A stretch of DNA of 64,000 nt from Balneolaceae bacterium (GCA_017640605.1 JAEPQH010000012.1:1-64000), one strand, 5' to 3'; counted from the first letter of the stretch, positions 1-64,000 are shown. Notes: a model not told the origin generated them from the letters alone. A program made the numbers and translations.

Positions 1-132
1 TTTGAAAGTATGGTGCAATTACAGCAAGAACTCACCGAATATATTTACTATTACAACCACCATCGTCCTCATCAGGGTATTGGTGGAGAAAAGCCCGCTA
101 ATTTTAACCAAAACTGTCCTCGAATTACCTGA
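1..132 (+). CDS. Transposase C-terminal fragment (cut by left edge)
   Basis: The frame from base 1 encodes 43 residues ending in TGA at 130-132. It contains YYNHHRPHQGIGGEKPANF, the typical C-terminal end of the integrase/DDE core of IS481- or IS3-type transposases (the N-x-x-RPHQG motif). This is the end of the catalytic domain; the DDE residues themselves lie outside the window. The stop is intact, so nothing here says the element is dead. Family assignment between IS481 and IS3 is uncertain because only the tail is visible. Confidence 0.85.
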   Translation, partial: FESMVQLQQELTEYIYYYNHHRPHQGIGGEKPANFNQNCPRIT

Positions 133-140
133 CATCTACA
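1..140 (+). mobile_element. Right end of an insertion sequence
   Basis: The transposase stop is followed at once by TGACATCTACA (130-140), which ends in CA as IS3/IS481 ends do; its complement begins TGTAGATG. From 141 the sequence becomes GGAATGAC, the 3' half of the hairpin motif repeated in the next 390 bases. The IS boundary is therefore inferred at about 140. The left end and its inverted repeat are outside the window, so this is not proven. Confidence 0.5.
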
Positions 141-251
141 GGAATGACTTTTTGGGTTCTTTTATTCGTGGCTAAGGAGTGATTTAGTACAAAGTTTCGA
201 AACCGTTTAAAACACCTATATAAATTCGATCTACTCAAAAACTACATTACG

Positions 252-338
252 GTCATTCCCGTGAAAACGGGAATCTGAAGTTTGTTACTAATATCGAAGC
301 CTTAAATAGCTTTAGATTCCTGCTTTTGCAGGAATGAC
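252..338. repeat. REP/BIME-like inverted hairpin pair, copy 1
   Basis: Hairpin A at 255-274 is ATTCCCGT-GAAA-ACGGGAAT and hairpin B at 316-335 is ATTCCTGC-TTTT-GCAGGAAT, both perfect 8-bp stems. A is flanked GTC...CT and B is flanked AG...GAC, so B is the reverse complement of an A-like motif: a doublet of one palindrome in inverted orientation. A fits the ATTCCC-N8-GGGAAT pattern of Neisseria dRS3 elements. That similarity is one of pattern, not proof of common origin. Confidence 0.75.
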
Positions 339-446
339 ATATTCTACGTTCTTTTATCCGTAGCTAAGGAGTGATTTAATACAAAGTTTCGAAACCGTTT
401 AAAAAAACACCTATATCAATCCGATCTACTCAAAAACTACATTGCG

Positions 447-533
447 GTCATTCCCGTGAAGACGGGAATCTGGAGTTCGTTACTAATCTCGAAGCCTTAA
501 ATAGCTTTAGATTCCTGCTTTCGCAGGAATGAC
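447..533. repeat. REP/BIME-like inverted hairpin pair, copy 2
   Basis: This is the second copy of the doublet: hairpin A at 450-469 (ATTCCCGT-GAAG-ACGGGAAT) and hairpin B at 511-530 (ATTCCTGC-TTTC-GCAGGAAT). Loop bases differ from copy 1 while the stems are identical, as expected if the folded structure is what is kept. Confidence 0.75.
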
Positions 534-557
534 ATTTACGGGATTATCAAATCAGCT

Positions 558-2315
558 TTACTGCTGCTTTAACCATGCACGTGGAGTGAGGCCGGTTTTC
601 TTCTTAAAGAAATCGTTGAAGGTTGATTTTGAGTTAAAACCACTTTCGAAAGCCAATCCCAGAAGCGTATAGTTTTTAGCATCCTGTTGCAGAGCTTTTT
701 CCTGAAAACATTGCAGACGATAGCTGTTTATAAAATCATTGAAATTCATTGCGATCCTGTCGTTCAACAACCACGAAAGGGTATTTGGATGTAAATCCAC
801 TTCACTTGCCAGCATTTTAAGATCAATATTTTGATCCAAGTACAGCTTTTGATCATCCATGATAGCTGTAATCTTTTTTACCCAATTGGCAGCTTCCTCA
901 TCCCCCATTTTAGCCTCCGCATCCCGACTTTTCGTTGCGAAAAGCTCTATGTATGAGGGCAAAACTACTGTGTATTGGTTTTTCAGCTCTTTAAAAACCG
1001 GATGGGAGTGCAGCGGCTTTAGTAATGGATCGTTTTTAAAGTTAATGTGCTGACCAAACCGGTGCTCTACGCCATATTTGAGCATTTCCACCGCTACATC
1101 AAATTGATTTAAGAACGTAGGGATATACACGTTCCATGAGAAATACCCGGTGTCTGAATCCAAAAAATCAGCAGTTGTATAGGATTTCCCTTCATTTCTG
1201 ATTTGATACAACTGAATAAAGTCTTTTGCTCTTTTTATGTGAGGATTAGCTTCCAGATAAGTAAATAGTTGTTCTTTCCGGTTCAATTGTATCAGGCAAA
1301 AAGCTTTCGTGTTCAGTGATAGCACCCACGCTGGATCAATTTCAAGTGATCGCTCAAAATGGAGTAAAGCTTGTTCAAAATCTCCATCCAAATAATGGAT
1401 ATTCCCCATCGTAAAGTGATGGTTGGCAGATAGCGGATTCAATTCGATTGCTTTTTTGATCAATCTTTTTGCGTCGTTGAAAGCCCCTTGCGACATGTAT
1501 AACTCTGCAGCCGATTCCAGGTATTCTGCATTATTGGGTGAAAGCTGCAATGCCTGTTTAAGAAAGTTGAAGCTAGCCAGGTAATCCCAATCACTCCAAA
1601 GCGCCTGATAGTTCAAAGAAAAGTAATACTCCGGGAGCTCGTTATTAATTGCTGATCCTTTTTGGAATGCTTCGTAGGCTAACCGGTTGCCTTCCTCTCT
1701 GGGATAAAGCTCCCAAGCAGCCATCATGCCATAACATTGAAAAATTCCATAATACGCTTGAACGTACTGTTCGTCTTTTAAGATGGCCTGTTCATAGTTG
1801 TTAATGGCTTCCAAAAAACCAGCTTTCTCCCATTTTAGCTGATGAAAACGTCCTTTTAAATAATATTCGTACGCATCAAGATCTTTAGTGGCAACATCAA
1901 CCAGGTGATCAGCAATTTCAAAATGACCGAAATTCTCGCGGATTTGTTCTGCGATAAGTAAACTAATTTCATCCTGCAGCTCGAAAATATCCACCAACTC
2001 CCGATCAAACTTTGCCGACCAAATTTGAAAACCATCGTCGGTTCGAACTAATTGAGTAGTTATGCGCACTCTGTTTTTCGATTTACGAACGCTCCCCTCT
2101 AACAACGTGGAAACACCAAGCTCGTTGCCAATGTGCCGAATGTCCATGGGGCGCCCTTTAAAGGCGAACGATGAAGTACGCGCCGTAACTTTTAAGCCCT
2201 CGACTTTAGTTAAAGCGTTGATTAGTTCTTCGGTAATCCCATCGCTAAAGTATTCATTTTCTTCATCCGAGCTAAGATTTAGAAACGGCAATATGGCAAT
2301 CGATTTAAAACTCAT
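558..2315 (-). CDS. TolB-like/TPR protein with C-terminal AraC-type HTH
   Basis: The 585-residue protein starts with SIAILPFLNLSSDEENEY, the TolB_N-like segment found at the head of many adenylate-cyclase- and TPR-linked regulators (about residues 1-130). A run of TPR-like helices follows (about 140-370, for example AYYGIFQCYGMM and HFTMGNIHYLDGDFEQAL). The last ~100 residues are an AraC-type DNA-binding domain (LGLAFESGFNSKSTFNDFFKKKTGLTP). There is no clear membrane segment, so a cytoplasmic regulator is likely, but its ligand and targets are unknown. The frame opens further upstream at a TTG (2372); the ATG at 2315 directly before the conserved TolB-like segment is preferred. It is the first gene after the repeat block. 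Confidence 0.8.
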   Translation of the reverse strand: MSFKSIAILPFLNLSSDEENEYFSDGITEELINALTKVEGLKVTARTSSFAFKGRPMDIRHIGNELGVSTLLEGSVRKSKNRVRITTQLVRTDDGFQIWSAKFDRELVDIFELQDEISLLIAEQIRENFGHFEIADHLVDVATKDLDAYEYYLKGRFHQLKWEKAGFLEAINNYEQAILKDEQYVQAYYGIFQCYGMMAAWELYPREEGNRLAYEAFQKGSAINNELPEYYFSLNYQALWSDWDYLASFNFLKQALQLSPNNAEYLESAAELYMSQGAFNDAKRLIKKAIELNPLSANHHFTMGNIHYLDGDFEQALLHFERSLEIDPAWVLSLNTKAFCLIQLNRKEQLFTYLEANPHIKRAKDFIQLYQIRNEGKSYTTADFLDSDTGYFSWNVYIPTFLNQFDVAVEMLKYGVEHRFGQHINFKNDPLLKPLHSHPVFKELKNQYTVVLPSYIELFATKSRDAEAKMGDEEAANWVKKITAIMDDQKLYLDQNIDLKMLASEVDLHPNTLSWLLNDRIAMNFNDFINSYRLQCFQEKALQQDAKNYTLLGLAFESGFNSKSTFNDFFKKKTGLTPRAWLKQQ

Positions 2316-2424
2316 CCCATCATTATGTACATCATTTTTTACCCGTTGATGATAAATAATTTGTAGCAACAATTTAGCCTAGATTTCAACTATTCTTCAC
2401 CCGATACAGCACATCTAAAACCAA

Positions 2425-2457
2425 TAAAAAAACCTCCAAACGGTGTCTGAAGGTTTT
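2425..2457 (-). terminator. Rho-independent terminator after the NmrA-type reductase
   Basis: Read on the minus strand, AAAACCTTC pairs with GGAGGTTTT across a 12-base loop (one G-T pair), followed by a T-run (As at 2425-2432 on the plus strand). It lies just downstream of the stop at 2485. Confidence 0.7.
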
Positions 2458-2484
2458 GTGAATCTACTAGAAGGAATTGTTGAA

Positions 2485-3309
2485 TCAAGCTGCCCACACT
2501 CCTGTTTTAGCGGTTTCCTTGGCATAGTCTTCGAAGGTAACAGCTGATCTGCCAAGCACGGAAACAATATCATGAGAAATAAGCTGGTTGTCGGGATTGG
2601 TAAGCACCGTTGAGAATAAATACTCAAACAACCATATCACATCTGCCGGAATATTCGCTTTTTTCATGTGCACTAAATATTGATCAAGACTTACCGGAAT
2701 AAACTGAATGGAGCGCTTTGATACTTCTGCAATCGCTTGTACGGCCTCTTCTAATGTTAATAATGACGGCCCGGTTACTTCCAATGTTTTCCCATTCAGA
2801 TCTTCGCGGAGTAAGGCTTCAGTTACTACATCAGCGATATCGTTGGCATCAACAAAAGGAATCTTAATATCGAACATCGGAAGTGCTACCACTCCGCTTT
2901 TTATTGGATCCAGAAAAAAGCTCTCACTAAAATTCTGGTTGAACCATGCTGCTCTGACAATCACATAATCCAAACCGGATGCCGCTACCACTTCTTCGCA
3001 TCGTTCAGCTTCTTTTTCGCCTTTTCCAGATAACAATACCAGCTTCTTTACACCTACTGCTTTTGCAACTTCGGTTAGCTTCACAATCGACTCATACGCT
3101 CCCGGTACAGCTAAATCCGGATGATAAACTATATACACCGTATCTACGCCTTCTAAAGCGGCTTTATAACTTTGCGGATTATTCCAGTCAAACGCCGGGT
3201 TAGTAGATCTACTTAAAGATCGTACGTTTTCTCCACGTTTCATCAAACGTTCTACTACTCTTCGGCCGGTTTTGCCTGTTCCACCAATTACTGCGAAATT
3301 TTTCTTCAT
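2485..3309 (-). CDS. NmrA-family NAD(P)-binding reductase (atypical SDR)
   Basis: This 274-residue protein opens with FAVIGGTGKTGRRV, the GGTGxxGR dinucleotide-binding loop of NmrA/atypical short-chain reductases. LVLLSGKG and the central VDANDIADVVTEAL segment (fold strand beta-6 region, as in QOR2 and azoreductase-like proteins) fit the family. It has no signal peptide and would be cytosolic. The substrate cannot be told: members range from quinone reductases to NADP sensors. It follows the DUF1772 gene (37 bp gap) on the same strand, with an AraC regulator upstream; a stress- or redox-responsive cluster is a reasonable inference. Confidence 0.85.
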   Translation of the reverse strand: MKKNFAVIGGTGKTGRRVVERLMKRGENVRSLSRSTNPAFDWNNPQSYKAALEGVDTVYIVYHPDLAVPGAYESIVKLTEVAKAVGVKKLVLLSGKGEKEAERCEEVVAASGLDYVIVRAAWFNQNFSESFFLDPIKSGVVALPMFDIKIPFVDANDIADVVTEALLREDLNGKTLEVTGPSLLTLEEAVQAIAEVSKRSIQFIPVSLDQYLVHMKKANIPADVIWLFEYLFSTVLTNPDNQLISHDIVSVLGRSAVTFEDYAKETAKTGVWAA

Positions 3310-3346
3310 TTCTACTACCAGTATTAATTATAAGTTTTTGTTGATT

Positions 3347-3838
3347 TTATATAAATGATGTCACCACAAGAAGTGCGAAAGCAAGGATCGAGCTCACGGT
3401 TCTAATTGTGTGAAAGCTGTTCCACTTCGATTCGTACCATAGTCTGAACTTTGCCAAATCATGCTCACTCATAGGAGCTAAATTTTGCTTATCTAGTTTG
3501 TTATTCATTGGCACGTTTCCGAGTCCGGTAACCATAAAGACTCCCACTAAATGAATGATTGCAGCGGCTACTGATATCCAGAAAGATGTAGCCGAACTCT
3601 GCAGATATTGGTACACTGTATTGATTATGAGTACGGGTACACTTCCAATAAAAACCAGATAGAACAACGGGTTTAAAATTTCCCGATTGATCTTTTGCAT
3701 GGTTTCCAGATAGCTATCGTTTGTTACAAGTTTATTACCCGGAATTACGGATACTTGCCATCCAAAGAATAATCCGGCAACCAATCCTGAAAGCAGGACA
3801 CTTAAAAATTGAATTAGAATTGTATTTGAGATTTCCAT
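3347..3838 (-). CDS. DUF1772 (anthrone-oxygenase-like) membrane protein
   Basis: The 163-residue protein has four hydrophobic segments (about residues 6-26, 56-76, 85-105 and 143-162). The segment pattern with TGLGNVPMNNKLD and the tail FRLWYESKWNSFHTIRTVSS matches DUF1772 proteins, relatives of fungal anthrone oxygenase. Such genes often sit beside NmrA-type reductases and AraC or TetR regulators, as here. The catalytic role in bacteria is not established. Confidence 0.8.
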   Translation of the reverse strand: MEISNTILIQFLSVLLSGLVAGLFFGWQVSVIPGNKLVTNDSYLETMQKINREILNPLFYLVFIGSVPVLIINTVYQYLQSSATSFWISVAAAIIHLVGVFMVTGLGNVPMNNKLDKQNLAPMSEHDLAKFRLWYESKWNSFHTIRTVSSILAFALLVVTSFI

Positions 3839-3951
3839 TTTAGTACAGTTTTTCGATGCTTTAACACATCATGATTAATAACTGTACCTAAACTAGCGGT
3901 ATCGCTTTACTTCCTTTTGTTCTGAACGGAGTAAGATTTGTTCGAAAAGGA

Positions 3952-4809
3952 TTATCTGTTTAATTCGCTCGGCCTATAGCCGTACTTCTTGGCGAATGCA
4001 TTAGAAAATGAGCTTATACTTTCGTAGCCGACATCCCAAGCCACTTCTTGTACCGATAACTGTTTTGTTTTGATTAACTGATGAGCTTTTTCTAGTCGAA
4101 TTTGTTGTACATATTTAAATACAGGCACCCCAAAAACTTCTTTAAAGTTCTTTTTTAGTTTAAAAGTATTCAGCCCTATTTGCCTGGAAAGTTCATTTAA
4201 AGACGGCGGCGTTTCCAGATTATCGGACAGTATCTCTTTAGCTAATTGGAGTTTTTTGCGCTCATGTTCGGGAATACTTGAGGTTGGCTGAAGAGCCATT
4301 TGACCGAAATAATGGGATAATAGCGCCACCACATGACTTTTAAAGAATAGCATCTTTGCCTTGCCGGTATATGGAATATCGAATAATTGCTCGGCCAATA
4401 CCTGCATGTTTGGCGGCATATAAAATCGAGGTCCTTCCACAAAATGATCGTTAGGCGTTACCAGCTGGTGCAACATCTCCTGAAACAACTCCCCTTCTTG
4501 AGCAGGCAACTGCTCTAAATTCCTCAATGCTGTTACAATAAGTACACAATGCAAGGGTTGATTAGGACTAACATGATGTTCGAAAATTACGTTAGTATCG
4601 GCATAAAATGATAAAGCAAGTCCGGAAGTATTATTCTCGGTCAACACTTTCTGGCCGAACTTTATAGTCAGGTCTACATTTCCCGAACCATACAACGCAA
4701 TTGCTACCACCGGTTCATCGAAAGTACAAATATCCACACTAGCTTGTTCACCACTCGAAAACTCGGTGATCACCATAAAATCATTGATATGGAATGCATC
4801 TCTAATCAT
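3952..4809 (-). CDS. AraC-family transcriptional regulator
   Basis: This 285-residue protein has an N-terminal sensor half with no recognised motif. The C-terminal double HTH spans about 190-285 (LNELSRQIGLNTFKLKKNFKEVFG, then VAWDVGYESISSFSNAFAKKYGYRPSE), typical of AraC/XylS regulators. It lies upstream of the DUF1772 and NmrA genes on the same strand, with a 113-bp gap, and probably controls them. The ligand is unknown. Confidence 0.85.
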   Translation of the reverse strand: MIRDAFHINDFMVITEFSSGEQASVDICTFDEPVVAIALYGSGNVDLTIKFGQKVLTENNTSGLALSFYADTNVIFEHHVSPNQPLHCVLIVTALRNLEQLPAQEGELFQEMLHQLVTPNDHFVEGPRFYMPPNMQVLAEQLFDIPYTGKAKMLFFKSHVVALLSHYFGQMALQPTSSIPEHERKKLQLAKEILSDNLETPPSLNELSRQIGLNTFKLKKNFKEVFGVPVFKYVQQIRLEKAHQLIKTKQLSVQEVAWDVGYESISSFSNAFAKKYGYRPSELNR

Positions 4810-5129
4810 GCTAAAACTTTAATCCATGCTAAATTAATTAAAAAAAGGTAGCATATCGTTATAAATGTGTTTTTCTGTGTTATTTAGCGTTGCTTTTATT
4901 TACTGCGAGCCTTATCAGTGGCTAACATTCTGAATTTGTGATACTTCAATTACAGGCAAAATTTCGTTGAAGCATTAAGTCCAAAATCTCATCAACTCGT
5001 CCGGGATTTCATAACTGGACGATTCCCCGCTCTTTCCTCCATTTCTTTGTGCCGTTGATGGTGTTCAACCAAAACCTGTTCACCTCAATATTTCAACAAT
5101 CGATTTCTAACTTAATAAACTTCAAAATC
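4810..5129. other. Divergent intergenic region, no feature found
   Basis: These 320 bases separate the minus-strand AraC gene from the plus-strand gene at 5130 and must hold both promoters. No palindrome, RNA gene or convincing small gene was seen. Confidence 0.5.
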
Positions 5130-5780
5130 ATGAGATATTTATACCTTGCTCTACTCGCTTTTATCAATATTGATGGATACGCACAGAGTTTTGAAAGCAA
5201 ACCCGCGGCGCATCAATTTGATGATACCTACAGCATTAGTTTGCCATTCATTATCGTCCCACAACTAGCTACCAAATCATGGGACGATCGCATTCATACT
5301 CAACACATCGAATTTCATCTGAAACGCGATTTGGATGATAAAAACACGATCGGTTTAAAATTTGCAACTTGGCGACTTTTCCAGCCAATGGGCATTGTTT
5401 GGTGGGATGGACTTTTGGATAAAATTGAATCTGAAAGCGAATTCTATCCCGGTCATGTTAGAGAAACCGGATTGGGCATTTCCTATCAGCGCAAAGTATG
5501 GAAAGGCTTATTTACAACCGTAGAAGTGCTTCCTCAATTTAAAACCTATCTGGATCTGGACGGAAACGACTTAGGCAATGGCTTCAAACTGTATAATTCC
5601 TTTCATGTTGGATACCATATTCCACTTGGAAAGGCTAAACGATTTTTTATCGAACCTCAGGTACATTCACAATTTTGGGTGTTCGACACCAACACTCCCG
5701 AAGCGTTCAAAACCTTAGATGATAAATGGAGAGACTACTTTTTATTTGAGCCCAACATTTATGTGGGATTTAAGTTTTAA
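5130..5780 (+). CDS. Exported protein, probably an outer-membrane beta-barrel
   Basis: I do not recognise the family. The start at 5130 gives 216 residues beginning MRYLYLALLAFINIDGYAQ, a clean signal peptide; the frame opens earlier (5049) but that stretch lacks a signal. The mature part is rich in alternating aromatic strands (for example IGLKFATWRLFQPMGIVWW, GISYQRKVWKGLFTTVEVLPQF) and ends FEPNIYVGFKF, a terminal strand with a C-terminal Phe as in outer-membrane barrels. It stands alone, with a terminator directly downstream. Confidence 0.7.
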   Translation: MRYLYLALLAFINIDGYAQSFESKPAAHQFDDTYSISLPFIIVPQLATKSWDDRIHTQHIEFHLKRDLDDKNTIGLKFATWRLFQPMGIVWWDGLLDKIESESEFYPGHVRETGLGISYQRKVWKGLFTTVEVLPQFKTYLDLDGNDLGNGFKLYNSFHVGYHIPLGKAKRFFIEPQVHSQFWVFDTNTPEAFKTLDDKWRDYFLFEPNIYVGFKF

Positions 5781-5786
5781 CCGATG

Positions 5787-5832
5787 CCGGTAATCATGCT
5801 GTGGTTGATTAGTGTGATTTACCGGTTTTTTT
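5787..5832 (+). terminator. Rho-independent terminator
   Basis: CCGGTAATCA pairs with TGATTTACCGG (one bulged T) and is followed by a run of T's to 5832, seven bases after the stop at 5780. Confidence 0.75.
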
Positions 5833-6153
5833 CGAATTACAGTTTATGTAACCATTTCAAAGGGTTCATTCATGGCATTCGAAGTAGACAAATAGATGAA
5901 ACTTGTCTTAGAATAATAGGCTCTTACTCACTGTAAGTCTATAAATCTTTAAGTATCCGTTTTAAAAGTAAGTGTTCTCAAAAACTAAATTTTATGAATG
6001 TAGTTTGGTTGCCTCATAGATTGACATATTAACTAATGGCACTGTTCATAATGTTTTATGTATTCAAAATCAGCTGCTTACCCCCAACATTTTCGTTCTT
6101 CATTTTGAATCTACAAATATAAAGTTTGCACAATATTCTGGAATTAATTATTC
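5833..6153. other. Intergenic region before PUL 1
   Basis: This is AT-rich sequence between the terminator and the first PUL 1 operator. No gene or repeat was seen; it probably holds the promoter of the FISUMP gene. Confidence 0.4.
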
Positions 6154-6179
6154 TGATAATGTTAACGATAACATTATCA
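6154..6179. promoter_or_regulatory. LacI-family operator O1 (FISUMP gene)
   Basis: A palindrome with perfect 11-bp arms (TGATAATGTTA, then ACGA, then the reverse complement). Its core, TGTTAACGATAACA at 6160-6173, is identical to the site in front of galK at 32795. It lies 9 bases before the ATG at 6189. Confidence 0.8.
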
Positions 6180-6188
6180 CATCTCGAT

Positions 6189-7238
6189 ATGAATAAACGC
6201 TACTATAAACCTTTCTTACATTTGATTTGGGGACTTCTTTTTCTAGTAACCATTTATACACCTGCAATTGCACAGGAGACGTACACTGATGCTGATGGCA
6301 ATGTTTACCAAACTGTCACTATCGGTGATAGAGTTTGGCTAACCCAAAACCTGAAAGTAAAAACCTTCAATAATGGCGACCCTATCCCTTTTATCAAAAC
6401 GGATAGTGCTTGGGCTGCTGATTCCAGAGACAGCTCACAACCTGGCTACGCTATATTTAGAAATGATTCAACCTTAATTGATACTTTTGGCTACTTATAT
6501 AATCATTTTGTAATAACAGATAGCCGTGGTATTACCGCAGATGGCTGGAGAGTTCCAACCGAAGATGATTGGAAAGCTTTAGAAACCTTTGCCGGTATGC
6601 CTGAGGCAGATCTTGATAGAAATGGCTGGGCTGGAGCTGCAGAAAATGTAGCTGGTAAATTACAATCTACTAGTGAAACACATTGGGATGTAAATGAAAA
6701 TGCTACTTTAACCAATGAAACTGGATTCAATTGGACCGGTGGTAGTAACCGATACGCTTACGGTGCATTTGAAGGTCCCGCATCTATTTTAAGATTAAGT
6801 ACCATTTGGTCTGCCGATGAAGATGAAAGCAATTCAAGTAATGCATGGAGAAGATTAGTTCGCTTTGATCGATCAGATGTTCGCAGACATCCAGTACCAA
6901 AGGGAACAGGAATGTCTATTCGCCTAGTTAAGGACGCAAATGCTACAAGCAATGAAGCGGAATTTGACCAACCAAAAGAAATAAAATTGGATCAGAATTA
7001 CCCAAATCCATTTAACCCCTCTACCAATATAAGCTTCAACCTGCCTCAAGCTTCTGATGTTACTCTTACAGTGTATAACATGCTTGGTAAAAAAGTAGCT
7101 GTGTTAGTAAATGGTCAAAAGTCAGCCGGTGCGCACTCTGTTACGTTCGATGCCTCTGGATTATCCAGTGGGGTTTACATGTACCGCTTACAAACTAATT
7201 CCGTTACCATAACAAAAATGATGACACTTCTTAAATAG
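6189..7238 (+). CDS. Secreted FISUMP-domain protein with T9SS sorting domain
   Basis: The 349-residue protein has a signal peptide (LLFLVTIYTPAIAQ), one FISUMP domain (Fibrobacter succinogenes major paralogous domain, about residues 31-245; DGWRVPTEDDWKALE, YAYGAFEGPA) and a C-terminal T9SS type A sorting domain (YPNPFNPSTNISFNLP to the end). The ATG at 6189 is chosen because it starts the signal peptide; a longer frame from 6126 would run through the operator. FISUMP domains occur on secreted, often carbohydrate-related proteins, but their activity is unsettled. It closely resembles the FISUMP module of the sulfatase-GH16 fusion at 27092-30277 but has lost both cysteines that module keeps. 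It is the first gene of PUL 1 and has its own operator. Confidence 0.85.
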   Translation: MNKRYYKPFLHLIWGLLFLVTIYTPAIAQETYTDADGNVYQTVTIGDRVWLTQNLKVKTFNNGDPIPFIKTDSAWAADSRDSSQPGYAIFRNDSTLIDTFGYLYNHFVITDSRGITADGWRVPTEDDWKALETFAGMPEADLDRNGWAGAAENVAGKLQSTSETHWDVNENATLTNETGFNWTGGSNRYAYGAFEGPASILRLSTIWSADEDESNSSNAWRRLVRFDRSDVRRHPVPKGTGMSIRLVKDANATSNEAEFDQPKEIKLDQNYPNPFNPSTNISFNLPQASDVTLTVYNMLGKKVAVLVNGQKSAGAHSVTFDASGLSSGVYMYRLQTNSVTITKMMTLLK

Positions 7239-7285
7239 TGGACAACATAAATTTTTATTTATCTAATTATATGTGATTTATTCAC

Positions 7286-7325
7286 AAAAAAACCCTCCAG
7301 ATTTGTATTCTAGGAGGGTTTTTTA
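7286..7325 (+). terminator. Rho-independent terminator
   Basis: AAAAAACCCTCC pairs with GGAGGGTTTTTT across a 14-base loop. It sits 48 bases after the FISUMP stop and its T-run ends 13 bases before the next operator. The symmetric A/T flanks could work in both directions. Confidence 0.8.
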
Positions 7326-7337
7326 CTATTTACAATT

Positions 7338-7351
7338 TGTGAGCGATAACA
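7338..7351. promoter_or_regulatory. LacI-family operator O2 (sulfatase pair)
   Basis: TGTGAGCGATAACA differs from the locus core at two left-arm positions; its right half (CGATAACA) is identical. It ends two bases before the ATG at 7354, so bound repressor would cover the translation start region. Confidence 0.6.
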
Positions 7352-7353
7352 TT

Positions 7354-8850
7354 ATGCAATCTATCAACCAATCATCACAGCGGGTAAGTACTAATTTTCG
7401 CTATTACTTAGTATTATTAGCTATTAGTTTTATGGGATGCCTCAATATCGATAGGGATGATCAAAATTCTGACTTATCGATAAAACCAAATATCGTTCTT
7501 ATTCTAGCTGATGATTTAGGTTACGGCGATTTAAGCATTCTTGGACAAGAAAAATTTAATACCCCAAATATCGACCAACTTGCAAAAGATGGAATGATAT
7601 TTACCCAGCATTATTCAGGTTCAACAGTTTGTGCACCTTCGCGCTCCTCTTTATTAACCGGAAAACACACTGGAAATACCTATATACGTGGGAATAAAGA
7701 AAGAAGACCTGAGGGGCAACATCCCTTAGAAGATGAGGCTATAACTATGGCCGAACTTTTAAAAAATGCCGGATACATTACGGGTGCTTTTGGAAAATGG
7801 GGGCTGGGTTACCCGGGGTCGGTAGGCGATCCTAATAATCAAGGCTTTGATAAATTTTACGGATATAATTGCCAACGTTTGGGCCATCACTACTATCCGT
7901 ACCATCTTTGGGATAATCAACAAAAAATAATACTTGAAGGTAATATTGGTTCTAAAACAGAGGTATATGGTCCTGAGATAATTCATTCACAGGCGCTTAA
8001 ATTTATCGAGGAACACCGTGATACTACTTTCTTTATGTATTACCCGTCCATTATTCCGCATGCAGAACTATTTGCACCTGAAGAGTACATGGAAAAATAT
8101 CGCGGAAAACTAGAGCCAGAAAAAGCGTATCAGGGGGTTGATTACGGAGAGGAAAAGTTTCGCGATGGTCCATATGGCTCCCAGCCCGAATCTCATGCAG
8201 CCTTTGCAGCAATGGTTGATTATTTAGACATGCAAGTCGGGGAAATCGTGACGAAATTAAAAGATTTAAACCTATACGATAATACACTTATCATATTCAC
8301 TTCCGATAATGGACCACACCGTGAAGGCGGAGCAGATCCCGATTTCTTTAACAGTAATGGGGATCTTAGAGGTTATAAAAGAGATCTTTACGAGGGTGGA
8401 ATTCGAGTTCCCATGATTGCAACATGGGATAATATGATCAATAAGGATTCTAGGACTGATCACATATCTGCATTTTGGGATTTTTTACCTACAATTTCCG
8501 AATTAGTGGGAGTTGAATCACCGCGCAACATTGATGGGATATCATTTCTACCTACCCTATCTGGCAACCCTTCCAATCAAGAAAAACATGAGTATTTATA
8601 TTGGGAATTTCATGAGTTGGGTGGTCGGCAAGCCGTTCGTAAAGACAATTGGAAACTCGTTCGCTACAATGTGTTAAATAAAAAAAAGATCCGAACCGAA
8701 CTCTATGACCTCAGTAACGATGTGGGAGAAACGAATAACATTGCTTCGAAATACCCGGAAATAGTTCAAGAACTCACCAGTATTATGGACTCGGCACGTA
8801 CTTCCTCAAGTGTTTTTCCCTTTAACATTCCAGAATATGACAGCAAGTAA
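7354..8850 (+). CDS. Sulfatase lipoprotein (S1 family), Cys-type
   Basis: This 498-residue arylsulfatase-fold protein begins with a lipoprotein signal (LLAISFMGC), so it is probably membrane-anchored. The metal-binding start is NIVLILADDLGYGD; the active-site motif is VCAPSRSSLLTG with Cys93 converted to formylglycine; SDNGPHREGG and the closing LYDLSNDVGE segment fit S1 sulfatases. The ATG at 7354 is chosen because the longer frame (7273) begins upstream of the terminator at 7286. The next sulfatase gene overlaps its end by 14 bp, so the two are translated together. The sulfate position on the sugar cannot be told from sequence. Confidence 0.9.
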   Translation: MQSINQSSQRVSTNFRYYLVLLAISFMGCLNIDRDDQNSDLSIKPNIVLILADDLGYGDLSILGQEKFNTPNIDQLAKDGMIFTQHYSGSTVCAPSRSSLLTGKHTGNTYIRGNKERRPEGQHPLEDEAITMAELLKNAGYITGAFGKWGLGYPGSVGDPNNQGFDKFYGYNCQRLGHHYYPYHLWDNQQKIILEGNIGSKTEVYGPEIIHSQALKFIEEHRDTTFFMYYPSIIPHAELFAPEEYMEKYRGKLEPEKAYQGVDYGEEKFRDGPYGSQPESHAAFAAMVDYLDMQVGEIVTKLKDLNLYDNTLIIFTSDNGPHREGGADPDFFNSNGDLRGYKRDLYEGGIRVPMIATWDNMINKDSRTDHISAFWDFLPTISELVGVESPRNIDGISFLPTLSGNPSNQEKHEYLYWEFHELGGRQAVRKDNWKLVRYNVLNKKKIRTELYDLSNDVGETNNIASKYPEIVQELTSIMDSARTSSSVFPFNIPEYDSK

Positions 8851-10441
8851 GACTAAGAGTACCCTTCTTCCTTTCATACTCGTCTTCTTGGTAATGTTAA
8901 TTGGATGCAATCATTATCAAGAAAACAGAAAACCCAACGTTTTGATAATTTTGGTAGACGACCTAGGCTATCATGATTTAAGTTTTACCGGTAGTAGCTT
9001 TTACGAAACACCTAATATCGACGCTTTAGCATCAAATTCGGTGCAGTTTAGTAATGCGTATGCAAGTTCACCTGTATGTAGTCCAGCGAGAGCAAGTATT
9101 ATGACTGGTCAATTACCGTCTCGGCATGGTATAACAGATTGGATTGGGGCTAAAACAGGTGAGGAATGGCGATCCCATAATCGCTACACAAAAATGCTTC
9201 CGGCATCAAACAATTCTGTGTTAGATACTTCACACGTTACATTACCCGAAGCAATGAAAGAAGCAGGATACACAACCTTTATTGCGGGAAAATGGCACAT
9301 TGGCGGGAAAGGATCTTCTCCAGAGGACCACGGTTTTGACATAAACATTGGAGCCTGGGATAAAGGCAGTCCTGTTGGAGGCTTCTTTGACCCTTATAAA
9401 AATCCAAAACTCCCGAATCGTTCTCCCGGTGAATCTTTACCATATCGACTAGCAGATGAAACTGCTTCATTTATTCAAAATCACTCAAGAGAAAACCCTG
9501 ATAAACCGTTTTTCGCTTATTTATCGTTTTATTCTGTGCACAGCCCGTTACAAACAACCGAGGCAAAGTGGCGAAAATACCGAGACAAAGCAGACTCATT
9601 AGGCATCAGATCAAATGGTTTTTTTATGGGCTCTCGTATTCCGGTTCGGCAAACACAAGACCATCCAGTATATGCAGGTTTAATTGAACAAATGGACGAG
9701 GCAATTGGGCACATAATTAGTCAATTAAAAGAGTCTGGTACTTATGATAACACACTGATAATCTTCACCTCGGATAACGGTGGAGTATCTTCTGGGGATC
9801 ATTTCTCTACTACAAATTACCCATTAAAATCGGGCAAGGGATCAACTTTTGAAGGCGGTATTCGAGTTCCCTTTTTCATGATTTTACCCGGAGAGAATCA
9901 TGCGGGCAAAGAAATTTCAGCTCCCATTATTTCAACCGATATCTACCCAACTGTGTTGGCATTAACTGATCTGGATTTACACCCCGAACAGCATATTGAT
10001 GGTACAAATTTGATGCTTTTAATTGAAGCGAATGAACCACTCGATCGTAATCTAATTTGGCATTACCCACACTATAGTAATCAAGATGGTCGACCTTCTA
10101 GTGCTATTCGTATAGATAATTGGAAGCTCATATATGACCATGAAACTCAAAAAAATGAGATCTACAATCTATCTGAGGATCCATCAGAGCTCAATAATGT
10201 AGTTGAGTTAAACCCCGAACTAGAACAAAGCATGCATAAAGTTTTGATGACTCATCTAGTTGAAGTTGGCGCTCTATTTCCTTTACCCGATCCTCTTTAT
10301 GATCCAAGAAAAGAGCAGGATTACTTACATAGAATGAAAACAAAAAGGTTACAACATTTAGAAAGACAAAGGCATCTGTTTCTATCCCATGACTTTACTC
10401 CAAATGAGACTTGGTGGGGCTCAAAACCTACAAATGATTAG
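8837..10441 (+). CDS. Sulfatase lipoprotein (S1 family), Cys-type
   Basis: The 534-residue protein has a lipoprotein signal (FILVFLVMLIGC), NVLIILVDDLGYHD at the metal site and VCSPARASIMTG with Cys81 as the residue to become formylglycine. FTSDNGG and KSGKGSTFEGGIRVPFF are conserved family blocks. The ATG at 8837 lies inside the end of the preceding sulfatase gene (stop at 8850), a coupled arrangement. A longer tail after the usual C-terminal segment (HRMKTKRLQHLERQRHLF) is basic and helical. Substrate position unknown; it differs enough from the first sulfatase to be another subfamily. Confidence 0.9.
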   Translation: MTASKTKSTLLPFILVFLVMLIGCNHYQENRKPNVLIILVDDLGYHDLSFTGSSFYETPNIDALASNSVQFSNAYASSPVCSPARASIMTGQLPSRHGITDWIGAKTGEEWRSHNRYTKMLPASNNSVLDTSHVTLPEAMKEAGYTTFIAGKWHIGGKGSSPEDHGFDINIGAWDKGSPVGGFFDPYKNPKLPNRSPGESLPYRLADETASFIQNHSRENPDKPFFAYLSFYSVHSPLQTTEAKWRKYRDKADSLGIRSNGFFMGSRIPVRQTQDHPVYAGLIEQMDEAIGHIISQLKESGTYDNTLIIFTSDNGGVSSGDHFSTTNYPLKSGKGSTFEGGIRVPFFMILPGENHAGKEISAPIISTDIYPTVLALTDLDLHPEQHIDGTNLMLLIEANEPLDRNLIWHYPHYSNQDGRPSSAIRIDNWKLIYDHETQKNEIYNLSEDPSELNNVVELNPELEQSMHKVLMTHLVEVGALFPLPDPLYDPRKEQDYLHRMKTKRLQHLERQRHLFLSHDFTPNETWWGSKPTND

Positions 10442-10524
10442 GTAGATTTTTTTTACGAAGCCTATTCCCTATTTATCAACTTAATTAATTGATTTCAAAA
10501 TATATACAAGAATAAAGTTGACAG

Positions 10525-10538
10525 TTTTGCCGGCAAAA
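10525..10538. promoter_or_regulatory. Palindrome upstream of susC (site 1 of 3)
   Basis: TTTTGCCGGCAAAA is a perfect 14-bp palindrome of a different sequence from the locus operator. It may bind another regulator; no partner can be named. Confidence 0.4.
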
Positions 10539-10553
10539 TGGTAGACTTATTTC

Positions 10554-10567
10554 TGGAAGCGCTTGCA
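10554..10567. promoter_or_regulatory. CRE-like palindrome upstream of susC (site 2 of 3)
   Basis: TGGAAGCGCTTGCA fits TGNAANCGNTTNCA, the general form of LacI/GalR-family sites that includes catabolite-responsive elements of Firmicutes. Here it would mean a second LacI-family regulator, since the PUL 1 core is different. CcpA itself is not expected in this phylum. Confidence 0.45.
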
Positions 10568-10593
10568 AAAAATATAAATATTGGTTAGTCTAT

Positions 10594-10613
10594 AATTGTT
10601 AACGTTAACATTT
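10594..10613. promoter_or_regulatory. LacI-family operator O3 (susC1)
   Basis: The core TGTTAACGTTAACA at 10597-10610 is a perfect palindrome, 72 bp before the susC start. TATAATTG at 10591-10598 overlaps it and resembles the Bacteroidota -7 box TAnnTTTG, so a bound repressor would block the promoter. Confidence 0.75.
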
Positions 10614-10681
10614 AATTTCTGAAATGGCTCTAAACAAAATAATCTGTCAAAACTCACTTAATATTTCAGAGGCCTAGCATT

Positions 10682-13600
10682 ATGCGGAGACTAGAATATG
10701 TCCACTCTCTAAGATTTCTACTATTACTCACTGCTACTATCTTTTTTGCCGGAGATGTAATAGCAAATACAGCTTATCAAGCTCAACAACGGGTTATAAC
10801 CGGTACAGTAAGTGACGAATTAGGAGAACCACTGCTTGGTGCTACTGTACAAATAAAGGGAACTACACGTGGAACCCAAACCGGAATTAACGGGGAGTAT
10901 AGGGTACAAGTTAATGAAGGTGAAGTTCTTGTTTTTTCTTACATAGGATATAAGACTCTAGAAATTTCAATTACCGATCAAACAGTTTTAGATGTTGTAT
11001 TGGAGATTGATGAGACTGTGCTCGAAGAAGTTGTTGTAGTTGGATATGGAACCCAGAAAAAAGTCAACCTTACGGGTTCCGTTCAAACCGTAACTTTTGA
11101 TGAAGCAGTAAATCAGCCTGTTTCAAACTCGGCACAGCTTTTATATGGCCGTTTTTCTGGCGTTCAACTCACTCAGACATCTGGTAATCCTGGTGCCGAT
11201 GGATCTTCTATTGTAATTCGTGGAGTTGGAACTTTCGGTTCACGTGCTCCATTGGTTGTGATTGATAATATTCTATACGATGATTTGGCTGCATTTAACA
11301 ATTTGCCACCCTCCGATATTGCAAGCGTTACAGTTCTAAAAGATGCCTCTTCTCTTGCTATTTATGGTGCCCGAGGTGCAAATGGTGTGATCTTAGTTAC
11401 CACAAAGAAAGGCCGTGTTGGAGAATTAACCGTTGAGTACAATGGCTACTATGGAAGTCAAAATCCAACGGTGGTTCCAGAGTATTTAGGCGCACTCGAT
11501 TATGCTACTTTGATGAATGAAAAATTCAGAAATGAAGATGGTCCACAATTTGATCCCCGTTATACGGCAGAACAGATTGATGCTATCGCAAATAACACTT
11601 TACCGGATCAATTCGCTAATACAAACTGGGCAGATGCTGTTTTGACCTCAGCGCCGATCACTAAGCACAATCTCTCGTTTAGAGGAGGTAATCAACGTAC
11701 TACTTATCGTGTTTCTGCGGGCTTTTTGCAACAGGATGCAATTGTACAAAGTAAATTTAAAAGTGAACGATTTAACTTTGGTGTAAACATTAATTCTAAA
11801 GTTAAAGATTGGTTAACAGTAAGTACTGTAACCAACGCTTTTTGGAGAAGAAATGAAGGTCCTACCGGTGGACAAGGTGCATTTGACGGTGATAATGGTA
11901 TTATTTACTCCTTTCAGAGAACTGCGCCAACTATACCACTATTCTACAGCAATGGCGAATACGGTGTAGTAGATGGTGCGTATGTAAACAACAACCCTTC
12001 TTTACTCACTCAAAACCCATTAAGAAGAGGATTTCTTGGAGACTATGAACAAGACAATATCAATATTAGTACCAGAACAGGAATTACAGCTGAAATAATT
12101 GATGGACTTACCTTTGAAACTAGTGGTAGTGCAAACATTATCAGCAATAATGTTTCTGATTTCTCACCTACTCAACTACAAAATGATTGGGAAGGACGCT
12201 TAGTAATTACTAATGACTTAAATCGGTTAAATAACTCAACGGCCTTTAACTACACGCTGATTAACGAAAACATACTTCGTTACGAAAAAGCCATTAACAA
12301 ATCTAACAATATTAGCACCTTACTTGGGCACTCTGTTTCTTATGCCAGAAATGACGGATTTAGCGCAACAGCTACTGGTTTTGCTTCCGATTCTTTCAGA
12401 GAATTTAATGCTGGTGCAACCGAAGATGCCGCTTCCGGTGGTGCAAGCGAGGATACGTATCAATCGTTCTTTACTCGCATCAACTATAATTACCAAGAAA
12501 AATATCTGGCAGAGTTTAACTACCGAATTGATGGCTCAAGCAGATTCGGGGAAGACAATCGATATGGTTATTTCCCATCGGGTTCGATTGGTTGGAGACT
12601 TTCGGAAGAAGATTTTCTGAGTGATGCCGAATTTATTAACAACTTAAAATTAAGAATTAGTTGGGGGATTACCGGGAATGATCGAATCGACCGTTACGGC
12701 TACCAAACTCTCTTAAGTTATAATCAAGATTATTACTTAGGTAACGCACCAATTTTGGGTGCAAGTATTACTCGTTTGGGTAATCCGAATATCCGTTGGG
12801 AAGAAACCGAACAAATTGATATTGGTTTAGACTTAACCATGTTCAACAATCAATTGGATATAGTTGCTGATTATTTTAACAGAGACAGTAAAGATATCTT
12901 ATACGCCAATTTCCCAATACCTAATACCCTTGGGGTAACTTCATTGGTAGCTGAAAACGCAGCCAGCATGATAAATGAGGGAATTGAACTTGGCATTAAC
13001 TACCGGGGTATGTTTAACAAAGTACGATACAGCTTCGGTACCAACCTAACTAAGTTTATTACCAGAAGTGAAGTTACTGGTTTAGGTGATGGAGGCGAAG
13101 AAACCATTACAGGTACTTCCATTATTCGAATTGGTGAGCCATTTAGAGCTTATTATGGATATCAAGCTGTGGGCATATTCCAAGATTTAAATGATATCGC
13201 GAATGCACCTATTCATTTTAATGGCAACTCAGGTCCCGGAGATCTACGTTATGCAGATATATCTGGACCAGAAGGCGTTCCTGATGGCTTTGTTGATAAT
13301 TTTGATCGTACCGTTATCGGAAACCCTAATCCTAATTGGCTGATCAACTTTAATGCTTCGGTCGAATTTTCTGGCTTTGATATTAATTTGCTATTTCAAG
13401 GTGTATCTGGTGTAGATCGGCTATTAATGGGTAATGGAAACCTTCCAATGCCCGACAACCGCAGTAATGCTCTTGAGTATTGGATAGATCGCTGGACGCC
13501 AGAAAATCCTAGCAATAACCTCCCTCGTGTTGGTGGGCAGAATAATGAAGTAGTCTCATCATTCTATATCCAAGACGCTTCTTACCTACGTCTCAAAAAT

Positions 13601-13801
13601 CTCGAGATTGGATATACACTGAGCAAAGATTTGACCAGAAAGTTAAATGTAAATCATTTGCGTGTGTTCTTTGGGGCACAAAATATCTTTACGCTAACAG
13701 GATTGGAATACTTTGATCCCGAAGGAGCAACAGGAAGCCAAAGCAACCGCGAGGCTCCCCTTTATAAAACCGTTACACTCGGAATAAATTTAAAATTATA
13801 A
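10682..13801 (+). CDS. susC: SusC-type TonB-dependent outer-membrane transporter
   Basis: This 1039-residue protein has a signal peptide (LLLLTATIFFAGDVIA), a carboxypeptidase-like domain (ITGTVSDELGEPLLGATV, about 37-125), the linker EEVVVVGYGTQKK that precedes the plug, a plug domain (about 120-235; DASSLAIYGARGANGVILVTTKKG) and a large beta-barrel to the end. It would import oligosaccharides together with the SusD lipoprotein encoded 4 bp downstream. There is no STN domain at the N-terminus, so it should not signal to a FecR anti-sigma factor; this agrees with the LacI-type operator in front of it. Confidence 0.95.
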   Translation: MRRLEYVHSLRFLLLLTATIFFAGDVIANTAYQAQQRVITGTVSDELGEPLLGATVQIKGTTRGTQTGINGEYRVQVNEGEVLVFSYIGYKTLEISITDQTVLDVVLEIDETVLEEVVVVGYGTQKKVNLTGSVQTVTFDEAVNQPVSNSAQLLYGRFSGVQLTQTSGNPGADGSSIVIRGVGTFGSRAPLVVIDNILYDDLAAFNNLPPSDIASVTVLKDASSLAIYGARGANGVILVTTKKGRVGELTVEYNGYYGSQNPTVVPEYLGALDYATLMNEKFRNEDGPQFDPRYTAEQIDAIANNTLPDQFANTNWADAVLTSAPITKHNLSFRGGNQRTTYRVSAGFLQQDAIVQSKFKSERFNFGVNINSKVKDWLTVSTVTNAFWRRNEGPTGGQGAFDGDNGIIYSFQRTAPTIPLFYSNGEYGVVDGAYVNNNPSLLTQNPLRRGFLGDYEQDNINISTRTGITAEIIDGLTFETSGSANIISNNVSDFSPTQLQNDWEGRLVITNDLNRLNNSTAFNYTLINENILRYEKAINKSNNISTLLGHSVSYARNDGFSATATGFASDSFREFNAGATEDAASGGASEDTYQSFFTRINYNYQEKYLAEFNYRIDGSSRFGEDNRYGYFPSGSIGWRLSEEDFLSDAEFINNLKLRISWGITGNDRIDRYGYQTLLSYNQDYYLGNAPILGASITRLGNPNIRWEETEQIDIGLDLTMFNNQLDIVADYFNRDSKDILYANFPIPNTLGVTSLVAENAASMINEGIELGINYRGMFNKVRYSFGTNLTKFITRSEVTGLGDGGEETITGTSIIRIGEPFRAYYGYQAVGIFQDLNDIANAPIHFNGNSGPGDLRYADISGPEGVPDGFVDNFDRTVIGNPNPNWLINFNASVEFSGFDINLLFQGVSGVDRLLMGNGNLPMPDNRSNALEYWIDRWTPENPSNNLPRVGGQNNEVVSSFYIQDASYLRLKNLEIGYTLSKDLTRKLNVNHLRVFFGAQNIFTLTGLEYFDPEGATGSQSNREAPLYKTVTLGINLKL

Positions 13802-13805
13802 GAAG

Positions 13806-15356
13806 ATGAGAACATTAGGAATATTAGTACTTGCATCGATGTTGATGCTAACAAGTTGCACCGAAGATTTTTTAAGTACTCCATCACTCACACAACCGGC
13901 AGGCGACCAGCCATTTAAAAGTGCAAATGATGTAAACCTTGCGTTAAACGGCGTATACTCGGTATTACAATCGAATACTATGTATGGTGGAAACTTGAAT
14001 GGTTTTCAAGGTTATCCGGGCTATGACGGACTTGGTGATAATGCCTTTAATCAATACAAGTGGGAAGGCTTAGGCTTGTTTATGGAAGGAAACCTCACTC
14101 CTGCTTCGGGCCCAGTTTTATCTCACTGGAACGACCTTTACCAAGGGATATCTAGAGTAAATTTAGTTATTAGTAAACTAAATCAAGTTGAAGGAGGCGA
14201 TTTATCACCCGATCAAGTTAATGAGTATCTAGGTCAGGCCTATTTTCTACGAGCGTTGTTTTACTTCAATTTGGCAGTCTACTTCGAAGATGCACCATTG
14301 ATTACTGAACCACAAACCATCGCAGAATCATATGTTGCCAAAAATACCTACGATGAAATAACTTCTCAGATTGTTGAGGACTTAACGTTTGCATCCGAAA
14401 ACTTACCCATTAGTCATCCATCAGAACTATATGGATATGCGACAAGAGGAGCAGCACTATCCCTTTTTGCGAGAGTTCAATTATATAATGGAAACTATGA
14501 TGGGCCTAACGGAGTGCTAGAATTAACAAACGAAGTGCTCGGTTTGGGATATTCGCTTCATCCAAATTATGCCGAACTATTTACACCAGAGAATGAAACA
14601 TCTCCGGAGGTAATCTTTTCGGTTCGATTTAAAAGAGAACTCGGATTCAACAACGGAGAAACCTTTTCAGCTACCTTTATCGGTACTCCTAAAGTAGATA
14701 TCAGGCCTATGCCAAACTTAGTAAATTCATACTATGATATTAACGGGCAACCTGTAGCTGATGTTAGTGCATTGCCAACCGATCAACGTGATCCACGAGC
14801 AAATGCGACCATCTTTTTTGAAGGTGATGTATTTTTGGAAGATATTAATCGCTTTTATGGCGTAGCTCCTGTAGCTAAAGGCCCAACCGGTTTTGCTACC
14901 AAGAAATACATCCGAAAAAATGAATCTGATGAGGAAGGTGTACGATCTTTCAATGCCGGATCACAAGATTTTTATGTAATTCGATATGCCGATGTACTGT
15001 TAATGCGAGCAGAAGCAATGGCTGAAACAGGAGATATAGCCGGAGCTACTGCCATGGTTAATGAAGTACGTGCTCGTGTTGGTATGCCTAGTGTTGAATC
15101 GGTTGAAGGCGCTGTAAGCCAAGCTGAAATGATCGATATAGTTCGCCATGAGCGTCGTGTTGAATTAGCATTGGAAGGCTTACGCTTCATGGATCTAAAA
15201 AGATGGGGAGAAATCGAGGAGGCATTTAACAGGGCCATTGCCGATCCGGTTGGTCCATACAACCCAGTTTTTCAAGGGCGTAAATCGGAAGTGCTTCCTA
15301 TTCCACAAAACGAGTTGGATGTAAACCCAAATTTAGTCCAGCATCCAGCCTGGTAG
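13806..15356 (+). CDS. susD: SusD/RagB glycan-binding lipoprotein
   Basis: The 516-residue protein has a lipoprotein signal (LASMLMLTSC) and the SusD start EDFLSTPSL, followed by TPR-like helices (FLRALFYFNLAVYFEDAPLIT) and the conserved end RHERRVELALEGLRFMDLKRW plus LPIPQNELDVNPNLVQ. It caps the SusC barrel at the cell surface and binds the oligosaccharide. It starts 4 bp after the susC stop and is followed by the GH128-like genes, so the four form one operon. Confidence 0.95.
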   Translation: MRTLGILVLASMLMLTSCTEDFLSTPSLTQPAGDQPFKSANDVNLALNGVYSVLQSNTMYGGNLNGFQGYPGYDGLGDNAFNQYKWEGLGLFMEGNLTPASGPVLSHWNDLYQGISRVNLVISKLNQVEGGDLSPDQVNEYLGQAYFLRALFYFNLAVYFEDAPLITEPQTIAESYVAKNTYDEITSQIVEDLTFASENLPISHPSELYGYATRGAALSLFARVQLYNGNYDGPNGVLELTNEVLGLGYSLHPNYAELFTPENETSPEVIFSVRFKRELGFNNGETFSATFIGTPKVDIRPMPNLVNSYYDINGQPVADVSALPTDQRDPRANATIFFEGDVFLEDINRFYGVAPVAKGPTGFATKKYIRKNESDEEGVRSFNAGSQDFYVIRYADVLLMRAEAMAETGDIAGATAMVNEVRARVGMPSVESVEGAVSQAEMIDIVRHERRVELALEGLRFMDLKRWGEIEEAFNRAIADPVGPYNPVFQGRKSEVLPIPQNELDVNPNLVQHPAW

Positions 15357-15381
15357 ACCAATGAACACCTTCGGTAATATT

Positions 15382-16749
15382 ATGAATAAGACTTTATATC
15401 TATTATTAATCAGCTTTTTCTTCGTTAGTTGTAAAGACAATGGAATTGGAAACTTTGATCCTATCGAAGAGCCTGATATTACCGAGTTCTCCGGTAAAAA
15501 AGGATCCGCATTTACTTACAAAAATGAAACCTGGTCTACTCGGATTAGTAGATTGCAAGCTTATTGGCATTATTCGTGGGGTTTCCAATTGCAGCCCACC
15601 CGCCCCTCTGGTGTAGAATATGTACCTATGTTTTGGGGTAAATGGGCTCCAAATGAGCAAAATATTGCCTACATCGACAGTTTATACAAAGCCGATGCCA
15701 TTAATTATTTACTGGCATTCAACGAACCGGATCGAACAGATCAATCAAATATGACGGTGCAAGAGGCAGTAGATCTCTGGCCGCAAATGGAGTCGTTAGG
15801 TATTCCTTTAGTTAGCCCCGCACCAGCTAACTGGAATGTTCAATGGATGAAAGACTTCATGAATGAGGTTGAGGAAAAAAACCTCCGTGTCGATTATGTA
15901 GCTATACATTGGTACGGCGCTCCAAATGCGGGCTCCTTTCTTACTATGATTCGTGAAGTTTATAACACTTACAATCGCCCAATTTGGATTACTGAATTTG
16001 CAGTAGCCGATTGGCAGGCAGCTTCACTTGCTGAAAACCGTTATTCGAAAGAAGAAGTGCTCGATTTCATGAAAGTTGTATTACCTCAACTCGACAGGCT
16101 TCCCTATGTGTATCGCTATGCATGGTATAATGGAAATCCAGGTGGCAGAGTGTTAGGTAACTCTGTTTTATTCGATGAGAATGATCAACTAACCGATTTA
16201 GGGCAGTTTTACGCTAACCATAATCCAAATTTAAACGCCGGTCCGGGCGATGACTCCTGGTTCAGTGGTGAAGATGATGACGGTGGTAATGACGATGATA
16301 ACGGCAATGAAGGAGAGCAAGGTGATCCTTTGTTTTCTATTGAGGCCGAAGCAGCCGATTTAACTAATGCCGGTGTTCAAGTAGCAGCAACCGGGTGTTC
16401 GAACAAATCAGGTGCTGGAATTATTTTCATGAAAGGACTTGAAGAAGGCGAAGGAGATCGGGAATTAAAAGTATCTGGTATAAATGTTGAGACATCAGGT
16501 ACCTACGCATTAGAACTCACATACTTTGCGAAAGTTGAGACACAATTAGAAGTTTTTGTAAATGACAGCGAAGTAATAATTGAAACAGGATTTGCTTCAC
16601 CGGGTTTTTGTTTTGAAACCACCAGCAGAAAAATATCCATCGATGTAGACCTCAACGCCGGAGAAAATGAGATCATTCTAAGCCCGGTACAAGGTGTACA
16701 ATCGCCTTATTTAGATAAGATTGCTGTTTTCGAAAAATCAGATAATTAA
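15382..16749 (+). CDS. GH128-like glycoside hydrolase lipoprotein with C-terminal beta-sandwich
   Basis: The 455-residue protein has a lipoprotein signal (LISFFFVSC, Cys17), a catalytic core of the Glyco_hydro_cc/GH128 type (about 40-290) and a C-terminal module (about 325-455) that looks like a CBM6/35-type sandwich, joined by an Asp/Gly/Asn-rich linker. Candidate catalytic residues are Glu115 in LAFNEPD and Glu205 in WITEFAV. Characterised GH128 enzymes are beta-1,3-glucanases. Here the gene sits in a galactose regulon with no glucose-specific genes, so a changed specificity (a 1,3-linked galactan) is possible but unproven. ATG 15382 begins the lipoprotein signal; an in-frame ATG at 15361 is less likely. 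Confidence 0.8.
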   Translation: MNKTLYLLLISFFFVSCKDNGIGNFDPIEEPDITEFSGKKGSAFTYKNETWSTRISRLQAYWHYSWGFQLQPTRPSGVEYVPMFWGKWAPNEQNIAYIDSLYKADAINYLLAFNEPDRTDQSNMTVQEAVDLWPQMESLGIPLVSPAPANWNVQWMKDFMNEVEEKNLRVDYVAIHWYGAPNAGSFLTMIREVYNTYNRPIWITEFAVADWQAASLAENRYSKEEVLDFMKVVLPQLDRLPYVYRYAWYNGNPGGRVLGNSVLFDENDQLTDLGQFYANHNPNLNAGPGDDSWFSGEDDDGGNDDDNGNEGEQGDPLFSIEAEAADLTNAGVQVAATGCSNKSGAGIIFMKGLEEGEGDRELKVSGINVETSGTYALELTYFAKVETQLEVFVNDSEVIIETGFASPGFCFETTSRKISIDVDLNAGENEIILSPVQGVQSPYLDKIAVFEKSDN

Positions 16750-16762
16750 CACCTAACAAAAC

Positions 16763-16789
16763 AGATCAGTAGACTTTATTTGCTGATCT
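16763..16789 (+). other. Weak hairpin between the two GH128-like genes
   Basis: AGATCAG pairs with CTGATCT across a 13-base loop and is followed by ATTAATTTT. It could trim or partly stop transcription between the tandem genes. The stem is only 7 bp. Confidence 0.3.
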
Positions 16790-16808
16790 ATTAATTTTGA
16801 ATAGCATC

Positions 16809-18143
16809 ATGAAACCATACCTTTTTCTAAGCCTCCTTTTTCTACTTTTAGCTTGCAAGGAAAATGGAATTGGCAATTTTGACCCCATAGATGAACCGGA
16901 TCCTACAACAGAGGAAATAAATCCCAAATCTAAAAAGGGAGTGGCATTTACTAATAAAGCAAAAGATTGGTCGCACAAAACAAGTGACTTAAAAGCTCAT
17001 TGGATGTATAGCTGGGGCAATTCTATTAGTGAAGCCATTCCTGAAGATGTGGAATTTGTCCCAATGTTCTGGGGTAAAGGCTCGGTTAATGATGATAATA
17101 TCAATCGAATAAAAGCCTTAGCTGAAGAAGGAAAAGTGAAATATATCCTTGGTTTTAACGAACCTGATGGTGAATCGCAGGCAAACATGACGGTTGATGA
17201 AGCTATTGAACTATGGCCAAGACTTGAAGAAATAGGAGTACCTATTGGTAGCCCTGCAACGGTTCATCCCGACAATCAATGGATGCAAGAATTTATGCAA
17301 AGAGCAACAGAAGAAGGGTTACGTGTAGATTTTATTGCTGTTCACTTTTATGGAGGTCCGAATCCAACAAATTTTATTAGTTTGTTGAATAAAACGTACC
17401 AGCTCTACGACAATAGACCAATTTGGATTACTGAGTTTGCTGTAGCAGATTGGAATGCAACCTCTGCATCTAATAATCGCCATAGTGTTGCCGAAGTTGA
17501 GGCGTTTATGGCTGAGGTACTTCCTACTCTTGATAACATTAATTGGATACATCGATACGCTTGGTTTAGTGGTACTAATCCACCCTTAGTAACATCTGCC
17601 CTGTTTAATGACGACTCCGAGATTACTTCTGTAGGGCAAATGTATGCGAATCATCAACCAAATGAAGATATTGGTGAAGGCGTAGATACAAACTTCGAAC
17701 CTGAAGTAGATCCTGATGAACTTTTGTTAAACCCAGGATTTGAAACAGGAAGTATTTCTCCATGGGGTGGATTTAAAAATGCAACAGTATCAGCTAGTGA
17801 TACATTTACTCCTTTTGCTGGAAATGTAAGCGGCAGAATAAATAATGGAGACGGATCACTTTTCCAAGTAGTGCCAGTAGACGCCGGCACAACGTATACC
17901 CTTAAGTATTACACTAAATGGCAAGAAAATGTAAGCAGTAATATTTTTGCTACTGTTCGTAATAATGCAGATAACAATAAAATTTATGACTTGCCTGAAG
18001 TACCGTTTACTTCAGATTGGGTACAATCTAACTTTGAATTTGTAGTACCTGATACCGTTTCAGAAATTAAAATTCAATTTTATAAACCCAATGGATTTCC
18101 ACCATTATTCTTAGATGAATTCTCCCTTAAAGTAAAAGAGTAA
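16809..18143 (+). CDS. GH128-like glycoside hydrolase lipoprotein, second copy
   Basis: This 444-residue paralogue of the previous gene has lipobox LLLAC, then almost the same linker (KENGIGNFDPIDEPD) and the same catalytic core with Glu118 in GFNEPDG and Glu209 in WITEFAVADW. The C-terminal module (about 300-444, LLNPGFETGSISPWGG) is of the CBM_4_9/carbohydrate-binding type and differs from that of the first copy. Same core, different binding module suggests the pair attacks the same backbone at different places. ATG 16809 is chosen over an upstream in-frame TTG at 16797 because it begins the signal sequence. Confidence 0.8.
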   Translation: MKPYLFLSLLFLLLACKENGIGNFDPIDEPDPTTEEINPKSKKGVAFTNKAKDWSHKTSDLKAHWMYSWGNSISEAIPEDVEFVPMFWGKGSVNDDNINRIKALAEEGKVKYILGFNEPDGESQANMTVDEAIELWPRLEEIGVPIGSPATVHPDNQWMQEFMQRATEEGLRVDFIAVHFYGGPNPTNFISLLNKTYQLYDNRPIWITEFAVADWNATSASNNRHSVAEVEAFMAEVLPTLDNINWIHRYAWFSGTNPPLVTSALFNDDSEITSVGQMYANHQPNEDIGEGVDTNFEPEVDPDELLLNPGFETGSISPWGGFKNATVSASDTFTPFAGNVSGRINNGDGSLFQVVPVDAGTTYTLKYYTKWQENVSSNIFATVRNNADNNKIYDLPEVPFTSDWVQSNFEFVVPDTVSEIKIQFYKPNGFPPLFLDEFSLKVKE

Positions 18144-18169
18144 ATAACATTCAATATCAATTAAAAATG

Positions 18170-18207
18170 AAAGCCTTGTTTGCCTAAAACAGGGCTTTTT
18201 CTTTTTT
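18170..18207 (+). terminator. Rho-independent terminator of the susCD-GH128 operon
   Basis: AAAGCCTTGTTT pairs with AAACAGGGCTTT (12 bp, one G-T pair, loop of 5) and is followed by TTCTTTTTT. Confidence 0.85.
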
Positions 18208-18573
18208 GAACAAATCTAATCCATCCCTTCTCTTATAAGTTTATTACTCGAGAAACACATAAACCTAATTATTTAGTAGCCACCTGAGTTACATTAATAC
18301 CTGAACTGAAGAATTAAATGCTAGATATAAATTACTGGCCCTATCTCAGGTTAAGCTATTTGACCGAGCTATTGGCATTCCCCCAATTTCACTAACATTA
18401 ATCTAAATATGTACCAAATCGGTATTACTCGTAATCTTTACAGTTTGCACGCATATTTCAGCTCACATTACTCCTAATTCATGATTTATTATGTGAAACT
18501 GAATTATTGATTAATCGGAATTGATCAAAGGTACTATGCTATAACACGGTGACGAGACATATTTAAATCTTAG
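18208..18573. other. Intergenic spacer between convergent operons, no feature found
   Basis: These 366 AT-rich bases lie between two terminators. No gene, repeat or palindrome of note was seen. Confidence 0.5.
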
Positions 18574-18609
18574 ATAAAAAAATAACCGCACTTTTAGGGT
18601 ACGGTTATT
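18574..18609 (-). terminator. Rho-independent terminator of the galM-GH2-sulfatase operon
   Basis: On the minus strand AATAACCG and CGGTTATT form a perfect 8-bp stem followed by a run of T's (As at 18576-18582). It lies 40 bases after the sulfatase stop. Confidence 0.75.
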
Positions 18610-18648
18610 ATCAAAAACTCAATGTGTTATAATATAGTTTTTAGGGCC

Positions 18649-20304
18649 TCACTCATTATTTAGAGTAGGAACCACTCTTTGATCATCGGTTTGTTTGATT
18701 TGATCTAAGATTGCTTTCATTTCAAGCACCTTCTCCGGGTATTGATCTGCAAGGTTTGTCGTTTCTCCTTTATCATTAGCAAGATTAAAGAGATAATCGG
18801 TATTCTTTTCAGGCATTGGAGTACTGATTGGATTTTGCCTTGAGTTATGCTTCATTTCAGCAAATGGCGGTGGATTAGTTGCAGGAATTAGCTTCCAATC
18901 ACCCAATCTGAATCCGTAATAATTCTCACCTGCCCCTTGTTGAAGTACATAAGGCCGGCTTATGTCCGATTGCCCTAACATCGTTTCAAGATTGTTCAAA
19001 CTATCCATATCGTCTCCTTCAGGTAATTGAACGCCGATTAATGCAGATAAGGATGCCATTAAATCAACCTGACTGAATATAGCGTTGGAAACTTTTCCTT
19101 CTGGTACTACTCCCTTCCAATTAACAATAAACGGCAAGCGAGTGCCTCCTTCATAGGCAGTATATTTGCCTCCTCTGAAGGGTCCATTTGCTTTATGTCC
19201 ATTTGCATCTTCGATTGCACCATCGCCATAACCATCGTCGTAAATAGGACCATTATCACTTGAAAAAATAATCAGTGTTTCCTCCCTAATTCCAAGTTCG
19301 TCAAGTAGAGTTAAGATTTCGCCAACTGCCCAGTCAAGTTCAACAACGTGGTCACCTCGTAAACCGGTTTGCGATTTACCAATGAATTGTTTGTTCGGTA
19401 CACGAGGTACATGATTTTGGTGCATGGGCAGAAACAGAAAAAATGGATTGTCTTTATTTTCGCGAATAAACTCACTTCCTAAATCCACAAACTTCTGAGT
19501 CATCTCTTCATCTTCCCACATGGCAGACTCTCCACCCTTTTGCCAGCCAATCCTGCTAACACCATTAACAATAGAACCAGCATGCTGTCGATCAGCCGGA
19601 TATATCAACATTTCCGGATGTGAGATTCCGGTTGGTTCGCCCTCGAAGTTTTTTTCATAGCTTACCAGAAGAGGGTCATCTTGTGGCGATAAACCTTCAA
19701 CATAATGTCCATTTAGGTACACAGTTGGAACTCTATCAACCGTTGTAGGCACAATAAAAGATTCATCGAAGCCTAATTCTAATGGTCCCGGTTTTACTTC
19801 CCCATTCCAATCAATCGTACCGTTGCCAAGCCCAAGGTGCCATTTCCCAACTAAAGAGGTTGCATAACCGGCTTTTTTGAATAAATCTGGAAGTACTGTC
19901 ATCTCGGGATCGATTAATAATGGCGCATCTCCATCTAAAATTTGTGCACGCTTATTTCTAAACGCATATTGACCGGTAAGAATCGAGTATCTGCTAGGTG
20001 TACAGGTTGAAGCCGTAGCATAGGCATCAGTCATCATCATACCTGTTTTTGCCATTTCATCTAAATGTGGCGTTGGTATTAGATCGGTCCCATAAACACC
20101 AAGATCGTTGTAAGAAACGTCATCGGCGTAGATTATGATAACATTCGGTTTTTCTGGAAGATCTGAACTGGGTTGTTTAGGAGAACACCCAACCCCGACA
20201 ATAACTACTAAAACAGTTATGAAATGAGATTTTTTGAGACGTTTGTACGACTGGTATAAATAGTTCAAAGCTACATTCATTGTTTGTTTATTCTGATAAT
20301 TCAT
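18649..20304 (-). CDS. Sulfatase lipoprotein (S1 family), Cys-type
   Basis: The 551-residue protein has a hydrophobic start ending VVIVGVGCS (lipoprotein-like), NVIIIYADDVSYND at the metal site and TCTPSRYSILTG with Cys101 for formylglycine. Long family blocks LVGKWHLGLGNG and FSSDNGPIYDDGYGDG are present. The gene begins 3 bp after the GH2 stop, so galM, GH2 and this sulfatase form an operon: sulfate removal and beta-galactoside cleavage are made together. ATG at 20280 is an alternative start. Exact sulfate position is unknown. Confidence 0.9.
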   Translation of the reverse strand: MNYQNKQTMNVALNYLYQSYKRLKKSHFITVLVVIVGVGCSPKQPSSDLPEKPNVIIIYADDVSYNDLGVYGTDLIPTPHLDEMAKTGMMMTDAYATASTCTPSRYSILTGQYAFRNKRAQILDGDAPLLIDPEMTVLPDLFKKAGYATSLVGKWHLGLGNGTIDWNGEVKPGPLELGFDESFIVPTTVDRVPTVYLNGHYVEGLSPQDDPLLVSYEKNFEGEPTGISHPEMLIYPADRQHAGSIVNGVSRIGWQKGGESAMWEDEEMTQKFVDLGSEFIRENKDNPFFLFLPMHQNHVPRVPNKQFIGKSQTGLRGDHVVELDWAVGEILTLLDELGIREETLIIFSSDNGPIYDDGYGDGAIEDANGHKANGPFRGGKYTAYEGGTRLPFIVNWKGVVPEGKVSNAIFSQVDLMASLSALIGVQLPEGDDMDSLNNLETMLGQSDISRPYVLQQGAGENYYGFRLGDWKLIPATNPPPFAEMKHNSRQNPISTPMPEKNTDYLFNLANDKGETTNLADQYPEKVLEMKAILDQIKQTDDQRVVPTLNNE

Positions 20305-20307
20305 GAT

Positions 20308-24661
<4,354 letters not shown>

Positions 24662-24708
24662 TCAATTCTAATATGATAATGTAAACTTTGAATAACACTC
24701 GACAAAAA

Positions 24709-24722
24709 TGTTAACGATATCA
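24709..24722. promoter_or_regulatory. LacI-family operator O4 (galM operon)
   Basis: TGTTAACGATATCA matches the locus core with one change in the right arm. It is in the divergent region before galM, 48 bp from its start. Confidence 0.7.
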
Positions 24723-24867
24723 TTCTACATTTACAAACAGTTTATTTCCTAAAATTTGAAGTATTTATCATGCTCTAACTGTAATCTAACCAATCCTATA
24801 TAGCATTTTTCTATCTTTAAACTCACCTACATTGTTTACTTGAAGATGTGAATTTATATTGATAAAA

Positions 24868-24881
24868 TGTTATCGATAACA
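24868..24881. promoter_or_regulatory. LacI-family operator O5 (sulfatase at 24952)
   Basis: TGTTATCGATAACA is a perfect palindrome on the locus core. It lies 159 bp from O4 and 71 bp before the sulfatase start; two sites in one divergent region would allow DNA looping. Confidence 0.75.
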
Positions 24882-24951
24882 ATTTTGCTTTTATTTGAGC
24901 TTTCGTTAAACGTAGCTCACTTTATTTAAAGATCTATTAACCTCTACTAAC

Positions 24952-26337
24952 ATGCTCAGAGTTTTTAAAATCGTACCACTTTGCTGTATTTGCTTAATGG
25001 CACTAAATACAGGCTGTTCAACTGCTCCAAAGAATGCTGAAGAACAACCAAATATTTTACTCATTCTAGCCGACGATCTTGGGTTTAATGATTTAGGATT
25101 TCAAGGCTCAAAAGATCTAAGTACACCAAACTTAGATACATTAGCTAGAAACGGAGTAATTTTTACTGATGCCCATGTAACTGCTTCTGTATGCAGTCCC
25201 TCTCGCGCTGGGTTAATAACAGGAAAGTATCAACAATTTTTTGGGCACGAGGCAAATATTCCCCCACCACAACTTGGAACAGATACAACGCTAGTTACTA
25301 TTGCGGATGTGTTACGTGATAACGGTTATCGAACCGGAATTAACGGCAAATGGCATATTGGCTACGAATATAATTATCACCCAAATAGTCGCGGATTTGA
25401 TCATTTTTGGGGATTTCTGGGAGGTCATCGCAGCTATTTCCCTGAAAATTACCCTCCAGAAAATCATAAAGCGATATATACAAATAGAACACACACCCCA
25501 TTTACCGGAAATTATCTTACTGATACCCAAGCCGACGAAGCAGTGAAGTTTATAAAGGATTCAAATGAACCATTTTTCCTGTTCTTATCACTTGCAGCTC
25601 CGCATGCGCCCATGCATGCTTTAGAAGAGGATATGGCTAGGTTTCCGAATTCCGATCGCCCGGAATATGCAGCAATGGTGTACGCGATGGATAGAGCAGT
25701 AGGTAAGGTTGTTCAGCATTTAAAACAAACTGGTAAATTTGAGAACACACTTATTGTATTTCTGAGTGATAATGGTGGGAGCCCTGTAAACGATTCTAAT
25801 AATTCCCCTTTAAAGGGATTTAAAGGCAACAAATTTGAAGGAGGAATTCGTGTACCTTTTATAGTGCATTGGCCGAAGGTTATTGATGGTGGACAAAGTT
25901 TTGATGGACTAACCTCTTCGTTAGATTTATTTCCAACATTTCTTGATGCTGCAGGTATAAAAAAGTCTTCAGAACTAGAGTTAGATGGAACAAGCTTAAT
26001 TCCTTTTCTAACTAATGAAAAAACCGGTTCGCCGCATGATATGTTATTTTTTAGAAAGGAAATGGCTGCTGCGGTACGCCATGGAAATTGGAAGTTGATT
26101 CGATTGGATGACTACGGATATGTTCTTTACGACCTTGCAACCGATCCTTACGAAACAACCAATTTAAAAAACCGGGAACCTGAACGGTTTGAATCAATGA
26201 AAATAGCGCTCGAAAACTGGGAATCTAAAACCGTTGAGCCTTGGTGGAGTGAAAACCCAAAATGGCAAGAAGTAACCTCCGACATTCATCAAGATTTGAT
26301 GAATAATCGCCCTATCAGGCGGATTAGTCCGGATTAA
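24952..26337 (+). CDS. Sulfatase lipoprotein (S1 family), Cys-type
   Basis: The 461-residue protein has a lipoprotein signal (CLMALNTGC), NILLILADDLGFND, and VCSPSRAGLITG with Cys81 for formylglycine. GKWHIGYEYNYHPNSRGFD and FLSDNGGSPVNDS are family blocks. It is the only plus-strand gene between two minus-strand operons and has its own operator. Its stop overlaps by 4 bp the stop of the convergent SGNH gene. Confidence 0.9.
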   Translation: MLRVFKIVPLCCICLMALNTGCSTAPKNAEEQPNILLILADDLGFNDLGFQGSKDLSTPNLDTLARNGVIFTDAHVTASVCSPSRAGLITGKYQQFFGHEANIPPPQLGTDTTLVTIADVLRDNGYRTGINGKWHIGYEYNYHPNSRGFDHFWGFLGGHRSYFPENYPPENHKAIYTNRTHTPFTGNYLTDTQADEAVKFIKDSNEPFFLFLSLAAPHAPMHALEEDMARFPNSDRPEYAAMVYAMDRAVGKVVQHLKQTGKFENTLIVFLSDNGGSPVNDSNNSPLKGFKGNKFEGGIRVPFIVHWPKVIDGGQSFDGLTSSLDLFPTFLDAAGIKKSSELELDGTSLIPFLTNEKTGSPHDMLFFRKEMAAAVRHGNWKLIRLDDYGYVLYDLATDPYETTNLKNREPERFESMKIALENWESKTVEPWWSENPKWQEVTSDIHQDLMNNRPIRRISPD

Positions 26338-27095
26338 AGATCAGACCTTATGAGCTTAATTGCTGATTCAGCAACCCTGATACCCAAAATTCGGTAACCT
26401 TCAACCGTGTAGTGTAAATCATCTTGTATAAACTCATTATTGTTATTAAAACCTGTATTTAAATCATCGGTGTTTACCCAAAGTATATTTGAATATTCAT
26501 CCGCAATTTTTTCCTGAGCCTGCCTAACTTTAGTCCAGTGTGGCCACTTCTCATTATCTAAATCAAAGTCGCTTAATCGAGCAATAACCATATTTATGTT
26601 CTCTCTTTGTAGGTCGCGTTTTAGTTGATTGAATAGACCAATTACACTACTCATATACACATCCCCTTCGCTAATTCGCGCATCCCTTTCGCCATGTATC
26701 CAGACAAAAGTAACCGTTCGGATTTGTTGATTTTCAATTTCTGAGTATACTTTTTCCATTAAACTATCATACAAATCACCTCGTGCTTTCGGGACACTTC
26801 CATCGGATGAAACCCAACCTTTATACCAACGGCTAATAGGTTGAGAGCCCATTGCATCTTTCACAACTATGATATGATCGCTTCCAAATTCTGCAGCCAA
26901 AGTGGGTATTAACGTGTCTTCAACATTTAGCCGCACCATATTTGATTGCCCGGAAAGTATGAATAAGTGTTTGCCATCGTTCAAAGATTGTGCATTTAGC
27001 GGGCAAAACAGAAATAGATTCAGAATCAAATAAATGGGAAACGAATTTTGTGCACGATTGGGAGTAAAAAAATCATAAATACAACTCAGTATCAT
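26334..27095 (-). CDS. SGNH/SASA-type carbohydrate esterase (sialate O-acetylesterase-like)
   Basis: The 253-residue protein carries FILSGQSNM (block I with the nucleophile Ser) and ends with DDLHYTVEGYRILG, the Asp/His block of SGNH hydrolases; WIHGERDARISEG is the block III-like region of SASA-domain esterases. A hydrophobic segment ending FCPLNAQ suggests export. It most likely removes acetyl or similar esters from the glycan. The ATG at 27095 overlaps the stop of the sulfatase-GH16 gene (ATGA), a coupling that settles the start; earlier in-frame ATGs lie within that gene. Confidence 0.8.
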   Translation of the reverse strand: MILSCIYDFFTPNRAQNSFPIYLILNLFLFCPLNAQSLNDGKHLFILSGQSNMVRLNVEDTLIPTLAAEFGSDHIIVVKDAMGSQPISRWYKGWVSSDGSVPKARGDLYDSLMEKVYSEIENQQIRTVTFVWIHGERDARISEGDVYMSSVIGLFNQLKRDLQRENINMVIARLSDFDLDNEKWPHWTKVRQAQEKIADEYSNILWVNTDDLNTGFNNNNEFIQDDLHYTVEGYRILGIRVAESAIKLIRSDL

Positions 27096-30000
27096 TTCGT
27101 TAAAGTCATTTGTTTTGATAAAACTCCTTCGCTTGTTTGAAGCCGATAAATATAAACACCCGATGACCATTCGGACGTTTTAATACTAAAATCATGGCTA
27201 CCTGCTGGCAATAAACTTTCGACAATCGAAGCCACTTTTCTACCAAGTATATCGTACACCGAAAGCTTTACCTGAGTACTTTTCGGTAAATAAAAACTGA
27301 TACTTGTACTAGGATTAAATGGATTGGGATAATTTTGTTTTAAATCGAGTTGTGTAGGTGTGCTGGAAGTTTCTTCAGTGTTAACAACAAAATCTGTTAC
27401 ACACCTGATGCTAAGTCCCGATTTTTTGGGAACGGTATTTCTTCGAATATCAGAACGATTGAAACGAACTAGTCTGCGGTAAGCTTCTTCTTCACTCGAT
27501 TCGCTAGCCGACCAAATAGACCCAAACACAGTTTGAGAGGCAGCATTTTCAAACGCACCGTAAGCATAACGTACGCTTCCGCCTACCCAGCTGAATCCGA
27601 GCTCATTGGTGGCTCCTTCATTGGGTGAGTTCCATGCTTTGGTATTGGTTGACTTTAATTTCCCAGCCACATTGTCTGTAGCTCCTCCCCAGCCATCTCG
27701 ATCCAACTCACTATCCGGCATTCCCGCATCTAATTCAAGTGCCTTCCAATCGTCTTCATCGGGCACCCTCCATCCATCGGGACAAACACCGCGTTCATCT
27801 ATTACTACATTATAATTATATAGATAGCCGAATAGATCTATACTTAAAGTATCACCTCTAAAGACGGTATGAGCCGGCGATGTAGTTTCTGACCACTCAT
27901 TGTTAGATTCTTCGGAAGAACCAATTAAAGGAATCGGATCTCCATTTCGAAATTTTGATGTTCTAAGGTTTTCAGCCATCCAAATTCGATCATCAATTTC
28001 TACCGTATTGTAGGTATTACCGTCAATGTCGATGAGATTGGTTGGATCCGGTTCATTATCAGTCTTTTTTTTTTGAAACACCCTCACATAATCAACTTCG
28101 TAAGATAATGGAAACTCTGTATTTGATGGATTCCCTCCGTTCGCTCCAATGGCAAGATTCAATAAGATATAATGCGGTTGCCTGAATGGATTAAAGCCAT
28201 CTGCATAGGTTGCTTCTTCAATATTGATGGTATTTAATAACTCACCATTTAAAAATAATTCTATCCGATCCTCATCCCATTCCATCCTCCAGAGATGAAA
28301 TCGCTCGGTAAAATCCGGCATCCTTTCAATAAAATCAGTTAGTGGATATGCCGCACCATCCCAAAAAACTTTTCCTGTTTCTTGTCCCCTCCACGCAGCA
28401 TTTGCTAGTATGCTTGGAATGTCATTTTTGCGATAAAACTCCATCAAATCTACCTCGCCGCGATCGGGCCAAGTTCTATCGGCACCTAGGGTCCAAATTG
28501 CAGGCCAGGAACCTAAACTTGTATCAATCTTTGCCCGTACTTCTAAAATACCATACTTAAAAGTAAACTTATCTCGGGTGTTAATACTAGCAGAAGTGTA
28601 GTTAGCCTGTGCCCTGTTTTCTCGCCAATTATCACTGTCGGGATCATAATTTGGGTTTTCAACAACTTCGTGTTTACCTTCGAACTCGAGCAAGCCGTTG
28701 GCAATAGTTACATTTTGAGGCTGGTACCATTGCAATTCTTGATTTCGAACAAAGCCATTTTCAAAACTCCACCATTTTTCATCGAGAGATCCACTTGAAT
28801 TAAACTCTTGATTCCAAATTAATTCGAAACCCTCTGGAGTGTCTATTGCAGTGTAATCAGCTTTATATGGACTTGGAATATGAAATCGATCGGGATTCAG
28901 TCGGTTGTATTCAGCATCCTGTTGTAATCCTAAATATACCGGATCAATAATTTCTGATTTCCAGTTGTTTATTTGATCGATCAGATGGCCGTGATCAGTA
29001 TCATTAAATGGAATCTTACTACTATTTGCCTCACTCAGATCGTTTGCCAAATTAAATACTGAAATGATCCCATCATCATTTATCAGTTTAAGATCTCCGT
29101 TCCGAATTGTGTATATATTTTTGTCGTAATTACGCCAGAATAATGTTTTGTGGGGCGAGTTGGTATTCTTACCGGTAAGGAATGGAATTAAATTCACTCC
29201 GTCTAATGGTTTTTCCGGTTCAACGTCTGCCTCTGCCAACGCTGTTGCCATTATATCCATCGAACTTACCGGTTTATCGTAGGTAGTTCCGGCAGGTAAT
29301 ACTGCCGGCCAAGAAATCGCAAAAGGCACACGTAAACCACCTTCAAAGAAGCTAGATTTTGCACCTCGTAATGGGGTGTTATCTGAGCCATTATTACTAG
29401 CCCCCCCATTATCTGTTAAAAAGAAAATGATCGTATTTTCGGCTAATCCTTTCACTTCCAACTTATCCAGAATTGCTCCAACTCCATCATCAACAGCGCT
29501 CATCATAGCTGCATAAGTTTTTCTGGTATTATCAGTTATATCGGGAAAACGGTCTAGGTATTTTTGAGTTGCTTGTAATGGAGTATGTGGGGCATTGTAG
29601 CTCATAAAAAGAAAGAATGGATTTTCTGCTGATTGCCGGTCTATAAAATCCACACCTTCGCGCGATAAAGCATCGGTTACATACTCGTCTTCGTCGATCC
29701 ACCCATTGTTTCTCATTAACCTGGTTCGGTAACCATCCCATTGGTTGTCGGCTTCTGAATTATCGTTTAACAGCCATTCTTCAGGAAAGTAGCGATGTCC
29801 TCCTGAGAGGAAGCCAAAGAATTCATCAAATCCCTGTTGAAGCGGATACATTTTCCAATGGGCTCCTAGATGCCATTTACCCATAAAAGAACTTCGATAA
29901 TTGGCTTCAGACAGAGCTTCCGCCATATTCTGCTCAGAAAGTGGCAACCCCATTGTTGAATCGTTTGGCGCAAATAATGGATTTCGCCCGGCTCCATATC

Positions 30001-30277
30001 GATCTTGATGACGCCCCGTTAAAATTGCTGCACGGCTTGGCCCGCAAACGGGATGAGTGACATAACCCTGAGTAAATATGATTCCACGTTGTGCAATTCG
30101 ATCTATATTCGGTGTTCGGATATCACTAATACCATGAAATCCAACGTCTGCATAACCCTGATCATCGGTAAGAATTACTATTACATTAGGCTTGCGAGGC
30201 TCACTTTGTTGAAGCCCATTTGTTTCTTGAACTCCTACAAGTAGAACTGTAATAAGTACAAATAATGACTTTTGCAT
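27092..30277 (-). CDS. Sulfatase-GH16-FISUMP-T9SS multimodular secreted enzyme
   Basis: The 1061-residue protein begins with a signal peptide (LFVLITVLLVGVQETNG), then an S1 sulfatase (about 28-470, NVIVILTDDQGYAD, formylglycine Cys78 in VCGPSRAAILTG), a GH16 beta-jelly roll (about 475-740, catalytic GEVDLMEF with Glu608, Asp610 and Glu613, the E-x-D-x-x-E form), a FISUMP domain (about 750-965, with GVCPDGWRVP and SIRCV cysteines) and a T9SS type A sorting domain (YPNPFNPSTSISF). It should be secreted or surface-attached, and remove sulfate and cut the chain on the same polymer. GH16 with this motif includes laminarinases, agarases and other galactanases, so specificity is open. ATG 30277 starts the signal peptide; the frame is open upstream to 30385. 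Confidence 0.92.
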   Translation of the reverse strand: MQKSLFVLITVLLVGVQETNGLQQSEPRKPNVIVILTDDQGYADVGFHGISDIRTPNIDRIAQRGIIFTQGYVTHPVCGPSRAAILTGRHQDRYGAGRNPLFAPNDSTMGLPLSEQNMAEALSEANYRSSFMGKWHLGAHWKMYPLQQGFDEFFGFLSGGHRYFPEEWLLNDNSEADNQWDGYRTRLMRNNGWIDEDEYVTDALSREGVDFIDRQSAENPFFLFMSYNAPHTPLQATQKYLDRFPDITDNTRKTYAAMMSAVDDGVGAILDKLEVKGLAENTIIFFLTDNGGASNNGSDNTPLRGAKSSFFEGGLRVPFAISWPAVLPAGTTYDKPVSSMDIMATALAEADVEPEKPLDGVNLIPFLTGKNTNSPHKTLFWRNYDKNIYTIRNGDLKLINDDGIISVFNLANDLSEANSSKIPFNDTDHGHLIDQINNWKSEIIDPVYLGLQQDAEYNRLNPDRFHIPSPYKADYTAIDTPEGFELIWNQEFNSSGSLDEKWWSFENGFVRNQELQWYQPQNVTIANGLLEFEGKHEVVENPNYDPDSDNWRENRAQANYTSASINTRDKFTFKYGILEVRAKIDTSLGSWPAIWTLGADRTWPDRGEVDLMEFYRKNDIPSILANAAWRGQETGKVFWDGAAYPLTDFIERMPDFTERFHLWRMEWDEDRIELFLNGELLNTINIEEATYADGFNPFRQPHYILLNLAIGANGGNPSNTEFPLSYEVDYVRVFQKKKTDNEPDPTNLIDIDGNTYNTVEIDDRIWMAENLRTSKFRNGDPIPLIGSSEESNNEWSETTSPAHTVFRGDTLSIDLFGYLYNYNVVIDERGVCPDGWRVPDEDDWKALELDAGMPDSELDRDGWGGATDNVAGKLKSTNTKAWNSPNEGATNELGFSWVGGSVRYAYGAFENAASQTVFGSIWSASESSEEEAYRRLVRFNRSDIRRNTVPKKSGLSIRCVTDFVVNTEETSSTPTQLDLKQNYPNPFNPSTSISFYLPKSTQVKLSVYDILGRKVASIVESLLPAGSHDFSIKTSEWSSGVYIYRLQTSEGVLSKQMTLTK

Positions 30278-30325
30278 ACACTTTTGGTTTGGTAAAAGAG
30301 TGAGTTTTGTAAGTTTGAAAAGGAT

Positions 30326-30353
30326 GTTAAAAAACCGCAGATGCGGTTTTTTA
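30326..30353 (-). terminator. Perfect inverted repeat, terminator between galT and the fusion gene
   Basis: TTAAAAAACCGCA and its exact reverse complement form a 13-bp stem around a 2-base loop, with T-runs on both strands. It lies 41 bases after galT and 49 before the fusion gene. It may end or thin transcription from the galK promoter, so that galT and the fusion gene are not made in equal amounts. Confidence 0.65.
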
Positions 30354-30393
30354 ACTGTGGCTATAATGCTACTAACCCAGAGCATTATAGATG

Positions 30394-31449
30394 TCAGGAA
30401 ATTTTGTAATGGGTGTCAGATACATTTCTCAATAACTCGGCAGCGTATTCTGCAGTAATATCTCTTTGGGGATTGGCTAACATTTCGTAGCCAACACTAA
30501 ATTTTTTAACCGTAGCGGAACGTAACAGAGGAGGATAAAAATGCATGTGAAAATGCCATTCTTCATGATTTAAACCATCAGTAGGCGCCGGATGTAATCC
30601 AGCCGAATAAGGAAAAGAAATGTTAAATAGATTATCGTACCGAATAGTGATTTTGCGGATAATATCAGCAAACCCCTTTTTCTCTTCGTTAGACATATCT
30701 GTTAATCTTGCAAAAGGTCGTCGGCTGATTACAATCGTTTCGTATGGCCAAAATGCCCAGAATGGTACAAGCACAACAAAATGCTCATTTTCAGCTACAA
30801 TGCGCTCTTCCTGCTCAAACTCTTTACTTAGGTAATCGCTAAGTAAAGTGCGCCCATACTTCTTATAGTATGATTTTTGTTGAATCAACTCTTTGGCAGG
30901 TTCCTCCGGAATGGTGGCTTGAGCCCAAATTTGCCCATGTGGATGAGGATTACTACACCCCATTAACTCCCCTTTATTCTCGAATATCTGTACATAATTA
31001 ATCTCTTCACGTGCCCCTAATTCGTTGTATTGTTGCTCCCACACATTAACCACATTCAAAATTTCATTCACCGTCATTTCAGGAAGCGTCAAATCATGGC
31101 GGGGTGAAAAACAAATCACCTTGCAGATACCCTTTTCTGATTTACTTATTAATAAATTATCAACGTTAATGGTATTAACAGGAGTATCTAGCAACAACGC
31201 ACTAAAATCGTTTTCAAAAACAAAAGTACTTTCATACTTAGGATTTTTTTCTTTCCCTCCTGCTCTTGCATTGCCCGGACATAAATAACAGGTTTCATCA
31301 TACTGTGGCCGTTCATTCTGGGGAGTATCTTCCCTTTTCCCTTGCCATGGTCGCTGTGTGCGATGAGGTGAAACCTGAATCCATTCGTTGGTTAGTAAAT
31401 TCAATCGTCGGTGAGGTTGATTGAATAAGTTTTTTTCTTCTTGCGGCAT
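30394..31449 (-). CDS. galT: Galactose-1-phosphate uridylyltransferase
   Basis: The 351-residue class I GalT has the zinc-binding CYLCPGN, the active-site [11 protein letters not shown] (histidine nucleophile) and the C-terminal [12 protein letters not shown] block. It moves UMP from UDP-glucose to galactose-1-phosphate. It lies 66 bp after galK on the same strand. Confidence 0.96.
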
Positions 31450-31515
31450 AATTGCTGATAGATCTTATTAATGGTGATTGATATGCCTTTTGTTCGATGT
31501 TAGTTTTTGCAATAG

Positions 31516-32760
31516 TTACACCGTGATACGATTACTATCCATTTTATGAGTTCCTTTACTAATACTAACTACATGAAATTCTGGGTATGCACTCGTTTTT
31601 TTGTTGTAATACGTTTTAATACGGTCCATACAGTCTTGAATAGTATCCGAATACACGAGGTTTATTGTACATCCGCCAAAACCGCCTCCCATCATTCTGG
31701 CACCTAATATTCCATCTAGATCTTTGGTAGCATCCACCAAAATATCCAGTTCTTTGCAACTCACCTCGTAGTTCTTTTGTAATCCTTTATGCGATTGATA
31801 CATCAGGTTTCCAAATGCTTTTAAATCATGAGCAATTAGCGCATTGCAGGCATCATGCACCCTTTTATTTTCGTTGATTACATACGCACATCGCTTGAAT
31901 ACAATTTCATCCATTTCGTCTTCATGGTCATTTAACATTTCCATACTTACATCACGAAGACTTTCAACCTCGGGGTTCGTTTTTTTGATTATTTGAACCC
32001 CTGTTTCACACTGATTTCTTCTAACATTATATTCCGAGCCGGCCAAAGTTCTACGTACTTTCGTATCGCACAACAACACCTTAATGTCTTCCCAAATGAA
32101 GGGATAGTACTCGTAGGCTAAAGATCTGCAATCAAGCTTCATCACTTTACCATTCTCCCCATGTAAACTGGCGAACTGATCCATAATTCCACACTTTACA
32201 CCTACAAAGGTGTTCTCTGCTTGTTGGGAGATTTTTGCCATTTCTAGTCGGCTTAACTTATAGTTGAACAATTCATCTAACCCAAAAGCAATACCACCTT
32301 CTAGCGCTGCCGAAGATGACAAACCAGCACCAATGGGAACATCGCCACCAAACGAGCAATCAAACCCTTCAACTTTATATCCTTCTTTCTGAAGTTCTTG
32401 AACTACTCCAATTATATAATCGGCCCAATCGATACCCGTTTTACTATAATTGTCAGTTAATTCAGTTTCAAAATAACTCGGTTGCATATCGGTTGAGTGT
32501 AACCTGATTTTACCGCTAGAGTTTTTACTCATCGCCAAAACTATCGCTTTGTCAACTGATGCAGGTAAAACAAAACCCATATTATAGTCGGTATGCTCTC
32601 CAATAAGGTTTATTCTGCCAGGCGAACAAATAAGTATCGGATTTCCAGTGAAATTCGATGTATAACCTGCCATGACTTTAGATTCCTTTGTAATCATTCT
32701 TATGCGATCTATTTCAAGTTCAGTGGAGTTTTTCTGATGATTAACTAATTCAGATAACAA
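31516..32760 (-). CDS. galK: Galactokinase
   Basis: The protein (414 residues from 32760) has the galactokinase signature SPGRINLIGEHTDYN, the ATP loop DVPIGAGLSSSAAL and MGGGFGGCTINLV near the C-terminus, the three GHMP-kinase motifs. It phosphorylates galactose to galactose-1-phosphate for galT. An ATG at 32697 would give a more usual 24-residue lead before the signature and may be the true start. The gene is 35 bp from a perfect operator core. Confidence 0.95.
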   Translation of the reverse strand: MLSELVNHQKNSTELEIDRIRMITKESKVMAGYTSNFTGNPILICSPGRINLIGEHTDYNMGFVLPASVDKAIVLAMSKNSSGKIRLHSTDMQPSYFETELTDNYSKTGIDWADYIIGVVQELQKEGYKVEGFDCSFGGDVPIGAGLSSSAALEGGIAFGLDELFNYKLSRLEMAKISQQAENTFVGVKCGIMDQFASLHGENGKVMKLDCRSLAYEYYPFIWEDIKVLLCDTKVRRTLAGSEYNVRRNQCETGVQIIKKTNPEVESLRDVSMEMLNDHEDEMDEIVFKRCAYVINENKRVHDACNALIAHDLKAFGNLMYQSHKGLQKNYEVSCKELDILVDATKDLDGILGARMMGGGFGGCTINLVYSDTIQDCMDRIKTYYNKKTSAYPEFHVVSISKGTHKMDSNRITV

Positions 32761-32794
32761 TTAAGTCAGACAGTTAGAGGCTGCCTGAATTGTA

Positions 32795-32808
32795 TGTTAA
32801 CGATAACA
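32795..32808. promoter_or_regulatory. LacI-family operator O6 (galKT)
   Basis: TGTTAACGATAACA, identical to the core of O1 and the best copy of the locus consensus TGTTANCGNTAACA. It lies between galK (start 32760) and the stop of the LacI-family gene (32861). Confidence 0.8.
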
Positions 32809-32860
32809 TTAATCTAGTTAAAAAAAGGTCTTTCGCAAAACCTATTTTTAAAAAATGTTA

Positions 32861-33904
32861 TTAACTATTACTACCGCAAGATTTTCTTATCACTAAATTC
32901 GCGATGAGTTCAACATTTTCAACCGGTTCGTTTTCGTTTTCGATTGTTCGAAGCAATTTATATGCTGCTCTTTTACCTACATCATAAGCCGGTTGGTTAA
33001 TAGTGGTTAATGGAGGATCGATAATACTTGCTCTCACCTCGTTCGTAAAACCTACAATCGCTATGTCTTCAGGAATAGATAGGCCATATTCTTTGATTGC
33101 TTCGATTGCTCCAAGCGCAGAGGGATCGTTTACTGTGGCTACAGCATCCGGCCGATCTTGTTTTGGAAGTGCCAATAATTTATTCATTGCCTCCTTCCCG
33201 TCAATCTCGGTTAACCCTGTTTCAACTATTCGATCTTCGTTTATTTCTATTCCTGCATTGGTTAAAGCTTCCCGAAAACCGGCAAGTCGCTCTCGTCCAA
33301 TTGTTACTTCAGGTGGGCCACTTAAATAAGCAATTTTCTTGTAACCGTTTTTTATCAAATGCTCGGTAATCTGGCGTGATGCTACCCTATCGTTTACTCC
33401 GATACAACTAATACCTAAATTATAAATACAGCGATCGAAAAACACGATCTTAATACCTGTATTTTTTAGGTTTTCGAAAAATGAAAAATCAGTAGATTTA
33501 ATACTGGTTGATACCAAAATTCCATCAACTCGCTTAGCCCGTAATGCTTCGATGGATCGCTTTTCTTTTTCAAAATCTTCCGAAGAATTTGTTAGAAATA
33601 TCTGATAATTAGCCTCACTGGATATTTCATCGATACCACGTACCACCTCAGGAAAAAAGGCATGCCCGATTTCGGGTATCACAACACCAATAGTATATGT
33701 TCGATTGGAAACTAAACTTTTAGCTACATGATTTGGGGTGTAGCCCATTTTTGTAGCAACTTCTTGAATGCGTTTTTTAGTTTCGGGATTAACATTTGGA
33801 CGATCATTCAATGCCCGAGATACTGTCATAGTAGACAAGCCCAAAGCAGCTGCAACTTCCTTTAGAGTTACGATTCCATTCGTCTTTTTTCCGTCTTTGG
33901 TCAT
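32861..33904 (-). CDS. LacI/GalR-family transcriptional regulator
   Basis: The 347-residue protein has the LacI HTH at about 13-60 (VTLKEVAAALGLSTMTVSRAL, then a hinge helix ending NHVAKSL) and a periplasmic-binding-protein-like sensor domain (IGVVIPEIGHAFFPEV, VDGILVSTS, AIVGFTNE). It is the only regulator of this type in the window and sits among galK, the FGE and the symporter. The seven TGTTANCGNTAACA sites are its natural targets, with galactose or an oligosaccharide of the polymer as likely inducer. The link from protein to sites is inferred from location. Confidence 0.93.
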   Translation of the reverse strand: MTKDGKKTNGIVTLKEVAAALGLSTMTVSRALNDRPNVNPETKKRIQEVATKMGYTPNHVAKSLVSNRTYTIGVVIPEIGHAFFPEVVRGIDEISSEANYQIFLTNSSEDFEKEKRSIEALRAKRVDGILVSTSIKSTDFSFFENLKNTGIKIVFFDRCIYNLGISCIGVNDRVASRQITEHLIKNGYKKIAYLSGPPEVTIGRERLAGFREALTNAGIEINEDRIVETGLTEIDGKEAMNKLLALPKQDRPDAVATVNDPSALGAIEAIKEYGLSIPEDIAIVGFTNEVRASIIDPPLTTINQPAYDVGKRAAYKLLRTIENENEPVENVELIANLVIRKSCGSNS

Positions 33905-34039
33905 GGTTTTCTTAAGCTCTGTTCAACCATTCAAATTGAAGCAGTGTACTAGCATTATTTATTATTTCAATGAAGTGAATGAGTCTATCATCTTATTCTA
34001 TAAGATAGGCGGCAAGAACGTATTTACAAACAATCAAAC

Positions 34040-35029
34040 TTATGGAATTGCTTTAACACCTCGAAACCCTATATGAAACATATTATTGTCGGGTGGGGTA
34101 TTACTTCGTGCAGAAACTCTGTAACCGTGGCAATACGAGGAATGGCACATAAAAGACCCACCACGTAACACTTTTTCACTCTGTTTTGTTATAGTAAAAG
34201 GCTGATCTCTTTCAGAATAAGATCTATACCAGCTGGAAGTCCATTCCCATACATTTCCGCCCATATCGGTTAGCCCAAGATCATTTACTCCAAACTTACC
34301 TACCGGTGCAGTTGTCAAATATCCATCATTAACAAGATTTGATGTCGGGAATGAGCCATCCCAGGTATTCGTCATAAATTCGCCATCAACTTTTAAAGTA
34401 TTACCCCAAGCATAAATGTCGTTTCGGTTAGAGAGCCCCCTAGCCGCATGTTCCCATTCGATTTCTGTAGGCAACCTTTTTCCCACCCATTCTAAATATC
34501 GAGTAACATCTTTATAGGTTAACAGTGTCACAGGATGATTATCCGGTACTTTGCCAACTTCTTTTCCCATAGGATATTCCCAGTTTATATCTGGTTTTAT
34601 TATCCAATTCGCTTGTTCAAAATCGAATACAATACCATCTCCTATGCTATCTGAAAATGTTATGTAACCTGTAGCCTCAACAAATTTTCGAAATTCTCCC
34701 ACCGTAACAGGATGAGTATCCATATAAAATGGCTGTACTTCAGTAGTAAAAATTGGTTGTTCATTGGCCATACCCGACTCAGAACCAATAGTAGTTTCCC
34801 CTCCGGGCACATAAACCATCCCATCTGGTATTGATTTTGGTTTACCTGCTAATGTCAGAGGAGCATTGATTGCCTCTATGGCATCAATCTTTTCAGCATT
34901 TGATAAAGAGTTTCTGTCAAGATTCGAGCAATTAGCTGTTACTTCGTCAATAGTTTGTTTCTCTTTACAGGAAAAACTGAATACGATTAATCCTAAAATA
35001 AATATTCTAAGTACAGAGTGATTTAACAT
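34040..35029 (-). CDS. Formylglycine-generating enzyme, lipoprotein type
   Basis: The 329-residue protein has a lipoprotein signal (LIVFSFSC) and a full FGE-sulfatase domain: DGMVYVPGGETTIGS at the start, LPTEIEWEHAARG, GGNVWEWTSSWY and GGSFMCHSSYCHGYR. Cys295 and Cys300 correspond to the catalytic pair Cys336/Cys341 of human FGE, and SNTPPDNNMFHIGFR also matches. Most exported proteins of this domain family lack those cysteines, so this one is probably a real sulfatase-maturing enzyme for the six Cys-type sulfatases nearby. The lipoprotein signal would place it outside the cytoplasmic membrane. Confidence 0.88.
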   Translation of the reverse strand: MLNHSVLRIFILGLIVFSFSCKEKQTIDEVTANCSNLDRNSLSNAEKIDAIEAINAPLTLAGKPKSIPDGMVYVPGGETTIGSESGMANEQPIFTTEVQPFYMDTHPVTVGEFRKFVEATGYITFSDSIGDGIVFDFEQANWIIKPDINWEYPMGKEVGKVPDNHPVTLLTYKDVTRYLEWVGKRLPTEIEWEHAARGLSNRNDIYAWGNTLKVDGEFMTNTWDGSFPTSNLVNDGYLTTAPVGKFGVNDLGLTDMGGNVWEWTSSWYRSYSERDQPFTITKQSEKVLRGGSFMCHSSYCHGYRVSARSNTPPDNNMFHIGFRGVKAIP

Positions 35030-35074
35030 AGTAGATGAATAAACTCTTAAACCTTATAACTAAGCAATATTGGG

Positions 35075-36706
35075 TTACCAAAATACCGCATATAAAACAG
35101 CAGTGATAATTAATACTGCATAAGCACCTAAATTAAAACCTGCACTTGTTTTAAATGTATCAGCCGTTAGATGGATAGCTTTCTCGTCATCATCATTTGG
35201 ATTGGTAGTTAAACTAACCCCAGCAATTATTACAATGGTAATAATTAGCGTGTAAAACATCTGATCCATAAAAGGTAAGCCAACCGCAGGAATTTTAAGT
35301 AATAATGCTACTGCAATGGATGAAAGTACTCCAATAATAGCGCCTTTCGTAGTAGTTTTTTTCCAAAATAACCCCATAATAAATACGGCTAATATACCCG
35401 GACTTACTAGACCTGTATATTCTTGAATATATTGAAATACTTGACCAACATTATTCAATTGCGGAGCTATCATCACTGCGATAACGAGTGCTACGGCAGC
35501 AGAAATTCGCCCAACATTTACCGTTCTTTTATCGGTAGCATTTTTGTTGAAATAGGGTTTATAAATATCCATCGTAAATATGGTTGCAATAGAGTTTAGC
35601 ATAGACGCTAGGGAAGACACTATTGCAGCGGCTAGTGCTGCAACTACCAGACCTTTAAAGCCAGGAGTAACAAATACACTTATTAACCATGGATACGCAT
35701 TATCATTATCCAGAGTGCCATTAGGTTTTGTAAATGCATCAACAACTCCGGCAATTTCTGCTGTGCCGGCAGGTTGTGAAAACAAGACATAAGCGATAAT
35801 ACCCGGAATTACTACAATAAATGGGATGATCAATTTTAAGAAAGCAGCAAATACTATCCCTTTTTGAGATTCTTCTAACGATTTTGCAGCAAGTGTACGT
35901 TGAATAATGTATTGATTGAATCCCCAATAATACAGATTAGCCACCCACATCCCACCAATTAGAACAGCTATTCCGGGTAAATTTTGAAATTCAGGATTGG
36001 ATCGATCTAATATCATGTGAAATTTATCACCCGCCACATCATAAATATGTGTTAATCCATTGAAAATACCACCATCAGGGGTTACATGATTAAGCGCGAT
36101 AATTGTTGTTACTAATCCACCTAACACCAACAACGCTACCTGTACCACATCTGTCCATGCAACCGCCGATAAGCCCCCATACAGCGAATATGCTGCAGCA
36201 ATAAGTGCTAATCCAAGCATCGCTATAAATAACAAACTTCCATCTCCTGAACCCCAGATGGTATCAAGAGCTTTTGCACCTAAGAACATAACCGTAGTTA
36301 GATTCACAAATACAAAAAGTGCGATCCAGAAAATAGCCAAAATCGTTTTTAAGGTGGTATTAAACCGATGCTCAATAAATTCTGGAATAGTATATAACTT
36401 CTTCTCTATAAATATAGGTAACAGATATTTACCAACAATGAGCAACGTTATAGCAGCCATCCACTCGTAAGAAGCAATGGCTAAACCAACTGCAAAACCC
36501 GAACCCGACATACCAATTATTTGCTCTGCCGATATGTTTGCTGCAATTAGTGATGCACCAATTGCCCACCACGGCAACGATTTACCGGCTAAAAAGTAAT
36601 CTTCAGCATTTTTTTGATGCCCTTCTTTATCTCGTGATACCCACAAGCCAATACTCACTATCATGAGTACATATAATGTAAAAACAATAATATCAATTAA
36701 TTCCAT
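35075..36706 (-). CDS. Sodium/galactose symporter (SSS family, vSGLT-like)
   Basis: The 543-residue membrane protein has about 14 hydrophobic helices and resembles Vibrio vSGLT over its whole length from memory of that sequence: DYFLAGKSLPWWAIGASLIAANISAEQ, LYYWGFNQYIIQRTLAAKS, FVNLT and IVSSLASMLNS. It takes up galactose with sodium across the inner membrane, linking periplasmic GH2 to cytosolic GalK. The FGE gene follows 45 bp downstream. It diverges from galE across a shared operator. Confidence 0.94.
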   Translation of the reverse strand: MELIDIIVFTLYVLMIVSIGLWVSRDKEGHQKNAEDYFLAGKSLPWWAIGASLIAANISAEQIIGMSGSGFAVGLAIASYEWMAAITLLIVGKYLLPIFIEKKLYTIPEFIEHRFNTTLKTILAIFWIALFVFVNLTTVMFLGAKALDTIWGSGDGSLLFIAMLGLALIAAAYSLYGGLSAVAWTDVVQVALLVLGGLVTTIIALNHVTPDGGIFNGLTHIYDVAGDKFHMILDRSNPEFQNLPGIAVLIGGMWVANLYYWGFNQYIIQRTLAAKSLEESQKGIVFAAFLKLIIPFIVVIPGIIAYVLFSQPAGTAEIAGVVDAFTKPNGTLDNDNAYPWLISVFVTPGFKGLVVAALAAAIVSSLASMLNSIATIFTMDIYKPYFNKNATDKRTVNVGRISAAVALVIAVMIAPQLNNVGQVFQYIQEYTGLVSPGILAVFIMGLFWKKTTTKGAIIGVLSSIAVALLLKIPAVGLPFMDQMFYTLIITIVIIAGVSLTTNPNDDDEKAIHLTADTFKTSAGFNLGAYAVLIITAVLYAVFW

Positions 36707-36811
36707 AAAGTAGTTTTATAAATATTTATTGGACTAACTCAAGAAGGTAGCACCATAAAAAGTCAAAAAGGTCAGTCATTTTTAAAAAGATGAACCAAAT
36801 TTTAACTTGAT

Positions 36812-36825
36812 TGTTAGCGTTAACA
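36812..36825. promoter_or_regulatory. LacI-family operator O7 (shared by symporter and galE)
   Basis: TGTTAGCGTTAACA matches the locus core with one arm mismatch. It lies in the divergent region, 106 bp from the symporter start and 65 bp from galE. Confidence 0.72.
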
Positions 36826-36889
36826 TATTTAAATATGTTCAAATGTACAATACTCGTACAGATATTTAAATCACTCTAATCAATTATCA

Positions 36890-37903
36890 ATGAATGTACT
36901 TGTAACGGGCGGTGCCGGTTATATCGGAAGTCATACAGTTGTAGAACTATTAAATACAGGCCATGAAGTCTTCATTGTTGATAATTTGAGCAATAGTAGT
37001 TCAGAAGCTGTTAAACGAATAGAGGAGCTGACTAATAAAAGTCCTCAACTATTCATTCAAGATTTGCGAGATAAGGCCGCCCTACGGGATCTATTTGATG
37101 CCAACTCTATAGATGCTGTAATACATTTTGCAGGATTTAAAGCTGTAGGTGAGTCGGTACAACAGCCTCTTAAATACTTTCGAAACAATCTTGAGAGTAC
37201 ATTAACTTTGTGCGAGGTGATGTCTGAGTATAATGTGCACAAATTAGTATTTAGCTCATCAGCTACAGTATATGGTGACCCTTCTTCGGTGCCCATTCCG
37301 GAATCTGCTCCCCTTTCTGCTACTAATCCTTATGGGCGAACTAAATTATTTATTGAAGAGATTCTACGCGATGTTTGTGCCTCAAACGAGCATTTCAGTG
37401 TTGCGATCCTTCGATATTTCAATCCCATAGGAGCTCATTCTTCAGGATTAATTGGAGAAGACCCTAACGGAATTCCAAATAACTTACTTCCTTTCATTTC
37501 TCAAGTTGCAGTTGGGCGTAGAAATGTTCTTTCGGTTTTCGGAGATAGTTACCCTACAAAAGATGGAACCGGTGTACGTGATTATATTCACGTGGTAGAC
37601 CTTGCGATAGGACACCTAAAAGCTCTGCAACAACTTACCAACGATTCTGGGCTGCACATTTATAATTTAGGAACTGGAAAAGGTACTTCTGTTCTAGAAA
37701 TGATTTCAGCATTTGAAAAAGCTTCCGGAAAAAAGATTCCTTTTGAAATAGTAAACAGCAGAGCCGGAGATGTAGCTACCAGTTACGCTGACCCCAGAAA
37801 AGCGGAAAATGAGTTGGGCTGGAAAGCGGTGCGAGATATTCACCAAATGTGCTTAGATACTTGGCGATGGCAAGCAAAAAACCCAAATGGTTATCATACC
37901 TAA
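36890..37903 (+). CDS. galE: UDP-glucose 4-epimerase
   Basis: The 337-residue protein has the NAD loop VTGGAGYIGSHT, the catalytic NPYGRTKLFIEEI (Tyr-x-x-x-Lys), and KDGTGVRDYIHVVDLA of GalE. It interconverts UDP-galactose and UDP-glucose and completes the Leloir set with galM, galK and galT. The sulfatase gene starts 9 bp downstream. Confidence 0.96.
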   Translation: MNVLVTGGAGYIGSHTVVELLNTGHEVFIVDNLSNSSSEAVKRIEELTNKSPQLFIQDLRDKAALRDLFDANSIDAVIHFAGFKAVGESVQQPLKYFRNNLESTLTLCEVMSEYNVHKLVFSSSATVYGDPSSVPIPESAPLSATNPYGRTKLFIEEILRDVCASNEHFSVAILRYFNPIGAHSSGLIGEDPNGIPNNLLPFISQVAVGRRNVLSVFGDSYPTKDGTGVRDYIHVVDLAIGHLKALQQLTNDSGLHIYNLGTGKGTSVLEMISAFEKASGKKIPFEIVNSRAGDVATSYADPRKAENELGWKAVRDIHQMCLDTWRWQAKNPNGYHT

Positions 37904-37911
37904 TAATACCT

Positions 37912-39453
37912 ATGAAAATTAGTTTAATAATTTTAGTCCTAATCCAATTCCAATTTATTTCAAAAGCATTTGGACAATCTTCCGATTCGCCAAACATAAT
38001 TTTTATTATTGCAGATGATCTGAATCAGTTTGTTGGGGCATATGGTGAATATGAGGAAGTTAAAACTCCAAACTTAGACCTGCTGGCTTCTAAGGGAACT
38101 CTGTTTACAAACGCGCATTCGAACGCTCAGGTTTGTGCTCCATCGCGTGCGAGTTTGTTTACAGGTATTTATCCGCATAAATCTAAAAATACAGGCTTTG
38201 AAAACTGGCGAAATAATGATGTTTTGCGTAATTCAAAAACGATTATGGAGCATCTTCGGGATAATGGCTATAAAACGGCCGGTGTAGGCAAATTGATGCA
38301 TCAACCTTGGAAACCTTCTTGGGACGTCTATGGCTTAAAGCAAGATTATACACCAATTGCATTTAATGGCAATGATCGTGTTGGTCACCCAAGTGTTCCC
38401 CTCCCATTTAGAAATCTAGGTCCTTTAGACGCTACTTTTGCGCGTTTATCCGATGTACCGGTAGTTGAGCCCGATAGTATCAATCCGGGACATGAAGGCT
38501 GGTATTTGTACCCTATGAGGCAAACCTTAAGGTACAATAATGAAAATGATCGAGGTTTATTACCCGACGAAAAAACGGTGAATTGGGCCATTGACAAACT
38601 TAACGAATGGGAACAAGTAGACGATCGTAAACCATTTTTTTTAGGCGTTGGATTAATTCGACCTCATACTCCTTTAGTAGTACCTGATCGTTTCTTTGAT
38701 ATGTTTCCAATCGATGAAATAGAACTCCCAGAGATTATAGAAAATGATGATGAGGACACTTTTTATGAACAACAATTTCATCCCGAAGACTCAAAAGGCA
38801 GGTATCACTATAAAGCCCTAATGGCTTCATTTAACGGTAAAGAAGAAGCATTAAAAACCTATTATCAAGCATATTTAGCATCTATAGCTTTTATGGATGA
38901 ACAACTTGGTCGCTTGATTTCTGCTCTTGATGATTCAGAGTTCTCTGAAAATACGATCATAATTTTTACAAGCGACCACGGCTATACATTGGGTGAAAAA
39001 GATCAGCTTTTTAAAAATAATTTATGGGAGAGTTCTACTCGTGTACCTTTGATAATCTATAACCCTGCCACCTCTCAAGTGCCTAATAGTGATATCCCGG
39101 TTAGTTTAATAGACCTCTTCCCTACTATTAGTGAGCTTGGAGGAGCAACGGGTGATAATCGTAAAAATGAGTTAGGCGGTTCACTAGATGGTAGAAGCCT
39201 TGCCCCCCTACTTGAAGGTGATAAGTCATCATTTCAAAATCATTATGCCTTAAGTATGGTAGAAAATGAGTCAAAAATTCACTTCAGCCTACGCACTCTA
39301 GATTGGAGATTCATTAAATATACTGACGGGAGCATTGAATTATATGATCACAGAAACGATCCACTTGAATCTATTAATCTAGCAGATTCTGAAACTCATA
39401 GGGCCATAAAAAGAGAGCTAGAAGAACGATTACACACTATCATAAATAATTAA
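37912..39453 (+). CDS. Iduronate-2-sulfatase-like sulfatase, exported
   Basis: The 513-residue protein has a signal peptide (IILVLIQFQFISKAFGQ), NIIFIIADDLNQFVGAYG and VCAPSRASLFTG with Cys75 for formylglycine. The ADDLN start and VGKLMHQPWKPSW resemble the iduronate-2-sulfatase group of S1 sulfatases. In a galactan locus the target is more probably a galactose 2- or other sulfate than iduronate. ATG 37912 is chosen for the signal peptide and because the longer frame from 37849 runs into galE. It is in the galE operon. Confidence 0.88.
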   Translation: MKISLIILVLIQFQFISKAFGQSSDSPNIIFIIADDLNQFVGAYGEYEEVKTPNLDLLASKGTLFTNAHSNAQVCAPSRASLFTGIYPHKSKNTGFENWRNNDVLRNSKTIMEHLRDNGYKTAGVGKLMHQPWKPSWDVYGLKQDYTPIAFNGNDRVGHPSVPLPFRNLGPLDATFARLSDVPVVEPDSINPGHEGWYLYPMRQTLRYNNENDRGLLPDEKTVNWAIDKLNEWEQVDDRKPFFLGVGLIRPHTPLVVPDRFFDMFPIDEIELPEIIENDDEDTFYEQQFHPEDSKGRYHYKALMASFNGKEEALKTYYQAYLASIAFMDEQLGRLISALDDSEFSENTIIIFTSDHGYTLGEKDQLFKNNLWESSTRVPLIIYNPATSQVPNSDIPVSLIDLFPTISELGGATGDNRKNELGGSLDGRSLAPLLEGDKSSFQNHYALSMVENESKIHFSLRTLDWRFIKYTDGSIELYDHRNDPLESINLADSETHRAIKRELEERLHTIINN

Positions 39454-39472
39454 TATCAGCTGCTATAAACTT

Positions 39473-41197
39473 ATGAATCAACTAGTAGGTTCAACCACTT
39501 TCAAAAGTAATACAATACTTTACCTTACACTTTTATGTTTGCTTAGTTTTTTAACCTTCTGTTCTACCGATGCGATTATTACTGATCAAGAAATTGAAGC
39601 TACAGTATACTATTTCAATTCTGAAACCGGAAACGACCAAAATTCCGGGGTTTCAATCGACTCGCCTTGGAAATCACTCTCGAAAATAGATTCATTAGAT
39701 TTGCAACCTGGTGATAGAATTTTGCTGGCAAAAGGACAAGAGTTTCAGGATCCCATCATCATAAAAAATGTTGCCGGTGCTGATGATGCACCAATTCTCA
39801 TATCAACCTATGATGACAGAACTAATGATAGAAGTGATTTTGCATTTATCAAAACGCAAGGACATTTAAACGCTGTATTAGTACAAAATTCAAGCTTTGT
39901 TAAAATTGAAAATCTTTCAATTTCTGCAGGGCCAATACCTGGTGAAGTAATTACTGAGCGCGGTAATAATATTATGCGTATTGGCGTAAAAATTGATGTT
40001 TCTGAATTCGGTGTGTTTGAAAATATCAAACTCAAAAATCTTGAGATCAAAGATATATTTTACGAAAACCCTGGAATTGATAGAGGCTCTAGCGAAGTAA
40101 AAACGGCGAACGGTACGCAGAGTTATGGATGGGGAATTCGTGTGTTTAATGAACGTTCTGGCTCCCTGCTACGAAATATTGTTATAGATTCAGTTCATGT
40201 TGAGAACGTATCCCATACAGGTATCAAATTTACATCTCCAAAATATGGCGATGATTTCGGCATTAAACAGATACAAGTATCAAATAGCCGCGTTTATAAA
40301 ACTGGTGGGCCTGGAATCCAAATGTCTGGTGTTTATGATGGGCATATTTTTGGTAACAAAGTTGATCGTTCTGGTAGCTTTGATGACTCTAGGAAATGGG
40401 GACGAGGCAGTGGGCTTTGGACTTGGAGCACCTCTAACGTATTAATCGAACACAACAGCTTCACCAATGCAAATGGGCCGGGCGACTCAGCCGGTGCACA
40501 TATCGATTTTAATTGCAGTAATATCATCTTACAATATAATTTCAGTGCCAATAATGCAGGTGGGTTTTGTGAAATTCTCGGGAATAATTATAACTGCTCG
40601 TATCGTTATAACATTAGTGTAAACGACGGCCATCGTGTAAAAGGTGAAAATGGTGCTTTCCAAGAAGGCAAAGTGTTTTGGCTAAGCGGATACAATGGAA
40701 ATAAGCCCCGTTCAGGTCCATTTAATAGCTATTTTTATAATAATACTATCTATGTAACAGAATCTATTCAAGCTAAAATTGCCATTGATCGAATGTCGGA
40801 TGGCATACTTATTTCTAATAATATTTTCCATATCGAGGGTGAAGCCAAATCCGTTTTAGGAGATCAGTATAATCCTGAAACCGAAGGTGAAGTGAATACT
40901 TTGAACACCGTGTTTAAAAACAATTTATTTCTTCACAATGAAAGCTGGCCTTCCGATTATCCTTGGCAAGATGACGCCCCAATGTTTGGAAATGCAGCTT
41001 TTTTAAATTTAGGGGGCTTTTCGATTGAAGATTACACACCAAAAAACAGAGATTTAATTCAAAACAAAGGGGTTTTAATAAACACAATACCTAGTGATGA
41101 TTTTGGTCTATATATCGGACTTGAAGTAAAGCAGGATATACTTGGAAACCCAATTGTTGGATTACCTGATTTAGGTGCCATTGAAATACAGCAGTAA
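39473..41197 (+). CDS. Exported right-handed parallel beta-helix protein
   Basis: The 574-residue protein has a hydrophobic start (TLLCLLSFLTFCS), possibly a lipoprotein signal although Phe before Cys is unusual. An entry strand ATVYYFNSETGNDQNSGVS, typical of beta-helix polysaccharide enzymes, is followed by repeated turns (LRNIVIDSVHVENVSHTGIKF, IFGNKVDRSG, IEHNSF, ILQYNFSANNAGGF). The fold is that of pectin-lyase-like enzymes, which include lyases and several glycoside hydrolases. No family-specific catalytic signature was recognised. It ends the galE operon and is a candidate for an unassigned galactan-active enzyme. Confidence 0.72.
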   Translation: MNQLVGSTTFKSNTILYLTLLCLLSFLTFCSTDAIITDQEIEATVYYFNSETGNDQNSGVSIDSPWKSLSKIDSLDLQPGDRILLAKGQEFQDPIIIKNVAGADDAPILISTYDDRTNDRSDFAFIKTQGHLNAVLVQNSSFVKIENLSISAGPIPGEVITERGNNIMRIGVKIDVSEFGVFENIKLKNLEIKDIFYENPGIDRGSSEVKTANGTQSYGWGIRVFNERSGSLLRNIVIDSVHVENVSHTGIKFTSPKYGDDFGIKQIQVSNSRVYKTGGPGIQMSGVYDGHIFGNKVDRSGSFDDSRKWGRGSGLWTWSTSNVLIEHNSFTNANGPGDSAGAHIDFNCSNIILQYNFSANNAGGFCEILGNNYNCSYRYNISVNDGHRVKGENGAFQEGKVFWLSGYNGNKPRSGPFNSYFYNNTIYVTESIQAKIAIDRMSDGILISNNIFHIEGEAKSVLGDQYNPETEGEVNTLNTVFKNNLFLHNESWPSDYPWQDDAPMFGNAAFLNLGGFSIEDYTPKNRDLIQNKGVLINTIPSDDFGLYIGLEVKQDILGNPIVGLPDLGAIEIQQ

Positions 41198-41311
41198 TTA
41201 GGTTTTAACTAGTAAAAGCTCATTACGTTGATTTGAATTGACTTCAAATTCAATTCACATTTTCATAACCAAAAATATTGAGCCACTTAAATTGCTCCCG
41301 AAATCACTAAT

Positions 41312-43261
41312 TCAGCAATGCTCACAACAGGCATGTTCTGCTTTAAGATTTGAGTCATCATTTTTAGAGGCACTAAACATTGAACGAAAAACTTCCCCAC
41401 CACCGAATTTATTCTGAATTCTGATTGCGTTTCCGATGGCTAGTAAAGCCACTCCAACATCCGCGAAAATGGCTTCCCACATGGATGCAAGTCCATAAGC
41501 GGCCATTGCCATCACCAACACTTTTATGCCTAGTGAAAACACGATGTTTTGCCACACCACCCGATGCGTAAATCGCGCAATATTGATGGCTAATGGTATT
41601 TTCGAAGGCTGATCAGTTTGAATAACCACATCGGCGGTTTCAATGGTAGCATCCGAGCCGATTCCGCCCATCGCTATGCCCACATCCGATAGAGCGATTA
41701 CGGGCGCATCATTTACTCCATCTCCCACAAATCCAATCACTTTCCCTTCGCCCTTGGCTTCGTCGACAAATCTGTATTTTTCGTCGGGTAAAAGACCTCC
41801 ATAGGCTTCATCCAATCCTAACTCATTCCCGATATAATGTACAACAGCTTCATTGTCTCCCGAAAGCATAACCAAACGTTTCACGCCTACTTCACGCAGT
41901 TGATGAATCGCAGATTTACTGTCTTCTTTAATTTTATCAGCGATTACAATGGTGCCCACATGCGCGTTGTTGATTGCAACGTGAACCAATGTTTCTGTGC
42001 TAGATTGCTGAAATGGCTGCATAGAAACCATGTGTTCGTTTAATAACTCCTGATTTCCAACTAACACCCATTGATCACGCACTTTTGCTTTTAGTCCTTT
42101 CCCCGAAATCTCTTCCTGATAATGAGTTTCCATCAGTTCGCTTCCGTTAGCGTACTCTATTATGGCTTTTCCAATCGGATGGGAAGATTGTGTTTCCAGT
42201 GACGCTGCAAAAGCAAGTATTTCGTTATCTGATAATCCATTATGGGAAAGCACTTGCCGAACTTCAAAAGAACCTTCGGTCAGGGTACCGGTTTTATCCA
42301 TAAACAGCGTTTCCATTTTTCTAAGCTGATCCAGATAATCGGAGCCTTTGAATAAGATTCCGTTTTGCGATGCCGCACCGATCCCGCCAAAGTAACCGAG
42401 TGGAATCGAAATCACCAGTCCGCACGGACATGAAACAACCAAAAATATCAATGCTTTATAGAACCACTCTTGAAATTGGTATGCATCCACAAAAAAGTAT
42501 GGTAAAAAGGTGAGCGCCACGGCTAACCACACCACAATGGGCGTGTACACTTTTGCGAATTTGGTCATGAAGCGCTGAGTAGGTGCCTTTCGTTGTGTCG
42601 CTTCTTGAACTAATGCCAAAATATTGGCGAGCTTGGAATCTTTAAAACTACTTCTCACTTCTACCTTAACCGGAGCCGATTCGTTGATGGATCCTGCCCA
42701 AACTTCTCCGCCTTTTTTAAGTTGAACAGGTTTCGACTCTCCCGTTAGCGCCGCCGCATTTATAAATGCCTGATCACTCAGCAAAATACCATCCAGCGGA
42801 ATTTTCTCACCGGGTTTTATGCGAATGATTTCCCCAATATTTACTTCTGATGGATGTAGTTCAACCAACGAGCCTTTCCGTTCAACCACTGCAATATCCG
42901 GTTGCTGATCAAGCAACTTTTTGATCGAATTTCGTGCTTTATGAACAGCTCCATGTTGTGCGTACTCACCTATCATATAGAACAGCATCACGGCCACACC
43001 TTCTGCATATTCACCAAGTATAAAGGCGCCGATCGTTGCAATACCCATCAAAAAAAACTCACTGAATACCGTGCCGTTTTTAAGAGAGTTGAATGCTTTC
43101 AACCAAACAGGTCCGCCAACGGCTAGATACGAAATCCCATAAAGTGTGAGATACACCCAAGCGTTACCCTCGAATGGGAAAACAAATTGCACCAACAATG
43201 CGGCAGATAAAAATAAGGCGCTGATTGCGGCTTCTTTGTATGTTGTAAGAAATGCTATCAT
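41312..43261 (-). CDS. Heavy-metal P1B-type ATPase (Zn/Cd/Pb class)
   Basis: The 649-residue protein has the CPCGLVISIP membrane motif, phosphorylation site DKTGTLTEG and hinge GDGVNDAPVIALSDVGIAMG of P1B ATPases. CPC with this length fits the ZntA/CadA group. There is no N-terminal HMA domain; instead a Cys/His tail HACCEHC closes the protein and may hold metal. It would export zinc, cadmium or lead. The metal-sensing regulator is encoded just upstream. Confidence 0.9.
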   Translation of the reverse strand: MIAFLTTYKEAAISALFLSAALLVQFVFPFEGNAWVYLTLYGISYLAVGGPVWLKAFNSLKNGTVFSEFFLMGIATIGAFILGEYAEGVAVMLFYMIGEYAQHGAVHKARNSIKKLLDQQPDIAVVERKGSLVELHPSEVNIGEIIRIKPGEKIPLDGILLSDQAFINAAALTGESKPVQLKKGGEVWAGSINESAPVKVEVRSSFKDSKLANILALVQEATQRKAPTQRFMTKFAKVYTPIVVWLAVALTFLPYFFVDAYQFQEWFYKALIFLVVSCPCGLVISIPLGYFGGIGAASQNGILFKGSDYLDQLRKMETLFMDKTGTLTEGSFEVRQVLSHNGLSDNEILAFAASLETQSSHPIGKAIIEYANGSELMETHYQEEISGKGLKAKVRDQWVLVGNQELLNEHMVSMQPFQQSSTETLVHVAINNAHVGTIVIADKIKEDSKSAIHQLREVGVKRLVMLSGDNEAVVHYIGNELGLDEAYGGLLPDEKYRFVDEAKGEGKVIGFVGDGVNDAPVIALSDVGIAMGGIGSDATIETADVVIQTDQPSKIPLAINIARFTHRVVWQNIVFSLGIKVLVMAMAAYGLASMWEAIFADVGVALLAIGNAIRIQNKFGGGEVFRSMFSASKNDDSNLKAEHACCEHC

Positions 43262-43340
43262 GATGAATTACTTTGCCTAATGATAGCAGTAATGCACATT
43301 AACCTATTGCAGATTTATGTAATTCTCGTGCAAAATTATG

Positions 43341-43907
43341 TCAGATTTGATCGATGGAAATGCGTTTGTTCTCTTTGATTTCTTTGAAATGAGAGGGTGA
43401 TAATCCGGTTTCTGTTTTAAACTGACGTGAGAAATGCTGCTGGCTACTATACCCGAGTTCATAAGCAATCTCAGTAAGGGTATGCTCGCCGTATACAATC
43501 AGTTCCTTGGCACGCTCTACTTTTTGCAGGATGAAATAGCGTTCGATGGACTTCCCTTCAACATTGGAAAAGAGTCGGCTTAAATGCTGATACTCTTTAT
43601 TCAGATTTTGCGAGAGATAATCAGAAAGTTTTCCCGTTAGTTCTTTATTGGTTCTCACCAATTGAATGATCAACTGCTTAATCTGTTCAACGGTTTTACT
43701 GCCTTGATCATTAATGATTTCAAACCCATTTTTTTGCACCACATTCATTAAGCGCTGATATTCCAAATCTGAGATAGATTCAGAAAGTGTGAGTTCGCCA
43801 AGTTCGATATGCTTCACGTTGAACTCAGCTTTGGCCAATTTTTCTTCCAGCACTTCGGCACAGTGACTGCATACCATATTTTTTATATGAAAATGATTTT
43901 GTGCCAT
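43341..43907 (-). CDS. AraC-family regulator with N-terminal HMA-like metal-binding segment
   Basis: The 188-residue protein begins MAQNHFHIKNMVCSHCAEVLEEKL, an HMA-type segment with a Cys-x-x-Cys pair, and ends in an AraC HTH (about 95-185, LTEIAYELGYSSQQHFSRQFKTETGLSP). ATG 43907 starts the HMA segment; the frame runs on to 44048 but that stretch has no known domain. It lies 79 bp upstream of the P-type ATPase on the same strand, so it is probably the metal-responsive activator of the pump, in place of the usual MerR or ArsR regulator. Confidence 0.82.
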   Translation of the reverse strand: MAQNHFHIKNMVCSHCAEVLEEKLAKAEFNVKHIELGELTLSESISDLEYQRLMNVVQKNGFEIINDQGSKTVEQIKQLIIQLVRTNKELTGKLSDYLSQNLNKEYQHLSRLFSNVEGKSIERYFILQKVERAKELIVYGEHTLTEIAYELGYSSQQHFSRQFKTETGLSPSHFKEIKENKRISIDQI

Positions 43908-44122
43908 ACGTTTATCGACAATGCTTAACCTGGTTTGGATTCCTTCCTCAAGAATATCGTAAAACTTTTGAGACTGATTGTCATCAGACTTTAAGTTAAG
44001 AGGAAAGATTATAGGATTTTTGTCAAAGAAACTCATCCTGTAGCACAAAGCATTCCATAGTGCGAGTTAACAATACCGGATCTTTCAGAATAGTGCAGTA
44101 GATTTTACGAAGTTTACTTCCG

Positions 44123-46813
44123 TCAGTATTTTAGAATTCTGGTTAACGACATGTAATCGATCATTGCTTCGTTAATTTGCCCGTCCATATTTCTATTGTG
44201 AGGTAGATACTCTATTTGAAATGAGTGATCACCTTTATCTAACTCAATTTCAATTTGATTTGAATATCCCCAATTTGACCATTCTCCGGTGCCCCGTTGC
44301 GGGAAAACAAAGGTCCCGACATTTTGTTCATTAACTGTGAAAGTTCTTATTCCGCAATTATTATCGGTATTCCAAGGACCATTACCGTTTGAGTATCTCA
44401 ATTGTACTAAAAAAGTACCGGGTTCATCAATACTAACAGGAAAGCTAATGCTCGTATTTTGGTCTAAATTTGTTAGTACGGCACCGGTTCCCGAATAATC
44501 GGAGATCGAAATAGTTGATTTAGAATCTACCTTATCCTCCAGTTCGTAAATCTTTTGATCTCTGTCTGAATAATATGGCAACGGTTCACTCAAAAAAGAA
44601 TAATGCTTATCGTGATTTAGAGCTCGCACTTGATACAAACCGGGTAATTTTCCGTTTAGCGAGTACTCGTTTAGCTTCGTTTTTTCGACAAATTCACCAT
44701 TTCTGAATATCTCATAAGTATCATCCGGATGTGTTAACTCCCACTTTAATGTGTGATTATCCAAGCGTACATCGGGTGTGGTTGGCGAAAATGCATTCCT
44801 TACCTGATTACCTTCTTGCTTATTGGTAAAGTTGTTGTTCATTTTGATTTCAACTTCAACTTGTCCGGTAATATCGACTGGGATTTTGTAGTCGACAACT
44901 TCTACACCATTTACTTTCATCGAAGCAATCTCATCACCATAACCTTCTACTGTGATATCTAGCACCGCATTTCGGTAATTAAAACCACGAAGCTCTTTTC
45001 GGCCTTCATAAGCTTTAGGAATAGTTGGTGAAAACTTTAGTCCATCTACCGTGAAATCCATCCCTAAAAATATTCGATAAACCATTGCAAGATTCCCTGC
45101 AACACTCCACAACTGTCGGTCTGAATTGATCTGAGTTCCTTTGAAGTCACCACTTTCGGCAACCATATTTTCTTTATTGGTTAAGAATAAAGCAGCTGGT
45201 CGGAAGATGGAAGCGAGTCCATGATTTAGGGAAGATTCCGACTTCGTTTCGCTTACTGCCCAATTCCAATATGCCTGTACAAATGGCCAGATTCCGTTAT
45301 TGTGATATGGAGGGATATCCGGTATCTGCGGATAAATGGTTGGTATGCCAAATGGAATTACCGGAGCTTTTGAGACTATCTCCATTTTTTTATTTTCATC
45401 GGCGATATCGAATAAAATACACAAAGCATTTCCGAGTGCTTCAAACTTTGGAGAAGAAGCAAGGTAATGCCGCCCATACAGATACTGTTCATAGTAACCG
45501 AGTTCTTCATTCCAAAAATGTTGATTGATGTTCTGTTTCAGAGCCTCTGCTTTTTCATGATATTTTTCAGCATCATTTAGTTCACCTAATGCCTCTGCCA
45601 TCTCCGACAGAATATTAAGCGACTGATAAAAATCGGCATTGGTACCCAGATTTAAAGATTGCGAAATATCTACATTATCCATCCACCTTGGATAGGTTTG
45701 CTCCCTCCAATCCAAAAACGAGGATTCTCCTTTGAAAAGACCAAATCGCTCATCCAAAATGTGATTTGCTATATCATCTTCAAAGCTGTTTCGAATGATG
45801 GGATACACATATTCCAGCCAAGATTCATCCCCGGAAACCAGATAAATTTCCCAAGCCGCAATACTCCAAACAATCCGATCAGTAGAAACAGGCCAAGCTC
45901 CACCCGATCCGGTATCCTGTATAATCCGATCATTTTTTACTTTTTTCATAAGACTTGTTTTCGAAAACTCTAAATCCAGAAAAGCGTACGCTAAAAGCAC
46001 ACTGTAACTGATATCTCTGGTCCATACTCCCTCCCATTTTGCGCCTGTTCTGAAAGTGCCATCATCTTCCTTTAACATCATTGTTTCATCCAGCGACATC
46101 TTGTAAAGTGCATCTACAAGCAGCTGATCGGAGGAATACTTTGGATAAGCGCTTATGTCGTTACTTAGCACCCATTCGTTTTCTACTTCGCTATTTGCCG
46201 GAGAAGGATTGAAGATAAACGTGGCTTCATAAATGCCGTCACTATTCTCATCATGCAATCGATAATCAGGATTAGCACTTAGATTTTCAAAATCCCATGA
46301 TAAAGGTTCAGAACCTCCGGCGATATATACTCCATGAAAATCGGATTCATTAATTTTTTCTCCCGCCCAGTTAGTATAAAATCCTTTCTCTTCGAACTCT
46401 CTAAACACTTTTTTCATATCTACCCGAATTGTAACCTCTGTATCAGCGGGTAGCACAGAACTTGCGTTTGATTTGATAAATGAGGCCGGATCTTTTGCTC
46501 CAAATTGGATAACCGGGGTTACATACCTTCCATTTTCCGGAACTATTGTGAGAATATGGTCCTGTCCCGATGGTGCTTCGTTATCCTTACCATTGATTGC
46601 AAACTTAAAACTGAGTGTTGAAGAAAAGTTCGCACTCGCTGGACTCTGATAGTTTGATACCATTCGCTCCGACTCTACTGCTTCAGCATAAAAATCTCCT
46701 TGTTCCACACGGTTGTGGAATACCGAAAATTCTTCACTGTTAAATATTGGTTTGATATTGTAACTAGCTGCATAAACCAGGCACAGCATTAGCAGGGTCC
46801 ATAAATATTTCAT
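44123..46813 (-). CDS. Six-hairpin (alpha/alpha)6 glycosidase with C-terminal binding modules
   Basis: The 896-residue protein has a hydrophobic start, an N-terminal beta region (about 20-215) and an (alpha/alpha)6 core (about 220-605) with KWEGVWTRDISYSVLLAYAFLD, GGAWPVSTDRIVWSIAAWEIY and GIPTIYPQIPDIPPYHNNGIWPF. This is the six-hairpin glycosidase fold shared by GH15, GH37, GH63, GH65, GH78 and relatives, and I cannot fix the family. A C-terminal CBM6/35-like sandwich (about 765-890, IYELEDKVDSKSTISIS, YLPHNRNMDGQINEAMIDYMSL) follows. It is the last gene of the PUL 2 row and probably cleaves an alpha-linked oligosaccharide. Confidence 0.78.
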   Translation of the reverse strand: MKYLWTLLMLCLVYAASYNIKPIFNSEEFSVFHNRVEQGDFYAEAVESERMVSNYQSPASANFSSTLSFKFAINGKDNEAPSGQDHILTIVPENGRYVTPVIQFGAKDPASFIKSNASSVLPADTEVTIRVDMKKVFREFEEKGFYTNWAGEKINESDFHGVYIAGGSEPLSWDFENLSANPDYRLHDENSDGIYEATFIFNPSPANSEVENEWVLSNDISAYPKYSSDQLLVDALYKMSLDETMMLKEDDGTFRTGAKWEGVWTRDISYSVLLAYAFLDLEFSKTSLMKKVKNDRIIQDTGSGGAWPVSTDRIVWSIAAWEIYLVSGDESWLEYVYPIIRNSFEDDIANHILDERFGLFKGESSFLDWREQTYPRWMDNVDISQSLNLGTNADFYQSLNILSEMAEALGELNDAEKYHEKAEALKQNINQHFWNEELGYYEQYLYGRHYLASSPKFEALGNALCILFDIADENKKMEIVSKAPVIPFGIPTIYPQIPDIPPYHNNGIWPFVQAYWNWAVSETKSESSLNHGLASIFRPAALFLTNKENMVAESGDFKGTQINSDRQLWSVAGNLAMVYRIFLGMDFTVDGLKFSPTIPKAYEGRKELRGFNYRNAVLDITVEGYGDEIASMKVNGVEVVDYKIPVDITGQVEVEIKMNNNFTNKQEGNQVRNAFSPTTPDVRLDNHTLKWELTHPDDTYEIFRNGEFVEKTKLNEYSLNGKLPGLYQVRALNHDKHYSFLSEPLPYYSDRDQKIYELEDKVDSKSTISISDYSGTGAVLTNLDQNTSISFPVSIDEPGTFLVQLRYSNGNGPWNTDNNCGIRTFTVNEQNVGTFVFPQRGTGEWSNWGYSNQIEIELDKGDHSFQIEYLPHNRNMDGQINEAMIDYMSLTRILKY

Positions 46814-46873
46814 GTCCGGGAGAAGTATGTGGGAAGTGCAAAAACACTTCCCAGATTACTGTTTATTAATTGT

Positions 46874-48643
46874 TTATTTGATGAGCATCATCTTTTTAGT
46901 AAGTACCGAAGACGATGTTTCGAGTACATACATATACATGCCACTCGATAATGACGATGCATCGAATTTTGCGGTATGTGCACCTACCGAAAGTGATCGG
47001 TCAATTAAAGTCGATACTTTACGACCTAACATATCATATACCGATAGAACAACCTGACTTGCTTCTGGTACTTCAAAGGTAATGTTGGTGGTAGGATTGA
47101 AAGGATTCGGATAATTTTGGTGCAGTTTAAAACCTTCAACCACTAAACGATCTTCCTCATTTGAATTAGAGTTTAATTTCTCAAAAATGATGGTTGCGCT
47201 GTCAACATTTACAGTGATTAAATATTCTCCTGTATCGGCTTCCGCTACTACCCATTTATAATCCGGATTTGTAGCTGCACATCCTATCAGTACTTCAAAA
47301 GCAGTTGAAGATAGTGGTGCATTTTCTTCAGTTGGATGAATCCATTCGCCGGCACAGAAATCATTCTCGGCATAGGTTTTAATTTTCATCTCACCTGCAA
47401 GCAAATCGCCTTGCCAGGTAAACATGGCGCTGTTTTCTGAATCTTTAATCAACGCAGTTTGTGCACCTAAATCCCATCCACCTGGTGTAGCACTTCCAAC
47501 CATATAAAGCTCATCGATGGTTGTTGTAAATGGCTCATCTAATACTATACTTACGGTAGTATCATTTATATTTGCAGTAACACTGTAAATACCGGGTTCC
47601 ATTATTTCCCATTTATAATCGGGATTACCATCTGCACAGCCCATAAAAATATTTGCTTCAGTTTGATCGAGAGGCTGACTAGCCATTTCCGGATGCATCC
47701 AATCACCGGCACAGAAATCATTCTCGGCGTAGAGTTTAATCTTGAATTCACCAGCAGTTAAGGTATCGGTATAGGTAAATATGCCTGCATCGGTATCAGA
47801 CTTTATCATTGGTGTTTGAGATGCTAAATCCCAACCACCAGGAGTAGCACTACCAACTAAAAAAGCAACGTCCATAGTATCTACAACTTCATCTTCCCCT
47901 TCACTGAAATCAATGGTTGATGCTTTAAGGTCTACTTTAAGCGTAATAAGAGTGTCAGAAGTTACCGTCCATTGGTTATCCGGGTTTCCATCCGCACAAC
48001 CTTCTAAAATTTCGACAGCCCCGTCGTCTAAAGGAGCAGATCCAGATGTGGGATGTACCCAATTTCCACCGCAGAAATCGTTCGAAACGTAAGTTTTAAT
48101 CTTGAAGTTACCGGACGTTAATGTACCGGTCCAGCTAAATACACTATCACTCGTTTCTTCCATAGCTGTTTGGTTTCCCAGATCCCAGCCACCCGGAGTT
48201 GCATCACCTACCAAAAATAATTCAGCTTTCTGTTCAGCAGTAAACTCAGAAAATGCAATGGTTGAATCGGCAATATTTACTGTAATAGTTACACTTGTAT
48301 CTGAAGCGACTGACCATTGATTATCCGGATTTCCATCTGCGCAACCTTCTAGAATCTGGACAGCGCCGTTTTCTAGAGGAGCAGAAGCTGTAAGAGCATG
48401 TACCCAATTACCGCCACAGAAATCATTTTCAGGATAGGTTTTTATTTTAAATGATCCTGACGTTAGCGTACCACTCCAACTGTATATAGAATCCGAATCT
48501 TGAGTCATTGCGGTTTGATTCGCAAGATCCCAGCCTCCGGGCGTGGCATCACCTACCAAATAAAGTTGAGCTTGAGTGTTCATCATCCCAAACATCACAA
48601 AAAGGATAGTTACAAAAAGCATTCGTTGTAGAAGTTTAATCAT
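46874..48643 (-). CDS. SusE/F-like glycan-binding protein with four repeats and T9SS sorting domain
   Basis: The 589-residue protein has a signal peptide (FVMFGMMNTQAQ), four repeats of about 115 residues that each begin with LVG(D/S)ATPGGWDL and hold paired cysteines (DFC(A/G)G(D/E/N)W, then GCA-x-x-NPD), and a T9SS type A sorting domain (YPNPFNPTTNITF). The repeats match the SusF/SusE starch-binding type, so it is a surface glycan-binding protein. Repeats 1 and 2 are nearly identical, pointing to recent duplication. Export by T9SS rather than as a lipoprotein is unusual for SusF relatives. It lies between two hydrolase genes. Confidence 0.85.
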   Translation of the reverse strand: MIKLLQRMLFVTILFVMFGMMNTQAQLYLVGDATPGGWDLANQTAMTQDSDSIYSWSGTLTSGSFKIKTYPENDFCGGNWVHALTASAPLENGAVQILEGCADGNPDNQWSVASDTSVTITVNIADSTIAFSEFTAEQKAELFLVGDATPGGWDLGNQTAMEETSDSVFSWTGTLTSGNFKIKTYVSNDFCGGNWVHPTSGSAPLDDGAVEILEGCADGNPDNQWTVTSDTLITLKVDLKASTIDFSEGEDEVVDTMDVAFLVGSATPGGWDLASQTPMIKSDTDAGIFTYTDTLTAGEFKIKLYAENDFCAGDWMHPEMASQPLDQTEANIFMGCADGNPDYKWEIMEPGIYSVTANINDTTVSIVLDEPFTTTIDELYMVGSATPGGWDLGAQTALIKDSENSAMFTWQGDLLAGEMKIKTYAENDFCAGEWIHPTEENAPLSSTAFEVLIGCAATNPDYKWVVAEADTGEYLITVNVDSATIIFEKLNSNSNEEDRLVVEGFKLHQNYPNPFNPTTNITFEVPEASQVVLSVYDMLGRKVSTLIDRSLSVGAHTAKFDASSLSSGMYMYVLETSSSVLTKKMMLIK

Positions 48644-48677
48644 GTTTATCTCCGGCTTAGTTAGTATTCAATAATTC

Positions 48678-50084
48678 TTAATTCGTGGTTATTCTCAGCA
48701 CTGTAACTCCATGCGATGGAATGGACTCTGTGTAAGAGCTCATCTCACCAAGATCGGTGTGCTCCCATAAATCTCTTACCGATGCATTTCCTGAAATGCC
48801 TAATTCCTTTGCAAAGTTAATGCTACGTTCTTGTGGACTGTCTTCACGGTTGAATAATCCAACAATCCAATCCCCATTACTCATTTGTCCTTTCCAAACC
48901 TGACTACGAGCATCATTCGGATTGTTTACCAAAGGCTTGCCTACAAAACCATCCTCATTGAGTGCGAGTAGCTCTTCATTTTGATACACCCATAAATTAT
49001 CCCCAATGGTGTTGTATTGATCGGCAGGAGTAACCGGTCCGCCAGCTAACAAATGCAGCGAAATAACGCTCTTTTTCTCATCGTCATTAGCCATGGTGTT
49101 AATGCGGATGAAATCTCCATCCAAAATCATTTTTCCACGGCCTGCGATGTATGACCAATAAATATATCCGTCGAATGCGTTAGCAAACTGAGACCAATAC
49201 GGTCGTCGAACTCCCCTGGCATCTTCACTGAATTTTTCCCAGCCACCGGTTAAAGCATCTTCATTTATTCGAATCATATGTCCGTAGCGTTGCTCCACTT
49301 CTGCTTCGTTATTTAAAGCCGGCATTACTACGCTAAACAACATCTCATTCGCATCGCAAGCTTCCTTAATCCAGCGCATTGCTTTGATGTAATCGTCTCT
49401 GTCGCGTTCTGGACCTACATCCCCAAAGTTTTTGTCAAAACCTTCTTCAAACCAGGAAAGAAAATCTACCCGAAGGTATTTAATCCCCATATCTGCATAA
49501 TGCTGAACATATCCTTTCACATATTCTTCGGCTCCTTCTCTGTTTACTTGTACCCAGGTAAACCAACGCGTTTCTTCATTCACATCAATGATTGATGATA
49601 GTGGGATATCGGTGCCTTTAATTACAACACCGGCATCTACTGCAGCACGATTTACCCATAATGGATTATCATACATGCCGAGCGTCATCCCTCGACGCTC
49701 TAATTCGTCTGCCCACCATGCATAATCCTGTTCCCAGTTGGATGAGTGCTTGGTTCGGTAACCGAATTCATTAAACGATTGCACATCGCCCCAACCATCC
49801 ACAGCAACCATTTCAAAACCGTAAGGCTTCAAATTTTGATCTACCCAATCGATGTTGCGCATAAAATCGTCTTCGGTGATATAATTATCGGGTTCGCCGC
49901 CAAGCTCACGTGTAATATGATATTCGTACACGCTCCAATAAAGAGGTGCTTTGTGAGGGTTTTCCGGTATTTCGCCGAGCACTTCCGGCTCACTTTGCCT
50001 GATCTCGGTATCGTCAACAGTAGGTTCTAAACTGGATGAGGTGCAACCGAGTAGCAGGAGTAATATCAGAAAGTGAAAATTCAT
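48678..50084 (-). CDS. GH27-like (clan GH-D) hydrolase, lipoprotein
   Basis: The 468-residue protein has a lipoprotein signal (LILLLLLGC) and a TIM barrel with KPYGFEMVAVDGWGD, RRGMTLGMYDNPLWV and KYLRVDFLSWF (Asp207 as likely nucleophile), then a C-terminal sandwich ending VRDLWEHTDLGEM, as in GH27 alpha-galactosidases and isomaltodextranases. It is too divergent to name a substrate. ATG 50084 is chosen for the signal sequence over one at 50114. It is a shorter paralogue of the gene at 58107-61556 and is anchored as a lipoprotein instead of secreted by T9SS. Confidence 0.75.
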   Translation of the reverse strand: MNFHFLILLLLLGCTSSSLEPTVDDTEIRQSEPEVLGEIPENPHKAPLYWSVYEYHITRELGGEPDNYITEDDFMRNIDWVDQNLKPYGFEMVAVDGWGDVQSFNEFGYRTKHSSNWEQDYAWWADELERRGMTLGMYDNPLWVNRAAVDAGVVIKGTDIPLSSIIDVNEETRWFTWVQVNREGAEEYVKGYVQHYADMGIKYLRVDFLSWFEEGFDKNFGDVGPERDRDDYIKAMRWIKEACDANEMLFSVVMPALNNEAEVEQRYGHMIRINEDALTGGWEKFSEDARGVRRPYWSQFANAFDGYIYWSYIAGRGKMILDGDFIRINTMANDDEKKSVISLHLLAGGPVTPADQYNTIGDNLWVYQNEELLALNEDGFVGKPLVNNPNDARSQVWKGQMSNGDWIVGLFNREDSPQERSINFAKELGISGNASVRDLWEHTDLGEMSSYTESIPSHGVTVLRITTN

Positions 50085-50129
50085 GCTTCTATGATTTGGA
50101 TACTTAAAGTTCATCTTGATAATTCTTTT

Positions 50130-51290
50130 CTATTGCGCACTAATATTGATGGTTCTTGACGCCATATTAATTTGTATTGAATAATTACCGGCCTCAGCAT
50201 CTCCAATCACCCATTTGTAATCGGGATTATCTGCGTCACACCCGACCAGTAATTCAAAATCCGTGCTGGTTAAAGCTTGTCCCTGACTTGTTGGATGAAT
50301 CCATCTGCCACCACAGAAGTCGTTTCCGGCATACACCTTAAATTTGAACTCGCCGGCAACCAGCTCGCCCGACCAATTGAATTCAAATTCATTTTGAGGA
50401 TTTTGTGTTAGCGCTGTTTGACTTGCAAGATCCCAACCTCCCGGACTTGCGCTCCCAACCATGTATATTTCATCGAAGGTTTCTCCGATAATCTGATCTT
50501 GATTGATCGTTATCGTTTCCTCGAGGAAATTAATGGTGATTGAATAAATACCCGGCACTTCCACATTCCATTTGTAATCGGGATTACCGGCTGCACACCC
50601 TTCTTCGATACTATATTCCGTAGCACTTAAGGCTTGATTACTTTCAATCGGGTGAATCCAATCGCCACCACAAAAATCCTGCTCAGGATAGGTTTTAAAT
50701 TTAAATTCGCCGGTACGTAGTGTATCTGTCCAGGTAAAAATATTGGGATTATCCGGGTTTACAGTCATTGGCGATTGTTGAGACAAATCGTACCCCCCAC
50801 TTGTAGCTGTACCAACTATAAAAATATCATCATAATCGACTATGGCTTCCTGAAAGAAAATCTGCAGTGAAAACTGCATAGAATCTTCATTTTCAGCAGC
50901 ATCTGTAACTGATACTAGCACTTGATATAAGACATTGGGATTTAGGTCTGACAAGTCAAGAGAGTATTCAGAAACCGTGCCTAATGCTTCATTAGTTACA
51001 TCAATTAGCGTGTTTTGACCCTCAGAAATTTCAACATGATATGCCTGAAGACCGGTCTCATCGAGTACTTTTATATCCAAAAAATTTCCCAGATAGGAAT
51101 AACTAATGGTGAGCGTATCACCTTCACTTACTCCATCCAAATCAATAACAGGCTTGGCAATATCTTCTATAATCCCTGAGCTTACACTATTATCTTGGCA
51201 TCCGGTCATCAAACCAATTAGCAAAACTAAAGCTACCGGAAACACCCTATTATTGAACACTTTAAAACAATTTTTAGCGGACCACATCAT
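50130..51290 (-). CDS. SusE-like glycan-binding lipoprotein
   Basis: The 386-residue protein has a lipoprotein signal (LLIGLMTGC), an immunoglobulin-like domain (about 40-150) and two SusE/F repeats (VGTATSGGYDLSQQ and VGSASPGGWDLASQ, each with the Cys pair in DFCGG(D/R)WIHP and GC(A/D)A(D/G)NPD). It would be surface-exposed and bind glycan beside SusCD. It starts 2 bp after the susD stop, in the order SusC-SusD-SusE as in the starch system. Confidence 0.82.
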   Translation of the reverse strand: MMWSAKNCFKVFNNRVFPVALVLLIGLMTGCQDNSVSSGIIEDIAKPVIDLDGVSEGDTLTISYSYLGNFLDIKVLDETGLQAYHVEISEGQNTLIDVTNEALGTVSEYSLDLSDLNPNVLYQVLVSVTDAAENEDSMQFSLQIFFQEAIVDYDDIFIVGTATSGGYDLSQQSPMTVNPDNPNIFTWTDTLRTGEFKFKTYPEQDFCGGDWIHPIESNQALSATEYSIEEGCAAGNPDYKWNVEVPGIYSITINFLEETITINQDQIIGETFDEIYMVGSASPGGWDLASQTALTQNPQNEFEFNWSGELVAGEFKFKVYAGNDFCGGRWIHPTSQGQALTSTDFELLVGCDADNPDYKWVIGDAEAGNYSIQINMASRTINISAQ

Positions 51291-51292
51291 GA

Positions 51293-52759
51293 CTAGTAAT
51301 TAGGGTTTTGTTTCATATTGGGATTCAAATCGATATCAGTTAGTGGAATTGGTAACACGGTATGAGTAGCGGGATCGAAATTTGATTTCCCAAGTGATTG
51401 GAAAAACTCCTCTGCTGCTTCCGGTCCGGCACGCATTATATCGAACCACCATTGACCTTCGAAGGCAAGTTCGACTCTGCGTTCTTGCAAAATGCGTACT
51501 CTCAATTGTTCTTGGTTCAATCCACTTAAATCTGATAATCCAGCTCTGGAACGAACTTGGTTGATATATGGAAGTGCTTCGTCAGGTCTTCCCTGCTCGT
51601 TAATGGCTTCTGCCAGTACTAGTAATAAGTCGGCATAGCGCAACACCGGCATGTTTAGGTCGCTGTCTATTGCATTAGTTGAAGCACTGCCTTGAACCCA
51701 CTTTTTTATGTTATATCCGGTTGATGAAAATGAAGGGTCGTAGGTGTAGCCCGAATAAGTATCACCGGTTTGCCATACTGTTTGTGCTAATCGCACATCT
51801 CCCGGTTCATAAGCATTTACAAACTCCTGGGTTACGTGTCCCCAACCAAATCCACCACCCGGTGAGATTCCACTTCCTCGGGGGTTTGTGAATTCAGGTG
51901 CCCAAGATCCCTGATGTTTTTTATCAAAAGCGCCAAAACCCGCTCCTGAACTAAATTGTACTTCAAAGATTGATTCTGAGTCGTTTTCATTAATCGGCTC
52001 AAAGTTCTGGCTGTATAACGTATTAAGTGCATACCCTAAGGTAGTAACTTCAAGTGCTGTAGATTCTGCACTAGCGTAGTCTCCTTGTGTGAGGTAAACT
52101 TTGGCCAAAATACCAAGAGCCGCACCGCGGGTTGCACGCCCAACTTCAGCGTTATCTCTACCTGAATACCGCACTGGCAAAACATCAGCTGCTTCCGTTA
52201 AATCGGTAATAATCTGCTGATAGGTTTCTTCTTTGGTAGCCCTGCTTACAAATAAATTATCGCTCGCAGCGCTGGTAATGATGGGCAAGCCTCCAAATAA
52301 TCGAACTCCATTAAAATAAACCAAAGCCCGGATGAATTTGGCTTCTGCAATAATTCGTTCGCGCAGATCATCTTCAATATTTTCCATGGAGCCAACGCGT
52401 TCGATTACCAAATTCGCTTTCGAAACGGCCGGCCAGATTCCACGCCATAAATCCTCTACTCCGGGATTGTCGGGCTGGACAATAAACAGTGCCAATTGTT
52501 TAGTTTCAAATCCATCTTCTCCGCCGCCGGCACCTACTTCCGCATTACCGGCAACAATATCTAAAGTCCACAATCTGAAATTATAATTATTGGGCCACTG
52601 CAGGGTCTGATAGGCTCCATTTAGCGCTGCAATTGCATCTTCGGTGGTATTAAAAAAGTTCTCACTATTGATTGAATTCTGCGGAGTGGAGTCCAGAATT
52701 GCACCATCGCATGACCACACGAGCAGAACTAGAAGTACATATTTAATTGATTTTTTCAT
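51293..52759 (-). CDS. susD: SusD/RagB glycan-binding lipoprotein
   Basis: The 488-residue protein has a lipoprotein signal (VLLVLLVWSC), TPR-like helices (FIRALVYFNGVRLFGGLPIIT) and RILQERRVELAFEGQWWFDIMR followed by LPIPLTDIDLNPNMKQNPNY. It is the surface partner of the SusC encoded upstream, 12 bp away. ATG 52759 is chosen for the signal sequence; 52768 is possible. Confidence 0.94.
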   Translation of the reverse strand: MKKSIKYVLLVLLVWSCDGAILDSTPQNSINSENFFNTTEDAIAALNGAYQTLQWPNNYNFRLWTLDIVAGNAEVGAGGGEDGFETKQLALFIVQPDNPGVEDLWRGIWPAVSKANLVIERVGSMENIEDDLRERIIAEAKFIRALVYFNGVRLFGGLPIITSAASDNLFVSRATKEETYQQIITDLTEAADVLPVRYSGRDNAEVGRATRGAALGILAKVYLTQGDYASAESTALEVTTLGYALNTLYSQNFEPINENDSESIFEVQFSSGAGFGAFDKKHQGSWAPEFTNPRGSGISPGGGFGWGHVTQEFVNAYEPGDVRLAQTVWQTGDTYSGYTYDPSFSSTGYNIKKWVQGSASTNAIDSDLNMPVLRYADLLLVLAEAINEQGRPDEALPYINQVRSRAGLSDLSGLNQEQLRVRILQERRVELAFEGQWWFDIMRAGPEAAEEFFQSLGKSNFDPATHTVLPIPLTDIDLNPNMKQNPNY

Positions 52760-52771
52760 AGTACACATATT

Positions 52772-55700
52772 TTAAAATCCCAGTTTAAATCCACCAGTAA
52801 TGGTTCTGCTTTGAGGATAAACACTGTTATCGATCCCGCTCGAGCCCACTTCCGGATCAAAGCCCGAATAATTGGTAATGGTGTATAAATTTTGAATGGA
52901 GGTGTATACCCTAAACTGCCTGATTCCTACTCTTTGTGTTATTTTTTTAGGGATGCTATATCCGAACGTCAAATTCTTGATCCTCAGAAATGAACCATCT
53001 TCGATGTACCGGTCAGATACACGTAAATTATTATTTGGATCAGTAGTGGTTGCTCGTGGTACTGTGGTACTACTTCCCTCTCCCCTCCATCTATCTAACG
53101 TACTTGTTAGTTGATTGGAGGCCGTAGTCATCGACTCGTTAAACAATCGATTGGCATTAAAAATCTCTCCTCCATAACTCCCTTGAATGAAGATGTTTAA
53201 ATCAAAATTCTTGTAGTTCAGCGTATTTGTCCAGCCGTAGTATATTTCAGGATTTGGATTTCCCAAGAAAGTTCGGTCTTGGTCATTGATGATTCCATCA
53301 CCATTCAGGTCTTTATACCGGATGTCGCCCGGAGCTGTATACCGAGTTGAAGAGGAATAACCCCGCCCTAAGTTTGGATCTTGATTCTGCTCGGCATGTG
53401 CATACACCTCCTCCCAGTTTTGGAAAATACCATCAGTTTCAAACCCATAAAAAGCGCCAATAGCCTGACCAACCTCTAAACGAGATGCAAACTTGCTGAA
53501 GGTTAATTGTCCGGCAGGAATCGGATCGTCGCCATTTGCTCCACTTAGTCGAATTATCTCATTGATATTTCGGGAAATGTTTACGCTGGTTGTCCATTGA
53601 AAGGAGCTTGAGTTTAATGTATGATTGATACTGAACTCAAAACCTTTATTTCTGATTTCCCCAATATTAAGTACAGGACGCTGCGCATCGAAATATCCGG
53701 AAGTGATTGGGATTGGAGAGATCAGCAGCATATCCTCGGTTTCGCGTTGATAGAATTCTATAGTCACATCGGTGCTACCTTCAAATAGAATCAGATCCAA
53801 CCCTACATTTGATTGCACCACGCGTTCCCATCGCAAATCGTCGTTAGGAAGGTTTTGTGGAATAATGGCCGGCACAGTTTCATTACCAAAACTGTAGTTG
53901 TAGGTGGGATCCAATAGCGCAATAAAACCGAAGGCTGGAATAGATTCCTGATTTCCGGTTACGCCGTGACCGACACGTAGTTTTATGTCGGATACGCCTT
54001 TAATTGCCGGCATAAACGACTCCTGTGAAAGCCTCCAAGCAAAAGATGCCGATGGGAAAAATCCATAGCGATTGTTTTCCCCAAATCTTGATGAACCATC
54101 GTACCGCGAAGTTACTGTAACTAAGTATTTTGATTGGTAGCCATAATTCAACCTACCGATGTAAGAGAACAAACCAAATTCGGAGACAGAACCAAATACA
54201 TCTTCATCTCCTTGAATGTTATCCAACTGATTGGCAACATCACTGATAAATTCTTGACCAAAAGCCCCAATAAATCGGTTGTTCGATTTCTGAACACTTA
54301 CTCCGCCTAATGCAGTTATTCGGTGTTCGTCAAAATCCTTGTCAAAGGTTACGGTATTATCCCAAATCCAGTCAGTTCGGGTAAAAGAGGCCTCAAATAA
54401 ACTGGAATTAGGATTCTCTTTCACACCCCAACTATATTTCGGGTTCCACGAACGTGAAAGTTCATAAGCGATATCTATCCCAAATTCAGATTTGAAACTG
54501 ACAGACTCTGAGAGTTGTAAACTGGCATTCAAATTATTGATTAACCGGTGCTTATTCTCTCTTGATTCATTCACATTTGCCAGGCCAACCGGATTGGTTA
54601 TATCACCGGAAAATTCTGCAATTCCCTCAGGACCTGAATACGTTCCGTTTCTGATAATTGCCTGATTGGGTAATGAACTGATTGCAGACCCCACAAGTCC
54701 GCCTCCACCTTCGTTTTGAAAATCGGAAAGACTGTAGGTGAAGCTGTTACCGATTTTCAAGATGTCGGAAACATCCGCATCCAGATTAATACGAAGTGAT
54801 TTACGGTCGAAGCCGGATGCTATGATCACCCCATCCTGCGTTAAATATCCACCACTCACATTGTATTTGAGCGCTTCGCTTCCTCCGCTTACCGATACCC
54901 CAACATTACTGATTGCAGCTTCCCGGAAGATATGATCTAACCAGTTGGTTGTATTAGGTACCGCCGAGGGATTTGAATAGGCTGGGTTTAGTCTGCTTTC
55001 ACCGCCATTAATCCTAGCTTCGTTATTAAGCTGAGCTAATTGTGGCGCTGATAGTACCTGAATTGGATTTTCCAGTTCTTGGATTCCTGTATATGCTTCA
55101 ATATCGATTTCCATTTGGCCGGGAGTGCCACGTTTTGTGGTAATAATTACTACTCCGTTTGCACCACGGGCACCATAAATCGCAGCCGCTGAGGCATCTT
55201 TTAGTACATCAATAGTTTCAATATCGTCCACATTTATGGCACTCAACCCGCCATTAATCGGGAAACCGTCTACGACAAATAAGGGCTGAGAATTATTAAT
55301 GGTACCGATTCCCCGGATTTGGACAGTTACACCATCCCCGGGTTTTCCTGAAAAGGGAATAACCTGTACACCAGAGAGTTTCCCTTGCAGCGCTTGATCT
55401 GCGCTCAGATAGGTAGCATCTGCGATATCATCCGTCGAAACCCGACCAACCGAACCGGTAAGATCTCTTTTTGTTTGAGTTCCATATCCAACTACCAAAA
55501 GTTCCTCGCCCAGTACCAATTCCGGTTCCAGAGCTACATCAATAGTGGTTCTGCCATTCATAGGAATTTCGAGCACTTCGAATCCTATAAATGAAAATTG
55601 AAGGGTATCAAACAGAGACGGAACATTCAGTTCATACCCTCCGTCTGCATTAGTAGAGATTCCGATCGTAGTCCCTTTCACAATAACATTTACCCCAGGC

Positions 55701-56113
55701 ATGGTTTCGCCCGTACTTGCATCTGTAACTGTACCGGAAACTGTTCCTTCTACATCGGTTGATTGCTCATTGCCGGTAGCGATTGGTTTGAGAAGAAAGT
55801 TTCTGTTACCTATTTGTGTGTATTCCAGCTCTGCTATTTCTAACACTTTATATAGAGCATCTTCGAACTTTTCTGTATCTAAAATTGATGCTGGAAGTCG
55901 AAGGTCTGAGTTCAATACACTTTCGTAAACGAAGGTAACATTGAATCGATTCTCTAAGGTTTTTAGAGCTTCCTCTAAGGTTACTTGCTGTTCATCCGAA
56001 GCTTCTACTTTTGCTTCCTGAGCATATCCTTCTATGGTGCCGTATTGAGAAAATGATACAATAAAAGTTATCATTACCAGAGCCAGATAGAACCTAAGTT
56101 CCTTTTTTTTCAT
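52772..56113 (-). CDS. susC: SusC-type TonB-dependent transporter with STN signalling domain
   Basis: The 1113-residue protein has an N-terminal STN (secretin/TonB short N-terminal) domain (about 35-110, TLEEALKTLENRFNVTF), then the carboxypeptidase-like domain (VSGTVTDASTGETMPGVNV), the plug (ELLVVGYGTQTKRDLTGSV, DASAAAIYGARGANGVVIITTKRG) and the barrel. The STN domain touches a FecR anti-sigma protein in the periplasm, so binding of the substrate can switch on transcription. FecR and the ECF sigma factor are encoded just upstream, completing a trans-envelope signalling set. Confidence 0.95.
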   Translation of the reverse strand: MKKKELRFYLALVMITFIVSFSQYGTIEGYAQEAKVEASDEQQVTLEEALKTLENRFNVTFVYESVLNSDLRLPASILDTEKFEDALYKVLEIAELEYTQIGNRNFLLKPIATGNEQSTDVEGTVSGTVTDASTGETMPGVNVIVKGTTIGISTNADGGYELNVPSLFDTLQFSFIGFEVLEIPMNGRTTIDVALEPELVLGEELLVVGYGTQTKRDLTGSVGRVSTDDIADATYLSADQALQGKLSGVQVIPFSGKPGDGVTVQIRGIGTINNSQPLFVVDGFPINGGLSAINVDDIETIDVLKDASAAAIYGARGANGVVIITTKRGTPGQMEIDIEAYTGIQELENPIQVLSAPQLAQLNNEARINGGESRLNPAYSNPSAVPNTTNWLDHIFREAAISNVGVSVSGGSEALKYNVSGGYLTQDGVIIASGFDRKSLRINLDADVSDILKIGNSFTYSLSDFQNEGGGGLVGSAISSLPNQAIIRNGTYSGPEGIAEFSGDITNPVGLANVNESRENKHRLINNLNASLQLSESVSFKSEFGIDIAYELSRSWNPKYSWGVKENPNSSLFEASFTRTDWIWDNTVTFDKDFDEHRITALGGVSVQKSNNRFIGAFGQEFISDVANQLDNIQGDEDVFGSVSEFGLFSYIGRLNYGYQSKYLVTVTSRYDGSSRFGENNRYGFFPSASFAWRLSQESFMPAIKGVSDIKLRVGHGVTGNQESIPAFGFIALLDPTYNYSFGNETVPAIIPQNLPNDDLRWERVVQSNVGLDLILFEGSTDVTIEFYQRETEDMLLISPIPITSGYFDAQRPVLNIGEIRNKGFEFSINHTLNSSSFQWTTSVNISRNINEIIRLSGANGDDPIPAGQLTFSKFASRLEVGQAIGAFYGFETDGIFQNWEEVYAHAEQNQDPNLGRGYSSSTRYTAPGDIRYKDLNGDGIINDQDRTFLGNPNPEIYYGWTNTLNYKNFDLNIFIQGSYGGEIFNANRLFNESMTTASNQLTSTLDRWRGEGSSTTVPRATTTDPNNNLRVSDRYIEDGSFLRIKNLTFGYSIPKKITQRVGIRQFRVYTSIQNLYTITNYSGFDPEVGSSGIDNSVYPQSRTITGGFKLGF

Positions 56114-56164
56114 AATAAATTCGTTTCGATGTTAACTCCAACTTGTACTATTACCCGCATCGAT

Positions 56165-57226
56165 TTACTCTCCTATGGTTACGGTATTTTCATTAAGGGA
56201 AACTTTTTGATTTAGAATCTCTTCCAGCGCATTTATGAATACTGAGAGATTATTATTTGGCAATGAACCCGAAATGAGCAGGTGTTTATACTGATCCTGT
56301 TCGAACACAAATTCTACATTGTAAATATGCCCCAGCCTTTTTGAAATCTCTTCGAGAGAACTTCGATCGAACACCAATTTACTTTCTGTCCATGACACAT
56401 AGATTTCGCCATTGGCATTTTCAGTACTGATTTTTTGGGATGATGGAGACCATACACTCAACTCACCGGGTTTCATCAAATAAGTATCAAGCACTTGCTC
56501 TTGATCAATTAAATCCACTTTAACAGAACCTTCCTCTAAATAAACCTCCGTTTTATCAGAATATGCATTCACATTAAAGGTGGTACCAAGCACAGATACT
56601 TCCCCATTATCTAAATGAACTTTAAACGTTCGCTCCTGATCTCCTTCCAATCGATTTACTTGGAAATAAGCCTCACCTTTTAGCCAAACTTCCATATCGC
56701 CGTTTTGTGATTGTGAAGGAAACCGTAATTGAGAATTAGCATTTAATGTGATCTTTGACCCATCAGATAAGGTCAATATTTTCAGTTCTCCTAAATCGGT
56801 CGAAGTAATCGTGTATTCTTTAACTACCGTTTCAATTTCATTGCTATCAAAAAAGCCGGATTGAGCTACCTTAAAAACAATGGAAACGACAACAAGCATG
56901 AGAATTGCAGCAGCAATCTTTGGAATAGCTCGTCGAACCGAATTTCTTGGTGCGTGCAGTGCCTGAAGTCGTTCAACTTTTGAATAAGAATCAATCGACT
57001 GATTCAACTTTTTGAGCTCTCCATCGATATCAAGCCCCGTTGCAGGTAAAAACCCAAGATTATTGTGGATTTTTCTCAAGCTATCCGCCAGTTCTTTATT
57101 CTTGGCCTCAGCTTCTTCCCATGTTTTCCACTGTTCGGATTCTGCTGCGGAAGCATTTCCTTCGAGCCAACGCATGAAGGAAGCGGTTCCAAGTAAACGT
57201 TCAATTTCTTCCTGATTTCCAGACAT
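56165..57226 (-). CDS. FecR-family anti-sigma factor
   Basis: The 353-residue protein has a cytoplasmic N-terminal part (about 1-95), one transmembrane helix (about 106-124, IPKIAAAILMLVVVSIVF) and a periplasmic FecR domain (about 135-265, TLSDGSKITLNANSQLRFPS and GTTFNVNAYSDKTEVYLEEGSV). DUF4974-type C-terminal sequence (LVFDRSSLEEISKRLGHIYNV) follows. It holds the adjacent sigma factor until SusC reports substrate. The susC gene begins 51 bp downstream. Confidence 0.93.
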   Translation of the reverse strand: MSGNQEEIERLLGTASFMRWLEGNASAAESEQWKTWEEAEAKNKELADSLRKIHNNLGFLPATGLDIDGELKKLNQSIDSYSKVERLQALHAPRNSVRRAIPKIAAAILMLVVVSIVFKVAQSGFFDSNEIETVVKEYTITSTDLGELKILTLSDGSKITLNANSQLRFPSQSQNGDMEVWLKGEAYFQVNRLEGDQERTFKVHLDNGEVSVLGTTFNVNAYSDKTEVYLEEGSVKVDLIDQEQVLDTYLMKPGELSVWSPSSQKISTENANGEIYVSWTESKLVFDRSSLEEISKRLGHIYNVEFVFEQDQYKHLLISGSLPNNNLSVFINALEEILNQKVSLNENTVTIGE

Positions 57227-57335
57227 ATTTTATTATTTAGAGTTACTCACTTGTTGTAGGTGAGAAAAAAAACGACTCCAACTTTTACTACAAGACGTTA
57301 AATAAAACCCGGAGTACTCAATTTTTTTAAGTTTT

Positions 57336-57959
57336 TTATCCGGTTACTTCCATCGATCGCAGAATTACTATTAATGTGCTCAATCCCAGTGTTTTAACAA
57401 TTCCCCGAAGATTGATAATCGCTCTTGATATGTTGTTTTTTACGCTTTGGTGATTAATTCCGATCACTTCGGCAATCTCTTTATTAGAAAGCCCATTGTA
57501 GTACCGAAGAAATAAAGTCTCTCGCTGCTTGTTGTTCAATTGGTTTAAAGCAATGATCAATTGTTGCTTCAACTCCTCAGTTACATCCTCTTTAAAGTGT
57601 ACATCCTGTACTTCAAACGTTCTTTCGAATAATTCTGCTTCTATAATCTTATTTCGATTATCTTTTTTCCTTCGATCTTTAAGCTGATCGTATATCAGGT
57701 TTCTGAGTGAGACCAATAAATAGGCTTTCACAGAATCCGGAATCACTAGTCTCTCCCGTTTTATCCATAGCGACAGGAATAAATCCTGAATGCTATCACG
57801 AACCAATTCTTTATCGTCTATCAGTCTGTTTGCATAATCATATAACTCTTGATAGAAATATCTGAACAACCAATCCAGCGCAGACCTATCACCATCTTTC
57901 AGATGTTTCCATCTGTCGAGTATTTCCTTTTTTTGATATTCAGATGATCCGCTTCCCAT
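57336..57959 (-). CDS. ECF RNA polymerase sigma factor (sigma-70 family)
   Basis: The 207-residue protein has region 2 (LRNLIYDQL and RDSIQDLFLSLW) and region 4 (LNNKQRETLFLRYYNGLSNKEIAEVIGINHQSVKNNISRAI) of ECF sigma factors paired with FecR in SusCD systems. It is the first gene of the sigma-FecR-SusCDE row, and the upstream GH27-like and PID-CTERM genes face the same way. Confidence 0.93.
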   Translation of the reverse strand: MGSGSSEYQKKEILDRWKHLKDGDRSALDWLFRYFYQELYDYANRLIDDKELVRDSIQDLFLSLWIKRERLVIPDSVKAYLLVSLRNLIYDQLKDRRKKDNRNKIIEAELFERTFEVQDVHFKEDVTEELKQQLIIALNQLNNKQRETLFLRYYNGLSNKEIAEVIGINHQSVKNNISRAIINLRGIVKTLGLSTLIVILRSMEVTG

Positions 57960-58058
57960 ACCAAATTTTGGGCGTTAAAGAATACTCTAATATAAAAAGC
58001 TTGGAAACGATGTGTGGTTGAAACTAGAAATGAATAGATGATTAGAACTGAGAGAATC

Positions 58059-58089
58059 AAAAAAGCCGGATAAAATATTTATCCGGCTT
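58059..58089 (-). terminator. Rho-independent terminator after the large GH27-like gene
   Basis: AAGCCGGATAAA and its exact complement (12 bp) around a 3-base loop, with a T-run on the minus strand. It separates the GH27-like gene from the ECF sigma gene, so the sigma gene needs its own promoter. Confidence 0.88.
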
Positions 58090-58106
58090 AAAAGGGTTAG
58101 AACGAT

Positions 58107-61100
58107 CTATTTCAGTAGAATCATCTTTTTAGTTGTAGTATGTGATGAGCTTGTTAATCGATAAATATATACCCCGCTCGATAATCCTGAGGCATCCCAT
58201 ATCACCGAATGGTTTCCGGCACCTTTATTTGAATTAACAAGTTCAGCAACTTTTCTTCCATCTACAGAATACACTGTTAGATTTACTTTGCCAGCTGTAT
58301 GCAATGAATAATTAATTCTTGTTGATGGATTGAACGGATTAGGAAAATTCTGTTCAAGGCTAAATAGATTGGGTTTTAATGTTTCTTCGTTTGGTGTCTG
58401 TTGGTTTTCATCAATAATGATGTAGAACCTAGGTTCGACCATTGATTTCACTTTTATAGGTACATGAACCAAATTCGAGAGCCCGTTAACTACCTTTTTG
58501 TTTTGCTTGTCTATCCTAAAATTATATTCACCAACTTCATTAAGAGAAGTTCTTTGCCCCGTATTAGTGTCCTCCAAATACAAATTAAACTGCTCATCAT
58601 ACCCAGTCAGATTCACTGATAAGGTATACTCGCCACTTTGGGTTGCTTCAACAAATAGTGGAATTCTATGCTTAGAACCGAATTGATTCGGTAAATGTAT
58701 AATGTCTAAGTGATCGTCCAACTTTCGGCTGCTAACCTGAACAAACGGACCATTCAATGGCTGCAGTTTAACGGCATCACCTAATACAGAATGGTTCATA
58801 TCTCCATTTTCGCTAAACTGAATCCATAAAGAATTTGATAAATCATTGCCCTTTACACTCACTTCAAAACTGGAAATCGTGGATGAACTTTGTTTTCCAT
58901 AGAAACTCCCACCACTCGATTTTGAAGAAGTGAAACTAATCGACTGATTATCTACAGCCCCATTATTTTGAACAAAAAATCCTTGATATGGTTTGATCAG
59001 TCCGTCTGTTAAGCTACCTGAGGTTCCATTCCATGAAATCCAATTATTCACCGCTGGATCCCACACATAGGCTACATTGGTGAGTTGATTTCTTGTGGTA
59101 TTATCAAAATCGATGGTTGTAGAGAATGGATTTCCAATTAATGTCCAGGCAGAGTCACCTGAATTAATTGTTGGACTCACACCAATGTTATTCTCGGCAC
59201 CACTTAAACTTAGTGTTTTCGGAAAGCCGTCGCCTGTGCCATCGTAATCATCGTCATCAAATACATATACTAAAAACCCTGAACCGGCATTAATTTCGGA
59301 ACCCAGATCTTGAACCGGCATCCAGTTTGAATTAGAATTGTCTGATGCATTTACGTCCCATACATACACATTTGGAGACCCATGAGGTGTATCAGCACCG
59401 CCCGAAACACCTTGTGTCCAAATAGGTTCAAGCAACTGATCGAAGGATTGTCCGGTTACCGGTACAGAAAGTAAACGCCATCCTTCACTTCCGCTTAGCT
59501 GCATGTCATTTTCTGTGTTGGTGATATTCAAGCTGTTATAGTAAATGGCTTGCTGAGAATCACTACCCGACAGAAAAGTATAGAGCTGAATACTACTCGC
59601 TGAACCTGTATAAGTGCCCGAATCGCTATCCGTTACTCCACCTGAACGGGTGATCGTCCATGTTCCACCACTTGAACTGGTTTGAGATAAAGTGATAGTA
59701 AACTGAGTATCATCGGAATATGCATTGCCAATGCTTCCACCACCGGAAGTTACGTTTTGCACCACATAGTCGTCTCCGCTGCCTTGGTTACCAACTTCAA
59801 ACTTAAATATTGAAGTATTGTCATCAGCCCCGCGGATGTTGATTCCTTTATAACCGGATCTCCAATTTACATCCATTTTAATACTGAATGATTGCCCCGG
59901 TTGAAGATCATGGATTAAATACCGAAACACATCTATGTATGAATTGGAATTGTCTGAATCGGATAAGTAAAATGAATTTCCATCTGCATCAATAGAACTA
60001 CTTCCACCATTTCCCTGCGAGGAAGCTAGTCCTGAACGTCCAGTTGCATTTCCTCCGAAAATCCAGTTTCCGAATCCTTTCCCTCCACCACTGCCATCAA
60101 CCCAGTTATCGTAGTTCGATGCATCATCTTCACCAACTTCAATTTCTCCGGTGTTTGTATACGTAGAATCATTATCTGTGAGGTCTCCTATTCTCAAAAC
60201 CGTTACGCCATGAGCAGGGATGTTTTCCGAATAACTACTCATGCTTCCAAGATCTGAGTGTTCCCACAAATCGCGGACGGTAGCGGGAGTTGAAATTCCC
60301 AGTTCAGTTGAAAAATTAATAGATCGTGATTGAGGCGTATCTTCACGATTAAACAGGGCCACAACCCAATCGCCGTCGCTCATCTGACCTTTCCAAATCT
60401 GGCTATTTACGTTTGTTGGGTCATTCGATAATGGCTTTCCCACAAATCCATCTTTGTTGAGTGCAAGCATTTCCAAATTCTGATAGAACTTTAGATTATC
60501 ACCTACGGTATTATATTGATCAGCCGGTGATAATGGGCCGCCCGCAATCAGATGTAAAGAAATAATAGACTTCTTCTCGTCATCATTAGCCATGGTATTT
60601 AATCGAATGAAGTCGCCATCCAAAATAACACTATCTCGTCCTGCAAGATGCGACCAGTAGATATATCCATCAAAGGTGTTGGCATATTGCGACCAATAAG
60701 CTCGGCGAACACCACGTTGGAGTTCGCTGAATCGTTCCCATCCACCACTCAGAACATCTTCATTCACTCGAAACATGTGCGAATATCTTTTCTCCACTTC
60801 GGCTTCATTGTTTAAACTGGGCATTACCGCCGAGAATAACATTCCGTTGGCGTCACAGGCTTCTTTAATCCATTCCATAGCAGTGATATAATCGCTTTGA
60901 GATCGATCGGGGCCAACCGAACCATAATTTTTATCATAACCATCTTCGAACCAAGAAAGAAAATCTACACGAAAGTATTTAACTCCCATATCGGCAAAGT
61001 GCTGTACATAGCCTTTTACATATTCTTCGGCGCCGGCACTATCAACCTGTACCCAGGTAAACCATTTAGTAGTTTCTGTAGTGTCAATGATTTGTGAAAG

Positions 61101-61556
61101 TGGAATTGAAGTTCCTTTTACCATTAATCCATCATCAACCGCGTCTAAATTTACCCACAACGGATTTTGATAAATTCCCAAATTCATGCCGCGATCCTGA
61201 AGCTCGTTTGCCCACCAGGCGTAATCGTTTGTCCAGTTCTTGGAATGTTTGGAGCGATATCCATTCTCGTTATAGGTGCTGCTGTCGTATTCGTCACCCC
61301 AACCATCAATGGCTACCATATCATACCCATAAGGTTTTAAATGCTGTTCAACGAAATTAATATTCTTCAGAAACAGCTCTTCGGTGATATAATTGGAAGG
61401 CTGGCCGTTTAGCTCTTTTTCGATGTGATACTCATAAACACTCCAATACAAAGGTGCTTTGTGCGGGTTTGTTGGTACACTGATTAATGATTGCCCGAAT
61501 ACAATACCCGGCAAGAAAACCAGACTTAAAAAAAGGATACTTTTTCTATTCCACAT
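58107..61556 (-). CDS. GH27-like hydrolase with beta-sandwich modules and T9SS sorting domain
   Basis: The 1149-residue protein has a signal peptide (LSLVFLPGIVFGQS), a GH27-like TIM barrel (about 30-380) with YDMVAIDGWGDEYD and KYFRVDFLSWFED (Asp198 likely nucleophile), the sandwich ending VRDLWEHSDLGSM, a Ser/Gly/Asn-rich beta module (about 470-665), a T9SS-associated beta region (about 670-1000) and a T9SS type A sorting domain (FPNPFNPSTRINYSL) at the end. It is a larger paralogue of the gene at 48678-50084. T9SS export means release or surface attachment, so it should make the first cuts in the polymer. Confidence 0.82.
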   Translation of the reverse strand: MWNRKSILFLSLVFLPGIVFGQSLISVPTNPHKAPLYWSVYEYHIEKELNGQPSNYITEELFLKNINFVEQHLKPYGYDMVAIDGWGDEYDSSTYNENGYRSKHSKNWTNDYAWWANELQDRGMNLGIYQNPLWVNLDAVDDGLMVKGTSIPLSQIIDTTETTKWFTWVQVDSAGAEEYVKGYVQHFADMGVKYFRVDFLSWFEDGYDKNYGSVGPDRSQSDYITAMEWIKEACDANGMLFSAVMPSLNNEAEVEKRYSHMFRVNEDVLSGGWERFSELQRGVRRAYWSQYANTFDGYIYWSHLAGRDSVILDGDFIRLNTMANDDEKKSIISLHLIAGGPLSPADQYNTVGDNLKFYQNLEMLALNKDGFVGKPLSNDPTNVNSQIWKGQMSDGDWVVALFNREDTPQSRSINFSTELGISTPATVRDLWEHSDLGSMSSYSENIPAHGVTVLRIGDLTDNDSTYTNTGEIEVGEDDASNYDNWVDGSGGGKGFGNWIFGGNATGRSGLASSQGNGGSSSIDADGNSFYLSDSDNSNSYIDVFRYLIHDLQPGQSFSIKMDVNWRSGYKGINIRGADDNTSIFKFEVGNQGSGDDYVVQNVTSGGGSIGNAYSDDTQFTITLSQTSSSGGTWTITRSGGVTDSDSGTYTGSASSIQLYTFLSGSDSQQAIYYNSLNITNTENDMQLSGSEGWRLLSVPVTGQSFDQLLEPIWTQGVSGGADTPHGSPNVYVWDVNASDNSNSNWMPVQDLGSEINAGSGFLVYVFDDDDYDGTGDGFPKTLSLSGAENNIGVSPTINSGDSAWTLIGNPFSTTIDFDNTTRNQLTNVAYVWDPAVNNWISWNGTSGSLTDGLIKPYQGFFVQNNGAVDNQSISFTSSKSSGGSFYGKQSSSTISSFEVSVKGNDLSNSLWIQFSENGDMNHSVLGDAVKLQPLNGPFVQVSSRKLDDHLDIIHLPNQFGSKHRIPLFVEATQSGEYTLSVNLTGYDEQFNLYLEDTNTGQRTSLNEVGEYNFRIDKQNKKVVNGLSNLVHVPIKVKSMVEPRFYIIIDENQQTPNEETLKPNLFSLEQNFPNPFNPSTRINYSLHTAGKVNLTVYSVDGRKVAELVNSNKGAGNHSVIWDASGLSSGVYIYRLTSSSHTTTKKMILLK

Positions 61557-61592
61557 ATAAATAATTACCTCAAAATTTCTGGATTAAAAATT

Positions 61593-61612
61593 CAATCAGA
61601 GATACCTGATTG
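61593..61612 (-). terminator. Weak hairpin after the PID-CTERM-like gene
   Basis: CAATCAG pairs with CTGATTG (7 bp, loop of 6), and a short T-rich run follows on the minus strand. It is too short to be sure of. Confidence 0.35.
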
Positions 61613-61614
61613 GA

Positions 61615-61809
61615 TTATTTGATATCAGTGTTTCTGTTTTTCAATTTCTTTATTGCATATGCCCCACCTGCAGCAGCAAGTAAGCCGAGCCCACCGTCTA
61701 TTGGGGCTTGACTGGGTGCAGAAGGAAGTCCCGGTTGAGCAAGAACTAATGCCGATGTAACCCCGAGTAATAAAATTGATACCAATAAAAATTTTTGTGC
61801 CATGGTCAT
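61615..61809 (-). CDS. Small PID-CTERM-like sorted protein
   Basis: The 64-residue protein has a hydrophobic N-terminal signal (LLVSILLLGVTSALVLAQ), then a Pro-rich stretch, PIDGGLGLLAAAGGAYAIKKL and a basic tail. Pro-Ile-Asp followed by a hydrophobic helix and a basic end is the pattern of PID-CTERM proteins of Bacteroidota, thought to be short secreted substrates of a sorting transpeptidase-like system. No sorting enzyme is in the window. It starts 58 bp upstream of the large GH27-like gene. Confidence 0.72.
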   Translation of the reverse strand: MTMAQKFLLVSILLLGVTSALVLAQPGLPSAPSQAPIDGGLGLLAAAGGAYAIKKLKNRNTDIK

Positions 61810-62093
61810 ATTCTGTTAGTTGTTTCACCGTAGGTAGGGTCGGTTTTACCAGATTAATGGTAGAAATGAAAACCCCGATTTAGAGTATGACTCATAAAAA
61901 AATGCAGAGTACTCAATTTTGTGGAAGCACTTTTCTGATATACAGAGGGCTTATTTTCGAATATGGGAAAAAGCTCTTTGTTTAATCCTGAACAAAATTC
62001 AGATGAGGTAATGGAATTAAATAAACTAATTGCTTCTCTTCGGTAGACTTTATGGGTATTATCTTCACCGTGATAACTCATTAATCGCAGGTT

Positions 62094-63212
62094 TTGAAAT
62101 TCGTAAAGGTGACTGGTATTCTATTGGTAAGTGTGGCAGTGGTACTTGTGGGTGCCACTTTTTTGTATATGAAACAAGATAAATTCGGTGCAAGTCCGGC
62201 TGGAGATCGCTTGGATAAAATCAGGCAATCGGAGCAGTTTGTAGGTGGGATTTTTGTAAATCAGGTTCCAACCCCTGATTTAACCGAAGGCTATTCGATG
62301 TGGGGTGTGTTGTACAATCAATTCTTTAAATCGAACCCGAGAACAAAGCCGAGTAGCCCCATCCCATCCACAAAAACGGACTTATTAAGCTTAACGCATG
62401 AAGAAAACATGCTGGTTTGGTTTGGGCATTCTTCCTTTTTCATGCAGATGGATGGCGTTAGAATTTTAGTGGATCCCGTATTCAGCGGAAATGCTTCACC
62501 AATTCCCGGAACAGTGAAAGCATATCCCGGAACCGATCGCTATGCTGTGGCCGACTTACCCGATATTGATGTATTGCTGATCAGCCATGATCATTACGAC
62601 CATCTCGATCATCGAACTATTCTTGAGTTAAAAGAGAAAACCAGCAAAGTAATATGCGGACTTGGCATAGGTGCTCACTTCGAACAATGGGGATATTCTA
62701 ACGAGCAAATTGACGAACGTGATTGGTACGAACAGGTAGCAATCACTGATTCGTTATCTATTCATGTGTTACCTGCCCGCCACTTTTCGGGGCGAGGATT
62801 GAAGGCCAAAAATACGCTTTGGGCCTCCTATTTGATCGAAACACCAAGTCAAAAAATATATGTTGGTGGAGATTCAGGGTACGGTCCTCACTTTAAAGAA
62901 ATTGGTGAGCAATTTGGTCCAATCGATTTAGCTTTTTTAGATAATGGGCAGTACAACAATGCGTGGAGAGAAATCCATCTTCACCCGGAAGAAGTAATTC
63001 AAGCAACAAAAGATCTCGGAGCTCGTCGACTTTTTCCTGTTCACTCCTCGAAATTTACATTAGCAACGCATCCATGGGACGAACCGCTGAATCGAATTAA
63101 AGCTCTTGCTGAAGAAGCATCTATTCCTCTTATCACACCTGTGATTGGTGAATATGTAGATTTAACCAAGCTTGATGGGATGTTTAAACATTGGTGGGAA
63201 GAGATTAAATGA
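62094..63212 (+). CDS. Metallo-beta-lactamase-fold hydrolase (UlaG/NAPE-PLD-like)
   Basis: The 372-residue protein has an N-terminal membrane helix (VTGILLVSVAVVLVGATFLYM) and an MBL domain with the zinc motif SHDHYDHLDH; VLPARHFSGRG and VGGDSGYGPHF fit the NAPE-PLD/UlaG-like subfamily. The first codon is TTG, as the next ATG would cut into the helix. Substrate is unknown; the soluble part is probably periplasmic. It stands apart from PUL 2 and ends 4 bp from the convergent gene. Confidence 0.85.
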   Translation: MKFVKVTGILLVSVAVVLVGATFLYMKQDKFGASPAGDRLDKIRQSEQFVGGIFVNQVPTPDLTEGYSMWGVLYNQFFKSNPRTKPSSPIPSTKTDLLSLTHEENMLVWFGHSSFFMQMDGVRILVDPVFSGNASPIPGTVKAYPGTDRYAVADLPDIDVLLISHDHYDHLDHRTILELKEKTSKVICGLGIGAHFEQWGYSNEQIDERDWYEQVAITDSLSIHVLPARHFSGRGLKAKNTLWASYLIETPSQKIYVGGDSGYGPHFKEIGEQFGPIDLAFLDNGQYNNAWREIHLHPEEVIQATKDLGARRLFPVHSSKFTLATHPWDEPLNRIKALAEEASIPLITPVIGEYVDLTKLDGMFKHWWEEIK

Positions 63213-63215
63213 GAC

Positions 63216-63743
63216 CTACTCTATAATTTGCGCCCTATCAACAAACCGGATTACAGTACCGCTAATTTGTACATCAATATTAGCCGGAGTGAATAAATAA
63301 GTAGCGATAAATCCTCCGGTAAATGCTGAACTTTCTAAGGTTGGCTCAGATACAGTAACCGCTGCACTTATCATAGATCCCATCAAAGCTATGGATTTAA
63401 CAAATAGCATGATAGAATTAGCCGACGTGTTTCTCATTGATACTTCCAGATTCACGATTGCATCCCCATTATTTTCTTCAATAATCTCATTTAGTTGATT
63501 TGAGATATCCACATCAGATTGAATGTTTAACGTTGAATTTCCCCACTTTTTAAAATCATAACTGAAATCAGTCACGTATTCATATTCATTCTCATTGGCA
63601 AGCTCTCCATCACGTAGAAACACTGACGGTGATTGGGAGATGGGATATTTCAAAGAATTCGCTTCAATCGATAATTTTGTACCAACAGAACAACCAAAGC
63701 CGGTTATCAAAAAAATAAAAATCAGGAAATGATTAATTCTCAT
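63216..63743 (-). CDS. Lipoprotein of unknown function
   Basis: The 175-residue protein has a lipoprotein signal (FLITGFGC) and no recognised family. A hydrophobic stretch (SIMLFVKSIALMGSMISAAV) follows Asn/Asp-rich sequence. It overlaps the end of the upstream partial gene by 11 bp, so the two are expressed together. Confidence 0.65.
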   Translation of the reverse strand: MRINHFLIFIFLITGFGCSVGTKLSIEANSLKYPISQSPSVFLRDGELANENEYEYVTDFSYDFKKWGNSTLNIQSDVDISNQLNEIIEENNGDAIVNLEVSMRNTSANSIMLFVKSIALMGSMISAAVTVSEPTLESSAFTGGFIATYLFTPANIDVQISGTVIRFVDRAQIIE

Positions 63744-63999
63744 CGTTCTGACCCTTCGTGTTTATATCGTAAAAAGTACCGTTTTGAGTAAGAGTTTTAA
63801 TCGTATAACTCCCAATTTCTGACTCACTCCCGGTAATTGATCCGGCAATCATACCAAAAATCATTGCTCCTAGCTTTACCCCGTGTTTGATTTCTAAATC
63901 GATGGAAGTATTGCCGAAAAAGAGACTTGGATGTTTATTAAGCTTATAAACAATAGCAGAATCTATCGTGCTGCTTACATACTCACCGCCGGTATAGCT
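63733..63999 (-). CDS. Unknown gene, C-terminal part (cut by right edge)
   Basis: A frame open from 63999 to TAA at 63733-63735 gives 88 residues with a Gly-rich, zipper-like helix (GVKLGAMIFGMIAGSITGSE). The ATG of the next gene lies within its last codons. The beginning is outside the window and the family is not known. Confidence 0.6.
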   Translation of the reverse strand, partial: SYTGGEYVSSTIDSAIVYKLNKHPSLFFGNTSIDLEIKHGVKLGAMIFGMIAGSITGSESEIGSYTIKTLTQNGTFYDINTKGQNDEN

Positions 64000-64000
64000 G

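Follow-up and report, generated by a model that had tools for sequence, protein, structure and literature searches.

The window analysed here, the whole 64,000-nucleotide stretch of DNA from a Balneolaceae bacterium, contains a minus-strand gene whose product carries a sulfatase, a GH16, a FISUMP and a T9SS type A sorting domain on one chain and in that order, which agrees with the initial annotation. The features of this gene and of its surroundings that are referred to below are the following (residue numbers for the 1,061-residue product):

6126–7238, plus strand: stand-alone FISUMP-T9SS protein of the same locus, 53% identical to the tail of the fusion
18649–24661, minus strand: S1_15-type sulfatase, GH2 beta-galactosidase and GalM, same locus
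26334–27170, minus strand: open reading frame for a SASA carbohydrate esterase, overlapping the end of the fusion gene
27092–30277, minus strand: whole gene of the sulfatase-GH16-FISUMP-T9SS protein, 1,061 aa (Pfam, NCBIfam)
27113–27331, minus strand: T9SS type A C-terminal sorting domain, aa 983–1055 (YPNPFNP...KQMTLTK; Pfam, NCBIfam)
27398–28003, minus strand: FISUMP domain, aa 759–960 (Pfam, NCBIfam)
28061–28837, minus strand: GH16 module, about aa 481–739, with GH16_3-type Trp motif W591/W595/W603
28439–28456, minus strand: GH16 catalytic motif E608-V-D610-L-M-E613 (EVDLME), aligned with the other fusion members
28838–28915, minus strand: junction, about aa 455–480, containing the sulfatase C-terminus PDRF (aa 463–466) and a short linker kept among the fusions
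28916–30190, minus strand: sulfatase module, S1, S1_19-like, about aa 30–454 (Pfam; best solved matches S1_19)
30044–30046, minus strand: Cys78, formylglycine precursor in CGPSR, aligning with the catalytic Cys of S1_19 structures
30215–30277, minus strand: predicted signal peptide, about aa 1–21 (MQKSLFVLITVLLVGVQETNG), read by eye from the sequence
30394–33904, minus strand: GalT, GalK and a LacI regulator, upstream of the fusion gene on the same strand
34040–35029, minus strand: formylglycine-generating enzyme (FGE) with a lipoprotein-type N-terminus and Cys295/Cys300 (MCHSSYC)
35075–36706, minus strand: sodium:solute symporter

The reading frame of the fusion gene is uninterrupted, and from the ATG at 30277 it encodes 1,061 aa that begin with a hydrophobic signal sequence. 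An alternative upstream ATG at 30385 would extend the product to 1,097 aa, the extra 36 residues preceding the signal sequence. In the 1,097-residue numbering (minus 36 for the 1,061-residue form), Pfam placed Sulfatase at 66–386 (E 3e-61), GH16 at 595–748 (PF00722, E 5e-13), Fib_succ_major/FISUMP at 795–996 (E 2e-39) and Por_Secre_tail at 1019–1091 (E 7e-10); the FISUMP and T9SS type A domains were also called by NCBIfam. Both catalytic motifs, Cys78 in CGPSR and E608/D610/E613 in EVDLME, are intact, as had been proposed.

With regard to the sulfatase module, membership of family S1 is evident from the PF00884 domain and the C/S-x-P-x-R motif (CGPSR at 78), and the other segments usual for the family are also present (DD at 38–39, GKWHLG from 133, HTPL from 231, TDNGG from 288 and RGAKSS from 304). 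The best matches among solved sequences were the S1_19 carrageenan 4-sulfatases 6bia, 6prm, 6b0j and 9hh3, which scored about 320–336 bits, followed by an S1_16 enzyme at 222 bits. The first 15 fold matches were likewise all S1_19, with 35–37% identity in the fold alignment (PsS1_19A/B, ZgCgsA). Judged by these solved matches, the module is nearest to the S1_19 (galactose-4-sulfate) enzymes and is here called S1_19-like, although PsS1_19A/B and ZgCgsA, its best matches in both sequence and fold, differ from it in being carrageenan sulfatases without a joined GH16.

The GH16 module combines PF00722 and the E-x-D-x-x-E motif with the three tryptophans (W591, W595 and W603) that characterise finger 3 of GH16_3, a motif associated with a beta-1,3 linkage that spans subsites -2 and -1; in the GH16 cleft, a 4-O-sulfate would point inward at -1 (PMC7419316). 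Its nearest solved relatives are the mucin O-glycanase 6t2n and many laminarinases (GH16_3). These GH16_3 mucin O-glycanases (6t2n, BACCAC_02680) and laminarinases share the three-Trp motif and the beta-1,3 preference at -2/-1, but they carry no fused sulfatase and act on other substrates. A carrageenase-type GH16 (GH16_13/GH16_17) was rejected on the Trp motif and the sequence matches, the kappa-carrageenase match having an E value of 9e-5 versus 1.5e-41 for a GH16_3 enzyme. Nearer relatives, about 49–57% identical, are stand-alone GH16 proteins, among which our search found no characterised one. One of these, in a genome of the same family (G012), has GH30, GH2 and galactonate-pathway genes as neighbours, and another of the same family (G016) lies beside GH43 enzymes; these surroundings point to galactans. 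That a GH16 enzyme is able to cut a beta-1,3-galactan backbone is known from the fungal endo-beta-1,3-galactanase FvEn3GAL (PMC4052742).

The sulfatase-GH16 core was searched for among 92 genomes of the family, 245 of the class and a phylum sample of 394, and it was found with about 60% identity in five further genomes (G044, G071, G098, G102 and G111), which brings the carriers to six genomes, spread over three families of a single order. In G044, G098, G102 and G111 the core lies in a single frame of 768, 805, 765 and 784 aa, respectively, whereas in G071 it is broken over two contig ends, the sulfatase exiting one contig and the remaining GH16 starting another. The phylum sample yielded no further full-length fusion and none outside the order. 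A scan of genome contigs found sulfatase-only or GH16-only proteins among the 80 loci kept and no additional sulfatase-GH16 open reading frame; this pattern scan reaches close relatives only. On the two results together, and within the reach of this sample and scan, the idea that the fusion is widespread in bacteria was rejected. The architecture proposed in the initial annotation is thus shared in part: the two-module core recurs in five other genomes, but among the 92 family, 245 class and 394 phylum genomes no other than the present one showed all four modules on one chain.

The nearest stand-alone sulfatases (G293 and G379, 51–54% identical) terminate at PDRFxR, the very point at which the fusions run on via a short conserved linker into the PEG(Y/F)EL(V/I)W of the GH16. 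In phylogenetic trees the six fused sulfatases form one clade (support 97/89), as do the six fused GH16s (100/99), and the branching order inside the fused clade is identical in both. Since each module tree gives one fused clade with matching order, a single fusion event is indicated, and the sequences fit one old fusion, joined once head to tail and retained in six genomes. An assembly or gene-calling artefact, for which nothing was found in favour, has a negligible probability: the identical join point recurs in five other assemblies and the trees are congruent. Assembly as the source of the join was accordingly ruled out by five independent genomes.

The C-terminal tail does not belong to this core design. 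In the four relatives with a full-length gene, and in the G071 half that carries the GH16, the protein stops just after the GH16, and the FISUMP-T9SS tail is found on one of the six members only, the protein encoded at 27092–30277. The tail resembles the stand-alone protein at 6126–7238, but their DNA shows mere patches of 66–69% identity; because of this weak similarity the two are regarded as old copies, and a recent DNA duplication was rejected. In G071 a FISUMP-T9SS pair is attached to a PF11790 enzyme (L024:5959-8136), adjoining another stand-alone copy. The tail is thus probably a later add-on, and the simplest reading is that FISUMP-T9SS constitutes a cassette attached to enzymes of the locus. 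A less parsimonious reading has the tail lost in the ancestor of the five tailless members. The structure prediction for FISUMP reached a pLDDT of 30, too low for the fold to be used. A sulfatase with a T9SS tail and without a glycoside hydrolase was also observed (L078).

As a type A cargo of the T9SS, the protein has a Sec signal (by eye), the type A C-terminal domain and the translocon protein SprA in its genome. SprA is in fact present in all six fusion-bearing genomes, so each of these could make use of the tail. The earlier proposal of T9SS export therefore applies to the protein encoded at 27092–30277, which bears the sorting domain, and does not extend to the core design; as five of the six members have no tail, work at the cell surface is not a general property of the fusion.

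The sulfatase would require conversion of Cys78 to formylglycine, and the protein encoded at 34040–35029 belongs to the FGE family and has the catalytic Cys pair. In all five relatives an FGE gene (product 55–60% identical to this one) lies directly downstream of the fusion, with a few-base gap or a short overlap. No anSME was found in the genome (99.8% complete), and among its PF03781 proteins the catalytic Cys pair is kept only by the locus FGE, the others being one lipoprotein without the pair and one EgtB-like protein. Read from the sequences, the locus FGE and the FGEs of the five relatives have an N-terminal hydrophobic stretch followed by a lipobox-like Cys (ending SFSC here and LSGC, MTGC, ITGC or FSGC in the relatives). 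Prokaryotic FGE has been described as cytosolic (PMC4505483), a description to which the lipoprotein-type N-terminus of the present enzyme does not conform. Because the only candidate maturase found is a predicted lipoprotein, the sequences suggest that formylglycine is made in the periplasm, a site that may be likened to the ER in which eukaryotes make it. The initial claim that maturation must precede passage over the outer membrane was right in principle, and the locus FGE would place this step in the periplasm. The locus thereby calls into question the common cytosolic view of bacterial FGE, since the only candidate maturase found in this genome is predicted to be an exported lipoprotein.

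The 64-kb window holds every one of the six sulfatases of the genome, and all six have a Cys-type motif. Their nearest solved relatives are of the S1_19, S1_16, S1_15, S1_20 and iduronate-2-sulfatase types; the names S1_15, S1_16 and S1_19 were taken from the titles of the structures and S1_20 follows PMC10154612, and the sulfatase at 24952–26337 was placed through its approximately 40% identity to that of the fusion. The relative L024 likewise has GalT, GalK and the LacI regulator clustered with its fusion and FGE. Besides the genes given above, the locus has GalE, SusCD, two PF11790 enzymes, GH128-type by their solved relatives, and a protein that is GH136-like by the same criterion. The annotated genes of the window include no anhydrogalactosidase (GH127/GH129).

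The six sulfatases together with galactose catabolism indicate a sulfated beta-galactan as the target, and the pairing of an S1_19-like sulfatase with a three-Trp GH16 suggests a beta-1,3-linked backbone bearing galactose-4-sulfate. A laminarinase-type beta-1,3-glucanase acting on a sulfated glucan or gluco-galactan would agree with the nearest solved GH16s, which are GH16_3 laminarinases and mucin O-glycanases, and with the two GH128-type (PF11790) enzymes, whose family is known for beta-1,3-glucanases. We nevertheless regard this reading as distinctly unlikely, as the locus has a complete galactose pathway and a LacZ-type GH2, its sulfatase subfamilies are galactose-type and the stand-alone GH16 relatives sit in galactan loci. 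The protein is probably a secreted one with which a marine-type bacterium removes sulfate from a galactose-rich polymer and cuts that polymer.

More specifically, there is an even chance that this secreted pair of enzymes serves a locus for the use of sulfated galactan, that it desulfates and then cuts, and that its tail exports it in this genome. The chain would pass by Sec into the periplasm, where the lipoprotein FGE would turn Cys78 into formylglycine while the chain is still unfolded, and the T9SS would then take the tailed protein over the outer membrane to the cell surface. Once there, the sulfatase would strip sulfate, with the O4 position of galactose as the likeliest site, and the backbone would be cleaved by the GH16 where it had been desulfated; products would be imported via the SusCD of the locus, and GH2 and the Leloir pathway would complete their breakdown. 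The tailless enzyme of the relatives would act in the periplasm. A wider proposal, which we hold tentatively and rate below even chances, is that sulfated beta-1,3-galactan is attacked by a conserved "desulfate-and-cut" enzyme with a co-inherited membrane-anchored maturase, and that a mobile FISUMP-T9SS cassette switches enzymes of the locus from periplasm to surface; the sulfatase would then be activated in the periplasm, after Sec export and before passage through the T9SS.

Alternatively, the two modules may not cooperate on one stretch of polymer, in which case the fusion would only co-place two activities at the same dose and at separate sites. Many modular CAZymes are simple tethers. Moreover, the two-module structure prediction was mediocre (pLDDT 62.7, low in the GH16 part, the alignment having been built from the window and related loci and holding two rows for the GH16) and too weak to give the inter-module geometry, such as the mutual orientation of the active sites. 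However, the join and its short linker were retained despite divergence to about 60% identity and both modules indicate galactose-type substrates, which places such independence on the unlikely side.

That desulfation would come before cutting here is supported by two precedents. In Pseudoalteromonas PS47, GH16B is inactive unless the S1_19-type galactose-4-sulfatase S1_19A acts first (PMC6923384; see also PMC13168452), a likeness limited by the fact that these carrageenan enzymes are separate proteins and that GH16B is a GH16_13-type carrageenase. The second precedent is P36 of Formosa agariphila (PDB 6hr5), an ulvan-degrading GH78-S1_25 fusion that, like the present protein with its conserved join, has S1 and a glycoside hydrolase on one chain in a marine member of the Bacteroidota. 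The two activities of P36 have been demonstrated to work one after the other (PMC8511951, PMC8360166); it combines an exo-rhamnosidase with S1_25, whereas here the partners are an endo-type GH16 and an S1_19-like sulfatase, and the gene lies in a galactose locus.

Since S1_19 holds both endo- and exo-acting members (PMC6923384), it is just as conceivable that the sulfatase works on the chain ends that the GH16 produces. The GH16 would then cut first, and an exo-acting sulfatase would clear 4-sulfate from the new ends for the GH2 beta-galactosidase. Among the closest solved relatives PsS1_19B is strictly exo-acting (PMC6923384), the Phe103 of its aromatic shelf matches the Phe of the conserved NPLFAP here in a hand alignment, and P36 acts at the non-reducing end (PMC8511951). 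On the other hand, PsS1_19A, a relative just as close, is endo-acting and unlocks GH16 (PMC6923384), and a single conserved Phe is not decisive for the mode of action, the shelf residues Y455 and Y458 lying beyond the alignment. We therefore consider this opposite order unlikely.

The rarity ascribed to sulfatase-glycoside hydrolase fusions in the initial annotation is a fair description, but the present one is not unique in kind: besides GH78-S1_25, planctomycete genes combine glycoside hydrolase and sulfatase domains (PMC4807772), and a sialidase-type BNR-sulfatase was seen among the loci examined (L048). A search of the literature outside subscription papers found no S1_19-like sulfatase-GH16_3-like fusion and no GH16-sulfatase fusion. 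What is new is the pairing of an S1_19-like sulfatase with a GH16_3-like enzyme, the sulfatase-glycoside hydrolase style being already known; the conserved enzyme has two modules, and its elaboration to four was seen in one genome. If desulfation followed by cutting is indeed its mode of action, the carrageenan-type two-protein relay of sulfate removal and cutting would be built into one chain, and the six natural members permit a direct test of whether fusion brings cooperation.

The formylglycine-generating enzyme (FGE) of the window (34040-35029, minus strand) was viewed together with homologues from a phylum sample (loci L164-L192, L142-L144, L146 and L147). The catalytic Cys pair was kept in 34 of the 35 FGE homologues and most had a lipoprotein-type signal at the N-terminus, the two features occurring together in 25 by a strict rule and in a higher number as judged by eye. 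Such a start sets them apart from the FGE of the literature, which is described as cytosolic.

At higher window coordinates are:

41312-44048, heavy-metal P-type ATPase and AraC-type regulator, between the two utilisation loci
44123-61556, second utilisation locus

The ATPase has a Cys-rich C-terminus (CCEHC); linking it to copper supply for the FGE is only a guess. The second locus encodes a sigma factor, FecR, SusCD and a six-hairpin glycosidase (rhamnosidase/trehalase-like). It also holds a pair of SusE/F-like proteins and a pair of proteins whose C-terminal domains are of alpha-galactosidase type; in each pair, one member bears a T9SS tail.

The protein at 39473-41197, which adjoins a sulfatase gene, showed weak similarity to lacto-N-biosidase (GH136-type). 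Its relative in G293 (L126:12388-14025, 48%) neighbours two sulfatases, one of S1_15 type and the other the nearest of the stand-alone S1_19-like enzymes.

Sulfatases were also found joined to a BNR/sialidase-type domain (L048:1478-4963, Verrucomicrobiales) and to a 3-keto-disaccharide hydrolase domain (L099:2007-4178, Roseibacillus). In G044, a relative carrying the sulfatase-GH16 fusion, a transposase gene (L022:4046-4795) lies immediately past the fusion-FGE pair, and is a possible route by which the pair could move.
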